From contig JAZKEU010000012.1 of assembly GCA_040386775.1 (NCBI GenBank), forward strand, positions 1 through 64,000: 64,000 nucleotides of DNA, given 5' to 3'. Positions 1 to 64,000 of the stretch are shown in pieces. The notes beneath the pieces were generated by a model, which saw nothing but the letters and a program-made list of their open reading frames with translations, did not search any database and was not told the DNA's origin. Positions within the stretch are counted from its first letter, which is position 1, and every line of letters starts with the position of its first letter. A program made the translations under genes and the position numbers. Source of the stretch: Bdellovibrionota bacterium. GTDB lineage: Bacteria; Bdellovibrionota; Bdellovibrionia; Bdellovibrionales; JAEYZS01.

Positions 1-122
1 GTCGCCAAAAGCGACTAAGCGCCTTTTGGTAAGAATATTTTTCCTAGGACGTGGGTCTTTAAAGCTATTTGATACAAGGGTAATCTCCCGGAATTTTCAC
101 TAAACACGTAAACTAAGAGGAT

Positions 123-902
123 ATGAAATACTTTTATCTTGTCGTCCTCTTTGTGCTCTTCTTTGCGTCTTTAGGACTCCATGCTGCTGAATTCAAAGTT
201 GTCATTGATCCCGGCCATGGGGGAACCGATGCAGGCGCAGTTTCAGAAAAAATAAAAGAAGCGGATATTACTTTGGAGATTTCCAAGAGGGTATCAAAAC
301 TTTTGAGCGAAGATTCTCAGTTCGATGTGATTTTAACCAGATCATCGGACAAAGTTGTTCCTCTTTTTGAAAGATCAGGAGTTGCTAAAAAAACAAAAGC
401 AGATTTATTCATCAGCATCCATGCAAACAGCTCAACGGACCTTGATGCAAAAGGTGCTGAAGTTTACTTTCAGAGTCAAATGCCTCCAGATGAGGAAACA
501 CTATTCTTAGCAAGCAGAGAAAATCAAGGGCATGAAAACAAAGTGGATGATGATTCAGAAGCTCCTCAAGGTGATTTGGCTGTTATCGTTGACGATCTAA
601 AAAAGAATGAACATGTTTACAATAGTCAAATTTTTGCAGAAACTGTAATTTCTCAATGGAAAAAAAAATTACCTATCAGACACGAACCCATCAGACAAGG
701 CCCTTTCCATGTGCTCGTTAATGTGCCAATGCCCTCTGTACTCATCGAAGTTGGATTTGTGACGAACCACAAAGAACTCCCCTTACTCAAAAGCCCTACT
801 CATCAAAATCAAATCGCAAATATTATCTATAAAAGCATCAGAAACTATAAAGAAAAAATAGACAAACAAGAGTTCTCAAGTCATATTATTTCTCGAAGGT
901 AA
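123..902 (+). CDS. N-acetylmuramoyl-L-alanine amidase (Amidase_3)
   Basis: Zinc amidase that cleaves the amide bond between MurNAc and the stem peptide, probably acting in the periplasm. An N-terminal signal peptide (residues 1-21, ending HAA) precedes a single Amidase_3 domain that fills the protein. The expected zinc and catalytic residues are visible: His32 in DPGHGG, Glu46, His100 in SIHANS and Glu209 in LIEVGF. There is no AMIN, SPOR or LysM domain, so the protein is catalytic domain only at 259 aa. An AGAGGA ribosome site sits just before the ATG. It is the first gene of a tight run with rph and rdgB. Family assignment is firm; whether it serves cell division, recycling or prey-wall attack cannot be told from sequence. 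Confidence 0.93.
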   Translation: MKYFYLVVLFVLFFASLGLHAAEFKVVIDPGHGGTDAGAVSEKIKEADITLEISKRVSKLLSEDSQFDVILTRSSDKVVPLFERSGVAKKTKADLFISIHANSSTDLDAKGAEVYFQSQMPPDEETLFLASRENQGHENKVDDDSEAPQGDLAVIVDDLKKNEHVYNSQIFAETVISQWKKKLPIRHEPIRQGPFHVLVNVPMPSVLIEVGFVTNHKELPLLKSPTHQNQIANIIYKSIRNYKEKIDKQEFSSHIISRR

Positions 903-923
903 CATCCTATCAGAAGGAATATA

Positions 924-1649
924 ATGCGACACGACTCTCGTAAGTTTGATGACCTAAGAAAAATCAATATCATTCCAAATCCAATTTTATATCCTGAGGG
1001 TTCAGCTCTTATTGAGATGGGAAACACTCGCGTGATGTGTACCGCAACTCTTGAAGAAGGAATTCCTAAATGGCTTCAAGGTAGTGGCAAAGGCTGGGTG
1101 AATGCAGAATACGGAATGTTACCTCGATCAACTCACACAAGAATTCATCGTGAAAAAGCAATGTCATCTGGAAGAACTCAAGAGATCTCAAGACTCATTG
1201 GAAGAAGCCTAAGGGCAATCACTAATCTGTCAGGACTCAGCGAGAAATCCATCATTGTTGATTGCGATGTTCTTCAAGCAGATGGTGGAACCAGAACTGC
1301 TGCAATCACTGGTGGATTTGTGGCTTTGACTCTTGCTCTTCAAAAAATGAAAGAGCGCGGACTCATCAAAGAAATTCCTCTCAGAGGCTACATCGCTGCC
1401 GTGAGCGTTGGTCTCTCTGAAGGACAACCTTATTTGGATTTAAATTACGAAGAAGATTCTAGCATTGATACAGATATGAATTTTGTTATGACCTCTCAAG
1501 AAGCTTTCGTTGAAATCCAAGGAACAGCTGAGAAAAATCCATTCACAAAAGCTGAAATGGACAAGATGTCAGACTTCGCAACTAAAGGTTGCGCTGAGAT
1601 TTTCATAAAACAATCCGAGATTATTGGAAAATTTTTTCCTTTGAAATAG
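924..1649 (+). CDS. rph: Ribonuclease PH
   Basis: Phosphorolytic 3'-5' exoribonuclease that trims tRNA 3' ends. The 241 aa length matches full RNase PH. Characteristic segments are present: TRVMCTATLEEG near residue 35, RTQEISRLIGRSLRA around 86-100, the phosphate-site GGTRTAAITGG around 126-135, and the acidic DTDMNFVMT around 182-190. The start is preceded by AGGAATATA. It lies 21 nt after the amidase gene and 12 nt before rdgB, a pairing of rph with rdgB that is common in bacteria, so the three genes are probably cotranscribed. No missing catalytic residue was noticed. Confidence 0.97.
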   Translation: MRHDSRKFDDLRKINIIPNPILYPEGSALIEMGNTRVMCTATLEEGIPKWLQGSGKGWVNAEYGMLPRSTHTRIHREKAMSSGRTQEISRLIGRSLRAITNLSGLSEKSIIVDCDVLQADGGTRTAAITGGFVALTLALQKMKERGLIKEIPLRGYIAAVSVGLSEGQPYLDLNYEEDSSIDTDMNFVMTSQEAFVEIQGTAEKNPFTKAEMDKMSDFATKGCAEIFIKQSEIIGKFFPLK

Positions 1650-1661
1650 AAAGCAGGTATC

Positions 1662-2237
1662 ATGGAGATTTGGGTAGCAACTGGAAACGCAGGTAAAGTA
1701 AAAGAATTCAAAGAACTTTTAGTGGGACATCAAGTTTTCTCCATTCAAGATATGAAATCTTACTCGGCTCCTCCTGAAAATGGAAAAACATTTGAAGAGA
1801 ATGCCACTATAAAAGCCAAAAGTTTTAAAGCAATCAAGCCAGGTCTATGGGTATTAGGTGAAGACTCTGGTATCGAGGTAGAAGGCTTAGGAAATATGCC
1901 TGGTATATTCTCTGCTCGCTACGCAGGTGATAATGCTCGAGACGTTGAGAACACAAGTAAAATTCTTAAAATGTTAAACATTAGATCTCCCGGTAATCGC
2001 AAAGCACAGTTCAGAAGCGTGATCATTGCTTTTGACCCTCAAGGAGTTCAGTATAAATTTGAAGGCATTCTTAAGGGTGAAATTGCAAAAGATATGCGAG
2101 GAACAAATGGATTTGGATATGACTCCATCTTTGTACCAGAAGGATCAACTCAAACTCTTGCAGAAATCACAGTAATAGAAAAAAATAAGATCTCTCACAG
2201 ATTTCAAGCTGTAAATCAGTTGATCCAAAAGTTTTAA
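1662..2237 (+). CDS. rdgB: XTP/dITP diphosphatase (RdgB/HAM1)
   Basis: House-cleaning nucleotide pyrophosphatase that hydrolyses dITP, ITP and XTP to monophosphates and keeps deaminated purines out of nucleic acid. The 191 aa protein has the HAM1 signatures in order: TGNAGKVKEF at 7-16, EDSGIEVEGLGNMPGIFSAR around 66-85, TNGFGYDSIFVP around 147-158 and KNKISHRFQA near the C-terminus. The ATG at 1662 gives the standard N-terminus right before the substrate-binding TGN motif. Last gene of the amidase-rph-rdgB run, ending one base before a convergent gene on the other strand. Confidence 0.96.
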   Translation: MEIWVATGNAGKVKEFKELLVGHQVFSIQDMKSYSAPPENGKTFEENATIKAKSFKAIKPGLWVLGEDSGIEVEGLGNMPGIFSARYAGDNARDVENTSKILKMLNIRSPGNRKAQFRSVIIAFDPQGVQYKFEGILKGEIAKDMRGTNGFGYDSIFVPEGSTQTLAEITVIEKNKISHRFQAVNQLIQKF

Positions 2238-2238
2238 A

Positions 2239-2823
2239 TCATTTCTTTTTAATTTTTGGAAGTTTCTTTTTAACTGATGATGGTGCTCTTTTCTTCGCAG
2301 CTGCTTTTTGAGCCATTTTGATTTTAGCTTTTTTCTGAGTTTCTACTTCGGATTGAGCTTTCTTTTGGGCAATTTCTTTTTCTTTAGCCATCATGCTAAT
2401 TTCAGTGTCAAATTTATTGGCTTCTGCTTTCTTTTTATTTTTCTTTTCTTCAGCTAGCTTCGCCGCTCGTTCTTCTTTTTTCTTAACAAGCTCTTCCTTT
2501 TTCTTTTCTTTCATGTCCGAAGCAATTTTTCTTTTTACGATTGGATCTTTCGAATTATTCGCTTGCATCTGATAATCTTCTTGGAGCTTAATAAATGCTT
2601 TTTCATCCAACTCACCTCTCTCAAACTTTTCCCACATATCTTGCTTACCCACAGAGGAAAAATTATCTTTTGGCGGTTCAACAGCTTCATCATATCTTGT
2701 GTGTGCAATAGGAAGCGTATCGTCCGCAAGTGAGCTGCCCAATTCTAAGATTGCCTGCTGAGCAAACGTTGGAAGGCTCGATAGAAATATAAAAATAAAT
2801 GATAATATAACGTTGTTATGCAT
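2239..2823 (-). CDS. Lysine/alanine-rich exported protein of unknown function
   Basis: A 194 aa protein with a clear signal peptide (MHNNVILSFIFIFLSS, cleavage near TFA-QQ). The mature part begins with about 60 ordinary residues and then becomes strikingly rich in Lys, Glu and Ala (runs such as KKKEELVKKKEERAAKLAEEKKNKKK), predicted to be a charged helix or coiled coil, ending in PKIKKK. I do not recognise a family. Charged helices of this type occur in TolA-like or nucleic-acid-binding tails, but nothing here proves either. The gene stands alone, converging on rdgB with one base between them. Confidence 0.7.
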   Translation of the reverse strand: MHNNVILSFIFIFLSSLPTFAQQAILELGSSLADDTLPIAHTRYDEAVEPPKDNFSSVGKQDMWEKFERGELDEKAFIKLQEDYQMQANNSKDPIVKRKIASDMKEKKKEELVKKKEERAAKLAEEKKNKKKAEANKFDTEISMMAKEKEIAQKKAQSEVETQKKAKIKMAQKAAAKKRAPSSVKKKLPKIKKK

Positions 2824-2869
2824 CGATTACTTTTCGGTAATATCTGTAAAGACTTGCTTAGATAAAGGA

Positions 2870-3718
2870 CTAGGAGTCTAAAAACTCGACCTTCATCCTT
2901 CTATGATCCTTCATCGGAATTTGTTTGCGGACTTTATCAAGCACTTCTTTAATAAGCTTAACAGCGATAAAGCTCGGCTTAGAGTCATCCTTCTGTTGGG
3001 CAATGACATTTCCCCAAGGGTCAACCGCAATGGAATTACCGAAGGTCTTGCGCGTCTCTGAATGCGTTCCACCTTGAGCCGCCGAAACCACAAAATACTG
3101 GCCCTCAATAGCACGAGCACGATTTAAAATTTCCCAATGCATCCTTCCTGTTTCAACCAAAAAAGCACTTGGGATAAAAACCACATCCGCACCTTTCAAT
3201 TGGTAATACAAGAACAACTCCGAAAAACGAAGATCATAGCAAACGGTAAAAGCCAAATTCCAACCCAAATAGGAAATAAGTTTAGGCCTTGATCCTTTTG
3301 TAAAAGCGTCAGACTCTCTCACGGGTTTTTGATTTTCTAATTGTATATCAAAGAGATGAATTTTTTGGTATGGAGACTCAATAGATCCGTCAGGCATAAC
3401 GACAACTGTGGCGTTGTACTTATGATCTCCCATTTGGAGCGGAGTTGCTCCAAAGTGGATAAGTAAGTTATTTTTCTTAGCAAACTCTTTGTAGAACTGA
3501 AAAATATCATTATCCAAGGTGAGATACTGAACGGCCTCACCTTCTTTCATTCTCATAAAAAAACAATTTTCCGGAAAACTAATTATGTTCACGTTTTCAA
3601 GATTAGGAATGCTATTTAAAAGTTTTTTTATTTGTTTATCATTATTATCAATACTATTCGTAGATGTAAGCTGACAAATGATGACATGAAGTTCGCTTTG
3701 CAAATCATTTTTATTCAT
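2870..3718 (-). CDS. Nitrilase-superfamily carbon-nitrogen hydrolase (Nit1/Nit2-like)
   Basis: Amide hydrolase of the nitrilase superfamily. The Glu-Lys-Cys triad is complete: Glu50 in SFPEN, Lys119 in YQKIHLFD and Cys160 in VCYDLRFSELF. The KIHLFD and CYDLRF signatures are closest to the Nit branch, whose members hydrolyse deaminated glutathione or omega-amides; the exact substrate is inferred. Length of 282 aa is normal for a single-domain member. No signal peptide, so cytosolic. It lies alone between two unrelated exported-protein genes on the same strand. Confidence 0.9.
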   Translation of the reverse strand: MNKNDLQSELHVIICQLTSTNSIDNNDKQIKKLLNSIPNLENVNIISFPENCFFMRMKEGEAVQYLTLDNDIFQFYKEFAKKNNLLIHFGATPLQMGDHKYNATVVVMPDGSIESPYQKIHLFDIQLENQKPVRESDAFTKGSRPKLISYLGWNLAFTVCYDLRFSELFLYYQLKGADVVFIPSAFLVETGRMHWEILNRARAIEGQYFVVSAAQGGTHSETRKTFGNSIAVDPWGNVIAQQKDDSKPSFIAVKLIKEVLDKVRKQIPMKDHRRMKVEFLDS

Positions 3719-3767
3719 TCAATCAGATTAGCAGTATTGGAATATCTGCGCAACAGTAGCCATAAGA

Positions 3768-4082
3768 TTAATCAGCGATTTTTGCGTTTGCCGTAACGTC
3801 GTTACATTTCCAAGCCGCTTTTTCTAAGTTCGCCTGAATGTTTCCTAAAATTTTTTGGCCGCCCATAACATTGTTATTTGAACCTTCAATTTTATCTGCG
3901 CCATCTTTAGTATAAATTGTATCGCATTCACTTCCTACGCACTCAACTCTAATTGTACGAACAACCTTTTGATTTCTACAAATAACGTACTGCTTAACTT
4001 CGCCGTCTTTTTCTTCTTCAGCATGACTATAAGGAACAGATAATAACAGCAGAGTGGGAAGCAATAATAAAAATTTTGTCAT
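3768..4082 (-). CDS. Small exported protein, unknown function
   Basis: A 104 aa protein with a signal peptide (MTKFLLLLPTLLLLSVPYSHA, cleavage before EEE). The mature 83 residues contain four cysteines (in YVICRN, VECVGSECDT and WKCND), which could form two disulfides in the periplasm. I do not recognise a family. It is 49 nt upstream of the nitrilase gene on the same strand, so co-transcription is possible but a functional link is not evident. Confidence 0.65.
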   Translation of the reverse strand: MTKFLLLLPTLLLLSVPYSHAEEEKDGEVKQYVICRNQKVVRTIRVECVGSECDTIYTKDGADKIEGSNNNVMGGQKILGNIQANLEKAAWKCNDVTANAKIAD

Positions 4083-4221
4083 GTCCTACCTCGAGAGTTT
4101 TAATACTTCCTTATATTTATATCACAAAACGCTTCCCTTTTACCCCAATTTCTTTTTATTCTCAACAACGGTCCAAAGACATTAGTCTATGACCACATTG
4201 TCAGAAATAGGAGTGCGTGTG

Positions 4222-5313
4222 ATGGAAATTAGCGAGATCAAGTCCAATGGACAGCTAAAACAATTTTTTGAGCTGCCACGAACGATTTACAAAGACAAAT
4301 ACCCAAACTATGTCACTCCACTCAACCTTCATCTCAAGATGATGATCGGAGACATTAAGTCTCAAAGAAAACATCTCTTCATGGTTAAGAAAGGTGACGA
4401 ACTGATTGCCAGATGTGGCTTCAAAGTTCACAAACATGACGGAAAAGAAACGCTCAACTTTGGATTTTTTGAATGCAAAGAAGGTCATCTCGATGCAGCT
4501 CAGGCGTTGATCAACAAAGGTCACAGCCTCTATCCTCACCTCACCATGAGAGGTCCATTTCAATTCAGAATGGAAGATCCTTACATTGGCGTCCTTGTGG
4601 AAGGTTATGAACAAGAGCCATACTTTCTGATGTCGTACAATCCCCCGTACTACAAAGAATATTTAGAAAAGTGTGGAATGATCAAAACCATGGATCTATA
4701 TACTTATGAACTCTCAACTCACGTCCCAGTCGATCCGTTGATTACTAAAAATGCACAAACCGCAAGAGACAATGGATACAAAGTTCGCTTTCCCGATAAG
4801 AAAAAATTAAGAGCCGAAGCCACCAGCATTGCGAAAATTTTTAACGATGCACTTTCCGACAATTGGGGTTTTGAGGAATTTGTAAAAGAGCAAGTGGATG
4901 AAATGGTTCTGATGTTCAAATATTTTTTAGATCTTCGCGTAATCGCAATTGTTCATAAAGACGGAAAGGACATTGGATGCTTAATTATGATTCCGAATTT
5001 CAATGGTATGATAAAACCATCAGAAGGAAAATTTTCTTTGGCCACATTATGGAGATATTTAAATCGTCAAAAATTCACGGAAGGAAAATTGAGAGGCTAT
5101 GCTCTAGGAGTTCTCAAAGAACACCACGGTCAAGGAATTGGTAGTTTGTTGGTCGATGAAATGTACAAAATTGGTGCTGAGATCGGCTATAACTATGCAG
5201 AAATTTCTTGGGTTCTTGCGAACAACGGCCCAATGAATGAACTCTCCAAAGCTATGAATGGGAAACAAAGCAAAGTTTACAGAATCTTTGATAAAATTCC
5301 GCTTCAACCCTAG
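4222..5313 (+). CDS. GNAT-fold N-acyltransferase, candidate bacterial ceramide synthase
   Basis: About 363 aa. The N-terminal part (FFELPRTIYKDKYPNYVTPL, then GFFEC, MRGPFQF and PPYYKEYLEKCG) matches my memory of a GNAT-superfamily protein class found in bacterial sphingolipid loci. The C-terminal half has an acetyl-CoA-binding-like loop, EHHGQGIGSLLVDEM. The next gene is a serine-palmitoyltransferase-like enzyme, so I infer N-acylation of a sphingoid base, as reported for bacterial ceramide synthase in Caulobacter; substrate is not shown by sequence. I chose ATG 4222 over ATG 4189 because TAGGAG lies 8 nt before it and no ribosome site precedes 4189. A 178-nt gap separates it from the synthase gene. 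Confidence 0.75.
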   Translation: MEISEIKSNGQLKQFFELPRTIYKDKYPNYVTPLNLHLKMMIGDIKSQRKHLFMVKKGDELIARCGFKVHKHDGKETLNFGFFECKEGHLDAAQALINKGHSLYPHLTMRGPFQFRMEDPYIGVLVEGYEQEPYFLMSYNPPYYKEYLEKCGMIKTMDLYTYELSTHVPVDPLITKNAQTARDNGYKVRFPDKKKLRAEATSIAKIFNDALSDNWGFEEFVKEQVDEMVLMFKYFLDLRVIAIVHKDGKDIGCLIMIPNFNGMIKPSEGKFSLATLWRYLNRQKFTEGKLRGYALGVLKEHHGQGIGSLLVDEMYKIGAEIGYNYAEISWVLANNGPMNELSKAMNGKQSKVYRIFDKIPLQP

Positions 5314-5491
5314 TCATACTTTCCGGTTGTATCTAGAGACTTAACGCGCTCTATCAATTAAGAGTCCGTTAGGAATCTGTTAGCAGAAAACTCTTTATTA
5401 ACCTTAGAAAAAATGGTTTTTAGTACTTTGCACTAATACTTATGCATCGGGGCGATGGCATTTAACATGACTAGATTACGGGAGTAATGGA

Positions 5492-6784
5492 ATGGATTTG
5501 TTTCATAAACTTAAAGGCTTACAAATCGTTAAGATTTTAAAAATGTCGGGAATGTATCCCTTCTTCAGAGCGCTTCAAGGTTCAAAGGGTAACAATGTTG
5601 TTTTCAATGACCAAGAATTAGTGATGATGGGCTCGAACAACTACCTAGGCCTTACTCACGACAACAGAGTTATCGAAGCAGCCGTCAATGCGGTTAGAAA
5701 ATGGGGATCAGGTTGCACAGGTTCAAGGTTCCTTAACGGAAATTTAAAACTTCACGAAGAGTTAGAAGCAGAGATTGCAGAATTTTATGGTTATGAAGCC
5801 TCACTTGTTTACGCGACGGGCTTTATGGCAAACCAAGGCGCAATAACGGCTCTTGTGGGTGAAAAAGATCATATCTTCTCAGACGAAGAAAACCACGCGT
5901 GCATTATCGAAGGCTGCAAACTTACTAAAGGCAAAATTCATGTTTTCAAACACGGAGACATGGCTCACCTCGAAGAACTTTTAAAATCTGTTCCTTTGGA
6001 CTCTGGAAAATTAATCATTGTTGATGGTGTGTTTTCAATGACAGGACATCTATCTCCATACAATGAAATCCATGCTCTTGCAAAAAAATACAATGCTAGA
6101 ACTTACGTTGACGATGCTCACGGTGCCGGTACTATCGGTGAAGGCGGCAGAGGAACAGCCTCTCATTTCAATTTAAAACCAGATATCTTGATGGGTACGT
6201 TCTCAAAATCATTTGCATCTCAAGGTGGATACGTTTGTGGATCCGCAGAGTTGATTGAATGGCTTAGACACAAATCTAGAACATTCATGTTCTCAGCAGC
6301 TCTTGCACCAGCAAGTGCAGCCTCTGCATTGGAAGCTATAAAAATTCTAAGAGCCGAACCAGAACTTGTGAATAAAGTAAGAGAAAATGCACTTTATCTA
6401 AAGAACGCTTACGAAAAAATTGGTTTAAACACAATGGGTACAGAAACGTGTGTAGTTCCGGTATTTATAGGTGCTGACGAAGGCGCTCTTTACATCTGCC
6501 AGCAACTTTTAGAAAAAGGTATCTTTACAACTCCGGTTGTTTACCCTGCTGTTCCTAAGGGACAAGCCGTCATCAGATGTTCAGTGATGGCGACTCATAC
6601 AAAAGAAGATTTGGATAAAGCCATCGCGGCCTTTGAATCTCTCGTGGATATCGTAAAAGAATCTCAGGCTATGGCTTCAAGTGATACCGCAATGGCGGAT
6701 ATGCTTGAGAACTCTGACGATATTTCTTTTGAAAGCATCAGTGGTGGAAACACAAATGTTCCGTCTCCTGAGGTTGTTGTTTGA
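5492..6784 (+). CDS. Alpha-oxoamine synthase, probable serine palmitoyltransferase
   Basis: PLP enzyme that condenses an amino acid with an acyl thioester (fold-type I, BioF/KBL/SPT family). Visible active-site residues: Lys239 in GTFSK (Schiff base), Asp207/His210 in VDDAHGAG, His135 in NHACI. SNNYLGL and TGSRFLNGN are typical of the family. At 430 aa it carries a C-terminal extension of about 35 residues rich in Ser, Asp and Met that is not part of the fold. No bio genes or threonine dehydrogenase lie nearby, so BioF or KBL is less likely than serine palmitoyltransferase, the first enzyme of sphingolipid synthesis, known in Bdellovibrio-related bacteria. A second family member is at 30180-31850. 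Confidence 0.85.
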   Translation: MDLFHKLKGLQIVKILKMSGMYPFFRALQGSKGNNVVFNDQELVMMGSNNYLGLTHDNRVIEAAVNAVRKWGSGCTGSRFLNGNLKLHEELEAEIAEFYGYEASLVYATGFMANQGAITALVGEKDHIFSDEENHACIIEGCKLTKGKIHVFKHGDMAHLEELLKSVPLDSGKLIIVDGVFSMTGHLSPYNEIHALAKKYNARTYVDDAHGAGTIGEGGRGTASHFNLKPDILMGTFSKSFASQGGYVCGSAELIEWLRHKSRTFMFSAALAPASAASALEAIKILRAEPELVNKVRENALYLKNAYEKIGLNTMGTETCVVPVFIGADEGALYICQQLLEKGIFTTPVVYPAVPKGQAVIRCSVMATHTKEDLDKAIAAFESLVDIVKESQAMASSDTAMADMLENSDDISFESISGGNTNVPSPEVVV

Positions 6785-7530
6785 GAGTAGTTCTAGTTTG
6801 CCTCCTGCTCTCATCGTTTTTATGTGGGAACTTTTCCTACGGAAAGGTTCCTGAAAAGGAAATCACTGAGATCTTCAATCAAAGATTGAACGATCTTACA
6901 ACCCCAGAAGCTTTCAAAAAGTTTGTAGCCGATCATACAAATCTATTCCCCGATCACACCAAAGAAAATCCATCTATGGTTGTGGAGCGAGAAGGTCTGA
7001 TTGTTAATGACGAAACTTTCACTCTCGCAATTGGTTACAGACAAGTCGCTATTGACAGCAAGAACGCTGACTTTATCAAATCTTTGTGGGCTGCGCCTGA
7101 GCTCTTTAAAAAAATCTACAATCTTGATGGAGAATCAAAAGTTGCAGAAGCAGATTTTAATAAAAATAAATTCAAAGCGAGAATCTACAAAAAAGTTCCT
7201 GCTATTGAAGATCAAGATTACACATTAGAATACACATCGACCACAAAAGCTCCTTATACATTTATTCGCGCTAAGCTCGTTAAAGATGAAAAAGGCTTTG
7301 CCTTAAGAGATAATCTTAAGGTGCTCGAAGAAACTAAGGACGGCTTGATCATTAGAGAGATTTCTTATCTTTATCCTCTAAGGTGGTACGTTAGAGCCTT
7401 AGGCCCAACCACTCGCAGCATGATGAAGAAAGAAATGAATAAGATTTCTTTAACAGAAAAACGACTGACTGAAGAAAGTACCAACTTCCCTCCTTCAGAC
7501 GAACTCATTGAGAAATGCATTAAAAACTAA
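6781..7530 (+). CDS. Exported protein in the sphingolipid-type operon (possible lipid-binding fold)
   Basis: A 249 aa protein starting at TTG 6781, overlapping the stop of the synthase gene by four bases (TTGA), so it is probably translationally coupled. A signal peptide ends near YG-KVPE. The mature part has alternating strand-like segments (TFTLAIGYRQVAI, FKARIYKKVP, DYTLEYTSTT, YTFIRAKLV, GLIIREISYLYPLRWYVRALGPTTRSMM) that loosely resemble a START/SRPBCC lipid-binding domain. I do not recognise it firmly. Position suggests a periplasmic role in handling the lipid made by the operon, which is inference. It converges with the RND exporter gene three bases downstream. Confidence 0.65.
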   Translation: MRVVLVCLLLSSFLCGNFSYGKVPEKEITEIFNQRLNDLTTPEAFKKFVADHTNLFPDHTKENPSMVVEREGLIVNDETFTLAIGYRQVAIDSKNADFIKSLWAAPELFKKIYNLDGESKVAEADFNKNKFKARIYKKVPAIEDQDYTLEYTSTTKAPYTFIRAKLVKDEKGFALRDNLKVLEETKDGLIIREISYLYPLRWYVRALGPTTRSMMKKEMNKISLTEKRLTEESTNFPPSDELIEKCIKN

Positions 7531-7533
7531 TCT

Positions 7534-9867
7534 TTATTTTCTTTTTTCAAAAATAAAACGTGGACGCATTGTAAGTACTAAAGCTGGGAACAACGTTAGT
7601 GCCGCTATAGAGCTTGTAAGCATTGCCGTTGCGATCAAGAAACCCATCCATATATGAATTAGGAATCCCCAAGATATCATCAAAATACCAAAGCCGCCGG
7701 CAACAGCAGAAGATACAAACAATGTGGCCTTGCCTGCAGAACGATAGGCCTTGTGTAACGCATCTTCCTCGGATTGATCTTTACGGAGCTCTTCCCTCAT
7801 CCTGTAGCTCATATAGATGCCATAATCTGCTCCAATACCAACTGCCATTGCCGACACTAGTGCTGTGGCAATTTGAAGTGGAATGGAGAATAAGCCCATC
7901 ACACCAAAATTAACAACAACCGCTGCAATCAATGGCACCAAAATTAGAATTCCTGCAATGAACGATCTAAATACTATTGAGGAAACTAAAAATACTGCGA
8001 AGAGGATCTGAGCAATATTCAAAATTTTCTCACGAATCATTACTTCGTTCAGAGCAACGCCATTGACGGCACCACCTCCAATATCAACTGAAATTTCTGG
8101 TGGAAAGTTAGTTTTAGCAAATACATTTATTTTTTTAGTTAGATCTTCAATATAGGCACTGCTATCAGTTTTGATAAAAGCTGCTATTATGGTTTTCTTA
8201 CGATCTTTGTCTACCCAGCTATCAAACTCTCCTTCTTCACCGCGTTCCTCAAAAGCTTGAAAGAACGCACCAAGGGTTTCTGGGTCCTCAGGTAACTTAT
8301 AAAACTCTTCCTTATTAACGTTCATAGCCTGATTCATTCGCTTGATAAAATTATTTATGGAAACAGTCTTTCCCACCAATGGCTGTTGTTCTAAAAATTT
8401 TTGAGTTTTTTCTATGCCTTGTACAACAGGGAGTTTCGAAACAGAGTCTGGGATTTTCCCATCTACCAAAACATAGACAACATTTGTTCCTGCTAATTTA
8501 GCGTTTATAAGGGCATCGTCTTTTTTAACTTGTAACGAATCCAAAAAATACTCTTTCTGAGAGTTATCAATTTTTACCCAATAAGCTCCTAACGAAAATA
8601 GAACGAGAAATGCCAAAGATATGATGTAAACAAATTTTCTTTTATTGAAAGCCAAGTTAAAGAAATACTCTGTAATTTTATCCCAAAAAGAAATTTGCTG
8701 TTCGCGCTGACTCTCTTTATCTCCAGGAGGCGGCAGTATTGCCCGCAATGCTGGAATGAATGTCAGCTCAATAACGAGAGCACTCAATACTCCAAAGCCC
8801 GTAAATAGACCGAAAGTTCTGATGGTTTTAATTTCAAAGATAACTAAACTAAAAAAGCCAAGTGCCGCAACTGTACAAGCTACGACCATCACAGGTCCAA
8901 CTTTTGTTAGAGTCTCTTCGACCGCAGCAAAATTCATTTCCTTTAATGAAAGCTCTGGACGTGATTTTTTAATGTGATGGAATTCCTCGTAGTATCTCTT
9001 TAAAATTTGTACAGCGTGACCCGCAGCAATAGCTAAAATAAGTATGGGTGTAGAGGCATTGAAAACATCAAATGACTGGCGCATTAATCCAAGTCCACCG
9101 ATAGCCCAAACTACAGCAAGTAGTGCGGTTACAAGCGGTAAAATTAACGCCTGCTTTGTGCGAAAGGCTTCGTAGTGAATCAATCCAATCAATATTAGAG
9201 CGAGTGGAAATAGAAATGCCATACGCTCAGAAAAAGACTCTAGAGCGGACAGAAAAATAGGCAATCCGCCAATCTCAACATCAATACTGCCGTCCAGTGA
9301 AGGACTGATTGCATCCCGTACGTTCTTTTCAATGGCCTTAAACCCTCCTTCTATCTTTGAAAACTCAGCAATAATCTGAGTGGTTTTTTCATCGTCAGAA
9401 TAAAGCAGTCGTTTAAAAACAGGATCTGAATGGAGCGCATCTTTGAACTGCAGCATCTCCTCCATCGTCTCCGGTGTTTTATCTAGGATCGGCACAGGAA
9501 CAGGTCCCTCCGGAGTGAGTATGATTTGCTTAGCTTTACTTGTTGCTAGGCCATTGATATGGCTTTTGATAGCGCCTGGAGCATTTTCAATTCTCTCGGT
9601 GATTTCTTTTACCCGGTCTAAAAATTGTGTTTGATAAATGTCACCAGACTTTGGAGTGAGCCCAATCACTACTGTAAATTTATTCCCAAAAGTTTTTTCT
9701 ATTAGATCATTCGTTTTTACAAAATGATGGTTGCGAGGCAAAATATTATCTGGATCAATAATTATTTGCAGACCGCTCAATTGAGTTAAAAGTAAAATTG
9801 TGAGTAAACCCGTCAAGACAATTACGGCCTTGCGGTACTTGATCATAAGCTGAATCCAAAAGCGCAT
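7534..9867 (-). CDS. RND-superfamily (MMPL/HpnN-type) lipid exporter
   Basis: A 777 aa integral inner-membrane protein with the duplicated layout of the RND family: one transmembrane helix near the N-terminus, a periplasmic loop of about 190 residues, five helices, a linker, then a second helix, loop (about 150 residues) and five helices. It is shorter than drug-type RND pumps and matches the MMPL/HpnN class, which moves lipids and hopanoids. A conserved GADYGIYMSYR segment lies in the second half, as in sterol-sensing-type exporters. It is the last gene of the run from the type III polyketide synthase, 12 nt after the YceI gene, so I infer export of the polyketide lipid. Confidence 0.88.
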   Translation of the reverse strand: MRFWIQLMIKYRKAVIVLTGLLTILLLTQLSGLQIIIDPDNILPRNHHFVKTNDLIEKTFGNKFTVVIGLTPKSGDIYQTQFLDRVKEITERIENAPGAIKSHINGLATSKAKQIILTPEGPVPVPILDKTPETMEEMLQFKDALHSDPVFKRLLYSDDEKTTQIIAEFSKIEGGFKAIEKNVRDAISPSLDGSIDVEIGGLPIFLSALESFSERMAFLFPLALILIGLIHYEAFRTKQALILPLVTALLAVVWAIGGLGLMRQSFDVFNASTPILILAIAAGHAVQILKRYYEEFHHIKKSRPELSLKEMNFAAVEETLTKVGPVMVVACTVAALGFFSLVIFEIKTIRTFGLFTGFGVLSALVIELTFIPALRAILPPPGDKESQREQQISFWDKITEYFFNLAFNKRKFVYIISLAFLVLFSLGAYWVKIDNSQKEYFLDSLQVKKDDALINAKLAGTNVVYVLVDGKIPDSVSKLPVVQGIEKTQKFLEQQPLVGKTVSINNFIKRMNQAMNVNKEEFYKLPEDPETLGAFFQAFEERGEEGEFDSWVDKDRKKTIIAAFIKTDSSAYIEDLTKKINVFAKTNFPPEISVDIGGGAVNGVALNEVMIREKILNIAQILFAVFLVSSIVFRSFIAGILILVPLIAAVVVNFGVMGLFSIPLQIATALVSAMAVGIGADYGIYMSYRMREELRKDQSEEDALHKAYRSAGKATLFVSSAVAGGFGILMISWGFLIHIWMGFLIATAMLTSSIAALTLFPALVLTMRPRFIFEKRK

Positions 9868-9879
9868 TATATACCAACC

Positions 9880-10467
9880 TTATTTTTGATTATTTTCTTT
9901 GATTATGAAATGTGCACTGATATCTATTGTATCCCGAACAGAGGCTATTGCAATTGAAGGATCTGGAATCTTTAAATCTTTAATTGAAACCTGACCTTTA
10001 ATATCTGCAATCATATCTGAATTCACTTCTACACTTAAAGTCAAAGGATGGTCTTCTCCACGGACATTGATCACTCCCGCAATGTCTTTTCTTGGTCCAC
10101 CAATCTCAATTTTCTGAGACAATTTTATTTGAATCTTGGGATTATGACTTGCATCTAAGCACTGATCCCACATTTTTTCGTTTCTACTATCTATATCAGT
10201 ATCGAGTTCTTTCACATCAAACTCTACAATTGCATCCGATATGAAGTTATTTTTTTTGTTTCCTGAAATAGAGAATTTTTTTACATAACCGGTAAAATGA
10301 CTAGTAAAAATTCCAACTTTTGTACTGGCCATATCAAACTTAATGTATGAGTCTGCTTTCTTTGCATCTTCATAGTTAGAAGAAGAAAAATTGTAACTTT
10401 CAGATTTACTGACTATTGGTGAAAACCAAAATATCATAACTGCAATTAGTAGTAATTTATTTTTCAT
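9880..10467 (-). CDS. YceI-family exported lipid-binding protein
   Basis: A 195 aa protein with a signal peptide (MKNKLLLIAVMIFWFSPIVS) and a YceI-like lipocalin-type domain: an early SYIKFDMASTKVGIFTSHF segment, the DAIVEFDVKELDTD strand pair, and HPKI-like SHNPKIQIKLS, ending in DTIDISAHFIIKE. YceI proteins bind long isoprenoid or other hydrophobic ligands in a beta-barrel in the periplasm. Its gene overlaps the stop of the FAD oxidoreductase gene by four bases and precedes the RND exporter, so a periplasmic carrier for the cluster's lipid product is a reasonable inference. Confidence 0.82.
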   Translation of the reverse strand: MKNKLLLIAVMIFWFSPIVSKSESYNFSSSNYEDAKKADSYIKFDMASTKVGIFTSHFTGYVKKFSISGNKKNNFISDAIVEFDVKELDTDIDSRNEKMWDQCLDASHNPKIQIKLSQKIEIGGPRKDIAGVINVRGEDHPLTLSVEVNSDMIADIKGQVSIKDLKIPDPSIAIASVRDTIDISAHFIIKENNQK

Positions 10468-11651
10468 TGTGCGCTCCTTAAGTTTAGTATCAGTTTTAAA
10501 ATTCCTTTTATTGGTGAATAAATATTTCCAATTATTCCGATGAAGATATCAGCGCGGGCTTGTTTTTTTAGCAAATAACTAGCGACCAATTCAACAAGGC
10601 GAGGTCTGCGAATCAAAAGCTGAAACAAACGGTTCAGAAGGATTTTTTGTCTCAAAACCTTTGAATACTGCTTTTGATAGTTTGTGAAGACTTGCTTTGT
10701 AATCTTTAAGCTTTTCTCTGAATCCCGAATGATTTCCTTCGCTAGAAGTGATGCAGATAGCATAGCATTGTACATCCCCTCTCCAGTTAGAGGATCCACA
10801 AATCCCGCAGCATCTCCTATCAATACAACATTGCGACAAGGAATAATGGACCTTGTCTGATGCTGTATCGGAAATGCAGTACTGATTTTATCTTCTTCCA
10901 AAAATCTTGGAAATCTGGATTTTAAATTGGGAGATTTTTCTAAGTAATAGTTCAGTGCCTCAAAAGGACTGCCTAACTTTCTAAGATCCTCAGCATCCAG
11001 AACCAAAGAAAAGTTAACCTCTTTCTCGCCAGTGGGGTTCACTCCAATATAAGCCCCGTTATCAAATATATGCATCTCTCCTCGGCGAAGATTCTTATCT
11101 TTATTATGTACTAAGACATGAAGTGCTACGCGCTTTCCTGTATTAGGAATATCATTTTGAAATGCCTTAGACACAACCGACCCTCTTCCATCAGCTCCAA
11201 CAACAACGTTGGTTATGAATGAGCCTTGATTGGTCTCAACAATCCATCTGTCAGACTGTTGGGTTATTTTTCGAACCTCCACACCGGTTTTAAATTCTGC
11301 CCCAGATCTTTTTGCGAGGGTTATGATATTTTCATCAAAAATTTGACGGTTCACAGAGACTCCGTGGTATTTCTCTTGAAAAGGAAAAGACGTGTTTACA
11401 CGAGTATCAGAGGCCGTAACAATTAGCATTCCGCTAAGAGGTAAAAATTCTCCGATAATTTCTCGCTCAAGTCCTTCACGCCTTAACAACTCAACACCGA
11501 GTGGGCATAGGTATTCTCCACATACCTTACGCTTAGGCGTTATGTTTTTCTCAAGCACGAGAATTCTCAATCCAATCTTAGAAAGCTTATACGCAAGAAA
11601 CGCACCTGCAGGACCTGCGCCGACTATTATAATATCAAAAATATTATTCAT
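10464..11651 (-). CDS. FAD-dependent oxidoreductase (geranylgeranyl-reductase / flavin monooxygenase type)
   Basis: A 395 aa flavoprotein. The dinucleotide-binding motif IVGAGPAGAFLAYKLS lies at the N-terminus, followed by VLEKN, the CGEYLCP segment typical of the geranylgeranyl-reductase-like group, VVGADGRGS in the middle and LIGDAAGFVDPLTGEGMYNAM near residue 280. The start at 11651 puts the FAD motif at the usual position and leaves four bases after the polyketide synthase stop; an upstream in-frame ATG at 11720 lies inside that gene and is less likely. It probably oxidises or reduces the polyketide product, as flavoprotein hydroxylases do in phenolic-lipid (srs-type) operons; the reaction is inferred. 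Confidence 0.87.
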   Translation of the reverse strand: MNNIFDIIIVGAGPAGAFLAYKLSKIGLRILVLEKNITPKRKVCGEYLCPLGVELLRREGLEREIIGEFLPLSGMLIVTASDTRVNTSFPFQEKYHGVSVNRQIFDENIITLAKRSGAEFKTGVEVRKITQQSDRWIVETNQGSFITNVVVGADGRGSVVSKAFQNDIPNTGKRVALHVLVHNKDKNLRRGEMHIFDNGAYIGVNPTGEKEVNFSLVLDAEDLRKLGSPFEALNYYLEKSPNLKSRFPRFLEEDKISTAFPIQHQTRSIIPCRNVVLIGDAAGFVDPLTGEGMYNAMLSASLLAKEIIRDSEKSLKITKQVFTNYQKQYSKVLRQKILLNRLFQLLIRRPRLVELVASYLLKKQARADIFIGIIGNIYSPIKGILKLILNLRSAQ

Positions 11652-11655
11652 AACT

Positions 11656-12711
11656 CTACTCCCACTTAAGTAAGATACTTTGCCCTGAAAAGCCGGGACC
11701 AAAAGCAAGCATATATCCAAGTTCTCCAGCGTTGTGAGGTTTCATAAGTATGCGTTCTAAAATATGCAGAATCGTAGCACTCGAGAGATTACCTCTTTCT
11801 TTCAGAACTGCTTTTGAGTCGGAAATGTCTTTTCCAAATTGAGTAATGTATTCCTCAACTCGATTGATGATTTTTTTACCGCCCGGATGGAACATATAAT
11901 TATGAATATCTTCGACTTTTAAATTATTTCTTTCTAAGAATGGAAGAAACAGCTTTGGAAAGTGTTCTTGAATGGTATCTGGGACATCACGATCAAGTAC
12001 AATTTTAAGACCTGAGTTTCTCAACTCATATCCCATAAGATGAGTTGTATTTGCAAAGTGATACATATCTGTATCCACAATTACGGGAGCAACTCTACTA
12101 TCATCCCTTCCCAAGATAACTGCGGCCGCACCATCCGCAAAAATCGCTGTGCTAACAAGGTTCTCCATAGAAAAGTCATCTTTTTGGAATGTGATACTTG
12201 GTAATTCAACAGAGACAACTGCAGCCTTAGAATTGGGATGTGCTTTTAAATAATCATTTGCATACATAAGAGCCGAAACTCCTGCCGCACATCCCATTTC
12301 TGTTACAGGAAGGCGTTTAATGTTTCTATTCAAACCCAACTTATCAATGAGATAAGCATCAACTGATGGAATCATAAATCCCGTGCAACTTGTGGTAACA
12401 ATAAAGTCCAACTCCTCTGGTCGAGTACCGCTATCAGCTAGTGCTTTTTTTAGTGCACGCTCTGCCATATCTATTGCTGCTTTAATGTACAGATTATTTT
12501 TTTCTTCAAAACTGATGCTAGCAAAAACTGTTTCGAGAGGAAATGCCGACTGGCGCTTTTGGATATCTGCACCTGCAAATATTTTTAAAGCAATACGTCT
12601 CATATCGGGATTGATATGACTTAGCCAAAGTTCATCCGCCGCCTTTACAATTTCTGCAGTTGTATATTCAAAACCTGGTTGCACTGTTGAGACACATAGT
12701 ATTTTAGACAT
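11656..12711 (-). CDS. Type III polyketide synthase (chalcone/stilbene synthase family)
   Basis: Homodimeric ketosynthase that extends an acyl starter with malonyl-CoA and cyclises it, giving alkylpyrones or alkylresorcinols in bacteria. The Cys-His-Asn triad is visible: Cys141 in EMGCAAG, His in YMFHPGGKK and Asn in ERGNLSSAT. TTSCTGFMIPS and the closing FGPGFSGQSILLKW are family signatures. ATG 12711 is preferred because GAGG sits 5 nt upstream; GTG 12717 is an alternative. The starter is not readable from the sequence, though the lipid-type export genes downstream suggest a fatty acyl starter. First gene of the cluster, with a LuxR-type regulator divergent from it. Confidence 0.93.
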   Translation of the reverse strand: MSKILCVSTVQPGFEYTTAEIVKAADELWLSHINPDMRRIALKIFAGADIQKRQSAFPLETVFASISFEEKNNLYIKAAIDMAERALKKALADSGTRPEELDFIVTTSCTGFMIPSVDAYLIDKLGLNRNIKRLPVTEMGCAAGVSALMYANDYLKAHPNSKAAVVSVELPSITFQKDDFSMENLVSTAIFADGAAAVILGRDDSRVAPVIVDTDMYHFANTTHLMGYELRNSGLKIVLDRDVPDTIQEHFPKLFLPFLERNNLKVEDIHNYMFHPGGKKIINRVEEYITQFGKDISDSKAVLKERGNLSSATILHILERILMKPHNAGELGYMLAFGPGFSGQSILLKWE

Positions 12712-12823
12712 AATCACCTCTTTATTGATTTGAACTAATGCTATTTTCGCAACTATTTCTGATATGTGAAATCCGATGAATGTCTTAAGAAAATTCTTTT
12801 ATATTACGGTAATTTGCATCTAC

Positions 12824-12843
12824 TATAGGACTTTATCCCTATA
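12824..12843. promoter_or_regulatory. Inverted repeat in the leader of the LuxR gene
   Basis: Seen directly: TATAGG, 8 bases, CCTATA, ending just before the AAGGAG ribosome site of the LuxR-type gene. A 6-bp dyad of about 20 bases fits a GerE-dimer site, so autoregulation is possible, but short dyads also occur by chance in AT-rich DNA. Confidence 0.3.
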
Positions 12844-12856
12844 AGGAGCTCTAGTC

Positions 12857-13393
12857 ATGAACGCGTTCTCAAAACTGGATGGACGGCAGAAAGTGTCCGT
12901 TCTAATAATTTTAATGGCTGCTGTCGCATTATGGGCCGTTGATGCAATCGATGATTTGTCTCACGGATCGAGCTGGGGCCACCTAGCTATTGAAGGTATA
13001 ATTATATCTTTTGCTGCATTTTGGATCATCACTGTTGCCGTTAGATATTTTGTTTCAAAAAAAGAAAATGTAGAAATACGCGCAGACCTTGCAAATGTAA
13101 GAAAAAGCTTAGAAGACTACCGCAAAGAAACCCAGCATCTTGTTAAAGGTCTAAGTCTCAAAATAGATGAACAGCTTGAAAAGTGGGAAATGACAAAAGC
13201 AGAAAAAGAAATAGCCTTACTTCTCTTAAAGGGCTTCGCAAATAAAGAAATAGCAGACATTCGTGGAACTTCAGAAAAAACCGTAACCCAGCAGATTACA
13301 GCGGTATATACAAAGTCAGGTTTACGTAACCGCTCAGAGTTCGCCGCATTTTTCCTAGAAGATTTGCTACTTCCAGACAACCAAAACGCGTAA
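12857..13393 (+). CDS. Membrane-anchored LuxR-type (GerE) HTH regulator
   Basis: A 178 aa protein with two predicted membrane helices (about residues 13-30 and 42-66), a short charged helix, then a LuxR/GerE helix-turn-helix (about 118-170: KEIALLLLKGFANKEIADIRGTSEKTVTQQITAVYTKSG). Length and layout differ from response regulators: there is no receiver domain. It is divergent from the type III polyketide synthase operon with 145 bases between them, so it probably controls that operon from the membrane. AAGGAGCTCTAGTC precedes the ATG. A short inverted repeat overlaps its leader (12824-12843). What it senses is unknown. Confidence 0.88.
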   Translation: MNAFSKLDGRQKVSVLIILMAAVALWAVDAIDDLSHGSSWGHLAIEGIIISFAAFWIITVAVRYFVSKKENVEIRADLANVRKSLEDYRKETQHLVKGLSLKIDEQLEKWEMTKAEKEIALLLLKGFANKEIADIRGTSEKTVTQQITAVYTKSGLRNRSEFAAFFLEDLLLPDNQNA

Positions 13394-13403
13394 AAACACA
13401 AAA

Positions 13404-13426
13404 AGGAAGAAAACCTGTGTCTTCCT
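13404..13426 (+). terminator. Possible terminator after the LuxR gene
   Basis: AGGAAGA and TCTTCCT form a 7-bp stem with a 9-base loop, 11 bases after the LuxR stop, followed by a pyrimidine-rich CCTTCTTATT rather than a clean T run. It lies between convergent genes (LuxR and rpsR), where a terminator is expected. Confidence 0.35.
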
Positions 13427-13468
13427 CCTTCTTATTAAGATAAACGATCGCGAGAATATACTAATAAT

Positions 13469-13747
13469 TTAGTCGATTTTGAAAGGCTTTGGGCTGATTG
13501 GTTCTGGATAATGCATTTTATCGTAAGCATCAGCACCAAGTGGCAATAAAGCGATATTTCTAGCTCTTTTCACAGCGTTAGCTACTGCTCTTTGTTGCAT
13601 AGAGCTAAGTTTGCTGATCCTTGAAGGGATGATTTTAGCACCTTCAATGATGAACTTTGAAATAGTTGAAGCGTCTTTAAAATCAAATTTAAAGTCGACT
13701 GGGTATTCAGATCTAAATTTTGTTTTTCCAGAACCTTTTTTAAGCAA
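13469..13747 (-). CDS. rpsR: 30S ribosomal protein S18
   Basis: Small-subunit protein that forms a heterodimer with S6 on the platform. The core IPSRISKLSSMQQRAVANAVKRARNIALLP is the S18 RNA-binding helix pair. At 92 aa it is slightly longer than usual, with extra N-terminal residues. It has no cysteines, so it is a zinc-free form. It is encoded alone, away from rpsF, ssb or rplI, and divergent from rpmB; this separation from its usual operon is a local peculiarity. Confidence 0.95.
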   Translation of the reverse strand: MLKKGSGKTKFRSEYPVDFKFDFKDASTISKFIIEGAKIIPSRISKLSSMQQRAVANAVKRARNIALLPLGADAYDKMHYPEPISPKPFKID

Positions 13748-13910
13748 GGGATGTCTCCTGTTAGAACCTAATAATTAGGTAGCCTATAATTTATAGCTAA
13801 AAAAGGGTTATAATATAATTTAGTGTTGCCAACAAGCGTATTTTTCGACTATTTTCATGAACTTCGTAATATATATCATCTATCCAAATTAGGGATTAGG
13901 GAGCATTAGT

Positions 13911-14228
13911 ATGCCACGTTGTGAATTAACTCAAAAAGGGCCTGTTGTTAGCAACTTAGTGTCGCACTCGAACATTAAGACAAAATCGATCAGCCAGCCG
14001 AACATTCAATACAAAAAACTTCATAGCCAAGCTTTGAACCAATCATTCACTTTGAAGATTGCAACAAGCACTTTGAGAACAATCGAGCACAGAGGCACGT
14101 TTGACGGATATCTTTTAAGCCGTGATAACAAAGACCTTTCTAAAAAAGCTCTCGATATCAAAAAAAGAATTAAAGCTAAATTATCTGGGAAAAAAGTAAA
14201 AGCTAAAGGAGCGGCAAGTGAAGCTTAA
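13911..14228 (+). CDS. rpmB: 50S ribosomal protein L28
   Basis: Large-subunit protein. The start MPRCELTQKGPVVSNLVSHSN and the later STLRTIEHRGTFDGYLL are the L28 signatures. The 105 aa length includes a basic C-terminal extension (KKRIKAKLSGKKVKAKG) longer than the roughly 78 residues of E. coli L28. Only one cysteine (residue 4) is present. Its stop codon overlaps the GTG start of the L24 gene by 11 bases, so the two are coupled. Confidence 0.94.
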   Translation: MPRCELTQKGPVVSNLVSHSNIKTKSISQPNIQYKKLHSQALNQSFTLKIATSTLRTIEHRGTFDGYLLSRDNKDLSKKALDIKKRIKAKLSGKKVKAKGAASEA

Positions 14229-14478
14229 GATTAAAAAAGGAGCTACGGTACAAGTTATTGCTGGTTCTGATAAAGGTAAGAGCGGAAAAGTTTTAGAAAT
14301 CAAAACTGCTCCATTAAAAATTAAAGTTCAAGGCGTTAAAGTTCAAACTCACTTTGATAAAAAAGAAGGACTTCTTAAGAAAGAAGGATTCTTTGATTAT
14401 TCAAACGTAAAATTAGTTGCAGCATCTGAAAAAGTAACTAAGAAAAAAGCTAAAAAGAAAGCTTCTAAAAACGCATAA
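14218..14478 (+). CDS. rplX: 50S ribosomal protein L24 (KOW-domain)
   Basis: Assembly-initiating large-subunit protein. The KOW motif is evident (LKIKKGATVQVIAGSDKGKSGKVLEI, residues 2-27) followed by GVKVQTHFDKKEG. At 86 aa it is shorter than the roughly 104 aa of typical L24 and ends in a lysine-rich tail. The GTG start at 14218 lies inside the end of rpmB. L24 normally sits in the spc operon between L14 and L5; here it is paired with L28 and followed at once by a strong terminator. It may be the only L24 of the genome or a paralogue; the window cannot decide. Confidence 0.88.
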   Translation: MKLKIKKGATVQVIAGSDKGKSGKVLEIKTAPLKIKVQGVKVQTHFDKKEGLLKKEGFFDYSNVKLVAASEKVTKKKAKKKASKNA

Positions 14479-14503
14479 TATTGTTCATTCGATATTGATA
14501 AAG

Positions 14504-14543
14504 AAAGCCATCCCTTTAGAAAAATAGAGTGATGGCTTTTTTT
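14504..14543 (+). terminator. Rho-independent terminator of rpmB-rplX
   Basis: Perfect 9-bp stem AAAGCCATC / GATGGCTTT with an 18-base loop, running into TTTTTTT (14537-14543), 25 bases after the L24 stop. On the minus strand the A-rich side also gives a U tract, so it may serve the convergent gene as well. Confidence 0.88.
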
Positions 14544-14550
14544 ATTGGAA

Positions 14551-15219
14551 TTATTCTTCGCCGCCGAGTTCTTTTTCTAGTTCCTCGATGGATTGCTCCA
14601 TTTGAATCTCATGGAGCTTTTGTTTATCACGCACATCTCTTCTCATAGAATAACCATCAAAGAAATCTGAAATGATCGGCGCCAAAAGGATAACAGTAAA
14701 AGCCCCCACTATGCCCAAAGCTCTTTTGTCAGACAATTGAAACTGTTTACTGAATCCACGGTAAACTAAATAAGATTTAGCCAAGATCAACAAAGCCGCT
14801 GTGATGTAAATAAAATCCACAGATTTAACGTAGGCCAGGGCGATCATAATTGGAAGGGCAACGATGCTAATAAGCATTTCGGCAATCACGATGACCTTAA
14901 ATATTGATAAGAACGTGATTTGCGAAAACCCAATACGATCTAAAATAAACCAAACCAAGAAACTTATAAAAGCGATCACCATCAAAGTTTGAATCGGAGA
15001 AAAGATAAGACTCGATGTAATTCCGGATAGGTTAAGAATCGCGATCGAATAAAGAGTGCTCGTCCCTGCCTCAACTAAAAACCCAAAAAGAACAATCTTG
15101 ATCCAATCCATTGAGACTTCACGGTCAATATGACCAAACGGATCTTTTAAAAGCCTTTTCAAAAATTGCGGAAATTCATTCAAATAAATTTTAATATCAT
15201 TCATTATATCTTGATTCAT
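14551..15219 (-). CDS. Multi-pass membrane protein (Yip1-like)
   Basis: A 222 aa protein with about five hydrophobic helices (roughly 40-65, 75-95, 105-130, 135-150 and 168-185), a soluble N-terminus containing LKDPFGHIDREVSMDW and a charged C-terminal tail (IEELEKELGGEE). The layout resembles the Yip1-domain family, whose bacterial members have no settled function. No signal peptide. It converges with the L24 gene across the shared terminator. Confidence 0.6.
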   Translation of the reverse strand: MNQDIMNDIKIYLNEFPQFLKRLLKDPFGHIDREVSMDWIKIVLFGFLVEAGTSTLYSIAILNLSGITSSLIFSPIQTLMVIAFISFLVWFILDRIGFSQITFLSIFKVIVIAEMLISIVALPIMIALAYVKSVDFIYITAALLILAKSYLVYRGFSKQFQLSDKRALGIVGAFTVILLAPIISDFFDGYSMRRDVRDKQKLHEIQMEQSIEELEKELGGEE

Positions 15220-15410
15220 AGATCAGTCCTCTGTGATGAATTCTTATATTAAGTTTTATACGATGTTTTCGCAATGTATGCTATCTGAGTTAGACCATAG
15301 CCAAGGATTTTTTTGAAATTGAGTTAAAACTCGAACTTCCAACCAATTCCAGGCCCGGCACCCTCCTAGTACTTATATGAACTCTTTCCTTATCTAATCC
15401 CATAAATACA

Positions 15411-15749
15411 TTACTTAGTAAATTCACAGTCATAAAGAGCTCCATCTTCTAAGTTCACTTTGCATAAATATGCATTGATATCATTAACTTCAAGAACCCC
15501 ATCTTCATTCAATCCAGCATAAGAATAGTATTGATTGCTGATTTTTTTTGATGGATCTAGATTTTGAATTCTCCATTTTATTGCTCCATCCAGATTAACA
15601 AAATACACGTTTCTGTCTGATACTTTTATAAATGCTTTAATCAATACAATTACGCCGTTTTTAACTTGCACGACTGTTTGAATAGAAGTTGGAAATGTAA
15701 TTTTTTTTTCGTTAATAGAAAGTTCTTTTTCATGGAATGAAATATTCAT
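15411..15749 (-). CDS. Candidate immunity protein, second copy
   Basis: A 112 aa cytosolic protein, about 56 percent identical (62 of 111 positions in my hand alignment) to the neighbour at 15766-16101. The shared core is NVxFVNLDGxIxWRIQ, then DGVLxV and CKVNLEDGxxYDxEFTK, reading like one and a half blades of a WD40/PQQ-type repeat. It has no signal peptide, unlike the five exported proteins upstream. AAGGAA lies before the ATG, 17 bases after the stop of the first copy. Position downstream of a toxin-like gene suggests immunity; duplication may broaden specificity. The family name is unknown to me. Confidence 0.7.
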   Translation of the reverse strand: MNISFHEKELSINEKKITFPTSIQTVVQVKNGVIVLIKAFIKVSDRNVYFVNLDGAIKWRIQNLDPSKKISNQYYSYAGLNEDGVLEVNDINAYLCKVNLEDGALYDCEFTK

Positions 15750-15765
15750 GGCAATTCCTTACAAT

Positions 15766-16101
15766 TTATTTAGTAAACTCACGATCATAAATAGTGCCAT
15801 CTTCTAAATTTACTTTACACACGTAACCCGTGAAGTCATATACCTGCAAAACGCCATCATCATGTAGTCCCATGCCTGTGTAATATGCGCTATATTCTTT
15901 AGATGGTTCTGTATCTTGAATGCGCCATCTGATAGATCCATCTAGATTTACGAAGAACACGTTTTTATCTGATATTTTCGTAATTGCTTTGAGCATAACT
16001 ATAATACCGTTTTCTACTTCTACTATCTTGCTAATAGGATGAGAAAACTCGACTTTAATTTTCCCAATTAGTAATTCTTGATTATTAAAAGTAATTGTCA
16101 T
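15766..16101 (-). CDS. Candidate immunity protein, first copy
   Basis: A 111 aa cytosolic protein whose ATG overlaps the TGA of the toxin-like gene by four bases (ATGA), the tight coupling expected of a toxin-immunity pair. Motifs NVFFVNLDGSIRWRIQ and CKVNLEDGTIYDREFTK are shared with the copy at 15411-15749. It lacks a signal peptide, so it would protect from the cytosol or bind toxin before export. Small proteins of this look recur beside polymorphic toxins in my recollection, but I cannot name a family, and the role is inferred from context. Confidence 0.75.
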   Translation of the reverse strand: MTITFNNQELLIGKIKVEFSHPISKIVEVENGIIVMLKAITKISDKNVFFVNLDGSIRWRIQDTEPSKEYSAYYTGMGLHDDGVLQVYDFTGYVCKVNLEDGTIYDREFTK

Positions 16102-17957
16102 GGTAACTTCCTTGGATTTTTGAACATAGATTCTAAATTAGAACCCGTTGGTAATTTTTCAACTGCAATTTCAAATTGCGTAGCAACTTGCTTCCCTGAA
16201 GAACCAAATATTGCATTCGGAACACTTTTGCGAAGTACTGCGCCCGCAGGAACATCAACGTCCACAATATACACAGGTAACCTTGGAAGTGCAAATTTGT
16301 CTTGGATTTGTTCTGGAGTAAGGCCTTTTATACTATTTTTATCTAATATCCATGAGCCCAAGAGATTTAGCTCATCTGAATAAACGCGCGCAAACTTGTC
16401 ATTCGTCGGCACGTGGGTGGTGTATTCAAACACTTTTGTATTTGGTTTAACAGAAGGTTGATATTGCTTACCCACATTTGCAGGATTAGTTTCAAAAGCT
16501 ATTTTAGATAAATGGTTTACTTCTTCAGCTGTTTTTACATGCACATTATTTAAATCTTTGATCAATACATTGTGATTCCACTCAATATTACCTTTTGGTG
16601 TTGCTACAACTTGTGTGTATTCCACGGCTTCAGATGTAACCTTAACTTTTCCCGTTGATTTTAAAGCGTGATTCATCTCAAGTGCTTTTAAAGCATCTGG
16701 CCTTGAAGCATTTTTGAGAGTATTGGTAATTTCAACAGCCTCACGTACAGCGGGAATAAGTTCTTTGGAAATTAATTTTTGCACAACAGGATTGGTAGCT
16801 AATTCTTCAGCAAATTCTTTCATTGCTGTTTTTGCAACGGTTACAGTTCCGACTCGAACACCACTCACTATCGTTGAACTTCCCAAACTGGAAAATGCTC
16901 CCAATACATCTAAGATATATTCCCCTACAACCTCGCCCCTCTCATAGGCAGAACCCTTTTCTAGAATTTCCATTTGACTCTTCAGATGATCGGTAAGAGC
17001 CGCTGCTAATCTCGGAGTAGCCATAGCTAGATCATAAATTGAGCTCACCAAATGCGTTGGATCATTTACCACGGCGTTAGAGTAATCTTTCAGTGCATTC
17101 GCAAGCTCTGGCGCCATTTTAATTATATTTTTAATATTGTCTTTAGCACCAGTGATTACGCCTTCAGAAAAATCCAGAATACTTTTTGCCATGTGTAGGT
17201 AAGCTAGCGCTTGCATTGGATTGGAGTTGAATTTTTCGTCAGCTAGCCTTACGTAGCTTGCGCCCAATAGATATTGCGAAGTTTCACTGTATGACCTACG
17301 AAGGAAAAATGAATTTTCTCCCCAAGAAGCCTGATACTGATTAACCATTCTTCGGACAATCTGTCCTTGCTGAGAAGTTAAGGCATGATTCGACTTGAAA
17401 TCCACAAGCGGACTCTTTGGTACAGAAGAATCTATGGATTCAGGAATGAATATACCTTCGCTATTAAAGCCTTTTGGAAAACTTGAAGAAATATTGGAAT
17501 AAATAATTCCTTCAGCATTGTCCACAGCAGCTTTATAATTCCTCGAATTGGAATCGATATTCTGATTGTATTTATCGAACTTAAATTTTAGAGACTCGGC
17601 ACTGTCGATATACATTCTAAATTGATCTACATCTTTGGTTTTACTCGCGTAATTTGCACTGTTTCTAGAGACCATCGAAACTAAATTTCTTTTTATTTGC
17701 GTCTGTGCCGCGTCCATTTTTACGGTTTCTCGATCAATATATTTTTGGGTAAATTCTTGTCTCTGTCTTTCTTGATCCTCCACCATTCTTTCCATGGCAG
17801 ATTTTTCTGCGGCGTAGGATTCACCACCAAATTTTCCATCTCCATTGTTATTTTTTTCGTAAACAATAGTAGGGGAACAAGTGGTATAACCTCCCATGCC
17901 AATACAACCCGTGAATTGAGCAAAGACACTGTTTAAAAGAAAAATTAAGTAGATCAT
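16098..17957 (-). CDS. Exported polymorphic-toxin-like protein
   Basis: A 619 aa protein with a short signal peptide (MIYLIFLLNSVFA), a helical coiled region (about 45-170), a helical middle with PMQALAYLHMAKSILDFSEG (about 250-270), a pretoxin-like segment AYERGEVVGEYILDVLGAFSSLGS (about 335-360) and a C-terminal domain from about residue 508. That domain carries GSWILDK, GLTPEQIQDKFALPRLP, VDVDVPAGAVLRK and a final NPRKLP. This resembles a C-terminal module I recall at the ends of large bacterial polymorphic toxins; activity is unknown, and an ADP-ribosyltransferase-like fold is one possibility. GAGGGAG precedes the ATG. It overlaps both neighbours by four bases. Confidence 0.75.
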   Translation of the reverse strand: MIYLIFLLNSVFAQFTGCIGMGGYTTCSPTIVYEKNNNGDGKFGGESYAAEKSAMERMVEDQERQRQEFTQKYIDRETVKMDAAQTQIKRNLVSMVSRNSANYASKTKDVDQFRMYIDSAESLKFKFDKYNQNIDSNSRNYKAAVDNAEGIIYSNISSSFPKGFNSEGIFIPESIDSSVPKSPLVDFKSNHALTSQQGQIVRRMVNQYQASWGENSFFLRRSYSETSQYLLGASYVRLADEKFNSNPMQALAYLHMAKSILDFSEGVITGAKDNIKNIIKMAPELANALKDYSNAVVNDPTHLVSSIYDLAMATPRLAAALTDHLKSQMEILEKGSAYERGEVVGEYILDVLGAFSSLGSSTIVSGVRVGTVTVAKTAMKEFAEELATNPVVQKLISKELIPAVREAVEITNTLKNASRPDALKALEMNHALKSTGKVKVTSEAVEYTQVVATPKGNIEWNHNVLIKDLNNVHVKTAEEVNHLSKIAFETNPANVGKQYQPSVKPNTKVFEYTTHVPTNDKFARVYSDELNLLGSWILDKNSIKGLTPEQIQDKFALPRLPVYIVDVDVPAGAVLRKSVPNAIFGSSGKQVATQFEIAVEKLPTGSNLESMFKNPRKLP

Positions 17958-19540
17958 GGCTCCCTCTCAAAAAATTGCACCAGCCATTTTGCAGAATTCT
18001 TTAAAGCTCTAAATTCCTCAACGTGCAGGTATTTGTTAGACATGGACTCAATTTTTGCATTAAATATTTTAACTTTAGCAAAAGTTGTATTTTTATTTTT
18101 CTTACCCCAGATATATTCAAAGCTATCGCTTAGAATATTCAAAAATTCTGCTCTTAGAGTTAAGTATTCTTTGAAGGCTACCTTTTCGCTCTCTAGCACT
18201 ACAAGATTTGTATGTCTCTTCATCTCAATGAGTCTCTGTAGTTTTGTTAAAGCTTTTTGTCTTTCAGCAAAAGCTTTTCTTACGTTATCAAGTTTAAAGT
18301 TGCTGAACGCACTTTCTGCCTTGATACCAAAGGACTCCACAATAAAATGAGATGCCATATTAATAAGACTTTTCTTGTCTAATTTTTCTTCTAAAGATTT
18401 TTCTTTCTCAAGGAGAGGCTTTAGCTCTTCTTCTGAAGCATTATTTTCTTTCATTTTGATAATTTTATCGCTGAGAGCTACAAGTTCTTGAATGTCATTT
18501 GTAAGTGCTTTGATGTGCTCTTTTTCTTGATGATATCTTTGCTTTTCTTTTTCGGCATCGTCTCCTCCATTAGCTAATGCGGTAACTCTAACTAACGCTT
18601 CATCGAGGTTTGAGGTAATGTCTTGGCATCTTTCTCTGTACATGCTGCTGATGTCTTGGCTCGTGAGAGAATTATAGAATTTGTATAATTCAGCTTCGTG
18701 ATATTTCTTCATCATTTTGAATCTTTTCCTTGCTCCACTCATATAGCTGACTACAGCTATAACAACCACGACGGCAACAGCAACACCCGTGGCGGCCAAA
18801 GCCGTCATGGTACTAGCTTGCGCACTCACCGCTGCCGTAGTTGCGCCGTTAAGCATGGCGGTACCATAAACTGAAGCAAGATATGTCCCTCCAACTTGAG
18901 CCGTATAAGAAGCATATTTTTGTACATCTTGTACGTCCTTACTCATGCCATAATTATACTGGTTGTACTGAACTCCATTTCTCTCATCAGCCGTCGAAGT
19001 ACTGATCATAAATGAAAAGGCCAAGCTGGGAGGAGGTGGTGACACTGGAATAAAAGGATTAAAAGAAAGATCGTTGCGACCAACGGAACATTGATATTTT
19101 AAACCCGTAATCATCTGCGTAACCGTAGCGATAAATTCTTTTTGAAAAATTGCAGTTGTTGACGGTGTCCATGACATATCAAACAGCTTACGGTTTTGTA
19201 GTGTATATTCTGCTATGACTTTGTTCAGTAGATTTTCTAGATCTTCATCTTCTAAAACCTTCAGATTTGCGACGTTCGAAAAAGCCTTTTCAATACGCTG
19301 AACTTCTTCATCCAATTGATTCAACTGATTGACCTGTTCATTGAGAGCCCCGGAAGCATTAAAAATATTATCTAGGATTTTATTTACATCATTACTGATC
19401 ATTAAATTAACATGATCTTCTACATTCTGCTTTTGAAATTCCACGGCTTTTTTTGCATCATCCATCATAGATTGCGCATTTACAGTATAAGGACAGAAAA
19501 TCATACTTAAGATCAATACTGGAATTAGAACGTACTTCAT
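17954..19540 (-). CDS. Exported helical protein with internal membrane segment, toxin operon
   Basis: About 528 aa starting at ATG 19540, chosen because GAGG lies 7 nt upstream. Signal peptide ends at VNA-QSM. Helical heptads (about 25-95) are followed by a cysteine, a proline stretch VSPPPP (about 165), then an Ala/Val-rich hydrophobic stretch TALAATGVAVAVVVVIAVVSY (about 245-268) ending in basic residues, which should span a membrane. The rest is long charged coiled coil (about 300-470). No family is recognised. An exported protein with one buried hydrophobic hairpin could insert in a membrane as an anchor or translocator, which is speculation. It overlaps the toxin-like gene by four bases. 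Confidence 0.7.
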   Translation of the reverse strand: MKYVLIPVLILSMIFCPYTVNAQSMMDDAKKAVEFQKQNVEDHVNLMISNDVNKILDNIFNASGALNEQVNQLNQLDEEVQRIEKAFSNVANLKVLEDEDLENLLNKVIAEYTLQNRKLFDMSWTPSTTAIFQKEFIATVTQMITGLKYQCSVGRNDLSFNPFIPVSPPPPSLAFSFMISTSTADERNGVQYNQYNYGMSKDVQDVQKYASYTAQVGGTYLASVYGTAMLNGATTAAVSAQASTMTALAATGVAVAVVVVIAVVSYMSGARKRFKMMKKYHEAELYKFYNSLTSQDISSMYRERCQDITSNLDEALVRVTALANGGDDAEKEKQRYHQEKEHIKALTNDIQELVALSDKIIKMKENNASEEELKPLLEKEKSLEEKLDKKSLINMASHFIVESFGIKAESAFSNFKLDNVRKAFAERQKALTKLQRLIEMKRHTNLVVLESEKVAFKEYLTLRAEFLNILSDSFEYIWGKKNKNTTFAKVKIFNAKIESMSNKYLHVEEFRALKNSAKWLVQFFEREP

Positions 19541-19542
19541 AA

Positions 19543-21423
19543 TTACCTCACACAACCTTGAATTTGGTTAAGAATTGGATTTACTTTCTCTGGACTGAAA
19601 TAAGATTTTCTAAAATTTTCGAAAGATCCATTCAATGGCTGCGTAAGAATATCTAAGTTGTGAATCGTCATTGCCTGAATGGATTGAATGAACGAAGTTC
19701 CCGAATCTGTCGGTGTAAAGCCTGCAATTTTAATTTTTGCATCAATTTGACCAACGACAATTTTCTGATTGGCCTTGATGTGATTAAGTTTTTCCGTCAG
19801 TGCATCGGTAGAGATCACTGAATTGTTGTTTTCCTGGAATAATCTTAAGAAAGACAGAAGCTCAGCATTGAATTCCGTGTCTTTTCCGTTGATATTCTTC
19901 ATAAGATCAAAAATTAAAGCATTGTCACTGCCTGGAGCACCAAGGCTCCCAAATTTATCGTAGATAAACTTAATTTCATCATGAGCTGCTTTAAAAGCAG
20001 AAAATCTCATGTTCACCGTGTTGATCAAAACATCGTAAGCTTTTTTGATTTTCAGTGCCTCTGCTTGATTAGCTCTTACCTGCGCAAAAGTTTTCCCGTT
20101 ATAAGTAGATAATAACTTTAGCAATGTTTCGTAATGCTTGAAGTGTTCAAACTCCAATCTCATCTTTGATTTTTCTAAGAAGAAATTGGCAAGCTTTAAG
20201 CCTAAAACTTGAACCTCTTTTTGCGTATAGGGTAAGATGATTTTTTCATCTCTACAGAACGGTATAATTTGCTTTAAAAATAAAAGTGCCAATTCATGGG
20301 ATAAAATCGTAGAAGAAGCCTTTAAGTCCCACATCCAAGCAACAGGTTCGTAATTGTAAGCCACATCTGATAATTTGGTGATGAGTTGAATAATTTGCTT
20401 TGTCGTTAGTGTATTCATAACTGATTCAAGCAAACTAGGTTGTGAAATTAAGAATAAAAGATGTTGGATATTTCTGATATGAGTTTCAAAATTCACTTGG
20501 GTTCTGTAAGGCTCAATATTGTAAAGATATTGAATTATTTGATCAATAGACTTTGATTGAACAGTCGATAGATCAATTGGCGTTACCACCACTTCGAAAC
20601 TTCCTTCTAAATTAGAAGCTTGAGAGTAACTATTGAAATAAAATTCTTGGTAAACCTCTGTACCCGGCTTTCCCCATACAATGTATTTTTCATCGCCTTG
20701 CAACGGGAGGTTACTATTGAAAGCATTCTGAAAACCTCTATCTACTTGTGGGAGATTGAAAACACCTGATCTATTCTTTCTTTGAATAATTGCCGCCCAA
20801 GTATTTTCAGGCAATTTATAACCCACTTTGATATTTCCTTTCAATTCATCGTTTGACGAAGCCAAGTCCCATCGGTTCGCACCACCACCAATCACCCACT
20901 TTTGATGAAGCTGATTGTCTTTTAAAGAAAGTTTGATATTTGTGGATTTATTACTTTCGGAAAAATCAATATTTAGATTTGTAGTACGCAATCGCTTTAA
21001 ATAAGGACGATGATTAGGGTGATTGAAATTATCGATAGGCTTGTATATAGCACAACCTTCGCATTTTCCGTCTTGCTGATCCTTTAGGTTCTTTTCGTAG
21101 AGCGCCAATGTTTTTTGGTAATCAATCGCATTGTCATCACTTGATTTTGACATGACGACACTCGCAACCAAATTGTATTCCAGATCTTTGCTCTCGGTAT
21201 ATCTTCCATTGGCGGCATGAGCGAAGGCCAAAAAATCAATTGCTTTAACGTCATTTTTTTTAGTTCTCAAAATACCACTTCTCCACTCTCTATAGCGCAA
21301 GCCATGGACCCTCATGCCCACTTGAAGATTGGTTTCAATGAAAACTCTTTTTGGTTCAGTAGCCACTCCGTCTGTAGGGTTTGCAAATGCGGCTCCTAAT
21401 AATAAAATTAATGCTGTTAACAT
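19543..21423 (-). CDS. Large exported protein of unknown function, toxin operon
   Basis: About 626 aa from ATG 21423, which has AGAGGA 8 nt upstream and one base between it and the preceding stop; a start at 21471 would overlap the lipoprotein gene. The signal peptide is MLTALILLLGAAFA. The first 300 mature residues look beta-rich (INLQVGMRVHGLRYREWRSG and later strands, with a CEGC pair), the second half is helical. The middle contains HELALLFLKQ but no HExxH, so I see no metalloprotease motif. Family unknown. Two bases separate it from the next gene. It is one of four exported partners encoded ahead of the toxin-like gene. Confidence 0.72.
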   Translation of the reverse strand: MLTALILLLGAAFANPTDGVATEPKRVFIETNLQVGMRVHGLRYREWRSGILRTKKNDVKAIDFLAFAHAANGRYTESKDLEYNLVASVVMSKSSDDNAIDYQKTLALYEKNLKDQQDGKCEGCAIYKPIDNFNHPNHRPYLKRLRTTNLNIDFSESNKSTNIKLSLKDNQLHQKWVIGGGANRWDLASSNDELKGNIKVGYKLPENTWAAIIQRKNRSGVFNLPQVDRGFQNAFNSNLPLQGDEKYIVWGKPGTEVYQEFYFNSYSQASNLEGSFEVVVTPIDLSTVQSKSIDQIIQYLYNIEPYRTQVNFETHIRNIQHLLFLISQPSLLESVMNTLTTKQIIQLITKLSDVAYNYEPVAWMWDLKASSTILSHELALLFLKQIIPFCRDEKIILPYTQKEVQVLGLKLANFFLEKSKMRLEFEHFKHYETLLKLLSTYNGKTFAQVRANQAEALKIKKAYDVLINTVNMRFSAFKAAHDEIKFIYDKFGSLGAPGSDNALIFDLMKNINGKDTEFNAELLSFLRLFQENNNSVISTDALTEKLNHIKANQKIVVGQIDAKIKIAGFTPTDSGTSFIQSIQAMTIHNLDILTQPLNGSFENFRKSYFSPEKVNPILNQIQGCVR

Positions 21424-21424
21424 A

Positions 21425-22582
21425 TTAAATTCCTCTTTTAAATTGTTGTAAGTTATAAATTTCGTAACCATCTTTAATTAAAAATTCTAAGGCCTTTGTG
21501 GATAAATTTTCTTTTGCTGGCACTAGGCCGTCCACTTCTTGGCGGGTCAAGATAGGCTTATAATCAGTAGCCTCTTTGTAAGTTGATTTTTCCATGGTCT
21601 CAAGTACGCGATCTACTTCTTGAGAGATCTCTCTGTCGTATTTAGAGTTAAATGTTGGAAAAAATGCTAGTGATGGAGTTTGATGAGTATTGATATTTTC
21701 GTTGAGAACAGAGTTATAATAGATACCACAATTTGTGAAAAACCATTGCATGTCTGTTCTTCGAATAGGATTTTGATCATCAATTCTATCTGATTCGTAC
21801 ATTGTGATTTCATTATTTCTGCTAGCCAGCACCGAGGAATCATCCCAATTATTTGCACTGACTGATTTGTAGCCGTCTAACAATAGAGGGAATCCAATAA
21901 CCTTTGATTTTTTGAGATCAATTTCGGCGACAGTTACTGTATTGAATACCGTATCTAGATAAAAAATATTGTCGGTATTGAGTAATCGATTTCCCATTTT
22001 TAGAGGATGATTTCGAACCGCTACTGCATGATACTTACTTGATTTACAACGCGATGTTTGAAGCTTTTGAAGTACTTCCAATTGATACTTCCAATCTTCT
22101 AAACTTAAAGTTCTTTTAACTTCGTGTCGTACAGCCGATTCAATTCTTTCAGCCAATGCTTCTTCCCATTTTTTTGACGAAGATGACTTTTGGCTGCTAA
22201 CTCCGGTTAAACTTGGAATTTTTACGAAAGGCTTTCTCGAAGCTACTTCTCTGTAGAGATAAGAGATTTTCCCATCATACTCGATTTTAGAGTAGTCATA
22301 GATCCTTGCGCACTTGTCTTCCTCTTTAAGAGCACCGGAATGTCCGGGAAAGGTTTTGCACCAGCCAAGATTACTGATTTTTAAAGTCTTATCGTCAAGA
22401 GCGTACTCTGCCGTGACCAATCTAATAGATTGGTCTTTGGGGGCCACAATATCAGCTAGGGAGGGAGCCTTGGTAGATGAAGACACCGGAACTTTTGGGA
22501 CATCACAGTTCACGCAACCCTTATTATCTTTGCAAGCCGTAATCACCAATAATGAAATTAAGATTAAAAATTTATAAACCAT
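21425..22582 (-). CDS. Lipoprotein of unknown function, toxin operon
   Basis: A 385 aa protein with a lipoprotein signal: LLVITAC, Cys17 being the predicted lipid-modified residue, followed by KDNKGCVNCDVP. The remainder is a mixed alpha/beta sequence with a KWEEALAERIESAVRHEVKRTLS helix (about 140-160). I do not recognise a domain. As a lipoprotein it would be anchored to the inner or outer membrane; the residue after Cys is Lys, so an outer-membrane destination is allowed by the +2 rule. It overlaps the upstream gene by 11 bases and almost touches the next start. Confidence 0.72.
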   Translation of the reverse strand: MVYKFLILISLLVITACKDNKGCVNCDVPKVPVSSSTKAPSLADIVAPKDQSIRLVTAEYALDDKTLKISNLGWCKTFPGHSGALKEEDKCARIYDYSKIEYDGKISYLYREVASRKPFVKIPSLTGVSSQKSSSSKKWEEALAERIESAVRHEVKRTLSLEDWKYQLEVLQKLQTSRCKSSKYHAVAVRNHPLKMGNRLLNTDNIFYLDTVFNTVTVAEIDLKKSKVIGFPLLLDGYKSVSANNWDDSSVLASRNNEITMYESDRIDDQNPIRRTDMQWFFTNCGIYYNSVLNENINTHQTPSLAFFPTFNSKYDREISQEVDRVLETMEKSTYKEATDYKPILTRQEVDGLVPAKENLSTKALEFLIKDGYEIYNLQQFKRGI

Positions 22583-23612
22583 TTGTCACATCTCTTTCTC
22601 TTGCTAAATAAAATTCTCCGATTGTATTTACAGTTTCACTAACAGAATCACTCAATAGTTCGTGTAATGCTGTATTCGTGTCCGCACTTGGTACTGGCTC
22701 TTGACTGATTCTTTCAATTTCTTTCAAGTTGATGACCTGTCTGTAGAGCATAACTTGATTCGCGTCGGACAACATTTTTGGCATTGAAGTGATGCTCATC
22801 ACTTCTTCGAAATAACTCTGAAAGCCCAGTAGCGAACTGATATCGCCTTTCCATAGAGCTAAAGTGGATTTCAGGTCTAATTTTTTTAGATTCATAATGT
22901 GATTATCGAGATCATAGATTTGCTTTAGAAGTCTCGCCTCTTCCCATGGTTGAGGGCTGTAATTTTCGATCATGCTTTTAGTATTGATAATTGTTTGTGA
23001 AAATTTTTGTCTTACACTTGCAATTACTGATCTGTATTGCTTATTTTGATCTAGACACAGTGGTTGACCCGCCAAGCATGTTTGGACTCTGGTAAAATGA
23101 TAATACTGAGAAAATTTTGATGAGCCCGATAACCACGCCACCATCAAAGGTATATGATGATATCTGTAGGGTCTCGGGATCTGACTGTACCAAGTATCTA
23201 ACTTGTCTTTGAATTTTTCTACGAGTAAAGAAAGCAGATGCTTAGTGATTTCTACTTTATATATATTCTCAATAATTTGTGCATGAATTGAGGTTGTCGT
23301 GAAAGGGCCAAGGTGCCAATTGGTAGCTCTATAATCCACATTTGTTATTTCTTCAGGAATATATAAATCATTAATTTCCGCTGAACTTTTTTCTTTTAGA
23401 AATGAAGCTGATTTTAAATAATCTCCATAAACTTTAGGTATAAAACAAGTTTCATCCACATTTTGAGTCTGATGCTGACAATTCATATCCACGTACTTTG
23501 ATAATCCGATTAAAAGCGTAGGCCCTAGCATATTGATATTCGATAAAGCCTTATTGGTGTCTGGATATGGGTTTGCTTGCAAAAAAGACAAAAGTAGCAA
23601 AAATTTTAGCAT
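22572..23612 (-). CDS. Exported protein of unknown function, first gene of toxin operon
   Basis: A 346 aa protein with a signal peptide (MLKFLLLLSFLQA, cleavage near NPY) and mostly helical mature sequence with four cysteines (NCQHQ, ETCFI, QTCLAGQPLCLD). Long helices with regular Ile/Leu spacing lie at about 190-290. No family is recognised. The start has AAGGAGG 4 nt upstream, the strongest ribosome site of this operon, and a palindrome-dense leader region lies just before it. As the 5'-most gene it probably sets expression of the whole seven-gene run down to 15411. Confidence 0.72.
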   Translation of the reverse strand: MLKFLLLLSFLQANPYPDTNKALSNINMLGPTLLIGLSKYVDMNCQHQTQNVDETCFIPKVYGDYLKSASFLKEKSSAEINDLYIPEEITNVDYRATNWHLGPFTTTSIHAQIIENIYKVEITKHLLSLLVEKFKDKLDTWYSQIPRPYRYHHIPLMVAWLSGSSKFSQYYHFTRVQTCLAGQPLCLDQNKQYRSVIASVRQKFSQTIINTKSMIENYSPQPWEEARLLKQIYDLDNHIMNLKKLDLKSTLALWKGDISSLLGFQSYFEEVMSITSMPKMLSDANQVMLYRQVINLKEIERISQEPVPSADTNTALHELLSDSVSETVNTIGEFYLARERDVTNGL

Positions 23613-23682
23613 AGAGCCTCCTTGGCTCCCCTCAATAGAGCAATCAAAGGGCCAAGATTTTGCGTCTCAAATTGAAACAAAC

Positions 23683-23715
23683 AGGTTTTAAACCTAGGTT
23701 GTCCGGAATTCCGGA
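23683..23715. promoter_or_regulatory. Palindrome cluster upstream of the toxin operon
   Basis: Between the divergently spaced ends of two operons lie AGGTTT-T-AAACCT (23683-23695), an overlapping CCTAGG (23693-23698), and the 14-base perfect palindrome TCCGGAATTCCGGA (23702-23715), about 70-130 bases before the first start codon of the toxin operon. A third dyad, TTTCTTAAGAAA, is at 23753-23764. GC-rich palindromes stand out in this AT-rich DNA, so an operator is likely, though its protein is unknown. Confidence 0.45.
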
Positions 23716-23804
23716 TGAGGTTCTAAGAAATTAGATTATTGAATTTAGGCTCTTTCTTAAGAAAAGACGAAAATAATTTTTTATTTGGGTCAATATATAA
23801 CGGC

Positions 23805-25199
23805 TTAGCTGGCTCGCAATTTGAGAATGCTTTCTCTCTTTTCATATTTATTGAAAAACACATGATAATACACGTGATCAATTTCTGGGAAATTTCTAAC
23901 TTTTAAATCTAACTCCAGTGTATCCCATTTTTTAAACATTCTATGATTGTCTTCAAAATGCCGAGATAACGTAGATTGCAAAACAACTACTGATTGCGTA
24001 GGAGCAATTTTACTCTTAATAGTCTTTGAATAAGTCTCGAGCCTAGACGATAAGATAATAGTTCTACCGCTAATATCTAGCTCTTTGCGATGTTCATCGC
24101 CGTGTACACTTACAGTTACGTCCCCTTCAGCTACTCCGATTCCTAAAGCCATATTCTCTGTGACATCATACTTTTGTTTCAAAGTATCAAATTGATAAGC
24201 TAAGGTTGCCATTGCCGCTAATGCATTCGTAAACCTCGCTCTACCAAGCTTTATTTCTGCAGCAAGCCCTTCAGTATCATAACCAGGTAAGTCTTTTAAG
24301 TCTGGAGATTCATCCATAACGCCGAATGAAACCATATGCCCATCACCGCTCGTTTTGTGCAAATAGCCGCCTTTATCATTGAATATCTTAGATACGTTGG
24401 CGTGATATTCATTCATAAAGTCTTTAACTAATTGCTCACTGTTTTTATTAGAAAATTCTGAATAATTCCTGATATCCACCATGACAATTATAGCATCAAC
24501 TTTTCTTTCTTTTAATAAGTCTTCGTTTTGCTCATAAAGAGCTTTTGTAAGCCTGTCTCCTAAGAATGGAGCAGCAGATCTTTTCACTTTAATATCGAAA
24601 GTAGCAATCTTTAATCTAAGTTTGTAAATTTGAAGAGCAATAATAATTGATGCAACAAAAGCAATCCCTAAATCACTCAAGACTGTCTTCAGTAAAATAA
24701 AACTGTTATTTTTATATAACATCCATGCCAATGGTGCGACAAAGATTGTTGTTAAAGTTAGACCTTGAAAATATAGATATTTAGGCGGTGGTGACACTGT
24801 AAGAAAACACATCGTAATAATAAATGCATTTGCCGAGTGAACATACAAAATAATCTCTGATTGCCCTGAATAAATTATTGGCCACACGTGAATAAAACAG
24901 GCAGAAACCAGAATCAGCGGTAGTCCAAATGTCCACATTATCACTTTTAGCTTAACGTTGTCTTGATAGTTTCTAAAATAATACCAAAAAAGACCAAGCG
25001 GTATTGTGTTAAAAATAAATCTTGGCCATACGTTGTTTAGCAATGTTAATTCCGGATGAAATGTCGTAATAAATTCGTAACTACTAAAGCCATAGATAGT
25101 AAACGCAACACAAAATATACCACTGAGAATGCCAGCTCTACTGACCACTCCTCTAAGAAGACTTTCATTTACTTTTAGTAAATCTTCATTGTTTAACAA
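23805..25199 (-). CDS. Membrane-bound class III adenylate/guanylate cyclase
   Basis: A 464 aa protein. The N-terminal half has about six membrane helices (residues 18-195). The C-terminal half is a class III nucleotide cyclase: the first metal Asp is in VMVDIRNYSEFS, the second in KTSGDGHMVSFG, and the dimer-arm and product strand regions follow. It makes cAMP or cGMP; the nucleotide cannot be read with certainty. The membrane half presumably senses a ligand or membrane state, since no HAMP or receiver is present. It is the last gene of a three-gene run (26686 to 23805), one base after the stop of its neighbour. Confidence 0.87.
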   Translation of the reverse strand: MLNNEDLLKVNESLLRGVVSRAGILSGIFCVAFTIYGFSSYEFITTFHPELTLLNNVWPRFIFNTIPLGLFWYYFRNYQDNVKLKVIMWTFGLPLILVSACFIHVWPIIYSGQSEIILYVHSANAFIITMCFLTVSPPPKYLYFQGLTLTTIFVAPLAWMLYKNNSFILLKTVLSDLGIAFVASIIIALQIYKLRLKIATFDIKVKRSAAPFLGDRLTKALYEQNEDLLKERKVDAIIVMVDIRNYSEFSNKNSEQLVKDFMNEYHANVSKIFNDKGGYLHKTSGDGHMVSFGVMDESPDLKDLPGYDTEGLAAEIKLGRARFTNALAAMATLAYQFDTLKQKYDVTENMALGIGVAEGDVTVSVHGDEHRKELDISGRTIILSSRLETYSKTIKSKIAPTQSVVVLQSTLSRHFEDNHRMFKKWDTLELDLKVRNFPEIDHVYYHVFFNKYEKRESILKLRAS

Positions 25200-25200
25200 A

Positions 25201-26094
25201 CTACGACCCGTGATTTAATGTTTTAATTAATAATTGCGCCATTGTATCTTTTTGTTTTTCTAACTTTAGTGTTTCAGAAGAATAGTAATTATTTGCTTCT
25301 TCTTGATTCATAATCGTACTGCCATTTGGAATGTTAGAGCCAGGAGGTAGAACTACATTATTACCAATGATTGTTTTTAACCCCAAGTATGTATGAGAAC
25401 CAATATCACAATTATCGCCAATAACTACACCATGGTTAATTGCGCATGTTGGTTTAATTATTGAAGATGTACCCATTCTTACCCTAATTCCTAAAGCCGT
25501 TCCAACACCAACCTCACTCTTAGCCGCTATTTTGCACCCTGGGGCCACCATTGCCAAATGACCAATCATAGCTGAATTACCCGTTGTAATTCCGTCAACT
25601 AAAATTGTTCCATCATTAAGACAAATATTAGAGCCAATCGTGGCACGATTAGACAAATAAGTTTTTGGAGAAAATTTTAATAGAGGTAAATCTCTAATCC
25701 ACGTGTCTGGATAAATAGTTATATCCATCGATCCTTTATATCCAAACAATCTAAATACAATTTTTTTTAAAATAGGAATCGAAATAACAACTGAATAGAT
25801 AGGTTTAAAATAAAATAACTGAGTCCAGCAAATACCATATATTCTTCTTTTGAAGTAAACAGGATGATCTAAATCTCTAGGAAACTTGCCTCTTTTAATC
25901 CCAGATTTACCGATTAAGCTCACCACTCCAGCGATGATCGTAGAGGTAAAAACAAATAATAATAAACCTAATGCTATCAAACTTAAATTGACTATCTTTG
26001 AACTACTATCCACTAGTAAGTATGGGGTGGATGATATTACAAATGAACCTAGCCATATAACTGTAATGATTGAGGCAGGAATAATATTATTCAT
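25201..26094 (-). CDS. Left-handed beta-helix (hexapeptide repeat) acyltransferase-like membrane protein
   Basis: A 297 aa protein with two membrane helices (about 5-25 and 36-60), a linker with basic residues, another hydrophobic patch and then hexapeptide repeats from about residue 135 to 265 (for example IGSNICLNDGTILVDG, IGHLAMVAPGCKI, VGVGTALGIRVRMG, IGDNCDIGSHTYLG). This fold is shared by acyl- and acetyltransferases. The sequence has His residues in GHLAM and NHGVV that could be catalytic. Substrate unknown. Lying between a cyclase and an unknown protein near an alpha-oxoamine synthase operon, it could modify a lipid or signal molecule; that is inference. Confidence 0.75.
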   Translation of the reverse strand: MNNIIPASIITVIWLGSFVISSTPYLLVDSSSKIVNLSLIALGLLLFVFTSTIIAGVVSLIGKSGIKRGKFPRDLDHPVYFKRRIYGICWTQLFYFKPIYSVVISIPILKKIVFRLFGYKGSMDITIYPDTWIRDLPLLKFSPKTYLSNRATIGSNICLNDGTILVDGITTGNSAMIGHLAMVAPGCKIAAKSEVGVGTALGIRVRMGTSSIIKPTCAINHGVVIGDNCDIGSHTYLGLKTIIGNNVVLPPGSNIPNGSTIMNQEEANNYYSSETLKLEKQKDTMAQLLIKTLNHGS

Positions 26095-26095
26095 A

Positions 26096-26686
26096 TTAAC
26101 CCACTTTCTCTAAATTATATTTTCTTACTGTATTCGTATCATTTGTAAATTCATGTAATAGTTTTTCTATATCAACTCTGTCTGCTAACATTCTATTTTT
26201 ATCTGAAGTAACACAATGAATACCTGATTGTTTTAAAATTAACTGTACCCAAGGAGACAATGTTAAAATTGCATCCTGATAACTGCACCCATTAATCTCC
26301 AATTGCTCTCCAACTGACAAATCTTTTTGAGGCTTATTTGATTGACTCAGCAATGCTCTCAATAACTGAGAAACTCCCACAAATACGCTGCACCCTGAAT
26401 CGAATTTAGTTAATACAATTGCAGCAGCTGTCAGGATCAATGCATCTTCTTTGAAGTTTTCAGATTTATTTTGCAATACGAGAATCCATTCTTCATTATT
26501 ACTCTGCTCAACCAATAAATGAAATATCTCAGAAATTTTATAAATAATTTCTATATCAACATTTTTTATGGCCATGAACACATAGGGCTTTGTATTTTGG
26601 ATTAATTGATCATGATTTAATCCTTTTAAATCACCTTCTGATTCTTCGTCTTTTTTAAGTTCTCTTATATTATTCAGCTTTAGCAT
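26096..26686 (-). CDS. Cytosolic protein of unknown function, cyclase operon
   Basis: About 196 aa from ATG 26686, which has AAGG 5 nt upstream; ATG 26704 is the alternative. No signal peptide or membrane helix. A central part (YVFMAIKNVDIEIIYKISEIFHLL ... EEWILVLQNKS, then AAAIVLTKFDSGCSVFVGVSQLLRALL) alternates strands and helices and could be a small alpha/beta domain. I do not recognise a family. It is first in a three-gene run with one-base gaps, so it probably belongs to the same signalling task as the beta-helix protein and the cyclase. Confidence 0.6.
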   Translation of the reverse strand: MLKLNNIRELKKDEESEGDLKGLNHDQLIQNTKPYVFMAIKNVDIEIIYKISEIFHLLVEQSNNEEWILVLQNKSENFKEDALILTAAAIVLTKFDSGCSVFVGVSQLLRALLSQSNKPQKDLSVGEQLEINGCSYQDAILTLSPWVQLILKQSGIHCVTSDKNRMLADRVDIEKLLHEFTNDTNTVRKYNLEKVG

Positions 26687-26704
26687 ATCAACCTTTATAT
26701 ACAT

Positions 26705-26889
26705 TCCAATACATCTAATTATCGGCTTGGAACGCTTAAAACATTAAAAAAACCATTAACTTACACCATTAAGTCTTGTTAATAAAATTTATTTAACAAT
26801 TAATTTAATTAACAATTAAATTCTTAAAGTTTAGATAATTCTAATAATTGAGATTAAATTCACATTTAAAATCGATATAGGGCCATTTA
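26705..26889. other. AT-rich intergenic region with ATTAA repeats
   Basis: The gap between two divergently placed genes is extremely AT-rich and contains near-repeats of AACAATTAA (around 26796-26818) and TAATTTAATTAAC. No clear promoter hexamers or hairpin with a T tract stand out. It presumably holds the promoters of the three-gene cyclase run and of the small plus-strand gene. Confidence 0.35.
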
Positions 26890-26943
26890 ATGAATTATTT
26901 ACGGCTAGACTCTTGCTTTATCTACCTCTGTCCAGGAGGTAGA

Positions 26944-27192
26944 ATGCACACGACACCAGAAACAATTATACAACAAATTTCTCTTTTTCTAGAGAAAAAT
27001 AAAAAATTAGAGACCCAATATTTCTTGATTAAAAACCTAGAATACAAACTTGTAGAAAGCATATTAAATAAAGAGCACCAAGAGATTGGAGAGATAATAC
27101 TGATCTATAAATTAAAAACTCAAGCAGCTTTAGAAACCTGCTTGAGGCTGTCTATGTCTTCAGGCTTAACTCTATCACTTGGTATTAAATAG
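26944..27192 (+). CDS. Possible small helical protein
   Basis: A start at ATG 26944 is preceded by AGGAGGTAGA, the most consensus-like ribosome site in the region, which is the main argument for a real gene. The 82 aa product begins MHTTPETIIQQISLFLEKNKK and is mostly helical. Its last 24 codons overlap the end of the receiver-cyclase gene on the opposite strand by 73 bases, which argues against strong conservation there. A longer reading from 26890 adds 18 residues but has no ribosome site. No family recognised. Confidence 0.4.
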   Translation: MHTTPETIIQQISLFLEKNKKLETQYFLIKNLEYKLVESILNKEHQEIGEIILIYKLKTQAALETCLRLSMSSGLTLSLGIK

Positions 27193-28316
27193 AGTTCTGC
27201 CATATTGCTCTGACCTAAAAATTTATGACTTCCCAAAGCGATAATATTCTCTGGTTTTTGGTTCAAGCCATGTAGGAAATCTTTTGTCATGATAATATTT
27301 GTGCCAGGTAACGTGTGGACAAATTTTTCTATTCTGTGCAGTAAATCGATATCAGATGAAGTTGTATCAAATGATTTTTGAATGATATTTCCCTTAGGAG
27401 TATTCAATTGAACAGTATGTATATCCACGACACTGTCTTTGGCTGTGTGCAATGCAATGCCACACTCTACGCTTATGTTATTCACTGAACAGAGACTTCT
27501 TAAAGCAACTCTGAACTCACGTGCTACCGCTAAGGCTGCCTCACGGGGATTTTGTGAGTCTTCGAATAGTCCGAAATGACCGTAGGCTGAATCTCCCGTG
27601 TGAGACTCTCTCCATCCGCCATGCTTAATGATCAACTCAGAGAACAATCTAATAATTTCTCCCCTGAGTGATTTTTCTTTAACTTTAATTTCGTGAATCG
27701 CACTGCTATTGATAATGTCAAAAGTAATTCCTACGATGTCTTTCTTCATAGGAAATTTAATTTTGTTATCGTTGATTGCCCAAAGCACAAAAGGCGGAAC
27801 CCAACACTCAAGTTCTTGTCTCATTTTTATTTCATTCTTATTGGCTTTTTCAAGGTCTACGGTCATCTGAAGGAGCTCGTTGTTGCGAGTTTTAAGCTCT
27901 TCTTCTCTTTTCTTAACTTCTTCTTGTAGCCTAATTCTTTCAGTGTCCGTTTTGTAAAACTCTATGCCTCTTGCTAAACTTTTTTCAAGATCGTCGTAGT
28001 CCCAAGGCTTTCTGATATAGTCGAAAACCTTTGCTCTTCTTACCGACTCCACAACCAGATTTTCATCTGAATAGCCTGTCACAATCATTCTTACAGCGTT
28101 CGGATGAAGCTTCATTGATAGTTCTAAAAATTCTACACCAGAAATATTTGGCATTCTTTGATCAGAAACAATAATCCAAGGAGTTTTTTTGTCCATTTCC
28201 TTTAGAGCTTGCATTGGATTGTCAAAAGTAAGCACCTCCCACTCATCTCCGAGTGCGGCCTCAAATACTGTCAAATTATGTGGTTCGTCATCCACATAAA
28301 AAATGAGCGGCTTCAT
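27120..28316 (-). CDS. Response regulator with class III nucleotide cyclase output
   Basis: A 398 aa protein. Residues 1-120 are a CheY-like receiver with Asp9/Asp10, phosphoacceptor Asp52 in VSDQRMP, Thr80 and Lys103 in RKPWD. A coiled coil (about 125-170) leads to a class III cyclase domain (about 172-390) with metal Asp200 in GITFDIINSS and Asp242 in THTGDSAYGHFG. Phosphorylation would therefore drive cAMP or cGMP synthesis. Its ATG overlaps the stop of the histidine kinase gene by four bases, so the cognate kinase is almost certainly that neighbour. Last gene of the PilZ-synthase/kinase/cyclase run. Confidence 0.9.
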   Translation of the reverse strand: MKPLIFYVDDEPHNLTVFEAALGDEWEVLTFDNPMQALKEMDKKTPWIIVSDQRMPNISGVEFLELSMKLHPNAVRMIVTGYSDENLVVESVRRAKVFDYIRKPWDYDDLEKSLARGIEFYKTDTERIRLQEEVKKREEELKTRNNELLQMTVDLEKANKNEIKMRQELECWVPPFVLWAINDNKIKFPMKKDIVGITFDIINSSAIHEIKVKEKSLRGEIIRLFSELIIKHGGWRESHTGDSAYGHFGLFEDSQNPREAALAVAREFRVALRSLCSVNNISVECGIALHTAKDSVVDIHTVQLNTPKGNIIQKSFDTTSSDIDLLHRIEKFVHTLPGTNIIMTKDFLHGLNQKPENIIALGSHKFLGQSNMAELYLIPSDRVKPEDIDSLKQVSKAA

Positions 28317-30180
28317 GCGACTTTATCCTTTGCTCCAGCTATATCACTTATCGGTAATCTTATCGTAAACTTGGTTCCTTCATTAATTACAGAACTAACG
28401 TCTATAGCTCCAGAGTGTTTTTTAATTTCATTCAAGACTATGTGCAAGCCTAGTCCAGTCCCTTTTCCCACAGGCTTAGTCGTAAAAAATGGATCAAAGA
28501 TCTTACTTTGAATATTTTCAGGAATTCCGTGTCCTGTATCACTCACCTCTACCACAACAAATTTATCCACTTCTTGAGCTTTAATATCGAGCGTACCACC
28601 ATCAGGCATTGCATCTATAGAGTTAGAGATTAAGTTCATCAGCACTTGATTCAGGCCAACCACACTACCGTATACTTTTAAATTATTAGGAATGTCTAAA
28701 TTGACTTTGATTTTATTTGAAATTTTATTTTTTTGAATCGTAAGTACGGAGTTTATAATTTCATCTATATTTAAGTCATTGAATTGAGCTTGGTTTAATC
28801 CTGTATAATTTCTTAGACTCTTGATAATATCTATTGTTAAACCTAGACCTTCTTTCATAACTTTCATTAATTTTTCAGTCTTATTTTTAGAAGATTCATC
28901 TGTAATATTTTTCTCAATAATTCTTTCTAGAGGAACCAGTGCTCCATTGACATAATTCACAGAATTGTTAATCTCATGAGCAATACCTGCCGCCAAAGTA
29001 CCCAGGGAAGCCAGCTTAGCTGTTTGAACCAATTCGGCTTGAGTTGTTTTGAGTTCTAGCATGGTCTTTTCTAAATCAACGGTTTTATTTTTTAATTCAA
29101 TCGTTTTTCTATTAACCTCTAGCTCTAGATTTTCTCTGAGATAATCTCTTTCTTGGTAAGTCTGATTAATCTCGGTTTGAAGTGATCTCGTGAAGAAGAA
29201 CACCGTACCTAGAACACCGTATCCAAGAACCATTCCGTAATTATGCAAACCCATTGTATAGCACACATCTAAAGTAGTGGCTCCCGCAAAAGATGATAAG
29301 GCCGCCAAATCAAGGGCCTTAGCCTTCCAAGAGGAATGAATATTAAATCTAAACTCCGAATAAAACGCTATCCATGTGGATAAAACACCAGGAGCAAAAA
29401 TAATATTCAGAAATACTTGAATCGTATCTCCGCTAGATAAGAATGGTATTACCAAAGTTCCAGGAATAGTTAAAAAACAAAATACATAGAATATCTTTTT
29501 TGCTAGTAGCCCTCTAACTTTTAGAAAGCTCACAAATGAAAATGTGGCAACTCCCAAACTGAATGCAGCTATTTTATCTACCAATAGCAAATCAAGTTTT
29601 ATACCAACCAATCCCAATACACTAGATAGAAAAAATGCACTCATAGAAACAGAGAACAATCCTAGATAAACAGACTGCATATATAGAGATTGAGTTTTAA
29701 TTCCAAAAAACAATACCAAGGCGAATACAAATAAAGCACCATAAATAGCTAAATGCTTAATCTCAATTCTATTAATCACTTCAGAATACTTTGATATATA
29801 GGGATAAGAATTAACTTTTGCAAAAAATTTGAAAGGAGAAATCACTATCCAACTTATCTTCTCACCTCGAATAGATTCGCATGGCAGGACCGGAGATCCA
29901 TAAATTGATCTTATGTAGTTTTGTCCCTCATCTCCGTAAGAATATATTAATGATCCATCAATAGAAACTTTCTGGAATGAATGCATCACATTGGGAAAAA
30001 CTAATTTTTGTCCTTCCCTACAATTTAAATCACTAATATTTGCTTGGAATTCTGCTTGATAATTATTTTTTGAATTCTTAGACCAGTCGCTAGTAATTGT
30101 CCACACATTCGAAGCGAAGGCTTGATTGGTGAAAATTAGAATTAGTAGGTAAAAAAAAACCTAAAACCCAATCGGTTCAT
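28313..30180 (-). CDS. 7TM-type sensor histidine kinase with an apparent frameshift in its signal peptide
   Basis: The kinase frame (597 aa from GTG 30106) has a periplasmic region (about 1-115), seven membrane helices (115-310), a coiled coil and HisKA/HATPase_c domains with His in AAGIAHEINNS and the G-boxes DTGHGIPE and GKGTGLGL. The N-terminal signal peptide is encoded upstream: ATG 30180 overlaps the stop of the synthase gene (TAATG) and reads MNRLGFRFFF, then hits a run of nine T (30159-30151); one extra T would continue as YLLILIFTNQAFASNVW into the kinase. As written, the ATG frame stops at 30142. This is either a sequencing error, a phase-variable tract or slippage-dependent expression. 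It lies between the synthase and its receiver-cyclase partner. Confidence 0.82.
30151..30159 (-). repeat. Nine-base homopolymer (T9 on the coding strand) in the kinase leader
   Basis: Nine A on the plus strand, T9 in the sense of the kinase gene. It falls exactly where the ATG-initiated frame and the kinase frame diverge, inside the hydrophobic core of the signal peptide. Tracts of this length are prone to polymerase slippage. Confidence 0.9.
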
Positions 30181-31850
30181 TATGCTGACTCTTTCAGAGC
30201 TATTTCTTTTGGCGCTAGTCCAACTTTTTCCATAGCTCTTTTTATAACTAGCAATGCATAATCCAAATCACTCAATGAATGCTGGGCAGATACGGTAAAC
30301 CTAAATCTACAGGTATTTTTACTTACTGCTGGATAAACCACTGGAATAGTATATATGCCAGAGTCATAAAGGATTTTATACATCTTACCTAATTTTTCTT
30401 CGTCTCCAATAACAACTGGAACAATTGCAGTTTTATGATCTTTTGGAATATCGAATCCCATTTTTCTAAGACCCGATGTAAAGAACTCAATATTCGATCT
30501 TAGTTTACCTAATAACTGTGGTTCGCTTTGAAATAATTCTAATGATTTATTAGTAGCAGCCACTGTTGATGGTGGTAATGCCACACTAAAGAATACAGAT
30601 CTTGCGGAAACGTTTAACCAATCGATAAGCTCTTTTGAACCACAGGCAAATCCACCTATAGTTCCGCAGATTTTAGAGAAAGTTCCCATAGTAAGATCAA
30701 TTCCCCCAAGGAGATTTGATTCTTCCGAAAGACCTAATCCGTTTTTACCAAGCACTCCGAATGAATGCGCTTCATCGATCATTACTCGTGCATCATATTT
30801 TTTAGCTAAACTTACAATATCATTAAGTGGAGCGGCATCACCGTCCATTGAAAACACGCCTTCAGCAACGATCAAACAACCATTCGACTCGTATCGTGTT
30901 CTAGATAAAACTTTCTCTAGATGATCCATATCATTATGCTTAAAAAATCTTTTTACACCTTGAGATAATTGCATACCATCGTAAATTGAAGCATGTGATA
31001 AGATATCAGCAATAACTAAATCATTTGGCCCCACTAAACTACTTATCAATCCTATATTCGCAGCATATCCAGAATTAAATAATGTAGTCGCTTCTGTTCT
31101 AAACATTCTTGATAAAGTTTCTTGCAGTCTTTCATGCTCTTCAGTTTGACCGCATGTGATTGGTGATCCTGTAGCTCCGAAGCCATATTTATCCAAAGCT
31201 ATTTTTGTAGCCTCAACGACTTCAGGACGTGCAGATAAGCCTAGATAATCGTTTGACGACATAACTATGAAATCATTACGACCATCTGATCTTTTTTTAG
31301 TCAATGTAACTCGAATACCTTTACTTGGCTCTCGTGGAATCCAATATCCCCAACGTACAGATTTTTGTAATGAGTTGTGATAGAAGTGATATTTTTTTGC
31401 TTTGTTAAATATATCGACTGATCCATCATCTTTACCAAGGAAGTCAGCCAATGATGAGTTGTCTGAGCTATATTCTAGTTCAGACTTTGCCATGTTTCCT
31501 TCGAGATTCATTTTAAAGCATTTGCTTAATGGACCTTCAATCGGCGCATGACTATCAATAAACATAATTCCTAGAGTAACTTTACTTTCTGACTTATGAA
31601 CGAATTTTACAACAGATCTACCAAACGCCCATTCATTCGCTTCCCAGACAAGCTTTCCTTCAGATAGAACTTGATCTTTTAAAACTGGTAACTCTTCTGA
31701 GGCAACTTGCAATTCAAAAGAAAGTCCGGTCGATGAAACTTCTCTCACCTTACCTAGAATTCTTTCTCCGGAAAGAGAAGTTAAATGAATATTCAACTCT
31801 TGTTTATCTTTTATTTGGTATCGAGTTCTTCTGAGTACTTTTTTTGCCAT
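30180..31850 (-). CDS. PilZ domain fused to alpha-oxoamine synthase (CqsA/SPT-like)
   Basis: A 556 aa fusion. Residues about 5-105 look like a PilZ domain (basic RRTR at 7-10, then EVSSTGLSF near 37-45, close to the D/NxSxxG motif), which in the family binds c-di-GMP. Residues about 145-545 are a complete PLP alpha-oxoamine synthase: SNDYLGL (199-205), His286, Asp359/His362 in DEAHSFG and Schiff-base Lys393 in GTFSK. It would join an amino acid and an acyl thioester. Its stop overlaps the start of a membrane histidine kinase, with a cyclase response regulator after that, as in alpha-hydroxyketone signal loci (CqsA, LqsA). A lipid role is the alternative. Control by c-di-GMP is inferred. Confidence 0.82.
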   Translation of the reverse strand: MAKKVLRRTRYQIKDKQELNIHLTSLSGERILGKVREVSSTGLSFELQVASEELPVLKDQVLSEGKLVWEANEWAFGRSVVKFVHKSESKVTLGIMFIDSHAPIEGPLSKCFKMNLEGNMAKSELEYSSDNSSLADFLGKDDGSVDIFNKAKKYHFYHNSLQKSVRWGYWIPREPSKGIRVTLTKKRSDGRNDFIVMSSNDYLGLSARPEVVEATKIALDKYGFGATGSPITCGQTEEHERLQETLSRMFRTEATTLFNSGYAANIGLISSLVGPNDLVIADILSHASIYDGMQLSQGVKRFFKHNDMDHLEKVLSRTRYESNGCLIVAEGVFSMDGDAAPLNDIVSLAKKYDARVMIDEAHSFGVLGKNGLGLSEESNLLGGIDLTMGTFSKICGTIGGFACGSKELIDWLNVSARSVFFSVALPPSTVAATNKSLELFQSEPQLLGKLRSNIEFFTSGLRKMGFDIPKDHKTAIVPVVIGDEEKLGKMYKILYDSGIYTIPVVYPAVSKNTCRFRFTVSAQHSLSDLDYALLVIKRAMEKVGLAPKEIALKESA

Positions 31851-31870
31851 AATTTATACCTTTTCCATAA

Positions 31871-31980
31871 GCTTATCATCGGCTTATACACTGCTTACTT
31901 AAGCCCGAATACTCGACCTCCGTAGCGAAAATAATTTAAATAGTAAGAAATTTTTAAATAGCGATGAAAGTCGATAAGCC
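31871..31980. promoter_or_regulatory. Divergent control region with repeated GCTTAT elements
   Basis: Between the divergent PilZ-synthase and kinase genes, GCTTATC (31871-31877) and GGCTTATA (31881-31888) form a direct repeat about 10-11 bases apart, and GATAAGCC (31973-31980) is the inverse. The spacing of one helical turn suits a regulator site. The plus-strand kinase has no ribosome site and may have a leaderless transcript. Confidence 0.35.
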
Positions 31981-32039
31981 TAAAGTTCTGAAGTTATAAA
32001 AACCTGGACCTTCTTCTCTATGCTAGTAATATATAAAAT

Positions 32040-33230
32040 ATGAACAAATTTTATTTATCTTTTTGCCTTATAGGAATCGTAGTATTTTTATTTTGGGGAT
32101 ATGTTACTCCAATTACTTGCCCTGGAATTTTAATTGATTCTTTTAGTCATCGTCTGATTGTCTCATCGCCATTTATAACTTTAGTTTTTTGTTATTTAAT
32201 TTTTAGAAATTTAAACATCGAACTGATTGCTTATTTTGGAATTCTCTTGGTAACAGCAGATTATAGTTATTTAGTCGCAGTAAATAAAAATATGGTTCAT
32301 AGCACCGGACTCTATGTAGTACTAACAGCTTGCCTTGCGGTCATTAACAAGCGCTGGTTTTTGTGGCTCTACTCTATATCGTTTTCTCTCTATTGTATTT
32401 ATTGGATTTTAGTATCGGATGTATTTGTAGAGAGAGCTCATTGGGGAAATATGCTGACTTTAATTTTGTTAGCGGCATTTTTCGGGATTTGGAGAATTCG
32501 AGGCTTAGAGCAACTGCAATCAGAATATAAGCAAAACTTAGACAAATCAAAACAACTTGAAGAATTAAATAATATTGCCACACAGGCTGCCCACGATATC
32601 CGCTCTCCAGTTATGGCATTAGAAAACTTCATTAGCTCATTTGATGATATTGATTCTAAGAAGCTAAAAATAGTGTCTGACTCAGCAAAAAGAATCAACG
32701 GAATCGCTGATTTCTTAATGAATGAATACAGAAAAACATTCACAAACCAAATAGAAGTTAGCGAAAGCAAAAATGCTTTTGATGAACAAACAATCAGTGA
32801 ATTGGTTGAGTCCTTAAAAGAAGAAAAGATACTTCTTCAATCAAATTTTAGAAAATATACAATTTTAATTCATGGGAACATAGAATATAAAATTAAGGAT
32901 CCTAAACTACAGTTTGAATTAAAACGTGTTTTATCGAATATAATAAATAATTCTATCGAAGCTTTTGAGGATTCTAGTGGAGTTATAGATTTAATGTTAA
33001 GTGAAAATCAAAATTCTTTTTCTATACAAATTAAAGACAACGGAAAAGGTATCCCGAAAGACATTATCGAAAAATTATTTGAGCGTGGAGTTAGCTTTCG
33101 TAAAGCGACAGGAACCGGACTGGGGCTTGCCCATGCAAAAGAAATTATAGAAAAATTCAATGGCAGGATCGAACTGTCGTCAAAAGTTAATCTCGGCACA
33201 TTGGTTCATGTTTCCATTTCAAAATTCTAA
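32040..33230 (+). CDS. Six-helix membrane sensor histidine kinase (CqsS/LqsS-like layout)
   Basis: A 396 aa protein with six predicted membrane helices in residues 5-155 and very short loops, no periplasmic domain, then a HisKA domain (His185 in AAHDIRSP) and HATPase_c with N-box IINNSIEAFED, G1 DNGKGIPKD and G2 GTGLGLAHAKEI. There is no receiver domain. A compact six-helix input fused to a kinase is the layout of CqsS and LqsS, receptors for alpha-hydroxyketone signals. Divergent from the PilZ-synthase gene with 189 bases between, which supports the signal-receptor reading. No ribosome site lies before the ATG (AATATATAAAAT), suggesting a leaderless mRNA. Confidence 0.87.
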   Translation: MNKFYLSFCLIGIVVFLFWGYVTPITCPGILIDSFSHRLIVSSPFITLVFCYLIFRNLNIELIAYFGILLVTADYSYLVAVNKNMVHSTGLYVVLTACLAVINKRWFLWLYSISFSLYCIYWILVSDVFVERAHWGNMLTLILLAAFFGIWRIRGLEQLQSEYKQNLDKSKQLEELNNIATQAAHDIRSPVMALENFISSFDDIDSKKLKIVSDSAKRINGIADFLMNEYRKTFTNQIEVSESKNAFDEQTISELVESLKEEKILLQSNFRKYTILIHGNIEYKIKDPKLQFELKRVLSNIINNSIEAFEDSSGVIDLMLSENQNSFSIQIKDNGKGIPKDIIEKLFERGVSFRKATGTGLGLAHAKEIIEKFNGRIELSSKVNLGTLVHVSISKF

Positions 33231-33235
33231 TTGAA

Positions 33236-33829
33236 TTAAAAATTTAATTTTAATTTCTTATTAATTAATTTTTGTATATTGGGCTTTAGATGAGAAATCA
33301 TTTGCTTGAGTTTTTTCTTATCTATAGCGTCCCAATTGAGCTCTGGAAATTTTGAGAAGCGATTCCCCTTCCTTGTGGAAATATATAGAGTATCTATTAA
33401 AGATTTTTCGGCTGTTGCCATATTGTATACAAGTTTTCCCTCGTGCACATTAACTCCATTTTGCATAAGACTCGGCTGTATATGAAATAATTCAAATTCA
33501 CCTAATTTATTAAAAAGCTTACGGCCATGCCCCGTCGTAGCAATTTGTATAACCTTTGGGATTTGAGAAATGACGTCATGACGGTGGAGAGCCGTCAAAA
33601 AAGATACATAACCTTGCTCATTCCCTAAAATATATGGAACCGCTCCATATGGAGAATAAAACGGGTGATTCATTTGCGCCCAGATTCCTCTAGTTACGCT
33701 TTGAATTGAATTCGAACCATCCAATTTTTTAAGCTGCCTCGAAGCCGTAGCAATTGGGATACCAAGAGAAAGAGCATACTGCCTGGTCGTAAAAAAAATA
33801 TTTTTATTAAAAAAATCAATCTGATTCAT
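33236..33829 (-). CDS. AbiEi-type antitoxin/transcriptional regulator
   Basis: A 197 aa protein with an N-terminal winged-helix-like part (FFTTRQYALSLGIPIATASRQLKKL, residues 12-36), a short beta wing (SVTRGIWAQM) and a C-terminal domain including SFLTALHRHDVI and MATAEKSLIDTLYIS, the layout of AbiEi antitoxins. In AbiE systems (type IV toxin-antitoxin) the antitoxin represses the operon and neutralises the effect of AbiEii without binding it. It is encoded after the toxin and overlaps it by 14 bases, the reverse of the usual order. Its target is probably the inverted repeat at 34601-34646. Confidence 0.8.
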   Translation of the reverse strand: MNQIDFFNKNIFFTTRQYALSLGIPIATASRQLKKLDGSNSIQSVTRGIWAQMNHPFYSPYGAVPYILGNEQGYVSFLTALHRHDVISQIPKVIQIATTGHGRKLFNKLGEFELFHIQPSLMQNGVNVHEGKLVYNMATAEKSLIDTLYISTRKGNRFSKFPELNWDAIDKKKLKQMISHLKPNIQKLINKKLKLNF

Positions 33830-34595
33830 CTAAATAACCTATAACCGTATTGCAAATATCATCCCAGGCCTTTTTATTACCTAACTGATTTTTTGTTTCT
33901 TCCTCCAAATACTCAATAACCTGTCCCTTGTAATCGGAGTAGTCTAACATAAGTAGAGATGATAGTGCTTTCTCCCGCTCCTCCATAGTCGTATTCCTAG
34001 TGATAGCATCTTTATTTAGATTTCCACTTAAGTAAAAAACATATAGATCAAATACATCTCGCGATTGAACTTCACTGCGACCGCCTAATGCGTGGATTTT
34101 TTGTGCAACAGCCGTTGCAGCACCATAATGACGAGTCTGAAAACTGAGTTTTTTGTATGGAAAAATGATTTCTGGGTTGATAGCTTCTGTAAGAATATCA
34201 AGGTTAGAATTTTTATTTCTACGAGAAAACTCAACCTTTGTTGGGAATTCTTCACCGCTATTATTGACTAAACGAAATCGAAATCTTTGAGTCGTTTCAG
34301 TATGCTTTGCTTTCAAAGGATCATTTATTTTTAAATCGGTAATTCCGTAAGTTTGAAGATTCCTGATTAATGATGGATCTTGTAGGATCTTATAACCGTT
34401 CTTCTTAAGCGTAGCGACACTTCCACCAAAAACATCTATATCCATGTCTTCGGAATACCTAGGACTCCGAAAGAAGAAACGCAAATTTACCCCACCCTTA
34501 AGGACGTACATATTGGGGTCCGATATTTTCATCAGTCTTTCTAAAAAGAGCAAATGAAATACTTCTCTTTGTTGTTTGTCCGTGTAAACAGTCAT
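33816..34595 (-). CDS. AbiEii-type nucleotidyltransferase toxin
   Basis: A 259 aa protein with the AbiEii/AbiGii fold of DNA-polymerase-beta-like nucleotidyltransferases: LKGGVNLRFF (residues 33-42), SEDMDIDVF (48-56) carrying the metal Asp pair, a basic VEFSRR strand and KIHALGGR ... RDVFDLYVF in the C-terminal half. Related toxins (MenT) add nucleotides to tRNA; AbiEii is GTP-binding. First gene of the pair. The ATG has no ribosome site and is 6 bases from the operator arm, so transcription probably begins at or near it (leaderless). Expected roles are plasmid or island stability or phage defence. Confidence 0.85.
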   Translation of the reverse strand: MTVYTDKQQREVFHLLFLERLMKISDPNMYVLKGGVNLRFFFRSPRYSEDMDIDVFGGSVATLKKNGYKILQDPSLIRNLQTYGITDLKINDPLKAKHTETTQRFRFRLVNNSGEEFPTKVEFSRRNKNSNLDILTEAINPEIIFPYKKLSFQTRHYGAATAVAQKIHALGGRSEVQSRDVFDLYVFYLSGNLNKDAITRNTTMEEREKALSSLLMLDYSDYKGQVIEYLEEETKNQLGNKKAWDDICNTVIGYLDESD

Positions 34596-34600
34596 ATTTA

Positions 34601-34646
34601 CATTATGTATTTGAATTGATTAAAATGTCAATTCAAATACATAATG
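34601..34646 (-). promoter_or_regulatory. Perfect 19-bp inverted repeat and promoter of the AbiE pair
   Basis: CATTATGTATTTGAATTGA (34601-34619) and its exact reverse complement (34628-34646) are separated by 8 bases. On the minus strand TTGACA (34631-34626) spans the edge of one arm and the spacer; a -10 such as TACATA or CATAAT lies in the other arm (34609-34602) at 16 or 18 bases. The dyad thus covers the whole promoter, and a repressor dimer pair would block RNA polymerase. AbiEi is known to bind inverted repeats before its own operon. Confidence 0.85.
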
Positions 34647-34673
34647 AATTATAGTTAAAAAGACGAAAATAGA

Positions 34674-35120
34674 TTAAAGTCTTTTCTCCGTAGTTTCCTT
34701 CTTCTGGTTCAAGCGTTTGAGCTTAACAGCGTGGACGAGGATATCTACCAAAGTTCCAATCATCAGGATCAGGTAACCTTTTTCAGAGAAGCTGTGAAAT
34801 TGTGGGCCTGTGAAGTATAAGAATTTAATCTCACTAAAATCTTTTTCCCAGAACGCAATTCTTGCGACTAGCATTGGGATGGAAAAGACAAAGATATGAA
34901 TATGTACAGCCCAATAAACAAACGATGCGTAGGCATCAGGCCATTTTCTTGTAACCCTTAAAATTATAAAACCGGTGATCACAAAAGTGGATGCAGCAAT
35001 CACTGCCGCTAATTTTTTGGGCTCGATGAATTTAAAATAAGTGATAACCAAGGGAACCGTGAGGATCTCAATGGCAAAAATTATTAGAAGATCTTTGATG
35101 GTAGCTTTTGTAACCGTCAT
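34674..35120 (-). CDS. Four-helix membrane protein, unknown
   Basis: A 148 aa protein with four predicted helices (about 8-28, 36-54, 67-88 and 113-132), a loop holding FYTGPQFHSFSEKGY-like residues, and a basic cytosolic tail (KLKRLNQKKETTEKRL). No family recognised. It is the last of three adjacent genes on this strand (36241 to 34674), with 24 bases to its upstream neighbour. Confidence 0.6.
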   Translation of the reverse strand: MTVTKATIKDLLIIFAIEILTVPLVITYFKFIEPKKLAAVIAASTFVITGFIILRVTRKWPDAYASFVYWAVHIHIFVFSIPMLVARIAFWEKDFSEIKFLYFTGPQFHSFSEKGYLILMIGTLVDILVHAVKLKRLNQKKETTEKRL

Positions 35121-35144
35121 TCTTTTGGTATTAAATCACGGCAT

Positions 35145-35744
35145 TTAAGGGCATTTCAATGTAAAAAGCGATCTATTCCAGACTTCTTTACGATCCATGG
35201 CAGAGGCGCCCGGAAGACTTGTGAGCGTTTTTTCTCTAAACGCTTCCCACTCTTCATTAGAAAAGCTTTCTTTGGCTAGAGATTGCAGTTCACAGAATAC
35301 ATTGACGTGAACGCTATCTAGCCATCCCATTTTGTCCAGATAACTTTGTGGAGCAGTTTTTCCCCAAGCCAGTTCAAAGATAAATCCTAAAGATTGCCAA
35401 ATAGCACTTGAGATTTCAGCCTTAGACAAAACTTGGGATCTGCAATCATAGGAGACCGTTTGAATGTCTTTTGTTAAAAATCTTAAGCCCTCAAAAAACT
35501 GAAAACAAGAACCCGGAAGATTACGATCCCTACAAGTCCTCGTACTGGATTGCAATACCGTCTCATCCATAAATTTTTTCGCAGGGTCTTTATACAAAAA
35601 TGGAGTTTGTGCTTTTTGAAATATTTCAAACTGAGAGTCACATTTTGTGTGAGGAGGATTCATGAAAAAAATAAACAAGAGTCCTAAAGCCAATGCTCCT
35701 CCAACCAAAACAGTTCGGGGCAATGAGTTTAGAAAATTATCCAT
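35145..35744 (-). CDS. Membrane-anchored protein, unknown
   Basis: A 199 aa protein with one N-terminal helix (LVGGALALGLLFIFFM, residues 13-28) and a soluble rest containing six cysteines (HTKCDS, RTCRD, GSCFQ, YDCRS, VFCEL and a terminal KCP), plausibly disulfide-bonded in the periplasm. No family recognised. Its ATG overlaps the stop of the upstream gene (TAATG), so the two are coupled and probably act together. Confidence 0.6.
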   Translation of the reverse strand: MDNFLNSLPRTVLVGGALALGLLFIFFMNPPHTKCDSQFEIFQKAQTPFLYKDPAKKFMDETVLQSSTRTCRDRNLPGSCFQFFEGLRFLTKDIQTVSYDCRSQVLSKAEISSAIWQSLGFIFELAWGKTAPQSYLDKMGWLDSVHVNVFCELQSLAKESFSNEEWEAFREKTLTSLPGASAMDRKEVWNRSLFTLKCP

Positions 35745-36241
35745 TAAAAAACTTTTCTTCCGCAGTTCGATGTGACTTGGAATGGATTCTCAGGCTTCTT
35801 CCCGTCTTCCTGAATCCATACGGCGCGATCGGTTTTGCAAAAAAATACTTTGTAGGAGGCTTTGATTTCGTAACTCTGATAAAGCATTACGATCTGTTTA
35901 AACGCATGCTGCAAGTACCTTACTCTATCCTCACCCGATGTCATCTGAGCGCTCGTAAGCTCCTTATTCACGGCATTTAGGATTTTAGAAACATGCTGAC
36001 CCTGTTGGCCCTTAACTTTTTTTACAGTGGATTTAATATTATTTCTTAAGAGGTTAATCTGAGACGTGACCATCGGTTCTTTGCGACCGAACATATACTT
36101 ATGGAGCTTTTCAGATTGCTGAATGATTGCAAGAAGCTCTTTGGTCGTGATGTCATCTAGCTCGATTCTTTTCTTGCCCGTTGAGGCATCCAGAACGAAA
36201 CAAAACATCACCAATAAAATACAACTTACAACTTTTCTCAT
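35744..36241 (-). CDS. Exported protein, unknown
   Basis: About 165 aa from ATG 36241, chosen over an upstream TTG because GAG sits before it. Signal peptide MRKVVSCILLVMFCFVLDA, then a helical mature domain (LDDITTKELLAIIQQSEKLHKYMFG and more) with two late cysteines (FFCKTD, SNCGRK). No family recognised. It is the first of a three-gene run with the membrane-anchored and four-helix proteins. Confidence 0.6.
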   Translation of the reverse strand: MRKVVSCILLVMFCFVLDASTGKKRIELDDITTKELLAIIQQSEKLHKYMFGRKEPMVTSQINLLRNNIKSTVKKVKGQQGQHVSKILNAVNKELTSAQMTSGEDRVRYLQHAFKQIVMLYQSYEIKASYKVFFCKTDRAVWIQEDGKKPENPFQVTSNCGRKVF

Positions 36242-36341
36242 GTAGCTCAATTCTACCGAATATATCGTGGATGTTGAAGTAGATTTCGACGCAGATCTGT
36301 GGAAAAGGTGCGGCTCACCTTTTTGCTGACCTTTTTCAAAT

Positions 36342-36369
36342 AAAAAAGGCTAGGTTTCCCTAGCCTTTT
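36342..36369 (-). terminator. Rho-independent terminator of the porin gene
   Basis: AAGGCTAGG (36346-36354), a four-base loop and CCTAGCCTT (36359-36367) make a perfect 9-bp stem. In the minus sense it runs into TTTTTT (36347-36342), 30 bases after the porin stop; the other side also has a short T run, so it may act both ways. Confidence 0.9.
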
Positions 36370-36398
36370 ATCAAGACGTTTTGTCTTTAGATTCTAAA

Positions 36399-37682
36399 TT
36401 AGAATCTGAAAGTCGCGCCTAAAGAAGCTTGAGTGATGTCTTCTGGGCTTGTACCGAATGCATCACCAGCTTGGAAGAAACCAAGTCTTGCGTTTAATTC
36501 AGCACCGTTTGAAAGCATTTTAGTTGCCCAAACGTCGATTTCAGAACCTACGTCGTCATCAGTTCCAGCTGTGCCTGCAATTGCAGTCAAGTTGCCAGTA
36601 CCAGATGTAGCAGAGTAGTTATAAACTGAATCATCTTTTTCAGTTTTTGTGAACATGTAGTAGTCTAATCCTACTTTTGTCATTTCCATTGGCTCAAGAG
36701 CTACACCAACTTTAATGTAAGTTGAGTTACCCCATCCGATGATGTCCATTAAACCTGCGTTAGCATGTCTTTCGTAGAAGAATGCATCGTAAGTTTCGTT
36801 CTTTGTAGCAGTTGCAGATGAACCTGAATCCATGTGATAAAGAGCAGAAATTCTCATGTTCATTACGTCTGGCATAGAGAATCCAACTTCAGCATCTAAC
36901 ATAGAAGCTTCGTGATCAGCAGTTCCGCCAACAGATGTTTCACCATCATACATAGCGTATGAAAGTCTATAATCAACAGCTGAAGAATCACCTTTTACAG
37001 TTAATCCAAGTCTTAACTTCTCATCAAAACCTAAAGTACCGCCAACACCAGTAGCTTTAGATTGTAAAGCATGGATGTTAACCATTTTTAACCACTCTGG
37101 AAGATTCTTAACATCTACTGATAAACCGTAGAAGTTAATATCAGCAGTGTTACCACCAACTGTAGCTCCAGATTCGTCATTCATACCTTTTACACCAAAA
37201 AGACCAATGTTAGCCCATTCAGTAAAGTAAGCGCCATATGCACCTTCGAAAGACCATGGAGTTTGTTCCCAGTCGTTTTTTGCAATTACTGAACCGTCAG
37301 CTAAATCAAGTGCTCCGCGACCAATTTTAAGTGCGAAGTTGTCCATTGCTTTCCAGAAAGCAAAAGCTTCATATACGTAGATTTCTGAATCAGAACCATT
37401 TGAGATAAGTTCACCTGAAGTATTTCCAGCACCAGCATTACCCCAAGTAGAAGCATTCAAAAGTGTCACAGTAGCTGTAAGGTCTTCACCTTTAGTCATT
37501 GTTGCACCGATTTTAGTTCTTTGTTGAGTTTCGTTGTCATTAGCTGACTTATCGAACCCTTCGTTCTCAGTGTTCGTAAATCTGAAACGCATTTCTGCAT
37601 TCCATTTCATATCCGCACCTTCTTGAGCAACAGCGTTTGAAATAAGCGCTAAGCTCGCGAATGCAAATAATAATTTTTTCAT
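36399..37682 (-). CDS. Outer-membrane porin-like beta-barrel protein
   Basis: A 427 aa protein with a signal peptide (MKKLLFAFASLALISNAVA) and a repeating beta-strand pattern of amphipathic stretches with glycine/asparagine loops (MKWNAEMRFRFTNTEN, GATMTKGEDLTATVTLLN, NFALKIGRGALDLADG, KLRLGLTVKGDS). The last residue is Phe (ASLGATFRF), the usual signal for outer-membrane insertion. The layout resembles the alginate-export/OprD-like barrels. Even codon use, an isolated position and a strong terminator suggest high expression. The solute is not readable. Confidence 0.85.
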   Translation of the reverse strand: MKKLLFAFASLALISNAVAQEGADMKWNAEMRFRFTNTENEGFDKSANDNETQQRTKIGATMTKGEDLTATVTLLNASTWGNAGAGNTSGELISNGSDSEIYVYEAFAFWKAMDNFALKIGRGALDLADGSVIAKNDWEQTPWSFEGAYGAYFTEWANIGLFGVKGMNDESGATVGGNTADINFYGLSVDVKNLPEWLKMVNIHALQSKATGVGGTLGFDEKLRLGLTVKGDSSAVDYRLSYAMYDGETSVGGTADHEASMLDAEVGFSMPDVMNMRISALYHMDSGSSATATKNETYDAFFYERHANAGLMDIIGWGNSTYIKVGVALEPMEMTKVGLDYYMFTKTEKDDSVYNYSATSGTGNLTAIAGTAGTDDDVGSEIDVWATKMLSNGAELNARLGFFQAGDAFGTSPEDITQASLGATFRF

Positions 37683-37867
37683 TCTTGTCTCCTTGTTGTT
37701 TTCTTTTCGTGCTGGTTCTGGATTTAGTCCAAAGGCCTAACACAAATCGTTGTTTACACTTAAAAAGTAAATCTTATGCGTACGATAAAATGTTATTAGC
37801 GCCCCATTATTTTGCAATAGAAATTTAACAATATAGCCTAGACGCGTTAGGCCTAAAGATTAGGCAT

Positions 37868-37897
37868 TTGACATACTTAGCGCACATCTAGTAGGTT
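37868..37897 (+). promoter_or_regulatory. Probable promoter of tRNA-Pro
   Basis: A consensus -35 TTGACA (37868-37873) is followed after 18 bases by TAGGTT, 24 bases before the mature tRNA 5' end. The -10 is weak, so the spacing is uncertain. Confidence 0.45.
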
Positions 37898-37920
37898 CGG
37901 AGTTTCATTTTGAGCACAGT

Positions 37921-37997
<77 letters not shown>

Positions 37998-38037
37998 ATT
38001 TTTCAGAATGAAAATTCAAAAAAGTCATTAGTCCAGA

Positions 38038-38172
38038 GTGTATCTTTCACGCATCAATTCCAAAGACCAAATTTTGGCTGGTTCTCGCGGCAGATTAAAC
38101 CTTGGTCCTATTTCAGAAGACAGTGGCTACAGCTTATATGACAACATCTTCCTGCTCTTTGAATCCAAATAA
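38038..38172 (+). pseudogene. Possible 3' remnant of a protein gene after tRNA-Pro
   Basis: A 44-codon open stretch ends at TAA 38172 with protein-like composition (ILAGSRGRLNLGPISED, then YDNIFLLFESK). It is open from GTG 38038 and closed upstream by TAG, with no ribosome site. It could be the tail of a lost gene or a small protein. The rest of the 37683-38187 interval shows only the porin leader, the tRNA and its promoter. Confidence 0.25.
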
Positions 38173-38187
38173 TACTGCAAAAGGCAT

Positions 38188-38625
38188 TCATTCGAACTTT
38201 GTTCTAAAGACAAATGGTTGTTTGAAATTCTTTAAGTTTTTTAAAATTTCATCCCGTGTTTTACGAAATGCCTGAAGCTTTTCGATATCAGTATCGCCAA
38301 TTGATGCTGGATCAGGCATTCCCCAATGAAGCTTTTGAGCTTTTTGAGATCCTAAAGTCGGACAAATTTCTTCCGCACACAATGTAATTACATAATCTAA
38401 ACTTACAAAAAATTTTGGTGATAATGAATCCCAAAACTTTGATCTGTTACCTGAAATATCAATTCCTATTTCTTTCATTGCCTGAATAGCAAATGGATTA
38501 ACTTTACCTGATGGTTCAGATCCAGCGCTTTCCACTTCTACTTTACTTCCAAAAAGATGTTTTGCTAAACCCTCAGCCATTTGGCTTCGTGCTGAATTGG
38601 CTACACATAAAAAAAGTATTTTCAT
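38188..38625 (-). CDS. arsC: Arsenate reductase (thioredoxin-coupled, LMW-phosphatase type)
   Basis: Reduces arsenate to arsenite in the cytosol. The P-loop CVANSARS (Cys7, Arg13, CX5R) and the low-molecular-weight phosphatase fold ([26 protein letters not shown]) are present, with further cysteines in [10 protein letters not shown] (around 80-90) forming the thiol relay, and the DPASIGDTD segment supplies the general acid. At 145 aa it is the usual length. Its ATG overlaps the stop of acr3 by four bases, so arsenate reduction and arsenite export are made together. Confidence 0.93.
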
Positions 38626-39668
38626 CCTACAACCTCACTCTTAAAATATTTTTCTTTAATCCAAAGTGATACGCTGACAAGAGCAAGCAATACAGGGACT
38701 TCAACAAGTGGCCCAATAACCGCAGCAAAGGCTGCCCCGTGATGAATTCCGAATGTAGCGATTGCTACTGCAATAGCCAATTCAAAATTATTACTAGCGG
38801 CCGTAAATGATAGTGTAACGGACTTTGAATAATCAGCTCCAACTGCCTTGCTCATCAAAAAAGAAACTAGGAACATAATCACAAAGTAAATTACTAGCGG
38901 AATTGCAATTCTTAAAACATCAAATGGCAATTGAACAATTTGATCTCCTTTTAAGGAAAACATAATCACAATAGTAAAAAGTAATGCGTAGAGAGTCACA
39001 GGACTAATCTTAGGGATGAATTGAGCTTGATACCAACTGTCGCCTTTAATTTTTCTTAAAAAATGTCTAGTTAGAAAGCCTGCCGCAAATGGAATTCCTA
39101 AATAAATAAATACAGCTTGTGCCACATCCCAAATGGAAAAACTCACAACGACTCCTTGAGCATCAAAATAACCAGGAAGTAAAGTCATAAAAAGCCAAGC
39201 ATAAAATGGAAAAAATAGAATCTGAAAAATAGAATTGAAGGCAATCAGGCCCGCACAATATTCGCTATTTCCTTCCGCTAACTCATTCCATATAAGAACC
39301 ATAGCAATACATCTTGAAAGACCAATTAATATAAGTCCCATCATATAATCTGGGTAACCTTTTAGGAAAATTATCGCTAAGGAAAATATCAAAATTGGGC
39401 CCACGATCCAATTCTGGACAAGCGACAATACTAGAATTTTGGGTTGCTTGAATATTTTAGGTAGCTCTTCGTATTTCACCTTTGCTAGTGGCGGATACAT
39501 CATAAGAATCAATCCCATAGCGATCGGTATTGATGTAGAGCCTATACTGAGGCTATCCAATACAAGTGGCGCCCCAGGTACAAGAACGCCTACCAACACA
39601 CCCAGAACCATCGCCGAGAGTATCCAAAAGGATAAGTATCGATCTAGAAATGATAATTTTTTAGTCAT
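38622..39668 (-). CDS. Arsenite efflux transporter Acr3
   Basis: A roughly 348 aa inner-membrane carrier of the Acr3 (bile/arsenite/riboflavin) family with ten predicted helices. Typical segments are [19 protein letters not shown] with the conserved cysteine, [11 protein letters not shown] and the [20 protein letters not shown] stretch with the conserved Glu. It extrudes arsenite using the proton gradient. I chose ATG 39668; GTG 39680 is in frame upstream and neither has a convincing ribosome site. It shares a palindromic control region with the divergent arsR gene. Confidence 0.93.
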
Positions 39669-39695
39669 TGAAACACTCACGCATAAATCCTTGAT

Positions 39696-39713
39696 TATCG
39701 TAATATTACGATA
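39696..39713. promoter_or_regulatory. Palindromic ArsR operator between acr3 and arsR
   Basis: An 18-base perfect palindrome, TATCGTAATATTACGATA, followed at once by a related half site (TACGATA). It lies 28 bases from the acr3 start and 13 from the arsR start, so one repressor could control both directions. ArsR/SmtB proteins bind AT-rich dyads of this kind. Confidence 0.75.
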
Positions 39714-39725
39714 TACGATAATTGA

Positions 39726-40064
39726 ATGGCCTTATCAAGAAAAGAAGAATTTCCAGACAAAGACATTTTACTCGCCGATTGGTGCAAAGCGCTGTCTCAT
39801 CCTGCTAGAATAGCAATACTCAGAACTTTGGCTCGCCGAGGTGAATGTATTTGTGGAGATTTAGTTTTAGATCTTCCACTTGCGCAATCAACAGTCAGTC
39901 AGCACTTAAAAGCCCTCAAAGAAGTAGGACTCATTAAAGGTGAAATTGATGGACCAAGGTCAAAATACTGTATTGATAAAAAGAATTTCGAGCGATTTAT
40001 GAAATCATTCGAAATTTTTGGCGATAAGATGTATGAAAACTTGAACGATGAAGATTGTAATTAA
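39726..40064 (+). CDS. arsR: ArsR-family repressor
   Basis: A 112 aa winged-helix repressor. The recognition region [21 protein letters not shown] and the metalloid site GECICGDLV, with a Cys-x-Cys pair at about residues 39-41, are as in arsenite-sensing ArsR. Binding of As(III) would release the operator at 39696-39713. It is divergent from acr3-arsC and ends ten bases before the convergent TauE gene. Assignment to arsenic rather than to persulfide sensing (BigR/SqrR) rests on the cysteine pair and the neighbours. Confidence 0.9.
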
Positions 40065-40074
40065 TAAACAATAT

Positions 40075-40878
40075 TTATAAATTTTTTATTTGATCAAATA
40101 AAATAAATAAGGCCACAACAAAAAGAAAAATGCCAAAAATTTTCTTTAGAATTTTCTCAGATGTTTTTTGAGAAAAATAAGACCCTATAAAAAAACCAAC
40201 CAAAGATATCATAAGAAGACTAATAAGAAGGTTCCAGTCAGGAATAAATCCTTTATGTAAAGCCGCCAAAAAAGCAATTCCAGAATTTAGTGTTATAATC
40301 GCAAGAGAGGTTCCTACTGCTATAGACATAGGTAATCCAACTAGCCCCACCAGCGCTGGGATAATCAGAAAGCCCCCTCCAGCTCCAATAAATCCTGTAA
40401 CAAATCCTACAAAGAACCCTTGAAGTACCAATTTCAAATAAAATGAAATATCCTTTTTTAAGCTTTGTATTTCAGCTTTTTTTCCAAGAACCATCGCTAA
40501 AGATGAGTAGAGCATCAAAATAGAGAAAACAAGCATAATGAGAATTGATTTTGTTACCTCCAAATTGTTAATAGAAAAAATATGATCAGGTAGCGACGGT
40601 AAAAATATGTACTTTGTAAAGGACACACCCACAAAGCCTGGGACTGCAAAAAGAAATGCTACCTTGATGTCTAGTTTATTCTTGAACTTTGCATTTGCTG
40701 CACCAAAAAAAGCTGTCATTCCAACAATAAAAAGTGAGTTCACCGTTGCAATTTTTGGATCTACATGAAAAAAATAAACAAGAATTGGGACTGTGAGAAT
40801 TGCTCCGCCAGCTCCCAAAAGTCCAAGAGTTAGTCCCATCAATATTGATGCCAGATAACCTAGGATTTCCACTATCAT
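40075..40878 (-). CDS. TauE/SafE-family sulfite or sulfur-compound transporter
   Basis: A 267 aa membrane protein with eight helices arranged as two TauE/SafE halves. The repeated motif GAGGAILTVPILV at the start and GAGGGFLIIPALV in the middle marks the family. Members export sulfite, taurine-derived or other organosulfur anions. Three bases separate it from the YeeE/YedE half-gene upstream, placing it in a four-gene sulfur run (rhodanese, two YedE-type genes, TauE). Direction and substrate are inferred. Confidence 0.88.
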   Translation of the reverse strand: MIVEILGYLASILMGLTLGLLGAGGAILTVPILVYFFHVDPKIATVNSLFIVGMTAFFGAANAKFKNKLDIKVAFLFAVPGFVGVSFTKYIFLPSLPDHIFSINNLEVTKSILIMLVFSILMLYSSLAMVLGKKAEIQSLKKDISFYLKLVLQGFFVGFVTGFIGAGGGFLIIPALVGLVGLPMSIAVGTSLAIITLNSGIAFLAALHKGFIPDWNLLISLLMISLVGFFIGSYFSQKTSEKILKKIFGIFLFVVALFILFDQIKNL

Positions 40879-40881
40879 CCC

Positions 40882-41310
40882 CTACTTTTTAAATTTGACT
40901 TTCTTATCTACCAGCTGAAAAAGAACCATTCCTGCCAACATACTTAAAACAAAAATTAATGGCCGCATCTCTAAACTCGCAATCGAAGTTATTGCCGGAC
41001 CCGGGCAAAATCCCGCCAATCCCCAGCCCGCACCAAATAACAAGGAACCTATGATAAGAGATGGAGTAACATCTTTTTTATTCGGTACATGCCACTCCGC
41101 TGACAGTATGGGTGAATTCTTTTTTCTAATAATTTTATACATAACAAAGTGAACGCCAATTGCTCCAACCATTACAAACATCAAGGATGGATCCCAATTT
41201 CCAAAAAGATCTAAAAATCCTACAACTTTTTGAGGCTCTGTCATTCCTGAAAAACCAAGTCCTAATGCAAATAAAAAACCTACTACAAATGCGAGTAATG
41301 AATTTTTCAT
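40882..41310 (-). CDS. YeeE/YedE half protein (DUF6691 type)
   Basis: A 142 aa membrane protein with four helices. The GLGFSGMTEPQKVVGFLDLFG start and AGWGLAGFCPGPAITS segment with a conserved cysteine are typical of the second half of YeeE/YedE thiosulfate or sulfur-atom transporters. In this group the transporter is split in two genes; the partner is at 41307-41732, overlapping by four bases. The cysteines of the two halves are thought to relay the sulfur species across the membrane. Confidence 0.9.
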   Translation of the reverse strand: MKNSLLAFVVGFLFALGLGFSGMTEPQKVVGFLDLFGNWDPSLMFVMVGAIGVHFVMYKIIRKKNSPILSAEWHVPNKKDVTPSLIIGSLLFGAGWGLAGFCPGPAITSIASLEMRPLIFVLSMLAGMVLFQLVDKKVKFKK

Positions 41311-41732
41311 GGCAAAACCCCTAAAGATCTAAAAAATATAACTGAGAGAATCCCGGCTAAAATAAAGGCGACTGTGGCAATTACAGATCGAATAGAAAGC
41401 CTGCTCATTCCGCAAACTCCGTGTCCACTTGTACACCCACTTCCCAATAAAGTCCCAAATCCAACCAAAATTCCTGCTAACACAAGAGTCCAGCTCTCCG
41501 TTGCAATTTGTCCTGAAAAAACTTGGGGACTCAAATTTTTTAGAAAAAAACCACCAAACACTAATCCCAAAACAAAAAGAACTCTCCACTGAACATCGCC
41601 TTTCGTAGGAGATAATATTCCTCCAATAATTCCACTTACACCCGTTACTCTTCCGTTAAATAGAAGCATCACTGAAACCGCTAAGCCAATAACAGCTCCA
41701 CCTATGAGTGCATTTATCCATTCTTGTGGCAT
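41307..41732 (-). CDS. YeeE/YedE half protein
   Basis: A 141 aa membrane protein with four helices, carrying the motif LVGFGTLLGSGCTSGHGVCGMSRLS, the cysteine signature of YeeE/YedE sulfur transporters. It is the first half of the split transporter and overlaps the second half by four bases. The rhodanese gene directly upstream probably accepts the imported sulfane sulfur. Confidence 0.92.
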   Translation of the reverse strand: MPQEWINALIGGAVIGLAVSVMLLFNGRVTGVSGIIGGILSPTKGDVQWRVLFVLGLVFGGFFLKNLSPQVFSGQIATESWTLVLAGILVGFGTLLGSGCTSGHGVCGMSRLSIRSVIATVAFILAGILSVIFFRSLGVLP

Positions 41733-41736
41733 TTCA

Positions 41737-42087
41737 TTACTCCTTTACCGTAGGAAATGTTTTTTCGTTCCACAAAATCATACCGCCGATCATATTAGCT
41801 ACTGTTTTAAAGCCTAACTGCTGAGCCTCAAGTGTTGCTGCTTCAGATCTCTTGCCGCTTCGACATATAAATATAATTTCCTGATCTTTATTTTTATGGC
41901 CCTTTAAATATTCTGTTAGCTCTAATCCTAGCGTCACAAGTTCTGCGCCATTTATATGACCAAGCTCATTGTTGAATTCATCAGGACGCCGTACATCAAT
42001 AAGTTTTACTTGCCCCAATGTTTTAAAAACACCTTCAACCCCAACCTCTGGGACTCCATTATTAATTTTTGCCTCAGCTCTTCTCAT
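41737..42087 (-). CDS. Rhodanese-domain protein
   Basis: A single rhodanese domain of about 116 aa from ATG 42087, which has GGAGG 4 nt upstream; a TTG at 42114 is less likely. LIDVRRPDEFNNELGHINGA and the active-site loop FICRSGKRS (persulfide-carrying Cys) are intact. Cytosolic. It lies four bases ahead of the YedE pair, so it likely handles sulfane sulfur brought in by that transporter. Confidence 0.88.
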   Translation of the reverse strand: MRRAEAKINNGVPEVGVEGVFKTLGQVKLIDVRRPDEFNNELGHINGAELVTLGLELTEYLKGHKNKDQEIIFICRSGKRSEAATLEAQQLGFKTVANMIGGMILWNEKTFPTVKE

Positions 42088-42143
42088 GCTGCCTCCAGGT
42101 ACATTCAGGCTCAACTTCTCTACTCTCTAAAGAGAAGACTCTA

Positions 42144-44156
42144 TTATTGAAAAAATCTCAAGTAGCGATCTTGAGCTTCTTTAATTTGGTTTTTGATGGA
42201 AAGCATTTTTTCCTCAAGAGCGCTCTTTGCACTATCAAAACCTGCAAGGTCTTTATCCAGCTGAACCAATCTTTGATTCACTTGTACAAGTCGCGTTTCA
42301 CTTGATTTCAAAGCCTCAGTCAATTGAGCTAAGCGAGCTTTATCTTGTGGCAATTGCACTTTCAACCCAGAGTCCTCAGAAACCAATTTGCTGAGCTGAT
42401 CCTTCGCCGTATCCAACTGTGATTCCGCGCTCTCCAGATTCTGTTCCAGTTTGCTGAAACCAACGCTTTGATCGAATTTATTCAATTCGCTCTGTGCACG
42501 AGCCACATCTTGTCTCAACGAAATGATCTGTCTTTCAAGGTCAACGATACGTCTTCTCAGTTCCTCGTTACGAGATTTTAAGCGAGGCAATTGGTATTCA
42601 ACGATATCTCGACGATCACTCTCGGCTTGTTGGAGTTGAGAGTTCAAATTGCTAAGTCGTGATGCCGCTTGATCATACTCTGCTCTCAACTGATCTTTTA
42701 TTCTACGAACTTCGCGCTCAATATCATTTTCAATATTCTCCATCTCACGTTGAACTGAACTGTATTCACTTTCCAAACGAGAAAGCTCTCTTTCATTGGA
42801 ACTCACTAGTCCTTCTAATTCACTCACTCTGTTAATGAAAGCCGTACAATCATTCCCGACTACGGATTGGCAATCATTCAATTTCATCTTAGCTCTACCG
42901 AGTTCTCTTTCTAAAGAACCGAGTGTCTCGCGCGCTCTACTGATTTGTTCACGCAATCTTTCAGATTCCATTCTTAGCGAACGATATCTGCTAGATTCTG
43001 AGAGCTTTTTTTGAATTTGATACTCAGTATCGTAGCCATTGTATTCTCTGAACGCTCTGTCCGTTTCCGCTTGCGCTGAAGGGATTTCATTTCTCAGTCT
43101 TTGAATAGTTTGTGTTAACTGCTGAACCTCTCTATCCAGCTGTTGAATGCGTCTCAAGTTGCTATCAATCTCATCTTCTGCGGAAGACACTTCTTGGAGA
43201 GCGTCTGACAAAGAATTCTCTGCATATCTCAACTCATCGACCAACTGATTGTGCTTTGGCAAATGAGGTTCAATTTTTTTGTAGGCCTCATCATAGCGAG
43301 CTTGAGCTAAAGCTTTTTGCTTTTCTGCTGCTGGGATCTCAGTCTTTAGTTGCAACAATCTTTTTTCAGTTGCATCAATTCTTGCCGTTGTAGATTGAAT
43401 ATCTTGTTTTAAATTTGGTATTTTTTTATTTACAAGATCTGTTCTCTCAACTCGGAGATTATCTCGCTCTGTAATGTTTGGGAGATTCTGTTGAACAAGT
43501 TTTGCAAGACTTGCTTCATTTATTACAAGCTGGTTGTAGTATTCTGCAAGCTCATAATAATTTGCTCTAATTGCAGAGACCGTGCTGCCATCAAAAACTT
43601 TTGGTGCCTGGTCAAAACTTGCTGGATGATTTGTTAACTTTGCTAACCTTTCATCCACAAGAGATTTACCACCGTTACAATGTTTTTCCATCGCCGCGAG
43701 AATATGAGCTGCGCCTTTTAGTGAAAACTTTAGATCTCTTCCCTTGAGGTCACCATAGGGCTTCACCTCAAAAGACTTTTCTGTGGATTTAAGCAGATCT
43801 ACAAACTGCTTTGTCTCATCAGGTAAGTACCAAAAAGACTGGCTTTTTTCTTCAGCAGAAATTTGGCTAAAAAGAAGAATTTCTTTATTAATTATTGATG
43901 CGGCAATAGGACCGTAATCTGCCTTACCCTTTTCATGTAAAAATATTTCTAAGGGCATATGAGAATTTTTAACTTTTTGAATTTTAAACGTATAATCTCT
44001 CAATAAGCCATTATCTACGGTTGAAGCTTCACAAATGACTGCGTCACTGGTGTTGATTTCATTTAGAATCCAACTGTCTTTTTTTTCTATCTGACCCGCT
44101 AAACCCTCAGATGCCACAAGCCCCGTTAATGCCAATAAAATTAATGATCTCTTCAC
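42144..44156 (-). CDS. Exported long coiled-coil protein
   Basis: A 670 aa protein with a signal peptide (MKRSLILLALTGLVASEGLA), a compact N-terminal domain of about 160 residues (with cysteines in VICEAS and KHCNGG) and then, from about residue 200, some 450 residues of nearly unbroken heptad coiled coil rich in Gln, Arg, Ser and Glu (for example REQISRARETLGSLERELG). A disulfide-capable pair (NDCQSVVGNDC) interrupts the coil midway. It resembles a periplasmic spacer or SMC-like rod; the length could span much of the periplasm. Family unknown. It stands alone. Confidence 0.72.
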   Translation of the reverse strand: MKRSLILLALTGLVASEGLAGQIEKKDSWILNEINTSDAVICEASTVDNGLLRDYTFKIQKVKNSHMPLEIFLHEKGKADYGPIAASIINKEILLFSQISAEEKSQSFWYLPDETKQFVDLLKSTEKSFEVKPYGDLKGRDLKFSLKGAAHILAAMEKHCNGGKSLVDERLAKLTNHPASFDQAPKVFDGSTVSAIRANYYELAEYYNQLVINEASLAKLVQQNLPNITERDNLRVERTDLVNKKIPNLKQDIQSTTARIDATEKRLLQLKTEIPAAEKQKALAQARYDEAYKKIEPHLPKHNQLVDELRYAENSLSDALQEVSSAEDEIDSNLRRIQQLDREVQQLTQTIQRLRNEIPSAQAETDRAFREYNGYDTEYQIQKKLSESSRYRSLRMESERLREQISRARETLGSLERELGRAKMKLNDCQSVVGNDCTAFINRVSELEGLVSSNERELSRLESEYSSVQREMENIENDIEREVRRIKDQLRAEYDQAASRLSNLNSQLQQAESDRRDIVEYQLPRLKSRNEELRRRIVDLERQIISLRQDVARAQSELNKFDQSVGFSKLEQNLESAESQLDTAKDQLSKLVSEDSGLKVQLPQDKARLAQLTEALKSSETRLVQVNQRLVQLDKDLAGFDSAKSALEEKMLSIKNQIKEAQDRYLRFFQ

Positions 44157-44359
44157 CGTTGCTCCCCCTGCTATTTTATTACGCGCCCAGATATAGGATC
44201 ATTTTGATCCCCACCCTTACTGCTATTCAAGTACCGTGCCCACCCCTTTGGTGTCATTAAGGTCCAACTTCAGGACCTTCTTTAGGCTAATTACACAATA
44301 TTTACCTATTTGGAAACATAAAACTAAATTAAAATAAATCTAAAACAACGAGGTAACAC

Positions 44360-45142
44360 ATGAAAATTCTAAACATACTGATCGTATTTCTTTTTCCTTT
44401 TTCGGTCTTTGCAGATCCAAATTTCGATAGTATTGACCAAAATGACCTTAAAGAGATTTCAAAAAGCATGGGGGCAAACTTCACCCACAACTCAATGATG
44501 GGTGCATCAAAGATGGGGACGCTATTTGGATTTCAAGTGGGCGTAACAGCCGCAAGAACTTCCACACCAAAACTCGATGACATCGCCAAAAGAAACGGCG
44601 GCGAACTCCCTGCGCTGTACAATGCAGGCCTGATGGGGGCAGTCGGCGTTCCCTTCGGAATCTCTATTGAAGCCGTGTTGATTCCAAAAGTTTCTGCCGG
44701 TGACTCTGATGTTCAATCGACTTCACTTGGAGTGAAGTGGAATATCAATGAAGTAGTTCCGGTATTGCCAGTCAACGTTGCCGTTAGAGGTTTTTATTCA
44801 AAGGCCGAACTCTCTTTTGCGCAAACTGTTTCCGCACAAAATGCTACCGTAAAAAATGAAACCAATGTGACCGGTCTTCAATTGCTGGTGAGCCCAATGC
44901 TCCCGCTGATTGAGCCTTATGTAGGGATTGGTTACCTTAAAGTCGACAATGAACTTGGAGTGACAGGAACAACAGGCACAATCTTTGACTACACTCTTGC
45001 ACAGTCAGATTCAAAGAAAGAATCAAGCACTCAATTTCTAGTGGGAGTTGAAGGAAGCTTAGCTCTTTTTAAATTAGGTGCAGAATTTAGCCGTGCTTTT
45101 GATGCCAATCGTATTGGTGTTAAAATCGCTCTTGGATTCTAA
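44360..45142 (+). CDS. Outer-membrane beta-barrel protein (DUF6588-like)
   Basis: A 260 aa protein with a signal peptide (ending VFA-DPN) and amphipathic strands in the mature part (GTLFGFQVGVTAART, SLGVKWNINEVV, VNVAVRGFYSKAELSF, GLQLLVSPMLP, YVGIGYLKVD, STQFLVGVEGSLALFKLGAEFSRA), ending in Phe (IALGF). This looks like an eight- to ten-strand barrel and recalls DUF6588-type proteins. Function unknown. It has its own leader and no operon partner on its strand. Confidence 0.75.
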   Translation: MKILNILIVFLFPFSVFADPNFDSIDQNDLKEISKSMGANFTHNSMMGASKMGTLFGFQVGVTAARTSTPKLDDIAKRNGGELPALYNAGLMGAVGVPFGISIEAVLIPKVSAGDSDVQSTSLGVKWNINEVVPVLPVNVAVRGFYSKAELSFAQTVSAQNATVKNETNVTGLQLLVSPMLPLIEPYVGIGYLKVDNELGVTGTTGTIFDYTLAQSDSKKESSTQFLVGVEGSLALFKLGAEFSRAFDANRIGVKIALGF

Positions 45143-45164
45143 ATTAAAAATTAAATAAAAAGAT

Positions 45165-45203
45165 GGCGAGACATTACTACTTCTTTTGCTTCCAGATCTC
45201 GCC
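45165..45203 (-). terminator. Probable terminator of the rRNA methyltransferase gene
   Basis: GGCGAGA (45165-45171) pairs with TCTCGCC (45197-45203) around the stop codon at 45177; in the minus sense the stem is followed by ATCTTTTTATTTAATTTTT. The 25-base loop is long, so it is only probable. Confidence 0.4.
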
Positions 45204-46049
45204 TAATATTATTGCAATAGAAGAGCTGACATTTAGACTTTCTACATTTTGCGTTCCAGGAATCTGAATAGAAAAATCACCAGAACTCAATATGTCTTTT
45301 GAAAGCCCAGGTCCTTCTTCACCAAAAAGTAAAACGCATTTGTCCGAGAACTCAGTCTCATACAAACTCTTGCCCTTATGGCTACTTGTTGTTGCGACAG
45401 AATAACCTTCTTTTTTAGCTGCTGAAATTAAAGATTTCATACTTTCACATTCTATGATTTTGATGAACTCTGCTCCCCCCTCAGCTGTTCTTCTCGCCGC
45501 ACCCGATTGAAGAGCTTTTGGATTGGTCATGGCAATTCCATCAACTCCAAAGTGTGCCGCCAATCTCATAATTGCGCCAAGGTTATGAGGATTGCCCACA
45601 TTCTCTAGCGCCAATAAATAAGACTGCTTCTTTTTCTTTTCATCATTCAGCCATTGAGAAAGCTTTATCGGAGGATCTAGTTCTATATTGAAGCAAACAC
45701 CTTCGTGATGCTGACTCTGGCTTACTTTTTCTAATTCTTCTTCCGACACTATTCGATATACTTTTTTCTGCGCGGCAAGTTTTTTCATAAGATCAGAAAA
45801 TTGAGGAGCCACATTTTGAGTGAAGAAAGCTCGGATGATACTTGAAGATTTTTGCTTAGCAAATACCTTGCAAGCATTGATTCCATACACTTTTGAAAAG
45901 TGCCCATCGTCTCTCGGTTTGGAGCGAGAGTCTCTTTGCGGTTTTCCAATATTGAACTGTGGTTGTGTTTGTGATTTAGAAGGTTGATTTCTTTTTGAAG
46001 GATTTCTGGCTTTAAATGAATTACTTGTCTTCTTCTTTACCTGTGACAT
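45177..46049 (-). CDS. SpoU-family rRNA/tRNA 2'-O-methyltransferase (RlmB/TrmH-like)
   Basis: A 290 aa SAM-dependent ribose methyltransferase with a trefoil knot. The three SpoU motifs are present: ENVGNPHNLGAIMR (motif 1, Asn and Arg), LLFGEEGPGLS (motif 2) and IPGTQNVESLNVSSSIAIIL (motif 3). An N-terminal extension of about 50 basic residues (KKKTSNSFKARNPSKRNQPSK) precedes the substrate-binding domain and probably binds RNA. The target nucleotide is not readable. It is the last gene of the uracil operon; its ATG overlaps the udk stop (TAATG). Confidence 0.9.
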   Translation of the reverse strand: MSQVKKKTSNSFKARNPSKRNQPSKSQTQPQFNIGKPQRDSRSKPRDDGHFSKVYGINACKVFAKQKSSSIIRAFFTQNVAPQFSDLMKKLAAQKKVYRIVSEEELEKVSQSQHHEGVCFNIELDPPIKLSQWLNDEKKKKQSYLLALENVGNPHNLGAIMRLAAHFGVDGIAMTNPKALQSGAARRTAEGGAEFIKIIECESMKSLISAAKKEGYSVATTSSHKGKSLYETEFSDKCVLLFGEEGPGLSKDILSSGDFSIQIPGTQNVESLNVSSSIAIILGEIWKQKK

Positions 46050-46714
46050 TAGGTCTTCTTTTTAAGTTTTGCGCAATAATCGCTCAAAATATATTCGTAT
46101 TCTGAAATTTCTTTTACAATCGTCGTCGCGTATTTTTTTGAGGGTTCAACAAATTGATCGTGCATTGGCTTTACTTGCTTGAGGAATTGATTCTTTACAC
46201 CTTCAGGCTTTCTTCCTCTTTCTTTTACATCACGTTCAAGCCTTCTTTCAAATCTTAACTCTTCTGGCGTATCAAAGAAAACCATATCATCAAAATGCTT
46301 CCTCACTTGCTCAGCATGAAATATTAAAATTCCATCCACAATAATGATAGGCCGTGGACGAATGTGGAGCTTATTTGGTCTCCGCGAGTGCGTAGCAAAG
46401 TCATAGATTGGAATATCCACGGCTTTGCCTTCTTTCAATTGAGCAATGTGTTCGCCCAAAAGATCAAAATCAATGCTTTCAGGATGATCAAAGTTTACAG
46501 ATCCACCATCAAAATCAAACTTCTTAGAGTTATCAATATAGAAGTTATCTTGGTAAATGATCTCAGCCTTATCACCAAGAGCATCCAACAAGTCTCTCGC
46601 AAAATAAGTTTTCCCCGAGCCACTGCCTCCAGCGACTCCGAGAATATAGGGTCTAGTTCTCGTACTAGTAAGCACAGAATCTGACGGCCTACTTTGTTTG
46701 GTAAAGTCTGTCAC
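46049..46714 (-). CDS. udk: Uridine kinase
   Basis: Phosphorylates uridine or cytidine to UMP or CMP. The P-loop GGSGSGKT (residues 30-37), YQDNFYID, NFDHPESIDFDLL and the RRLERDVKERGR lid are as in Udk. The GTG start at 46714 has AGGAG 6-7 nt upstream and lies inside the end of upp, an overlap of 26 bases, so the pair is coupled. Together with upp it brings uridine and uracil into UMP, feeding RNA synthesis and the URC catabolic enzymes encoded upstream. Confidence 0.92.
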   Translation of the reverse strand: MTDFTKQSRPSDSVLTSTRTRPYILGVAGGSGSGKTYFARDLLDALGDKAEIIYQDNFYIDNSKKFDFDGGSVNFDHPESIDFDLLGEHIAQLKEGKAVDIPIYDFATHSRRPNKLHIRPRPIIIVDGILIFHAEQVRKHFDDMVFFDTPEELRFERRLERDVKERGRKPEGVKNQFLKQVKPMHDQFVEPSKKYATTIVKEISEYEYILSDYCAKLKKKT

Positions 46715-47321
46715 CAGCGTCTCCTAAACCCGGAACCAAATATCCTGATTCGTTGATTTCTTTTTCAATATTCAATGTGTAAATGTCTACATCAGGATGA
46801 AAGTAATGAATTCTTTCTTTTGCATATTCACTCAAAAGAATCGTGAGAACTTTGATCTCTTTCACTTCATAACTTTTCAATCGATCAATCGCCGCCACCA
46901 TCGTGTCCGCCGTTGAAACCAACGGATCACAAAGTATCGCCATACGACCTTTAATGTCTTCAGGCATTTTGAAGTAATACTCTACCGTGTTGTTGATGAA
47001 CTTATCTCTATAGATTCCGATAAAGCCTGCCGAAGCAAAAGGGATAACCGTTAAAATGGAATCCAACATAGCATTCCCAGCTCTCATTACAGATACAATA
47101 ACGGGAGCTTTTACGATTCTTTCTACTTTTGTTGCGGCAACAGGCGTTTCGATATCCACGCTCATGAACTCTTTCCAGTCTCTCATAGCTTCATAACCAA
47201 GATGCACACTGATCTCTTTCATGATTTCTCTAAATTCAACTGACTTTGTATTTTTGTCTCTCAAATATCCCAGCTTATGCTTCAGCAATGGATGATTGAG
47301 AACTATAACTTTGCCTTCCAT
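46689..47321 (-). CDS. upp: Uracil phosphoribosyltransferase
   Basis: Makes UMP from uracil and PRPP. Family signatures: SVMRAGNAMLDSILTVIP, the PRPP loop CDPLVSTADTMVAAIDRLK and the uracil-binding YLVPGLGDAGDRLYQT at the C-terminus. The ATG at 47321 has AAGGA 8 nt upstream; a TTG at 47339 is weaker. About 210 aa, the usual length. In the URC route UMP is the first intermediate and a phosphoribosyltransferase is an assigned step (URC6), so upp may serve salvage and catabolism. Confidence 0.95.
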   Translation of the reverse strand: MEGKVIVLNHPLLKHKLGYLRDKNTKSVEFREIMKEISVHLGYEAMRDWKEFMSVDIETPVAATKVERIVKAPVIVSVMRAGNAMLDSILTVIPFASAGFIGIYRDKFINNTVEYYFKMPEDIKGRMAILCDPLVSTADTMVAAIDRLKSYEVKEIKVLTILLSEYAKERIHYFHPDVDIYTLNIEKEINESGYLVPGLGDAGDRLYQTK

Positions 47322-47350
47322 AAATATTTTCCTTATCAATTTTTTGCTAA

Positions 47351-48589
47351 CTAAAAGACTGTTCCATCACTTTTAATCATAATTGGTGGATCTCCACTGG
47401 GTCTTTTTTCTTGAGCCAGAAATCTTCCTGCCCACCAAGTTCCACCTTCCAATACTTTTGCTAATGGAAATTCTTGTGGAGTTTTCCCAATTGCTTTTTG
47501 AACAGCGTCACCAAAACGATCCAACAAATAAACCGTTAACGCTCTCCACTCAATGATAAGCTCCGAATCTGGTGACCAGGGTTTCTTGAAATTTTCTAGA
47601 TCTTTCATTGTTACAAGGCCAGAATCAATCAAAAGTCCGCCATTGCGATATTCCGCTAGACCCGTGAGCCCCTCAACACCTGTGACCTCAACTCCTGCCT
47701 CCATGATGGGCTCAATCAATGAGTACGTCATCCATTGCGAAAGTTTATGGAATGGAATTAATGATTCAAAACTTCCTGCTTTTCCCAGTTGCGAATGTGA
47801 CCAAACATCACCAAGGTTAATGCCATTTGCCTCTAGTCTCCCGGGCCAGATAGGTCCGAGTCCGTCAAGGACGGCCCTGAGCACGCCACTTGCCGGGATA
47901 TCCTTACCATATTTAGCGATAAGATAATCAATAATGTTTCCCGGTCTTCCATCTTTAAAAATAGTTTTATTTTCTAAAGCTTTTGAAAGATTATTTAAAA
48001 GCAATACTCTTCCTTCGCCCCCGACGAGTGGATTTGTTTCTGAAACTTGAAAGGCTTCTTTTAAATCATTGATAGAAATGTTTTTGAGTCCTTCGCGATC
48101 AGCCCTCAATGTCTTTCTATCAGAACTCATTGTTCCTTTTAAAAACATGTAAAGACTCGCAACACCTAAGCCTTCCGATCTTGAGAAAGATTTATCCGAT
48201 TCTTTTTCAAAAAACTTCCAGGCAGCGCCAGCACCTGCATCCAGGAGGACAGATGTGATCACTAGATCCAATTTTGTTCTCGCTTTTTCAAGCGCATCTA
48301 GTCTTGATAATGTTTCATCTAATCTTTTGACGCGATCAATTTTTCCAACTCTAAAGTGTCCCCACCTTGAATGAAATGGAATATCCATCAATGGGTAATT
48401 CTTTTTGATCACCTGAAGAACATAGTTTACCGTCGCATCCATTTTTTCTGGATGATAGATAAAGTGAGTTTTTCCCTCACGAGTTAAATCAAAAATTTTC
48501 TTTGTTCTTTCTCTAATAGCTTTAGGAGAAAGCAAAAAATCAATCTGTTCGTCTGTCAGTATTATTTTTTGATCAGAAAGCTTATTCAA
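47351..48589 (-). CDS. URC4-type (DUF1688) uracil-catabolism protein
   Basis: A protein of about 412 aa of the DUF1688 family, needed in the URC uracil-degradation route first described in the yeast Lachancea kluyveri. Characteristic stretches are HSRWGHFRVG, LLDAGAGAAWKF, EGLGVASLYMF, GRPGNIIDYL and WPGRLEANGINLGDVW, ending in GTWWAGR. I place the start at TTG 48589, with AAGGA 7 nt upstream and an 8-base overlap with the URC1 gene; an ATG at 48619 or 48688 would lie deep in that gene without a good site. The exact chemical step of this family is unsettled. Confidence 0.88.
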   Translation of the reverse strand: MNKLSDQKIILTDEQIDFLLSPKAIRERTKKIFDLTREGKTHFIYHPEKMDATVNYVLQVIKKNYPLMDIPFHSRWGHFRVGKIDRVKRLDETLSRLDALEKARTKLDLVITSVLLDAGAGAAWKFFEKESDKSFSRSEGLGVASLYMFLKGTMSSDRKTLRADREGLKNISINDLKEAFQVSETNPLVGGEGRVLLLNNLSKALENKTIFKDGRPGNIIDYLIAKYGKDIPASGVLRAVLDGLGPIWPGRLEANGINLGDVWSHSQLGKAGSFESLIPFHKLSQWMTYSLIEPIMEAGVEVTGVEGLTGLAEYRNGGLLIDSGLVTMKDLENFKKPWSPDSELIIEWRALTVYLLDRFGDAVQKAIGKTPQEFPLAKVLEGGTWWAGRFLAQEKRPSGDPPIMIKSDGTVF

Positions 48590-49853
48590 TTGGACGTCCT
48601 TTAACTTTTGACAATTCATCTTTTGATTTCTTTTTATCTTTAGTGAAATATCCAGCCGCTTTTTTTGCTTCCATTTCAACTTGTGCATCTTGAGGAATCA
48701 GCCAGTCCGGAATTGAAATTCTATTTACCACTTCAATACCACTACCAACAATGGCATCGTATTTCATATTGCTCATGGAATGAAGATTGTGAATTTTCTT
48801 AATTCCAAAGAATTGCAAGGTATCTGGCATTAGCTCTTGGAATCTCGCATCCTCAACTCCTGCGACACACTGTGTTCGTTGGAAGTAAGTTGCAGCAGAG
48901 TCTCCGCCCTCTTGCCTTTTTCTTGCATTATAAACCAGGAACTTTGTTACCTCTCCTAGAGCTCGGCCTTCTTTACGGAAATAAATAATAATGCCAACGC
49001 CTCCACGCTGAGCTGTTCTTGCTGCATCCTCAATTCCGTACATCAAATATGGTCTGCACGTGCAAATATCAGATCCGAATACATCAGAACCATTACATTC
49101 ATCATGCACCCGGCAAGTGAGTTCCACTTTTTGATTGGCCAAGGCTTGCGGATCACCAAAGATATAAGCTGTCGTGCTGCCAATCGGTGGTAAGCAAACT
49201 TTTAAATCTCTTCTTGTGATAAGTTCTGGGTACATTCCACCAGTTTCTTCAAAGAGAATTTTTCTAAGCTCACCTTCTTCAATATTTAATCTTTTCGCGA
49301 TACCAGGAAGATACCAAACTGGATCCAAAGCGACTTTAGTCACTTTAATGTCTTTGCTCTCGCGAATAATTTTTCCATCGATTTGTAAGCGACCTTTATC
49401 GATTGCTTCTGCAATTTCTGGAAGCATCAAATGCGCCTGCGTAACGGCAATCGTTGGACGGATATCATAACCTTGATCAAATAAAGTTTTAAAATGAACT
49501 TGCGGATCAAGCCCCCAAGGATCAATAGAAACCATCTTTGTAGGATCAAACCATTGTTCATAAGGTCCAATCTTCACCGGACTTTGTGTATTTTGTAGAT
49601 CAGGTTTGTGCGTTGTTGAAAACTTCCCGCTAGCAATCGATAGCGCTCTGTAAACAGTATAACTTCCACTGTGAGTCCCAATAGCGTTTCTTGCACGCGC
49701 ATTGGTGATCGACGCCACTACTGGGCCACGCTTGAGAGGGTCTTTATTTCCCCAATCAATTGGTAGAGTTTCTTTGTATTTTAAATTTGTATGTGAAGCC
49801 AAGATCACATGGCTTGATTTCTTTTTGAAATCTGTAAATTTATTTTCCTTCAT
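48582..49853 (-). CDS. URC1-type GTP-cyclohydrolase-II-like protein of uracil catabolism
   Basis: A 423 aa protein related to GTP cyclohydrolase II. The zinc-cysteine cluster is VFGSDICTCRPYL with the earlier CRVHDECNG, and the catalytic IIYFRKEGRALGEVTKFLVYNARK follows. The N-terminal 200 residues (ITNARARNAIGTHSG, YEQWFDPTKMVSIDPWGLDPQVHF) are specific to URC1 and absent in RibA. No rib genes are nearby, and a DUF1688 gene overlaps its end, so riboflavin synthesis is unlikely. It probably opens the pyrimidine ring of a UMP-derived intermediate. Confidence 0.88.
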   Translation of the reverse strand: MKENKFTDFKKKSSHVILASHTNLKYKETLPIDWGNKDPLKRGPVVASITNARARNAIGTHSGSYTVYRALSIASGKFSTTHKPDLQNTQSPVKIGPYEQWFDPTKMVSIDPWGLDPQVHFKTLFDQGYDIRPTIAVTQAHLMLPEIAEAIDKGRLQIDGKIIRESKDIKVTKVALDPVWYLPGIAKRLNIEEGELRKILFEETGGMYPELITRRDLKVCLPPIGSTTAYIFGDPQALANQKVELTCRVHDECNGSDVFGSDICTCRPYLMYGIEDAARTAQRGGVGIIIYFRKEGRALGEVTKFLVYNARKRQEGGDSAATYFQRTQCVAGVEDARFQELMPDTLQFFGIKKIHNLHSMSNMKYDAIVGSGIEVVNRISIPDWLIPQDAQVEMEAKKAAGYFTKDKKKSKDELSKVKGRPIE

Positions 49854-49875
49854 CCTAATCTCCTAAAAGATCTTC

Positions 49876-51348
49876 TTAAGACATCCAATTACTGTCTGCC
49901 TGCATTTCCCATTTCGTTGTTATTTTTTTTACGTTGGACCAAAAGTCCAAACTGTAGGGCCCCGTGATATCACCGTGACCAAATTTTGAAGCATTCACGC
50001 CACCAAAAGAGAATGGCTCCCGAGGAACAGGAACCCCTACGTTCACACCAACCATTCCAGTAGAAGCTTCTCTAGATACTCTATCTGCAAGTGCTCCGTT
50101 TGTGGTGAAGACACTGCAAGCATTTCCGTAATCTACGCCATTTTCAATTTCCATAGCTTGAGTGATGTCTTTGCAATGAACAATGCTTAAGATCGGTCCG
50201 AATAATTCATGCGTGCTCGCTTCAGATCCCGTTGCCACCATATCCAAGATCGTTGGCCCAATCCAATTGCCGTGATCCATACCTGCCGGAGCTTTGGTTT
50301 TTCTACCGTCCAATAAAATTTTTGCTCCTGCCTTTTCAGCGCGGTCAATGGCACCTTTTAAAAATTCAACTTGATCCTTGGTGATGATTGCACCCATTGT
50401 GTTTCCAAGTTCAAGTGAGGCTGCTCTTTGCACAATTTTTTCGATATGCGATTTTACATCACCAACCGCAAGCAGCACGGAAGCGGCCATGCATCTTTGT
50501 CCGGCGCAGCCCGTGAAAGAATCGGAAATTCCAATTCCACTCAATTCCGTATTTGCATCTGGTAAAAGTACGATGTGATTTTTTGCTCCGCCTAATGCTA
50601 AAACTCTTTTTCCCAACTGAGTTCCTCTTTGATAGACAAGTTTTGCAATCTTCGTTGAACCAACAAATCCAATTGCCTTCACTTTGGGATGATCAATAAT
50701 GGCATTCACTGTATCTCCACCACCATGAAGGACCGTGAGGATTCCATCGGGCAAACCTGCTTCTTTGAAACTACTTGCGATTTTAAATGCTGTGAGTGGT
50801 GTTTTTTCTGACGGCTTCCAGATATATGAATTTCCAAGAGCGATTGCGATTGGAATCGTCCACATCGGTACCATCGCTGGAAAATTAAATGGAGTGATGT
50901 TCGCAACAACACCTAAAGGTTCACGACGAAACTCGCACGTGACACCCTTTGACACTTCTACTTTTCCACCAAGATCTAAGTTTTGAATTGAAAGCGCGTA
51001 CTCCAACACTTCAATCCCTTTCATTAGACCAGCCTTACCTTCTTCAAAGGTTTTTCCACTTTCTGAACTTTTTAAATGAGCGATCTCATCTTGGTCTCTA
51101 ATTAAAATATTTCTGAAGTTAAATAAAATTTTACTGCGTTCCTTGATGGGGAGTTTTGCCCAAGATTTCTGCGCCACTTCCGCTGCATCGATGGCTTGGT
51201 CAATTTGTTTTTTTGTGGGAATACTGAATATCCCTATTTTTTTACCGTTATAGGGTGAGTTTACATTTTGCGTGCCCTGTTCGCCCAAAATCCAAGCACC
51301 CTTTATAAAGTTATGACAAATAATATTCTCTGGAATCTTTGGCTGCAT
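49876..51348 (-). CDS. CoA-acylating (methyl)malonate-semialdehyde dehydrogenase
   Basis: A 490 aa aldehyde dehydrogenase of the MmsA group. The catalytic Cys is in FTGCAGQRCMAAS, the NAD site in FVGSTKIAKLVY, and PFNFPAMVPMWTIP and LGGAKNHIVLLPDA are MmsA-type stretches. Such enzymes turn malonate or methylmalonate semialdehyde into acetyl-CoA or propionyl-CoA. As first gene of the URC operon, 22 bases before urc1, it likely disposes of the three-carbon product (3-hydroxypropionate or its semialdehyde); valine degradation is the usual alternative, but no valine genes are seen. Confidence 0.88.
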   Translation of the reverse strand: MQPKIPENIICHNFIKGAWILGEQGTQNVNSPYNGKKIGIFSIPTKKQIDQAIDAAEVAQKSWAKLPIKERSKILFNFRNILIRDQDEIAHLKSSESGKTFEEGKAGLMKGIEVLEYALSIQNLDLGGKVEVSKGVTCEFRREPLGVVANITPFNFPAMVPMWTIPIAIALGNSYIWKPSEKTPLTAFKIASSFKEAGLPDGILTVLHGGGDTVNAIIDHPKVKAIGFVGSTKIAKLVYQRGTQLGKRVLALGGAKNHIVLLPDANTELSGIGISDSFTGCAGQRCMAASVLLAVGDVKSHIEKIVQRAASLELGNTMGAIITKDQVEFLKGAIDRAEKAGAKILLDGRKTKAPAGMDHGNWIGPTILDMVATGSEASTHELFGPILSIVHCKDITQAMEIENGVDYGNACSVFTTNGALADRVSREASTGMVGVNVGVPVPREPFSFGGVNASKFGHGDITGPYSLDFWSNVKKITTKWEMQADSNWMS

Positions 51349-51458
51349 TTCTTAAGTCTCCCTTTACATATGTCTGCGAATGAAAATCATAATTCAACCC
51401 CCAATTGAAATACTACTAAAGAGATGGTCTTGACACAGATAGGCACAACACATATTGC

Positions 51459-53513
51459 ATGATTTTAAACAAAATCTGTGTATTATTAATATTTGCTTAT
51501 CTTGGCTTACTTCTCATGGGAGATATTTTGCTAAACTGGAAAGATTTGTCTGTTTCTAAAAAACTATACTGCGTAGTAGGCATTATGGCGCTACTGATAG
51601 CGACTGAGCTATTCACTTTATTCTTCGCAATGAACACCCTTTCTGCAGTAAGATCATTTGTTGGCGGAGAAGGACTCTGGTCAAAAGCTCAGAAAACCGC
51701 AGTTCGTAATTTACAGAGTTATGCATTAACAAAAGATCATGATTACTATGACAAGTTTATAGAAAACCTAAAAGTTCCATTAGGCGATAGGCGTGCAAGA
51801 TTAGAGCTAGAAAAGGAAAAATATGATCCTGAAGAAGTTCGCCAAGGGTTTCTGCAAGGCAGAATTCACCCGGACGATATCGACGGCCTTATTAATGTTA
51901 TCCGAAGATTTCACAAAATTCCACACCTTCGCAGAGCCATAGAGGTTTGGAGAGAAGCCGATATTCTTATCGATGAATTCGTTAAAGCGGCCGAAGAACT
52001 CCATGCAAGCATTCAAAATAACGCTGATGCAGATATTGTTCAAGCCAAGCTGATTAAAATTTATGAAGTAGATACAAGATTGACGGAGGTTGAAGATCGG
52101 TTTTCATATATTCTTGGCGAAGGCTCTAGGTGGCTGGAAAAGCTCCTCATGCTTATGCTCATCTGTACGATCGTTATTGTTGAGGGTAGTGGTTTATTTT
52201 TAACATTTAAATTCAGTAAAAATTTAAATCGTACACTGGATGAATTGAATCACGTAGCTCAAGAAGTGGGAAAGAAAAATTTCAACGAAAAAGTTCCTGT
52301 AAGATCCAAAGATGAACTGGGACAACTTGCCTTAGCCATCAACAAAATGACTGAAGATTTAAAAAACAGTTTAGGTCTAAAAGACAAAGCTATAAGCGAC
52401 AGTCATTTGAAAACTATTTTTATGGCAAATATGAGCCATGAAATTAGAACTCCGGTGGGAATTATTCTGGGATTCACGGAGCTTTTAAAAGACCCTCATA
52501 TCACACAGCATGATCGCGATCACTACATCGACACTATTCATCGCACTAGTAATAATCTTTTAAGAATTATAAATGATATTTTAGATGTTTCGAGAGTTGA
52601 GTCCGGATATATTGAGGTTTCTGTAAGCAAATTTAAATTTGCCCCGTTTCTAAAAAATTTAGCTTCAATATTAGAAATTAAATCGCATGAAACTAAAAAT
52701 AATATTATTTTTAAATCGAAAGGAAAGATTCCTGAGGAAATCATAACTGACGAAACAAGACTCCACCAAATTCTTCTCAATCTCGTGAATAATGCTCTGA
52801 AATTTACTGAAAAAGGAACTATTGAGGTGAGCTATTGGATAGAGTCTAAAAATTTACATTTTGAAGTTTCAGATACCGGGACAGGAATTGATCAAAAAGG
52901 AAAAGAAAAACTCTTTAGACTCTTCTCACAGGTGGACTCTGTTGCAACAAGAAAACCTGGCGGATCAGGACTTGGCTTAGTTCTTTCTAAACGTTTAGCT
53001 AATCTTCTGGGTGGAGATGTAATTTTGAAGTATAGCGAACCAAATAAAGGTTCCATATTCGCTTGTCAAATTAAGCTGCACGATAAAGAACATCATACAC
53101 CAACTTATTTACAATCTCGAACTCTGACCAATGAAGATTTAGAAAATTTTAATGGAAAAAACATTTTAGTTGTAGAAGACAGTGTTGATAATCAGCTTTT
53201 GGTAAAAGTCTATTTGGTTAAAGTAAAAGCCAATGTTCACTTTGCAAGCAATGGGAACGAAGGGGTAGAGAAGGCGCTTTCTCTTAATCCCGATATTGTG
53301 TTGATGGATATTCAAATGCCTGTTAAGGATGGTTGTACAGCCACTCAAGAACTTAGAAATAAAGGTTTCAGCAAACCCATCATTGCTCTAACGGCAAATG
53401 CCATGAAAGAAGATCGGGAACGCTGTCTTCAAGCTGGATGCAATGACTATCTTACTAAGCCACTTGAGATAAATAGCTTGTATTTTGTTTTGTTGAAGCA
53501 TTTAAAAAGTTAA
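51459..53513 (+). CDS. Hybrid sensor histidine kinase with HAMP and receiver domains
   Basis: A 684 aa protein. Two membrane helices (about 39-60 and 228-248) flank a sensing region of about 165 helical residues; a HAMP domain follows (about 250-300), then HisKA with His in NMSHEIRTPVG, HATPase_c with NLVNNALKF, DTGTGID and GGSGLGLVLSKRL, and a C-terminal receiver with phosphoacceptor Asp in VLMDIQMP and Lys in LTKPLE. A TTGACA lies 29 bases before the ATG with TATTGC at 17 bases, so this promoter would start transcription close to or after the ATG. Signal unknown; no target regulator is adjacent. Confidence 0.92.
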   Translation: MILNKICVLLIFAYLGLLLMGDILLNWKDLSVSKKLYCVVGIMALLIATELFTLFFAMNTLSAVRSFVGGEGLWSKAQKTAVRNLQSYALTKDHDYYDKFIENLKVPLGDRRARLELEKEKYDPEEVRQGFLQGRIHPDDIDGLINVIRRFHKIPHLRRAIEVWREADILIDEFVKAAEELHASIQNNADADIVQAKLIKIYEVDTRLTEVEDRFSYILGEGSRWLEKLLMLMLICTIVIVEGSGLFLTFKFSKNLNRTLDELNHVAQEVGKKNFNEKVPVRSKDELGQLALAINKMTEDLKNSLGLKDKAISDSHLKTIFMANMSHEIRTPVGIILGFTELLKDPHITQHDRDHYIDTIHRTSNNLLRIINDILDVSRVESGYIEVSVSKFKFAPFLKNLASILEIKSHETKNNIIFKSKGKIPEEIITDETRLHQILLNLVNNALKFTEKGTIEVSYWIESKNLHFEVSDTGTGIDQKGKEKLFRLFSQVDSVATRKPGGSGLGLVLSKRLANLLGGDVILKYSEPNKGSIFACQIKLHDKEHHTPTYLQSRTLTNEDLENFNGKNILVVEDSVDNQLLVKVYLVKVKANVHFASNGNEGVEKALSLNPDIVLMDIQMPVKDGCTATQELRNKGFSKPIIALTANAMKEDRERCLQAGCNDYLTKPLEINSLYFVLLKHLKS

Positions 53514-53547
53514 AGTGGAAAAAGTTAATTAGTAAAAGTTAAAGTGG
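53505..53547 (+). repeat. 14-base direct repeat at a gene junction
   Basis: AAAAGTTAAAGTGG occurs at 53505-53518 and again at 53534-53547, 29 bases apart, with a partial third copy (TAAAGTGG) running into the GTG start of the next gene. The first copy contains the TAA stop of the hybrid kinase. Confidence 0.85.
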
Positions 53548-53551
53548 TAAA

Positions 53552-54289
53552 GTGGAAATCGTTTTCAAAATTTTAGTGTTTATTGCAGGATTCATAGATT
53601 CCATCGTTGGTGGAGGGGGGCTAATCACTCTTCCTGTTTTTACACTCTTAGTGGGTCCTGGGGCCGCGGCTGTCGCAACCAATAAAATTATTGCTACCGT
53701 TGCTACCGTTACAGCACTAATCGTTTATGCTAAAAATGGTCACCTCAAACTCAAATCTGCAACCCCATTTTTATTATCTGTTGGCGCGGGAACTTTTATT
53801 GGCTCAAAGCTTGCTTTGATTTTGCCTGTAGAAATATTTAAATATTTAGTCATCACTGTTTGCCCTATTTTTCTTTATGTCATTCTTAATAAAAAAACTT
53901 TCTTAAAAAATGAACAGCCAGATCCCCAAGCTTCAGAGCATTTCTACAAATTGATTTTTTCAGGGATCCTCTGCGGTATATATGACGGAGTACTGGGGCC
54001 TGGCGGTGGAACACTGATGTTACTTAGCCTTGTTATCTGGGCAAAACTTCCGTTGATGACCGCGATTGCATCTTCTAAGTTTGCAAATGCTATTTCTGCG
54101 ACTACCGCACTTGCTAGTTTTGCTTTAAGTGGCGTGGTGAATTGGCCAGTAGGATTAAATTTAGCCGCGTTTGCCTTTGTTGGAGCATTGCTTGGTTCTA
54201 GTTTAGCTAGTAAGAGCGCCGAAAAAGTGGCTCGCCCCTTATTGGTGCTGGTGGTAATCGGCCTTATGATAAAACTCGTTTTAGAGTGA
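53552..54289 (+). CDS. TauE/SafE-family membrane transporter
   Basis: A 245 aa protein with seven to eight helices. FIDSIVGGGGLITLPVFTLL and GVLGPGGGTLMLLSLVIW are the two TauE/SafE half-motifs, and ATNKIIATVATVTALIVY is typical of the YfcA-like branch. Substrate unknown, possibly a sulfonate or sulfite. It begins at GTG with no good ribosome site, inside the repeat described at 53505-53547, and its last 26 bases overlap the end of the convergent antiporter gene. Confidence 0.88.
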   Translation: MEIVFKILVFIAGFIDSIVGGGGLITLPVFTLLVGPGAAAVATNKIIATVATVTALIVYAKNGHLKLKSATPFLLSVGAGTFIGSKLALILPVEIFKYLVITVCPIFLYVILNKKTFLKNEQPDPQASEHFYKLIFSGILCGIYDGVLGPGGGTLMLLSLVIWAKLPLMTAIASSKFANAISATTALASFALSGVVNWPVGLNLAAFAFVGALLGSSLASKSAEKVARPLLVLVVIGLMIKLVLE

Positions 54290-55310
54290 TTTTCAAGAGA
54301 GGTCCCGCCATCATTGTCGTGACAAAGGACATGATGATTAAAATCGTAAAAATTTCTTTCGATAAAATCTGCACATCATAACCAATATTCAATACAATCA
54401 GGCTCATCAATCCTCTCGCATTCATTAAGGCACCCAGAGCAAATGCATCTTTCCAATTGGATCCTGTCAACTTTGCCATAATAGCAACTCCAAGAAGTTT
54501 TCCAAAAACTGCAAAAAGAATTATTATGATACATATAGACCAGAGAGTTGCACTCTGTACCGATGAAATATCCGTTCTCAATCCTGAAAAAGTAAAAAAG
54601 AGTGGAAGAAAAATTTTAGAGCTTACACTTCCAATTTTTTCGATGAATTTCGTTTTAAAAAATTCTGTACGAGAGAAAGCAATACCCAAAAGAAATGTGG
54701 CAATCATCAATATATGCAAAATATTTGAATTTTTTGAAACACCGATAAAAACTGCTAACACCAACCAGATGGTTATATCGTCCACCGCAGCACAAGTGAT
54801 AGCCATAGTTCCAAGGGCGGTCTTCGTCATATTGTATTCTTGCAGAATTCTAATAAGAACTGGAAATGCAGTAATGCTCATTACAATTCCTACGAATAAT
54901 GCAAAAGAAACAAAATCACTCTGAGGAGTTCTAAAATCATCATAGAATAGATATGCTGCCAATACTCCCAAAATAAATGGTACGATTATTCCAACGTGAG
55001 AAACTGCGATAGCTTGTTTGGCTTTATTTCTAATTAACCCAAGATCAACTTCAAGTCCGATCGTGAACATAAAGATGATCAAACCTATTTGACTTAAAAT
55101 ATGAAGATATTTAAAGGACTCTGGTGGGAAAATATAATTGTAACTCTCTGGAAAAAATAAACCAAAAATAGATTTACCCAGAAAAAGACCTGCAAGCATT
55201 TCGCCGACTACCCGAGGTTGTCCTATCTTCTTAAATAATGCAGCAAACAAGCGCGAAATAGCCAAAATTATTATAATCTGTAGCAGAATCGGAATTAAAA
55301 GTGTTTGCAT
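54264..55310 (-). CDS. Cation:proton antiporter (CPA2/Kef-type membrane domain)
   Basis: A 348 aa membrane protein with about ten to eleven helices. Typical segments: FKKIGQPRVVGEMLAGLFLGKS, QIGLIIFMFTIGLEVDL, SITAFPVLIRILQEYN with the conserved ion-site region CAAVDDITIWLVLA (Asp-Asp), and MNARGLMSLIVLNIGYD. It exchanges Na+ or K+ for H+. There is no TrkA-N regulatory domain and it is shorter than full Kef proteins, as in single-domain CPA2 members. Tail-to-tail with the TauE gene. Confidence 0.88.
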   Translation of the reverse strand: MQTLLIPILLQIIIILAISRLFAALFKKIGQPRVVGEMLAGLFLGKSIFGLFFPESYNYIFPPESFKYLHILSQIGLIIFMFTIGLEVDLGLIRNKAKQAIAVSHVGIIVPFILGVLAAYLFYDDFRTPQSDFVSFALFVGIVMSITAFPVLIRILQEYNMTKTALGTMAITCAAVDDITIWLVLAVFIGVSKNSNILHILMIATFLLGIAFSRTEFFKTKFIEKIGSVSSKIFLPLFFTFSGLRTDISSVQSATLWSICIIIILFAVFGKLLGVAIMAKLTGSNWKDAFALGALMNARGLMSLIVLNIGYDVQILSKEIFTILIIMSFVTTMMAGPLLKITLKRVLS

Positions 55311-55381
55311 CTTTTATAAGATAAAACGTAGTATACGCCCCTTGTCCACATAATCTTTTAAGACAAAAATGAGGGGTAAAC

Positions 55382-56653
55382 ATGAAGTCTCACTATAAGC
55401 TCATACTGGCATTGTTTCTTGGCGGTCTCCTTGGAACAGTTCTTCATAATTACTCACACCTTGAATGGCTAAATCAGATCAATAGCCATATTCTAAATCC
55501 TATTGGCCAAATCTTCTTAAGGCTGATTTTTATGGTTGTGGTGCCGCTGATTTTTTCAGCATTAGTGCTCGGAGTTTACGAATTGGGCCAAGCTCGCGGT
55601 CTCGGGCGAGTCGCAATGAAGACCATTATTTTTACAATCATCACAAGCACTGCATCTGTATTGATTGGGATTACTCTCGTGAATGTTTTTAAACCTGGCG
55701 AAGGATTAAAAATTGATCAATCCATAATTGAGCAAAATGCTTCGACTCTTCAAACGCTCAAAGAAAATGTAATGAAATCGAAACCATTTTCCCAAATCGT
55801 TGTAGATCTATTTACAAAAAATCCCATTGATTCTGCAGCAAGGGCTCTGGATGGTGAGATTGTAGCTCTTATGCTTTTTGCGCTTCTCTTTGGAATTGGG
55901 GTTATGCTCTCCTCACCCGTCGGGCAAAAAAATGTTCTGATTGAATTATTAGAAAGAGTTCTTCAAGCCTGTATGAAGATGGTTGAGCTTGCCATGAAGC
56001 TTGCTCCGCTAGCTGTTTTTGCTTTGGTATTTAATTCTGCCTATAAATTCGGATTTGATATTTTTAAATCATTACTATTTTATGTTTTCGTTGTGGTATT
56101 AGGATTGTTGATTCAACAGTTTGTGGTTTACACGGCGATTCTAAAAGCCTTCACTAATATTAAGCCCCTGGAATTTTACAAAAACTGCAGAGAGGTTTTC
56201 TTGTATGCATTTTCCACGGCTTCTTCCAACGCCACTTTACCTAGAACTTTAGAAACTGCAGAACACAAATTGAAACTTCCGCCTCAGATTGCGAGATTCG
56301 TTCTCACAGTAGGATCTACGGCCAATCAAAATGGAACCGCACTTTTTGAAGGAGTTACCGTTCTATTCTTAGCGCAAGTTTACGGTATTGAATTGGCGCT
56401 GGCTGAACAAGTCTTTGTAATCTTAATTTCGATCTTAGCTGGAATTGGGACTGCAGGTATTCCTGGAGGATCACTCCCCCCAATGATGATTTTACTTCAA
56501 GCTGTAGGGATTCCTCCTGAAGGTGTGGGAATTATTTTGGGTGTAGATAGATTGTTGGATATGTGTCGCACAACTATTAACGTCAGCGGCGATCTCGTAA
56601 TCGCCGCAGCCGTATCCCATGAACCGATTAAAAAAGTTAAATTATCTGTATAG
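55382..56653 (+). CDS. Dicarboxylate/amino acid:cation symporter (SDF family)
   Basis: A 423 aa Na+- or H+-coupled importer of glutamate, aspartate or C4-dicarboxylates (GltP/DctA group). Signature residues: FSTASSNATLPRTLE (hairpin 1), GSTANQNGTALFEGVTVLFLAQVYG (helix 7, NMDGT-like NQNGT) and AGIGTAGIPGGSLPPMMILL (hairpin 2), ending VDRLLDMCRTTINVSGD. Uptake of amino acids freed from prey is a plausible use. Its stop overlaps the convergent lipoprotein gene by 12 bases. The variation of NMDGT to NQNGT may affect cation coupling. Confidence 0.93.
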   Translation: MKSHYKLILALFLGGLLGTVLHNYSHLEWLNQINSHILNPIGQIFLRLIFMVVVPLIFSALVLGVYELGQARGLGRVAMKTIIFTIITSTASVLIGITLVNVFKPGEGLKIDQSIIEQNASTLQTLKENVMKSKPFSQIVVDLFTKNPIDSAARALDGEIVALMLFALLFGIGVMLSSPVGQKNVLIELLERVLQACMKMVELAMKLAPLAVFALVFNSAYKFGFDIFKSLLFYVFVVVLGLLIQQFVVYTAILKAFTNIKPLEFYKNCREVFLYAFSTASSNATLPRTLETAEHKLKLPPQIARFVLTVGSTANQNGTALFEGVTVLFLAQVYGIELALAEQVFVILISILAGIGTAGIPGGSLPPMMILLQAVGIPPEGVGIILGVDRLLDMCRTTINVSGDLVIAAAVSHEPIKKVKLSV

Positions 56654-57037
56654 CGAACTGTATTCTGAAAATTCTTGCTCAAGCTCATTAAGATCGCTTT
56701 GAAGTTCAACGCGTTCTTCTTCCCATTTTCCTGCAGAAACTTTCGGAGCATCTTTTTCAAGATCTTCTTTTAAGTCTGCAATGTCTTCTCGCAGATCTTT
56801 GGCTTCGTTTCTAGCCTTGCGAGAATCATCAGCCTTAACTAGCTTCCCTCTTTTTTCGAGGTCTGTAATTTTTCTTGAAAGGTCTTCAAGTTTAGCTTGT
56901 GACCCCGAAATGAATTCATCTCTTCTTTCCGTCCATGTTTCGGATGGAGCACTGGTTGCGGCATTGTCGACACCGCTATTTGTACAAGCCACTAAAGGTA
57001 GTGATAAAATTGATAAGGCTAATAAAAACTTTTTCAT
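56642..57037 (-). CDS. Small coiled-coil lipoprotein
   Basis: About 131 aa from ATG 57037, preferred because AAGGAG lies 7 nt upstream. A lipoprotein signal with lipobox LVAC gives a mature N-terminal Cys followed by TNSGVD. The rest is a charged helix with heptads (KLEDLSRKITDLEKRGKLV, ... VELQSDLNELEQEFSEY), resembling Lpp-type or scaffold lipoproteins. No specific family recognised. Isolated on its strand, converging with the symporter gene. Confidence 0.75.
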   Translation of the reverse strand: MKKFLLALSILSLPLVACTNSGVDNAATSAPSETWTERRDEFISGSQAKLEDLSRKITDLEKRGKLVKADDSRKARNEAKDLREDIADLKEDLEKDAPKVSAGKWEEERVELQSDLNELEQEFSEYSSLYR

Positions 57038-57194
57038 AAACAAACTCCTTTTAAGTTAAATCTAAAGCCATCTAACTTGAGTTGAGTCGCACCCTCAATG
57101 TCTAAGTTGTTTAGATTTTTATACAAAAGCAGGACGGAGGTCCTGTCTTTTAATTTATGACTAATGTTTCACAACAATTGGTCGATAAATATTT

Positions 57195-57881
57195 ATGGAT
57201 TTAATTTATATAGTCAGCGATGACCCAATTCGAGGAAATCTTATCTATAACTTCTTAAGCGGAAGAGTGAAGTGTGCTTTGCTAAAGCCACATGATTACT
57301 TTTCTACGGCGCTGAAGGAAAACCCTTTGGTCTTTTTGTTTGTTTCAAATTCATTCGAATTTTTGAAAGCACAAACGACAGTGATCAGAGAAAATCCTCA
57401 ATTCTATAATCACGGCATAATCTCGGTGATGAGTAATCCCTCAATGTCAGAACAAAAAGAACTTTTTGAATTGGGTAGCGATATGGTTCTTACTCAATAC
57501 ACAGAAATGGAAAGAATCTACTTAGAGTGTTATGCCCTCAATAGAAGAATCAATGGCTTCCAAAATTCAAGCGTGGTTCAATTCGGTCCCTATGTTATTG
57601 ATTTTTTAAAACACGAGATTCAACATAACGGAAAATTTATTGAACTCGAACCTATCCACACAAGATTGATTAAGCTTTTCTTTGAACATCCAGATCAATT
57701 GGTTTCAAGAAAACACATGCAAGATGTAGTTTGGAAAGGACAAGAGATCTCACCAAGATCCATCGATGCTCAGATTTCTAAATTCAAAAAGAAATTTCCA
57801 GAGCTTGGTGAGATGATCGACAGCGTGTACGGACAAGGGTATGTTCTCCGTACAGCAGATAATAAGAAAAAAGTATCTTAA
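57195..57881 (+). CDS. OmpR-type transcription factor with degenerate receiver
   Basis: A 228 aa protein with a receiver-like N-terminal domain (about 1-115) and an OmpR/PhoB winged helix (about 125-222: ELEPIHTRLIKLFFEHPDQLVSRKHMQDVVWKG ... RSIDAQISKFKKKF ... VYGQGYVLR). In the receiver the strand that normally holds the phosphoacceptor Asp reads LVFLFVSNSF without Asp, although Asp9/Asp10-like acids (SDDP) remain, so it probably is not controlled by phosphorylation. No kinase gene is adjacent. It converges with the secreted-protein gene (stop codons overlap by four bases). Confidence 0.85.
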   Translation: MDLIYIVSDDPIRGNLIYNFLSGRVKCALLKPHDYFSTALKENPLVFLFVSNSFEFLKAQTTVIRENPQFYNHGIISVMSNPSMSEQKELFELGSDMVLTQYTEMERIYLECYALNRRINGFQNSSVVQFGPYVIDFLKHEIQHNGKFIELEPIHTRLIKLFFEHPDQLVSRKHMQDVVWKGQEISPRSIDAQISKFKKKFPELGEMIDSVYGQGYVLRTADNKKKVS

Positions 57882-59167
57882 TTTTTAGCAAAGTAATCGT
57901 CGATATTTATACAAACCGGATGCGGAAAGTCCAATCTACCGTCACCGTTTTTATCTTCAAGTGTTACATCTCGTAAATCCACCAAAGTTGCGCGTTTATC
58001 ATGACCTATGCTCTTACCTAAGCCATAAACAACGTCCAAACGCAAATCAACTGTTTTACTGTTACTGTTTTTGGAAGATTGGTTTGCATAGCTCTTAGAA
58101 TAATTGATATTTTCAAAACAAATTTTTTCGATGGCTCTTTTAAAATCATACTCAACTATAATACCAGTATTTGATTTAAAGCCAGGCAATGCACCATGTA
58201 TTGTAGAATTATAATTTGCTTTTTTAACTTCCGTATTCTTTGGGCTAAATCCTTCCAAGAATAGTGTTTTTCTTTTTTTCGTAAACAAAATAACCCTATG
58301 AAATGAGATCGGAGAAAATTGATTGGTATAGGTTGAAGACAAAATGCTACCATCTTCTAAGTAAACTGAAACATCCATATTTGGGACAGCAGCTTCATTA
58401 ATTATAATGCCATTTTGTTTTACTGTAGATTTCAAATCGAAGTATGCTTCCATTGAAGCTCTTGCACTAAACATTCTCTGCAGACTATAATCAAATTGGC
58501 CTTGAGTATAAAATTTTTCCAAACTTTCAATAATTGACGATATTTGAGTTCTTGGTGTTAAAGGCAAGGCGCGGATAGCGATCTCATGTATAATTATATA
58601 GCGCATAACACTGATCGCATTATCTTGTTTTAATAAACGAGAAATCACAGGTGAAGAAAAAATAACTTCTCCATTATTATTTTGAATAGCCATTTGAACT
58701 ATTTCTTTATCAGTCTGCTGATCTTTATATCTATGATCAGCAATCAGAGGTAGATCCACTGCACATAAACTCCACTTAATAGAAGTGGCACTCTGATTAA
58801 AAGCTATCTCTGCTAATTTATAATCTTTATCTTGCTTCAATAAATCTAAAAATTGTAATGCTGAACGATAAGATTCAACGAACCATTTCGGACCATTTTC
58901 TGAATCTATTTTTTTAATTGAGTCACTAGGACATACATCTACAAGATTTACATTCAATCCTTTTGAGGGATTAGAATATACATCAATACCCTTCACAGGC
59001 TCCTTATATAAATCCAACGGAATCAAACTCCCACTAGAGTCCACTATTAAGTGGCCCCCGCCGCCCTGATCACTGCCTGAATAGATCGGTTTGCCTACGG
59101 TATTATTATTACCCGCATAACATGCTATGCCCATCAGAAAAACTATATTCATAATTAGAAAATTCAT
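57878..59167 (-). CDS. Exported protein of unknown function beside TIGR02147 regulator
   Basis: About 429 aa from ATG 59167, preferred because AAGGAG lies close upstream; ATG 59182 is the alternative. Signal peptide ends near CYAG-NNN. Near the mature start there is DQGGGGHLIVDSSGSLIPLDLYKE, a GGGG-plus-DLY segment that recurs at the start of Bdellovibrio-type exported proteins in my recollection. The middle is helical, with late strands in YDFKRAIEKICFEN; the C-terminus ends HPVCINIDDYFAKN. Family unknown. The regulator gene lies 39 bases upstream on the same strand. Confidence 0.75.
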   Translation of the reverse strand: MNFLIMNIVFLMGIACYAGNNNTVGKPIYSGSDQGGGGHLIVDSSGSLIPLDLYKEPVKGIDVYSNPSKGLNVNLVDVCPSDSIKKIDSENGPKWFVESYRSALQFLDLLKQDKDYKLAEIAFNQSATSIKWSLCAVDLPLIADHRYKDQQTDKEIVQMAIQNNNGEVIFSSPVISRLLKQDNAISVMRYIIIHEIAIRALPLTPRTQISSIIESLEKFYTQGQFDYSLQRMFSARASMEAYFDLKSTVKQNGIIINEAAVPNMDVSVYLEDGSILSSTYTNQFSPISFHRVILFTKKRKTLFLEGFSPKNTEVKKANYNSTIHGALPGFKSNTGIIVEYDFKRAIEKICFENINYSKSYANQSSKNSNSKTVDLRLDVVYGLGKSIGHDKRATLVDLRDVTLEDKNGDGRLDFPHPVCINIDDYFAKN

Positions 59168-59206
59168 AAATCTCCTTCTCATGGCAAAAATGCCAATGAA
59201 TTTTTA

Positions 59207-59968
59207 TTAATTTTTTGTATCTTGTATTTTACTCAGAGGAAAAAGTTGTACGCATAACTTATAGACTTCTTTTCTGTTTCCAGATTCCATTGTTTTACAA
59301 AACTTTCTTCTAAAATCCTTAATCAATTTCTTTGCCTCTTCCATACGACCGGGATCAAAGCACATCGTAATAGCCGTAAAATCTCTCTCTTCAAACTTCG
59401 TACTTTCTAACTTATCCAATGCCAGATCCAAATTTTGTCTGTTCGCTTTCTTTAATGCAGCTGTGGCCACTGGTGAAATCGCGGCCACTTGTTCATTAGT
59501 TAAAGAGATTCTTTTACTTTTTGGGTCTACCTTGATTAAGTCTAAAGCTTGAAGCTTATTTAAAGAGTCCTTAACTGCCTTTAAAGAGATTCCCAATCTT
59601 TTAGATATCCAATCGGGACGAGATTGAAAACTTTTTGTTTCAATTAAACTGATAATGGCAAAGTGATGCCAATCAGAAATAACATCAAAGGTTGTCATCT
59701 CAAGAGATTTATATAAGTCAGGTTTGTTCGAGTTATTGCTTCCAAACACTTCACTAATCTGCTCTGATGTCACACTGAGACCATTCATGATCTTCAGAGC
59801 CATCTTACTTGTAATGCTTCTCTTGCCACCCAAAATTTCAGAAATAGCTGACTGCGGAATACCGACCTTTCTAGAAAAGGCTCTCATCGAATAACTTGAG
59901 TTGCGAGTTTTAGAATTCATAAACTCGGTCATCAGTATTTCTTTTAGCTTTTGCTCACCTAAAAACAT
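59207..59968 (-). CDS. TIGR02147-family regulator (HTH plus DUF4423)
   Basis: About 253 aa from ATG 59968, which has GGAGAG 4 nt upstream; TTG 59980 is in frame but weaker. An N-terminal Cro/CI-type helix-turn-helix (about 25-75: SYSMRAFSRKVGIPQSAISEILGGKRSIT) is joined to a DUF4423 part (DVISDWHHFAIISLIETKSF, later FTAITMCFDPGRMEEAKKLIKDFRRKF). This domain pair is expanded in Bdellovibrio and Fibrobacter-type genomes, usually next to a gene for an exported protein, as here. It probably controls the adjacent secreted protein and itself. Confidence 0.9.
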   Translation of the reverse strand: MFLGEQKLKEILMTEFMNSKTRNSSYSMRAFSRKVGIPQSAISEILGGKRSITSKMALKIMNGLSVTSEQISEVFGSNNSNKPDLYKSLEMTTFDVISDWHHFAIISLIETKSFQSRPDWISKRLGISLKAVKDSLNKLQALDLIKVDPKSKRISLTNEQVAAISPVATAALKKANRQNLDLALDKLESTKFEERDFTAITMCFDPGRMEEAKKLIKDFRRKFCKTMESGNRKEVYKLCVQLFPLSKIQDTKN

Positions 59969-59972
59969 ATTT

Positions 59973-59989
59973 CTCTCCAATTTGGAGAG
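59973..59989. promoter_or_regulatory. Inverted repeat at the TIGR02147 gene start
   Basis: CTCTCCAA-T-TTGGAGAG, a perfect 8-bp dyad ending 5 bases from the ATG and containing the ribosome site (GGAGAG in the minus sense). A regulator bound there would hide both, or the RNA stem could mask the ribosome site. Confidence 0.55.
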
Positions 59990-60113
59990 GTTATAAGTGA
60001 GATTTTAAAATTTAGAAATTTAAATTAGATCAAACTGATCTAAAATATAGATCGTGAAAATATGACATGACTTGATGTTTAAATAACTGATTATGAATTT
60101 TTTGATTTCAATA

Positions 60114-61262
60114 TTAACTTCTTGGGCATTTCCAAGTGATCTTCATTTCCATTCCTGACGTCAACACAGGGTTGAAGTCGATATGGCTTTGACCATTTGC
60201 AGATAAGATTTGTGGATTTGTGAACTGCGGTGGAAATGGAGCTCCCTGAACCGCTTCTAGCTTAATTTCTGTTGGTACACAGTTGAATGTAAATCTGCTG
60301 ATGCTTGTGTCTTGAATGTCAGTGCTGATAGCGCTCAAAATTGAAGTGTAATCACTAGAGTTTTTATTTCCAACGATACCACCAGAATCAACGCTTGATT
60401 TCAAATAGTGACAACCTACGTATTCTTGACCTGTTGTATTCCCAATTTGTGCATTCACACATGATGCAAAATTGAAATTTGCATAATCAAATCCACCTGG
60501 TAACCCAACGATAGAGTGAACTCTTGTTCTTTTGTTCAAAGCTCTCAACGCATTCAAAAGATCTTCTGGACGATCGTTACCCGCCTCGATTGGCATTCCG
60601 GCGAATCCGCCACCATTAGATCTTTCATCTTCATCCGAGATAATTACCACATGAAGTTGAGCATCTGCTCTAATAAAGCCATTTGAATTTGCTTTAATAT
60701 TTCTAACTGCTGAGTAAATACCTCTCTCATCACCAGATACGATGGAAGGACAAGCCGATTGATTTTGAGAACAAGTATAAGATTCCGGTCTATACATTGT
60801 ATTCTGAAAAAGTGCAGCCGCGTTTGGTGTATTCTTAGTAATATAGTAGATTTTATTTGCGCCATCAGTTGCGTACGTGAATACACCATTGCTATTCGTT
60901 GCTAAGAATGGAACCATTTTTCCGTCTCTGTAGTCTTGTGATCCACTTTTATTATCTGTAGTCACGATGGCAATTCTATAGTCTAAACCAGAAATTGAAT
61001 TTAAAAAGCCTTGTAAGCGTTGAGAGATTTTAGCTTGCTCATCCAGCATTGTTCTGGAGTTATCATCTACGAATAAAATGTCTACTTTAGTGTTTGGATG
61101 AGAAACTTTTAAAAACTTTGTTAAAGTCTCACCGCTAGGCTCTGTAATACAACTGTCAGCTGCCGCACAATCTGAGCTTGGAGCATTACTGAACTTCACA
61201 TCGGAGCATGAAACCGCTACCGATAATGACATAAAAACTGTTATTAGCATTTTTAAGTTCAC
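60114..61262 (-). CDS. Lipoprotein with a von Willebrand factor A-like domain
   Basis: A 382 aa protein with a lipobox (SVAVSC, Cys19) and a Cys-rich start (SSDCAAADSCITEPS). Residues about 55-265 look like a VWA domain: VDILFVDDNSRTM at the MIDAS position (DxNS rather than DxSxS), YRIAIVTTDN, LHVVIISDEDERSNGG with acidic residues and VHSIVGLPGG. The C-terminal part is beta-rich with two cysteines (FNCVPTE and the final WKCPRS). A surface or periplasmic adhesion/binding role is plausible. It is single on its strand; about 280 bases of unremarkable sequence separate it from the next gene. Confidence 0.82.
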   Translation of the reverse strand: MNLKMLITVFMSLSVAVSCSDVKFSNAPSSDCAAADSCITEPSGETLTKFLKVSHPNTKVDILFVDDNSRTMLDEQAKISQRLQGFLNSISGLDYRIAIVTTDNKSGSQDYRDGKMVPFLATNSNGVFTYATDGANKIYYITKNTPNAAALFQNTMYRPESYTCSQNQSACPSIVSGDERGIYSAVRNIKANSNGFIRADAQLHVVIISDEDERSNGGGFAGMPIEAGNDRPEDLLNALRALNKRTRVHSIVGLPGGFDYANFNFASCVNAQIGNTTGQEYVGCHYLKSSVDSGGIVGNKNSSDYTSILSAISTDIQDTSISRFTFNCVPTEIKLEAVQGAPFPPQFTNPQILSANGQSHIDFNPVLTSGMEMKITWKCPRS

Positions 61263-61557
61263 GTTCCATCTCCATATTTAGGCGCATCTCGGGCGCTGGT
61301 TATCTACCCTTTCTATTCCAATATTTATGCCATGACGAAGATCTTCCAACCTATTGAATTCACTCAATTTTGGCCTTGGCCATAAAGCAGTTTGGAGCCA
61401 CAATAAAGTGTTATTATTCTGTACAGCAATTTATTCATGGCAAAATACCTATCAAAATCAATAGTTTGGAATTTTTTTACGAATTCTTTAGACAATAACA
61501 ATTTTCGTCCCTACCCTCATAGGTGAAAACATCAAGACAGATATGGGTGGAAGGTCT

Positions 61558-62082
61558 ATGGCTAAAATATTCGGAATGACTGTACTTTTCTTCGGTTTAC
61601 TGGCCGTAGTTACGACGTATAAGGACCTCTCGCCCTTCTGGTTCGACTCCACTCAAAGCCAACAGATAGAAACTCTTTGGAAGCAGGATATGGAGCTTCT
61701 AGTGCGTTCTAAATCCCTTCCGAAGGAGTGGATTGAAGTTTCAGAAATCAAATATTTCCCTCTCACAGAAACCACAAAAGACCTTCTCGCAAAGATCCGT
61801 CCTCCACTCGGTACGCACGATACCGGAAAATACCGAATGGAAGTGACCGTGGATGATTGGCTAGATAACGAAAATGGAAAATCAGATTACGGTCTTATGA
61901 TTCAGTATCAACTTTTTGATATTGCCTCTCAAAATCTTATTTGGGAATTGGGTAGAACGCTAATTATGACTGATTCTAAAGTTAAAGAAAGAGCCATCAA
62001 AGATAAAACCGAAGTAAGAGAAGCCAAAGAAGCGACTACCGCTCCAGTTGGGCAAATTCCTTCGCGTGGTAAGACAAAATAA
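61558..62082 (+). CDS. Membrane-anchored or exported protein, unknown
   Basis: A 174 aa protein from ATG 61558, with GGAAGG a few bases upstream; ATG 61543 is also in frame but lacks a site. The N-terminal hydrophobic stretch (IFGMTVLFFGLLAVVTTY) is either a signal peptide or an anchor. The soluble part has YRMEVTVDDWLDNENGK and YGLMIQYQLFDIASQNLIWELG, strand-like, and a charged tail. Family unknown. Its last 47 bases overlap the end of the convergent hemB gene. Confidence 0.68.
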   Translation: MAKIFGMTVLFFGLLAVVTTYKDLSPFWFDSTQSQQIETLWKQDMELLVRSKSLPKEWIEVSEIKYFPLTETTKDLLAKIRPPLGTHDTGKYRMEVTVDDWLDNENGKSDYGLMIQYQLFDIASQNLIWELGRTLIMTDSKVKERAIKDKTEVREAKEATTAPVGQIPSRGKTK

Positions 62083-63001
62083 CATCCGCACCCGCACGAC
62101 GAATCGAAGTGAGAATCTCGGTCATCACTTTGTTTCCATCAATCCAACCTTTTTGCGCAGCCGCTTTTACCATCGCATATTCACCGCTCACATTGTAAGC
62201 CGCAATCGGAAGATCAAAGTTTTGTTTCAAATCAGAAATCACATCCAGATAAGATAGCGCAGGCTTTACCATTAAAAAGTCCGCACCCTCTTCCATATCT
62301 AGTCTTGCCTCTCTAAAAGCTTCGCGCTTGTTGGCATAATCCATCTGGTAAGTTTTTTTATCTCCAAACTTTGGCGCAGAATTCAAAGCATCTCTGAAAG
62401 GACCATAAAATCCCGAAGCATATTTTGCGGTGTAGGCCATAATAGAAACATTTTGAAATCCATTTTCATCCAGTGCTTGGCGAATGTAACCCACTCTTCC
62501 ATCCATCATATCACTAGGAGCAATAATATCAGCTCCGCTTGCCGCTTGGGCCAACGCCATTTTCGCTAAAATCTCTAGAGTTTCATCGTTTAAAATTTGT
62601 CCGCCTCGCACCAAACCATCGTGACCATCAGTACTGTAAGGATCCATCGCTACATCCGTAATGATGCAAGCCTCGGGGAATTTTTGCTTGATGAGTTTTA
62701 TAGTTTTTAAATAGGTCGACTGAGGATTAAAACTCTCTGTAGCCTTTTGATCTTTTAAATTTTCTTCCACACAAGGAAACAAAGCAAAGGAATTGAGACT
62801 TACTTCCAAGCAACTTTCAATTTCTTTCAAAAGTAATTCTGGTGAAAATCTAAAGATTCCCGGCATCGAATTGATTTCAACTTTATCATTTCCGTCTTTT
62901 AAAAATAACGGATAAATCAAATTTTTTGTCGAAAGATGAGTCTCACTCACCATGTCTCTGATCACGGCGGATTTTCTATTTCTGCGGGGTCTTTCAATCA
63001 T
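62036..63001 (-). CDS. hemB: Delta-aminolevulinic acid dehydratase (porphobilinogen synthase)
   Basis: Condenses two 5-aminolevulinate molecules to porphobilinogen in heme synthesis. Active-site lysines are visible in MAYTAKYASGFYGPFRDA and LMVKPALSYLDV (Schiff base). IITDVAMDPYSTDGHDGLV replaces the cysteine-rich zinc loop by Asp, Tyr and Ser, the magnesium- or potassium-type site. Full length at 321 aa. Its ATG overlaps the folE stop (ATGA). Confidence 0.95.
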   Translation of the reverse strand: MIERPRRNRKSAVIRDMVSETHLSTKNLIYPLFLKDGNDKVEINSMPGIFRFSPELLLKEIESCLEVSLNSFALFPCVEENLKDQKATESFNPQSTYLKTIKLIKQKFPEACIITDVAMDPYSTDGHDGLVRGGQILNDETLEILAKMALAQAASGADIIAPSDMMDGRVGYIRQALDENGFQNVSIMAYTAKYASGFYGPFRDALNSAPKFGDKKTYQMDYANKREAFREARLDMEEGADFLMVKPALSYLDVISDLKQNFDLPIAAYNVSGEYAMVKAAAQKGWIDGNKVMTEILTSIRRAGADVILSYHAKEFAQLER

Positions 63002-63666
63002 CGCTCACTCACTCTCGTGTGCATCATAAATTCTTGTCTGGTTTTTTCGTCTTCTCGAAACTCACCACGTAAATCACATGTCAACGTTGTCGAGTTCACG
63101 TCTTCTACGCCTCTTGAGATTACGCAGTAGTGTTTGGCATCGATCATCACAGCAACATTTGGTGTGTCCAAAACATAACTCAAACAATCTGCGATTTGCT
63201 TGGTAAGCCTCTCTTGAACTTGCGGTCTTTGTGAAAAGTACTTGGCTACGCGGTTGATTTTCGAAAGGCCAATCACTCTTTTGTTTGGGATATAAGCAAT
63301 ATTCGCTTTTCCTTGAATGGTCACAAAGTGATGTTCACAAAAAGAAACAACATTCACATCTTTGATCACGATCATTTGATCGTATTGCATTTCATTTTCG
63401 ATCACTGAGATTCTAGGAAAGTTTTCTTCTTTCAGTCCCGCAAAGATTTCGTTCACGTACATTTTGGCTACACGATGTGGACTTTTTTGAAGACTGTCGT
63501 TGGATAAATCCATACCCAAAGTTTCCATGATGGCTTGAAAGTGTCCGGTGATCTTTTCGATCTTGTCTGCATCCGACATCTTGGTGTCATGATATGGCGT
63601 GGGTCTTGTGTTTGCTAATATGTCTTTAGCGTCAAATTTGATTTCTTTTTCAATGGTTTTACTCAT
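62998..63666 (-). CDS. folE: GTP cyclohydrolase I
   Basis: First step of tetrahydrofolate (and pterin) synthesis: GTP to dihydroneopterin triphosphate. Zinc ligands are in FCEHHFVT (Cys, His) and HYCVISRGVED (Cys); IPNKRVIGLSKINRVAKYFSQRPQVQERLTKQIAD is the family signature. At 222 aa the length is normal. It overlaps hemB by four bases, so the two genes are cotranscribed although their pathways differ. Confidence 0.96.
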   Translation of the reverse strand: MSKTIEKEIKFDAKDILANTRPTPYHDTKMSDADKIEKITGHFQAIMETLGMDLSNDSLQKSPHRVAKMYVNEIFAGLKEENFPRISVIENEMQYDQMIVIKDVNVVSFCEHHFVTIQGKANIAYIPNKRVIGLSKINRVAKYFSQRPQVQERLTKQIADCLSYVLDTPNVAVMIDAKHYCVISRGVEDVNSTTLTCDLRGEFREDEKTRQEFMMHTRVSER

Positions 63667-63736
63667 GAGTTTAATTACCTTTTTTCGAATACTTTTTCAG
63701 CTGAAATATATAGAGCGATGTGATATCAAATATGTC

Positions 63737-64000
63737 ATGCAAACGTCAAAAGCAACTCTTAGCCAAATAAATTTACGTATCGGCCCCTACGAGCTCAAAG
63801 CTGTCCCCACGGGAGAGTTTGGTTTGGATGGCGGAGCAATGTTTGGAACGGTACCAAAAGTTCTGTGGTCTAAGACCAATCCTCCTGATGAAGCCAATAG
63901 AATTCCCATGGAGGCCCGGGCGCTTTTACTGAAGAGCAAAGATAGAAATATTTTGATCGATACCGGAAATGGTTCTGATTTTACAGAGAAGTATGGCGAT
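63737..64000 (+). CDS. Metallo-beta-lactamase-fold hydrolase, 5' part
   Basis: Eighty-eight codons are visible before the window edge. The start MQTSKATLSQINLRIGPYEL, then PTGEFGLDGGAMFGTVPK, PPDEANRIPMEARALLL and NILIDTGNG match the N-terminal strands of MBL-fold hydrolases; the HxHxDH metal motif should come beyond position 64000 and is not seen. Diverges from folE with about 70 bases between. Function cannot be narrowed. Confidence 0.7.
   Translation, partial: MQTSKATLSQINLRIGPYELKAVPTGEFGLDGGAMFGTVPKVLWSKTNPPDEANRIPMEARALLLKSKDRNILIDTGNGSDFTEKYGD

Follow-up and report, generated by a model that had tools for sequence, protein, structure and literature searches.

Is a gene cluster that sets an alpha-oxoamine synthase (AOS) beside a membrane histidine kinase and a receiver-cyclase another alpha-hydroxyketone system, a regulated lipid pathway, or a signaling unit of separate construction? 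LqsA-LqsS-LqsR of Legionella and CqsA-CqsS of Vibrio are alpha-hydroxyketone systems, and these are, to our knowledge, the bacterial systems in which kinases accompany this enzyme family. The cluster considered here lies in a window of 64,000 nucleotides (the whole stretch of DNA analyzed), and its features are collected in Table 1; the genome carrying it measures 2.86 Mb. All four genes of a preliminary description were recovered where it had placed them: synthase, membrane histidine kinase and receiver-cyclase in tandem, head to tail on the minus strand (31850-27120), and a divergent six-helix histidine kinase.

Table 1. Features of the synthase-kinase-regulator locus (positions within the window)
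Feature	Position	Strand	Remarks
PilZ-like / alpha-oxoamine synthase fusion, 556 aa	30180..31850	-	Full-length orthologs in 17 genomes
PilZ-like N-terminal domain, residues 1-112	31515..31850	-	Motifs, weak Pfam, AlphaFold model, hhalign
PLP alpha-oxoamine synthase domain, residues 190-545	30216..31283	-	SPT-like, catalytic residues intact
Membrane histidine kinase, ORF from GTG	28313..30106	-	Probable real gene 28313-30180
Parts of the kinase: cysteine-bearing N-terminal domain, about 7 TM, HisKA-like + HATPase	28313..30106	-	
T9 tract	30151..30159	-	Frame break between the kinase ORF and its probable start, ATG 30180, with the signal peptide
Response regulator, 398 aa	27120..28316	-	Receiver (D52, T80, K103), coiled coil, class III cyclase-fold domain
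Divergent six-TM histidine kinase	32040..33230	+	Not conserved with the module elsewhere

Two overlaps between the tandem genes had been described. That between kinase and receiver-cyclase stood (exactly 4 nt, and the same at nearly all other loci), whereas that between synthase and kinase holds only if the T9 tract was misread in sequencing or slippage carries the frame across it. The kinase ORF opening at GTG 30106 is without the signal peptide present in orthologs, which in the alignment carry ∼27 extra N-terminal residues with a hydrophobic start, and the match to the kinase family profile extends to 30139, upstream of the GTG. The true start is probably ATG 30180, which overlaps the synthase stop; the T9 tract, read from 30159 to 30151, shifts its frame. 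Addition of one T to the tract yields MNRLGFRFFFYLLILIFTNQAFA, followed by sequence homologous to the kinase orthologs. A homopolymer sequencing error at the tract is the plain explanation for the frame break, and slippage is also possible.

To establish co-occurrence, the genes were counted across 369 genomes of the phylum. Searches with the synthase, N-terminal domain included (E < 1e-190), recovered orthologs in 17 genomes (one ortholog cut by a contig end). Independent family searches found the full-length kinase in 18 genomes, 16 of them in common with the synthase, and the receiver-cyclase in 15, with 14 in common (Fisher P from ∼1e-21 to 6e-25; the genomes are related, so these values overstate independence). 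The conservation of the gene neighborhood, which the preliminary description had put forward as a check, was borne out for these three genes. When all ORFs around the synthases were compared, synthase, kinase and regulator were found together at 13 loci besides the window, including one (G008) at which the regulator adjoins but is inverted; at most loci the order was synthase, kinase, 4-nt overlap, regulator, with gaps of -1 to +17 nt. The module is spread over several families of the phylum (one carrier with a name is a Bdellovibrionaceae MAG, L047), and its outer neighbors differ at every locus except in one same-genus pair (L040/L041). Departures from the pattern were few. Two genomes, G047 (with two copies) and G124, place synthase and kinase beside a short receiver protein without a cyclase. 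In G126, which holds the closest synthase (60% identity), the enzyme stands alone with neither module kinase nor regulator, and thus can work without the kinase. The sole regulator genome without a synthase (G322) has a regulator from which both cyclase metal aspartates are absent. In both genomes with a kinase and no detected synthase (G323 and G090) the kinase lies at a contig end, and in G323 the C terminus of a regulator comes just before it. In the neighborhood comparison, synthase relatives without PilZ had no kinase or regulator adjoining, and the PilZ fusion and the signaling genes therefore go together. By their order, co-occurrence and changing flanks, synthase, kinase and receiver-cyclase are one conserved functional unit.

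The divergent six-helix kinase, which had been counted as a second kinase of the unit, was dropped from it: no ortholog adjoins any other module locus, and relatives of its sensor are all but absent from the order. Aligned with CqsS/LqsS sensors it reached E = 3.8e-6 when the kinase/coil region was included, and its transmembrane part alone scored 21.2 against a shuffled maximum of 20.3, which is noise level. A short motif, P..YE-S..R, had prompted the suspicion of a six-TM domain common to CqsS, this kinase and a six-TM cyclase at 23805-25199; profiles gave it no support once trimmed.

What the enzyme makes depends first on the family to which it belongs. Its synthase domain matched PF00155 (E = 3.6e-51) and the NCBIfam models for bioF, KBL and SPT (1e-111 to 1e-95), and the residues expected of the alpha-oxoamine synthase superfamily are in place, with H286, D359, H362, K393 and R517 (among them the PLP Lys, Asp and His and the carboxylate Arg) invariant in 12 synthase orthologs. 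It passed no curated NCBIfam cutoff among the bioF, KBL, SPT, ALAS and CqsA/LqsA models: scores and cutoffs were 371/426 bits for bioF, 349/460 for KBL, 254/339 for ALAS, and 324/500, 317/640 and 264/670 for SPT. On the CqsA/LqsA model (NF005526) it reached 215 bits against a cutoff of 428, below its scores for BioF, KBL, SPT and ALAS, while seven gammaproteobacterial CqsA/LqsA members scored 482-584. The nearest solved structure by sequence was Sphingobacterium SPT (260 bits; CqsA, 110), and structure comparison likewise returned SPT as the nearest fold.

A first quick tree (79 rows) put CqsA/LqsA far off, and its approximately unbiased (AU) test revealed that a better tree had been missed. 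The tree was rebuilt with more CqsA/LqsA members (n = 14, nine from a gammaproteobacterial scan and the rest from annotated plasmids plus a PDB-verified CqsA) and without long branches. Synthases with the fusion (hereafter PilZ synthases) formed one clade (100/99) inside a set containing SPT (95/98), and CqsA/LqsA formed a separate clade (100/100) with the PilZ synthases outside it. Once long branches had been taken out, the PilZ synthases grouped in 86% of bootstraps with three lipid-operon enzymes, whose neighbors encode an acyl carrier protein (ACP), an NAD-dependent epimerase/reductase, a diacylglycerol-kinase-type lipid kinase and a UbiA enzyme. No bootstrap (0%) paired PilZ synthases with CqsA/LqsA alone, and 8% did so if the lipid-operon group was allowed in. 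The AU test did not reject the two as sisters (P = 0.38; P = 0.80 on the first tree), and any deep branching order is therefore tentative despite the separate clades. Grouping with KBL was rejected (P = 3e-33, first-tree test), and the synthase, below the cutoffs of both BioF and KBL, grouped with neither clade. Signature columns decide family membership better than the tree. PilZ synthases shared none of 17 CqsA/LqsA signature columns and 3 of 10 SPT columns; at position 230 the Arg of SPT, KBL and BioF is replaced by Pro or Ala, and it is also missing in CqsA/LqsA. As judged from sequence, the PilZ synthase is an AOS subfamily of its own. Of the phylogeny proposed in the preliminary description, a distinct clade with the lipid-operon enzymes nearest thus emerged, and the CqsA/LqsA kind that had been suggested for the enzyme fell away on the signature residues, a score at half the cutoff, and its place outside the CqsA/LqsA clade.

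Kinship with serine palmitoyltransferase raises the question of ordinary sphingolipids. The window holds a second AOS (5492-6784), which is SPT-type (441 bits against a cutoff of 640), and a GNAT protein (4189-5313) adjoins the canonical SPT of the window. We take this GNAT to be of the kind expected for the bacterial ceramide synthase of the Caulobacter pathway, and presume its identity as bCerS. The set of Spt, bCerS and CerR has been described (PMC11334938). Of 13 genomes tested that have a canonical SPT, 12 contained a ceramide-synthase-like GNAT; of 13 with the PilZ synthase as their sole SPT-like enzyme, only 2 did, and those weakly. In 11 of the 17 synthase genomes the search brought up neither another SPT-like enzyme, at the thresholds applied, nor a bCerS-like GNAT, a result that speaks against routine sphingolipid synthesis for the membrane. 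Since the GNAT is mostly missing, the PilZ synthase works without that N-acylation step in most carriers; a product feeding the GNAT step is unlikely, and a dedicated product is indirectly favored over bulk ceramide.

The ∼110 N-terminal residues of the synthase are PilZ-like, in keeping with the preliminary description. The Pfam PilZ model (PF07238) did not match the window protein and matched one of 12 synthase orthologs (E = 0.011). The motif [D/E/N]xSxxG is kept in the orthologs, with S39 and G42 invariant, and the Arg motif is RxxR[F/Y], compared with the canonical RxxxR. The AlphaFold model shows a beta-barrel of seven or eight strands with a short helix (pLDDT about 80), and hhalign of the domain against PilZ proteins of the same genome gave E = 6e-4 (controls, 0.08). 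We therefore call the domain PilZ-like, with a near-canonical motif, and not with certainty PilZ. Binding of c-di-GMP is predicted and is only plausible because the Arg motif is RxxR and not RxxxR.

The module kinase has a complete core (invariant H377; N, G1, F and G2 boxes; HATPase) behind about seven transmembrane helices, which follow a conserved outward-facing domain with two invariant Cys. Its sensor had no profile match to those of CqsS/LqsS (E = 0.39), contrary to the kinship first proposed for it, and 7TMR-DISM Pfam models matched none of 15 kinase orthologs. In the regulator, Pfam called the receiver, with D52, T80 and K103 intact, and did not call the cyclase in the window protein, although it did so in 3 of 13 orthologs (best E = 0.02). 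The AlphaFold model (pLDDT 87) led Foldseek to the class III cyclase fold (E = 1e-12 to 1e-9). The metal aspartates D200 and D242 and Arg328 are invariant in 13 regulators, and Asp317 is nearly so. The class III substrate pocket (purine-binding Lys/Glu, transition-state Asn) was not found in the regulator: by motif spacing, mostly Ser stands where the purine-binding Lys is expected, and Asp324 occupies the transition-state Asn position. The nucleotide-cyclase output that had been claimed thus holds for fold, metal aspartates and Arg and not for the pocket, and the domain may use another nucleotide, have weak activity, or act as a binder.

Together, the three genes look like a previously undescribed make-sense-respond signaling unit; in the papers searched, neither a PilZ domain combined with serine palmitoyltransferase or BioF nor an alpha-oxoamine synthase alongside a histidine kinase led to any account of such a module. 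The reading we prefer, tentatively and at a little below even confidence, is that the SPT-like synthase makes an amino-ketone lipid that the kinase detects, or with which it is co-regulated, and that reports by way of the kinase to the cyclase-type regulator, with a second-messenger input at the PilZ-like domain. The most likely reaction of the synthase would be a condensation of acyl-CoA or acyl-ACP with a small amino acid, yielding a lipid-like alpha-amino ketone, and the fused domain would probably tune the enzyme through c-di-GMP or contact with a partner. Because of the operon structure and co-inheritance, we propose that the kinase senses the product, or an envelope state created by it, and then phosphorylates the receiver. 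Phosphorylation might switch the cyclase-fold domain, of demonstrated fold and altered active site, to make or bind a cyclic nucleotide. Counted against this explanation were the lone synthase of G126, the G047/G124 variant, the noncanonical cyclase pocket and the kinase start out of frame.

The main rival, possible if somewhat doubtful, is regulated lipid synthesis, in which kinase and regulator would sense an envelope or prey cue, the synthase would alter the cell's own lipids with a sphingoid-type amino ketone, and PilZ would be a c-di-GMP brake, with no exported signal. The lipid-operon setting of the nearest relatives, SPT as the best match in structure and sequence, and the solitary enzyme of G126 all speak for it. 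However, the module is without reductase, ceramide synthase and lipid kinase, the GNAT found beside canonical SPT is absent in 11 of 17 genomes, and a cyclase-type regulator in the operon would be unexpected if the enzyme were merely a target. A bolder form of the signaling reading, which we regard as unlikely in its full extent, has a c-di-GMP-gated synthase of the SPT branch produce a sphingoid-like amino-ketone signal, received by a new class of membrane kinase and turned by the receiver-cyclase into a cyclic-nucleotide response, a parallel to Cqs/Lqs evolved from lipid enzymes. A true alpha-hydroxyketone quorum system of CqsA/LqsA type, with CqsS/LqsS-like kinases and regulator, would share the clustering logic, and it draws some support from the AU tests, which did not reject a sister relation, and from the Arg at position 230 that both groups lack; the missing signature residues, the NF005526 score, the bootstraps and the unmatched kinase sensor largely refute membership and make such a system very improbable. 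That an SPT/BioF-like metabolic enzyme merely lies beside an unrelated two-component system is barely credible, since, for all the partners missing in a few genomes (G126, G322, and the G047/G124 variant), order and overlapping frames are kept in many genera with different flanks, co-occurrence over the 369 genomes is near complete, and the several families and changing flanks disfavor recent common descent.

If the preferred reading of an amino-ketone lipid reporting through kinase and regulator is true, a second, separately built synthase-kinase system, from the lipid branch, would stand beside CqsA/LqsA, sphingoid-type chemistry would have been recruited for bacterial signaling, and c-di-GMP would be linked to cyclic-nucleotide signaling in Bdellovibrio-type bacteria. 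The module is a compact, testable three-gene unit.

Each component has a known counterpart from which it departs. The synthase is like bacterial serine palmitoyltransferase (Sphingobacterium multivorum, 3A2B/8GUH; Sphingomonas, 2W8J) in fold, sequence and catalytic PLP residues, and SPT-type enzymes of ACP-reductase-lipid-kinase operons are its nearest clade; unlike SPT, it falls below the SPT cutoffs, keeps few of the signature columns, has Pro/Ala at position 230, bears the PilZ-like fusion and has no ceramide-pathway neighbors. The kinase shares the layout of 7TMR-DISM sensor kinases (outward-facing domain, 7 TM, kinase core), but matches none of their Pfam models. The regulator has the fold, two metal Asp, Arg328 and Asp317 of class III cyclases (OaPAC, bPAC, CyaB, Cya2 and CyaC), and differs in Ser at the Lys position, Asp324 at the Asn position and its receiver-driven arrangement. 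To make, to sense and to switch is the logic of Lqs/Cqs (PMC3376566). Those systems likewise cluster a PLP alpha-oxoamine synthase with a membrane histidine kinase and a response regulator, as was also seen in the Lqs clusters compared here. In contrast to CqsA/LqsA, the module synthase belongs to a different AOS clade, is without the signature residues and carries a PilZ-like fusion; compared with the six-TM sensor of CqsS/LqsS, its kinase adds a cysteine-bearing domain at the N terminus and has about seven TM; and its regulator ends in a class III cyclase fold, whereas the C-terminal part of LqsR is unlike any known output (PMC3376566). The module thus appears to follow the logic of Lqs/Cqs with no part that, on sequence comparison, belongs to those families.

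The start of the membrane histidine kinase gene in the module carries a frameshift at a T9 homopolymer; either an error, slippage or phase variation may account for it. In the variant of this module in genome G047, where the cyclase is absent, both copies keep a metallo-beta-lactamase-fold protein adjoining the short receiver protein. The divergent six-helix kinase adjoins an AbiEii-type nucleotidyltransferase whose upstream, overlapping partner is of AbiEi size; together these form a probable type IV toxin-antitoxin pair.

Coordinates of further features in the window and at other loci (AOS, alpha-oxoamine synthase)
Feature	Position	Strand	Arrangement
GNAT protein	4189-5313	+	adjoins SPT-type AOS
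SPT-type AOS (second AOS of window)	5492-6784	+	
Type III polyketide synthase, FAD-dependent reductase, YceI-like protein, MMPL/RND transporter	7534-12717	-	consecutive
Membrane class III cyclase, hexapeptide-repeat transferase, 202-aa unknown protein	23805-26704	-	head to tail, downstream of the module
T9 homopolymer	30151-30159	-	
AbiEii-type nucleotidyltransferase (PF08843), AbiEi-sized partner	33236-34595	-	
Metallo-beta-lactamase-fold protein, G047 variant	L028:14841-15788; L029:139-1071		
709-aa AOS, Methylocystis iwaonis plasmid	L168:3161-5290		

Relatives carry the GNAT/SPT-type AOS pair (4189-6784) as well, and it appears to begin an ordinary bacterial ceramide pathway. The row containing the DpgA/chalcone-synthase-like type III polyketide synthase is a small polyketide/lipid cluster. 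Operons L161, L162 and L163, from another family of the same phylum, comprise UbiA, ACP, SPT-like AOS, NAD epimerase and DAGK-type lipid kinase (in L161, the ACP is not among the called ORFs) and likely represent an undescribed sphingolipid-type pathway. The Methylocystis iwaonis AOS has a long N-terminal extension and sits inside an ACP/AMP-ligase/polyketide synthase cluster.

Downstream of the module, the hexapeptide-repeat transferase weakly resembles the terminal domains of Pls/PosA NRPS, and the membrane class III cyclase retains the conserved Lys, whereas the regulator of the module does not.
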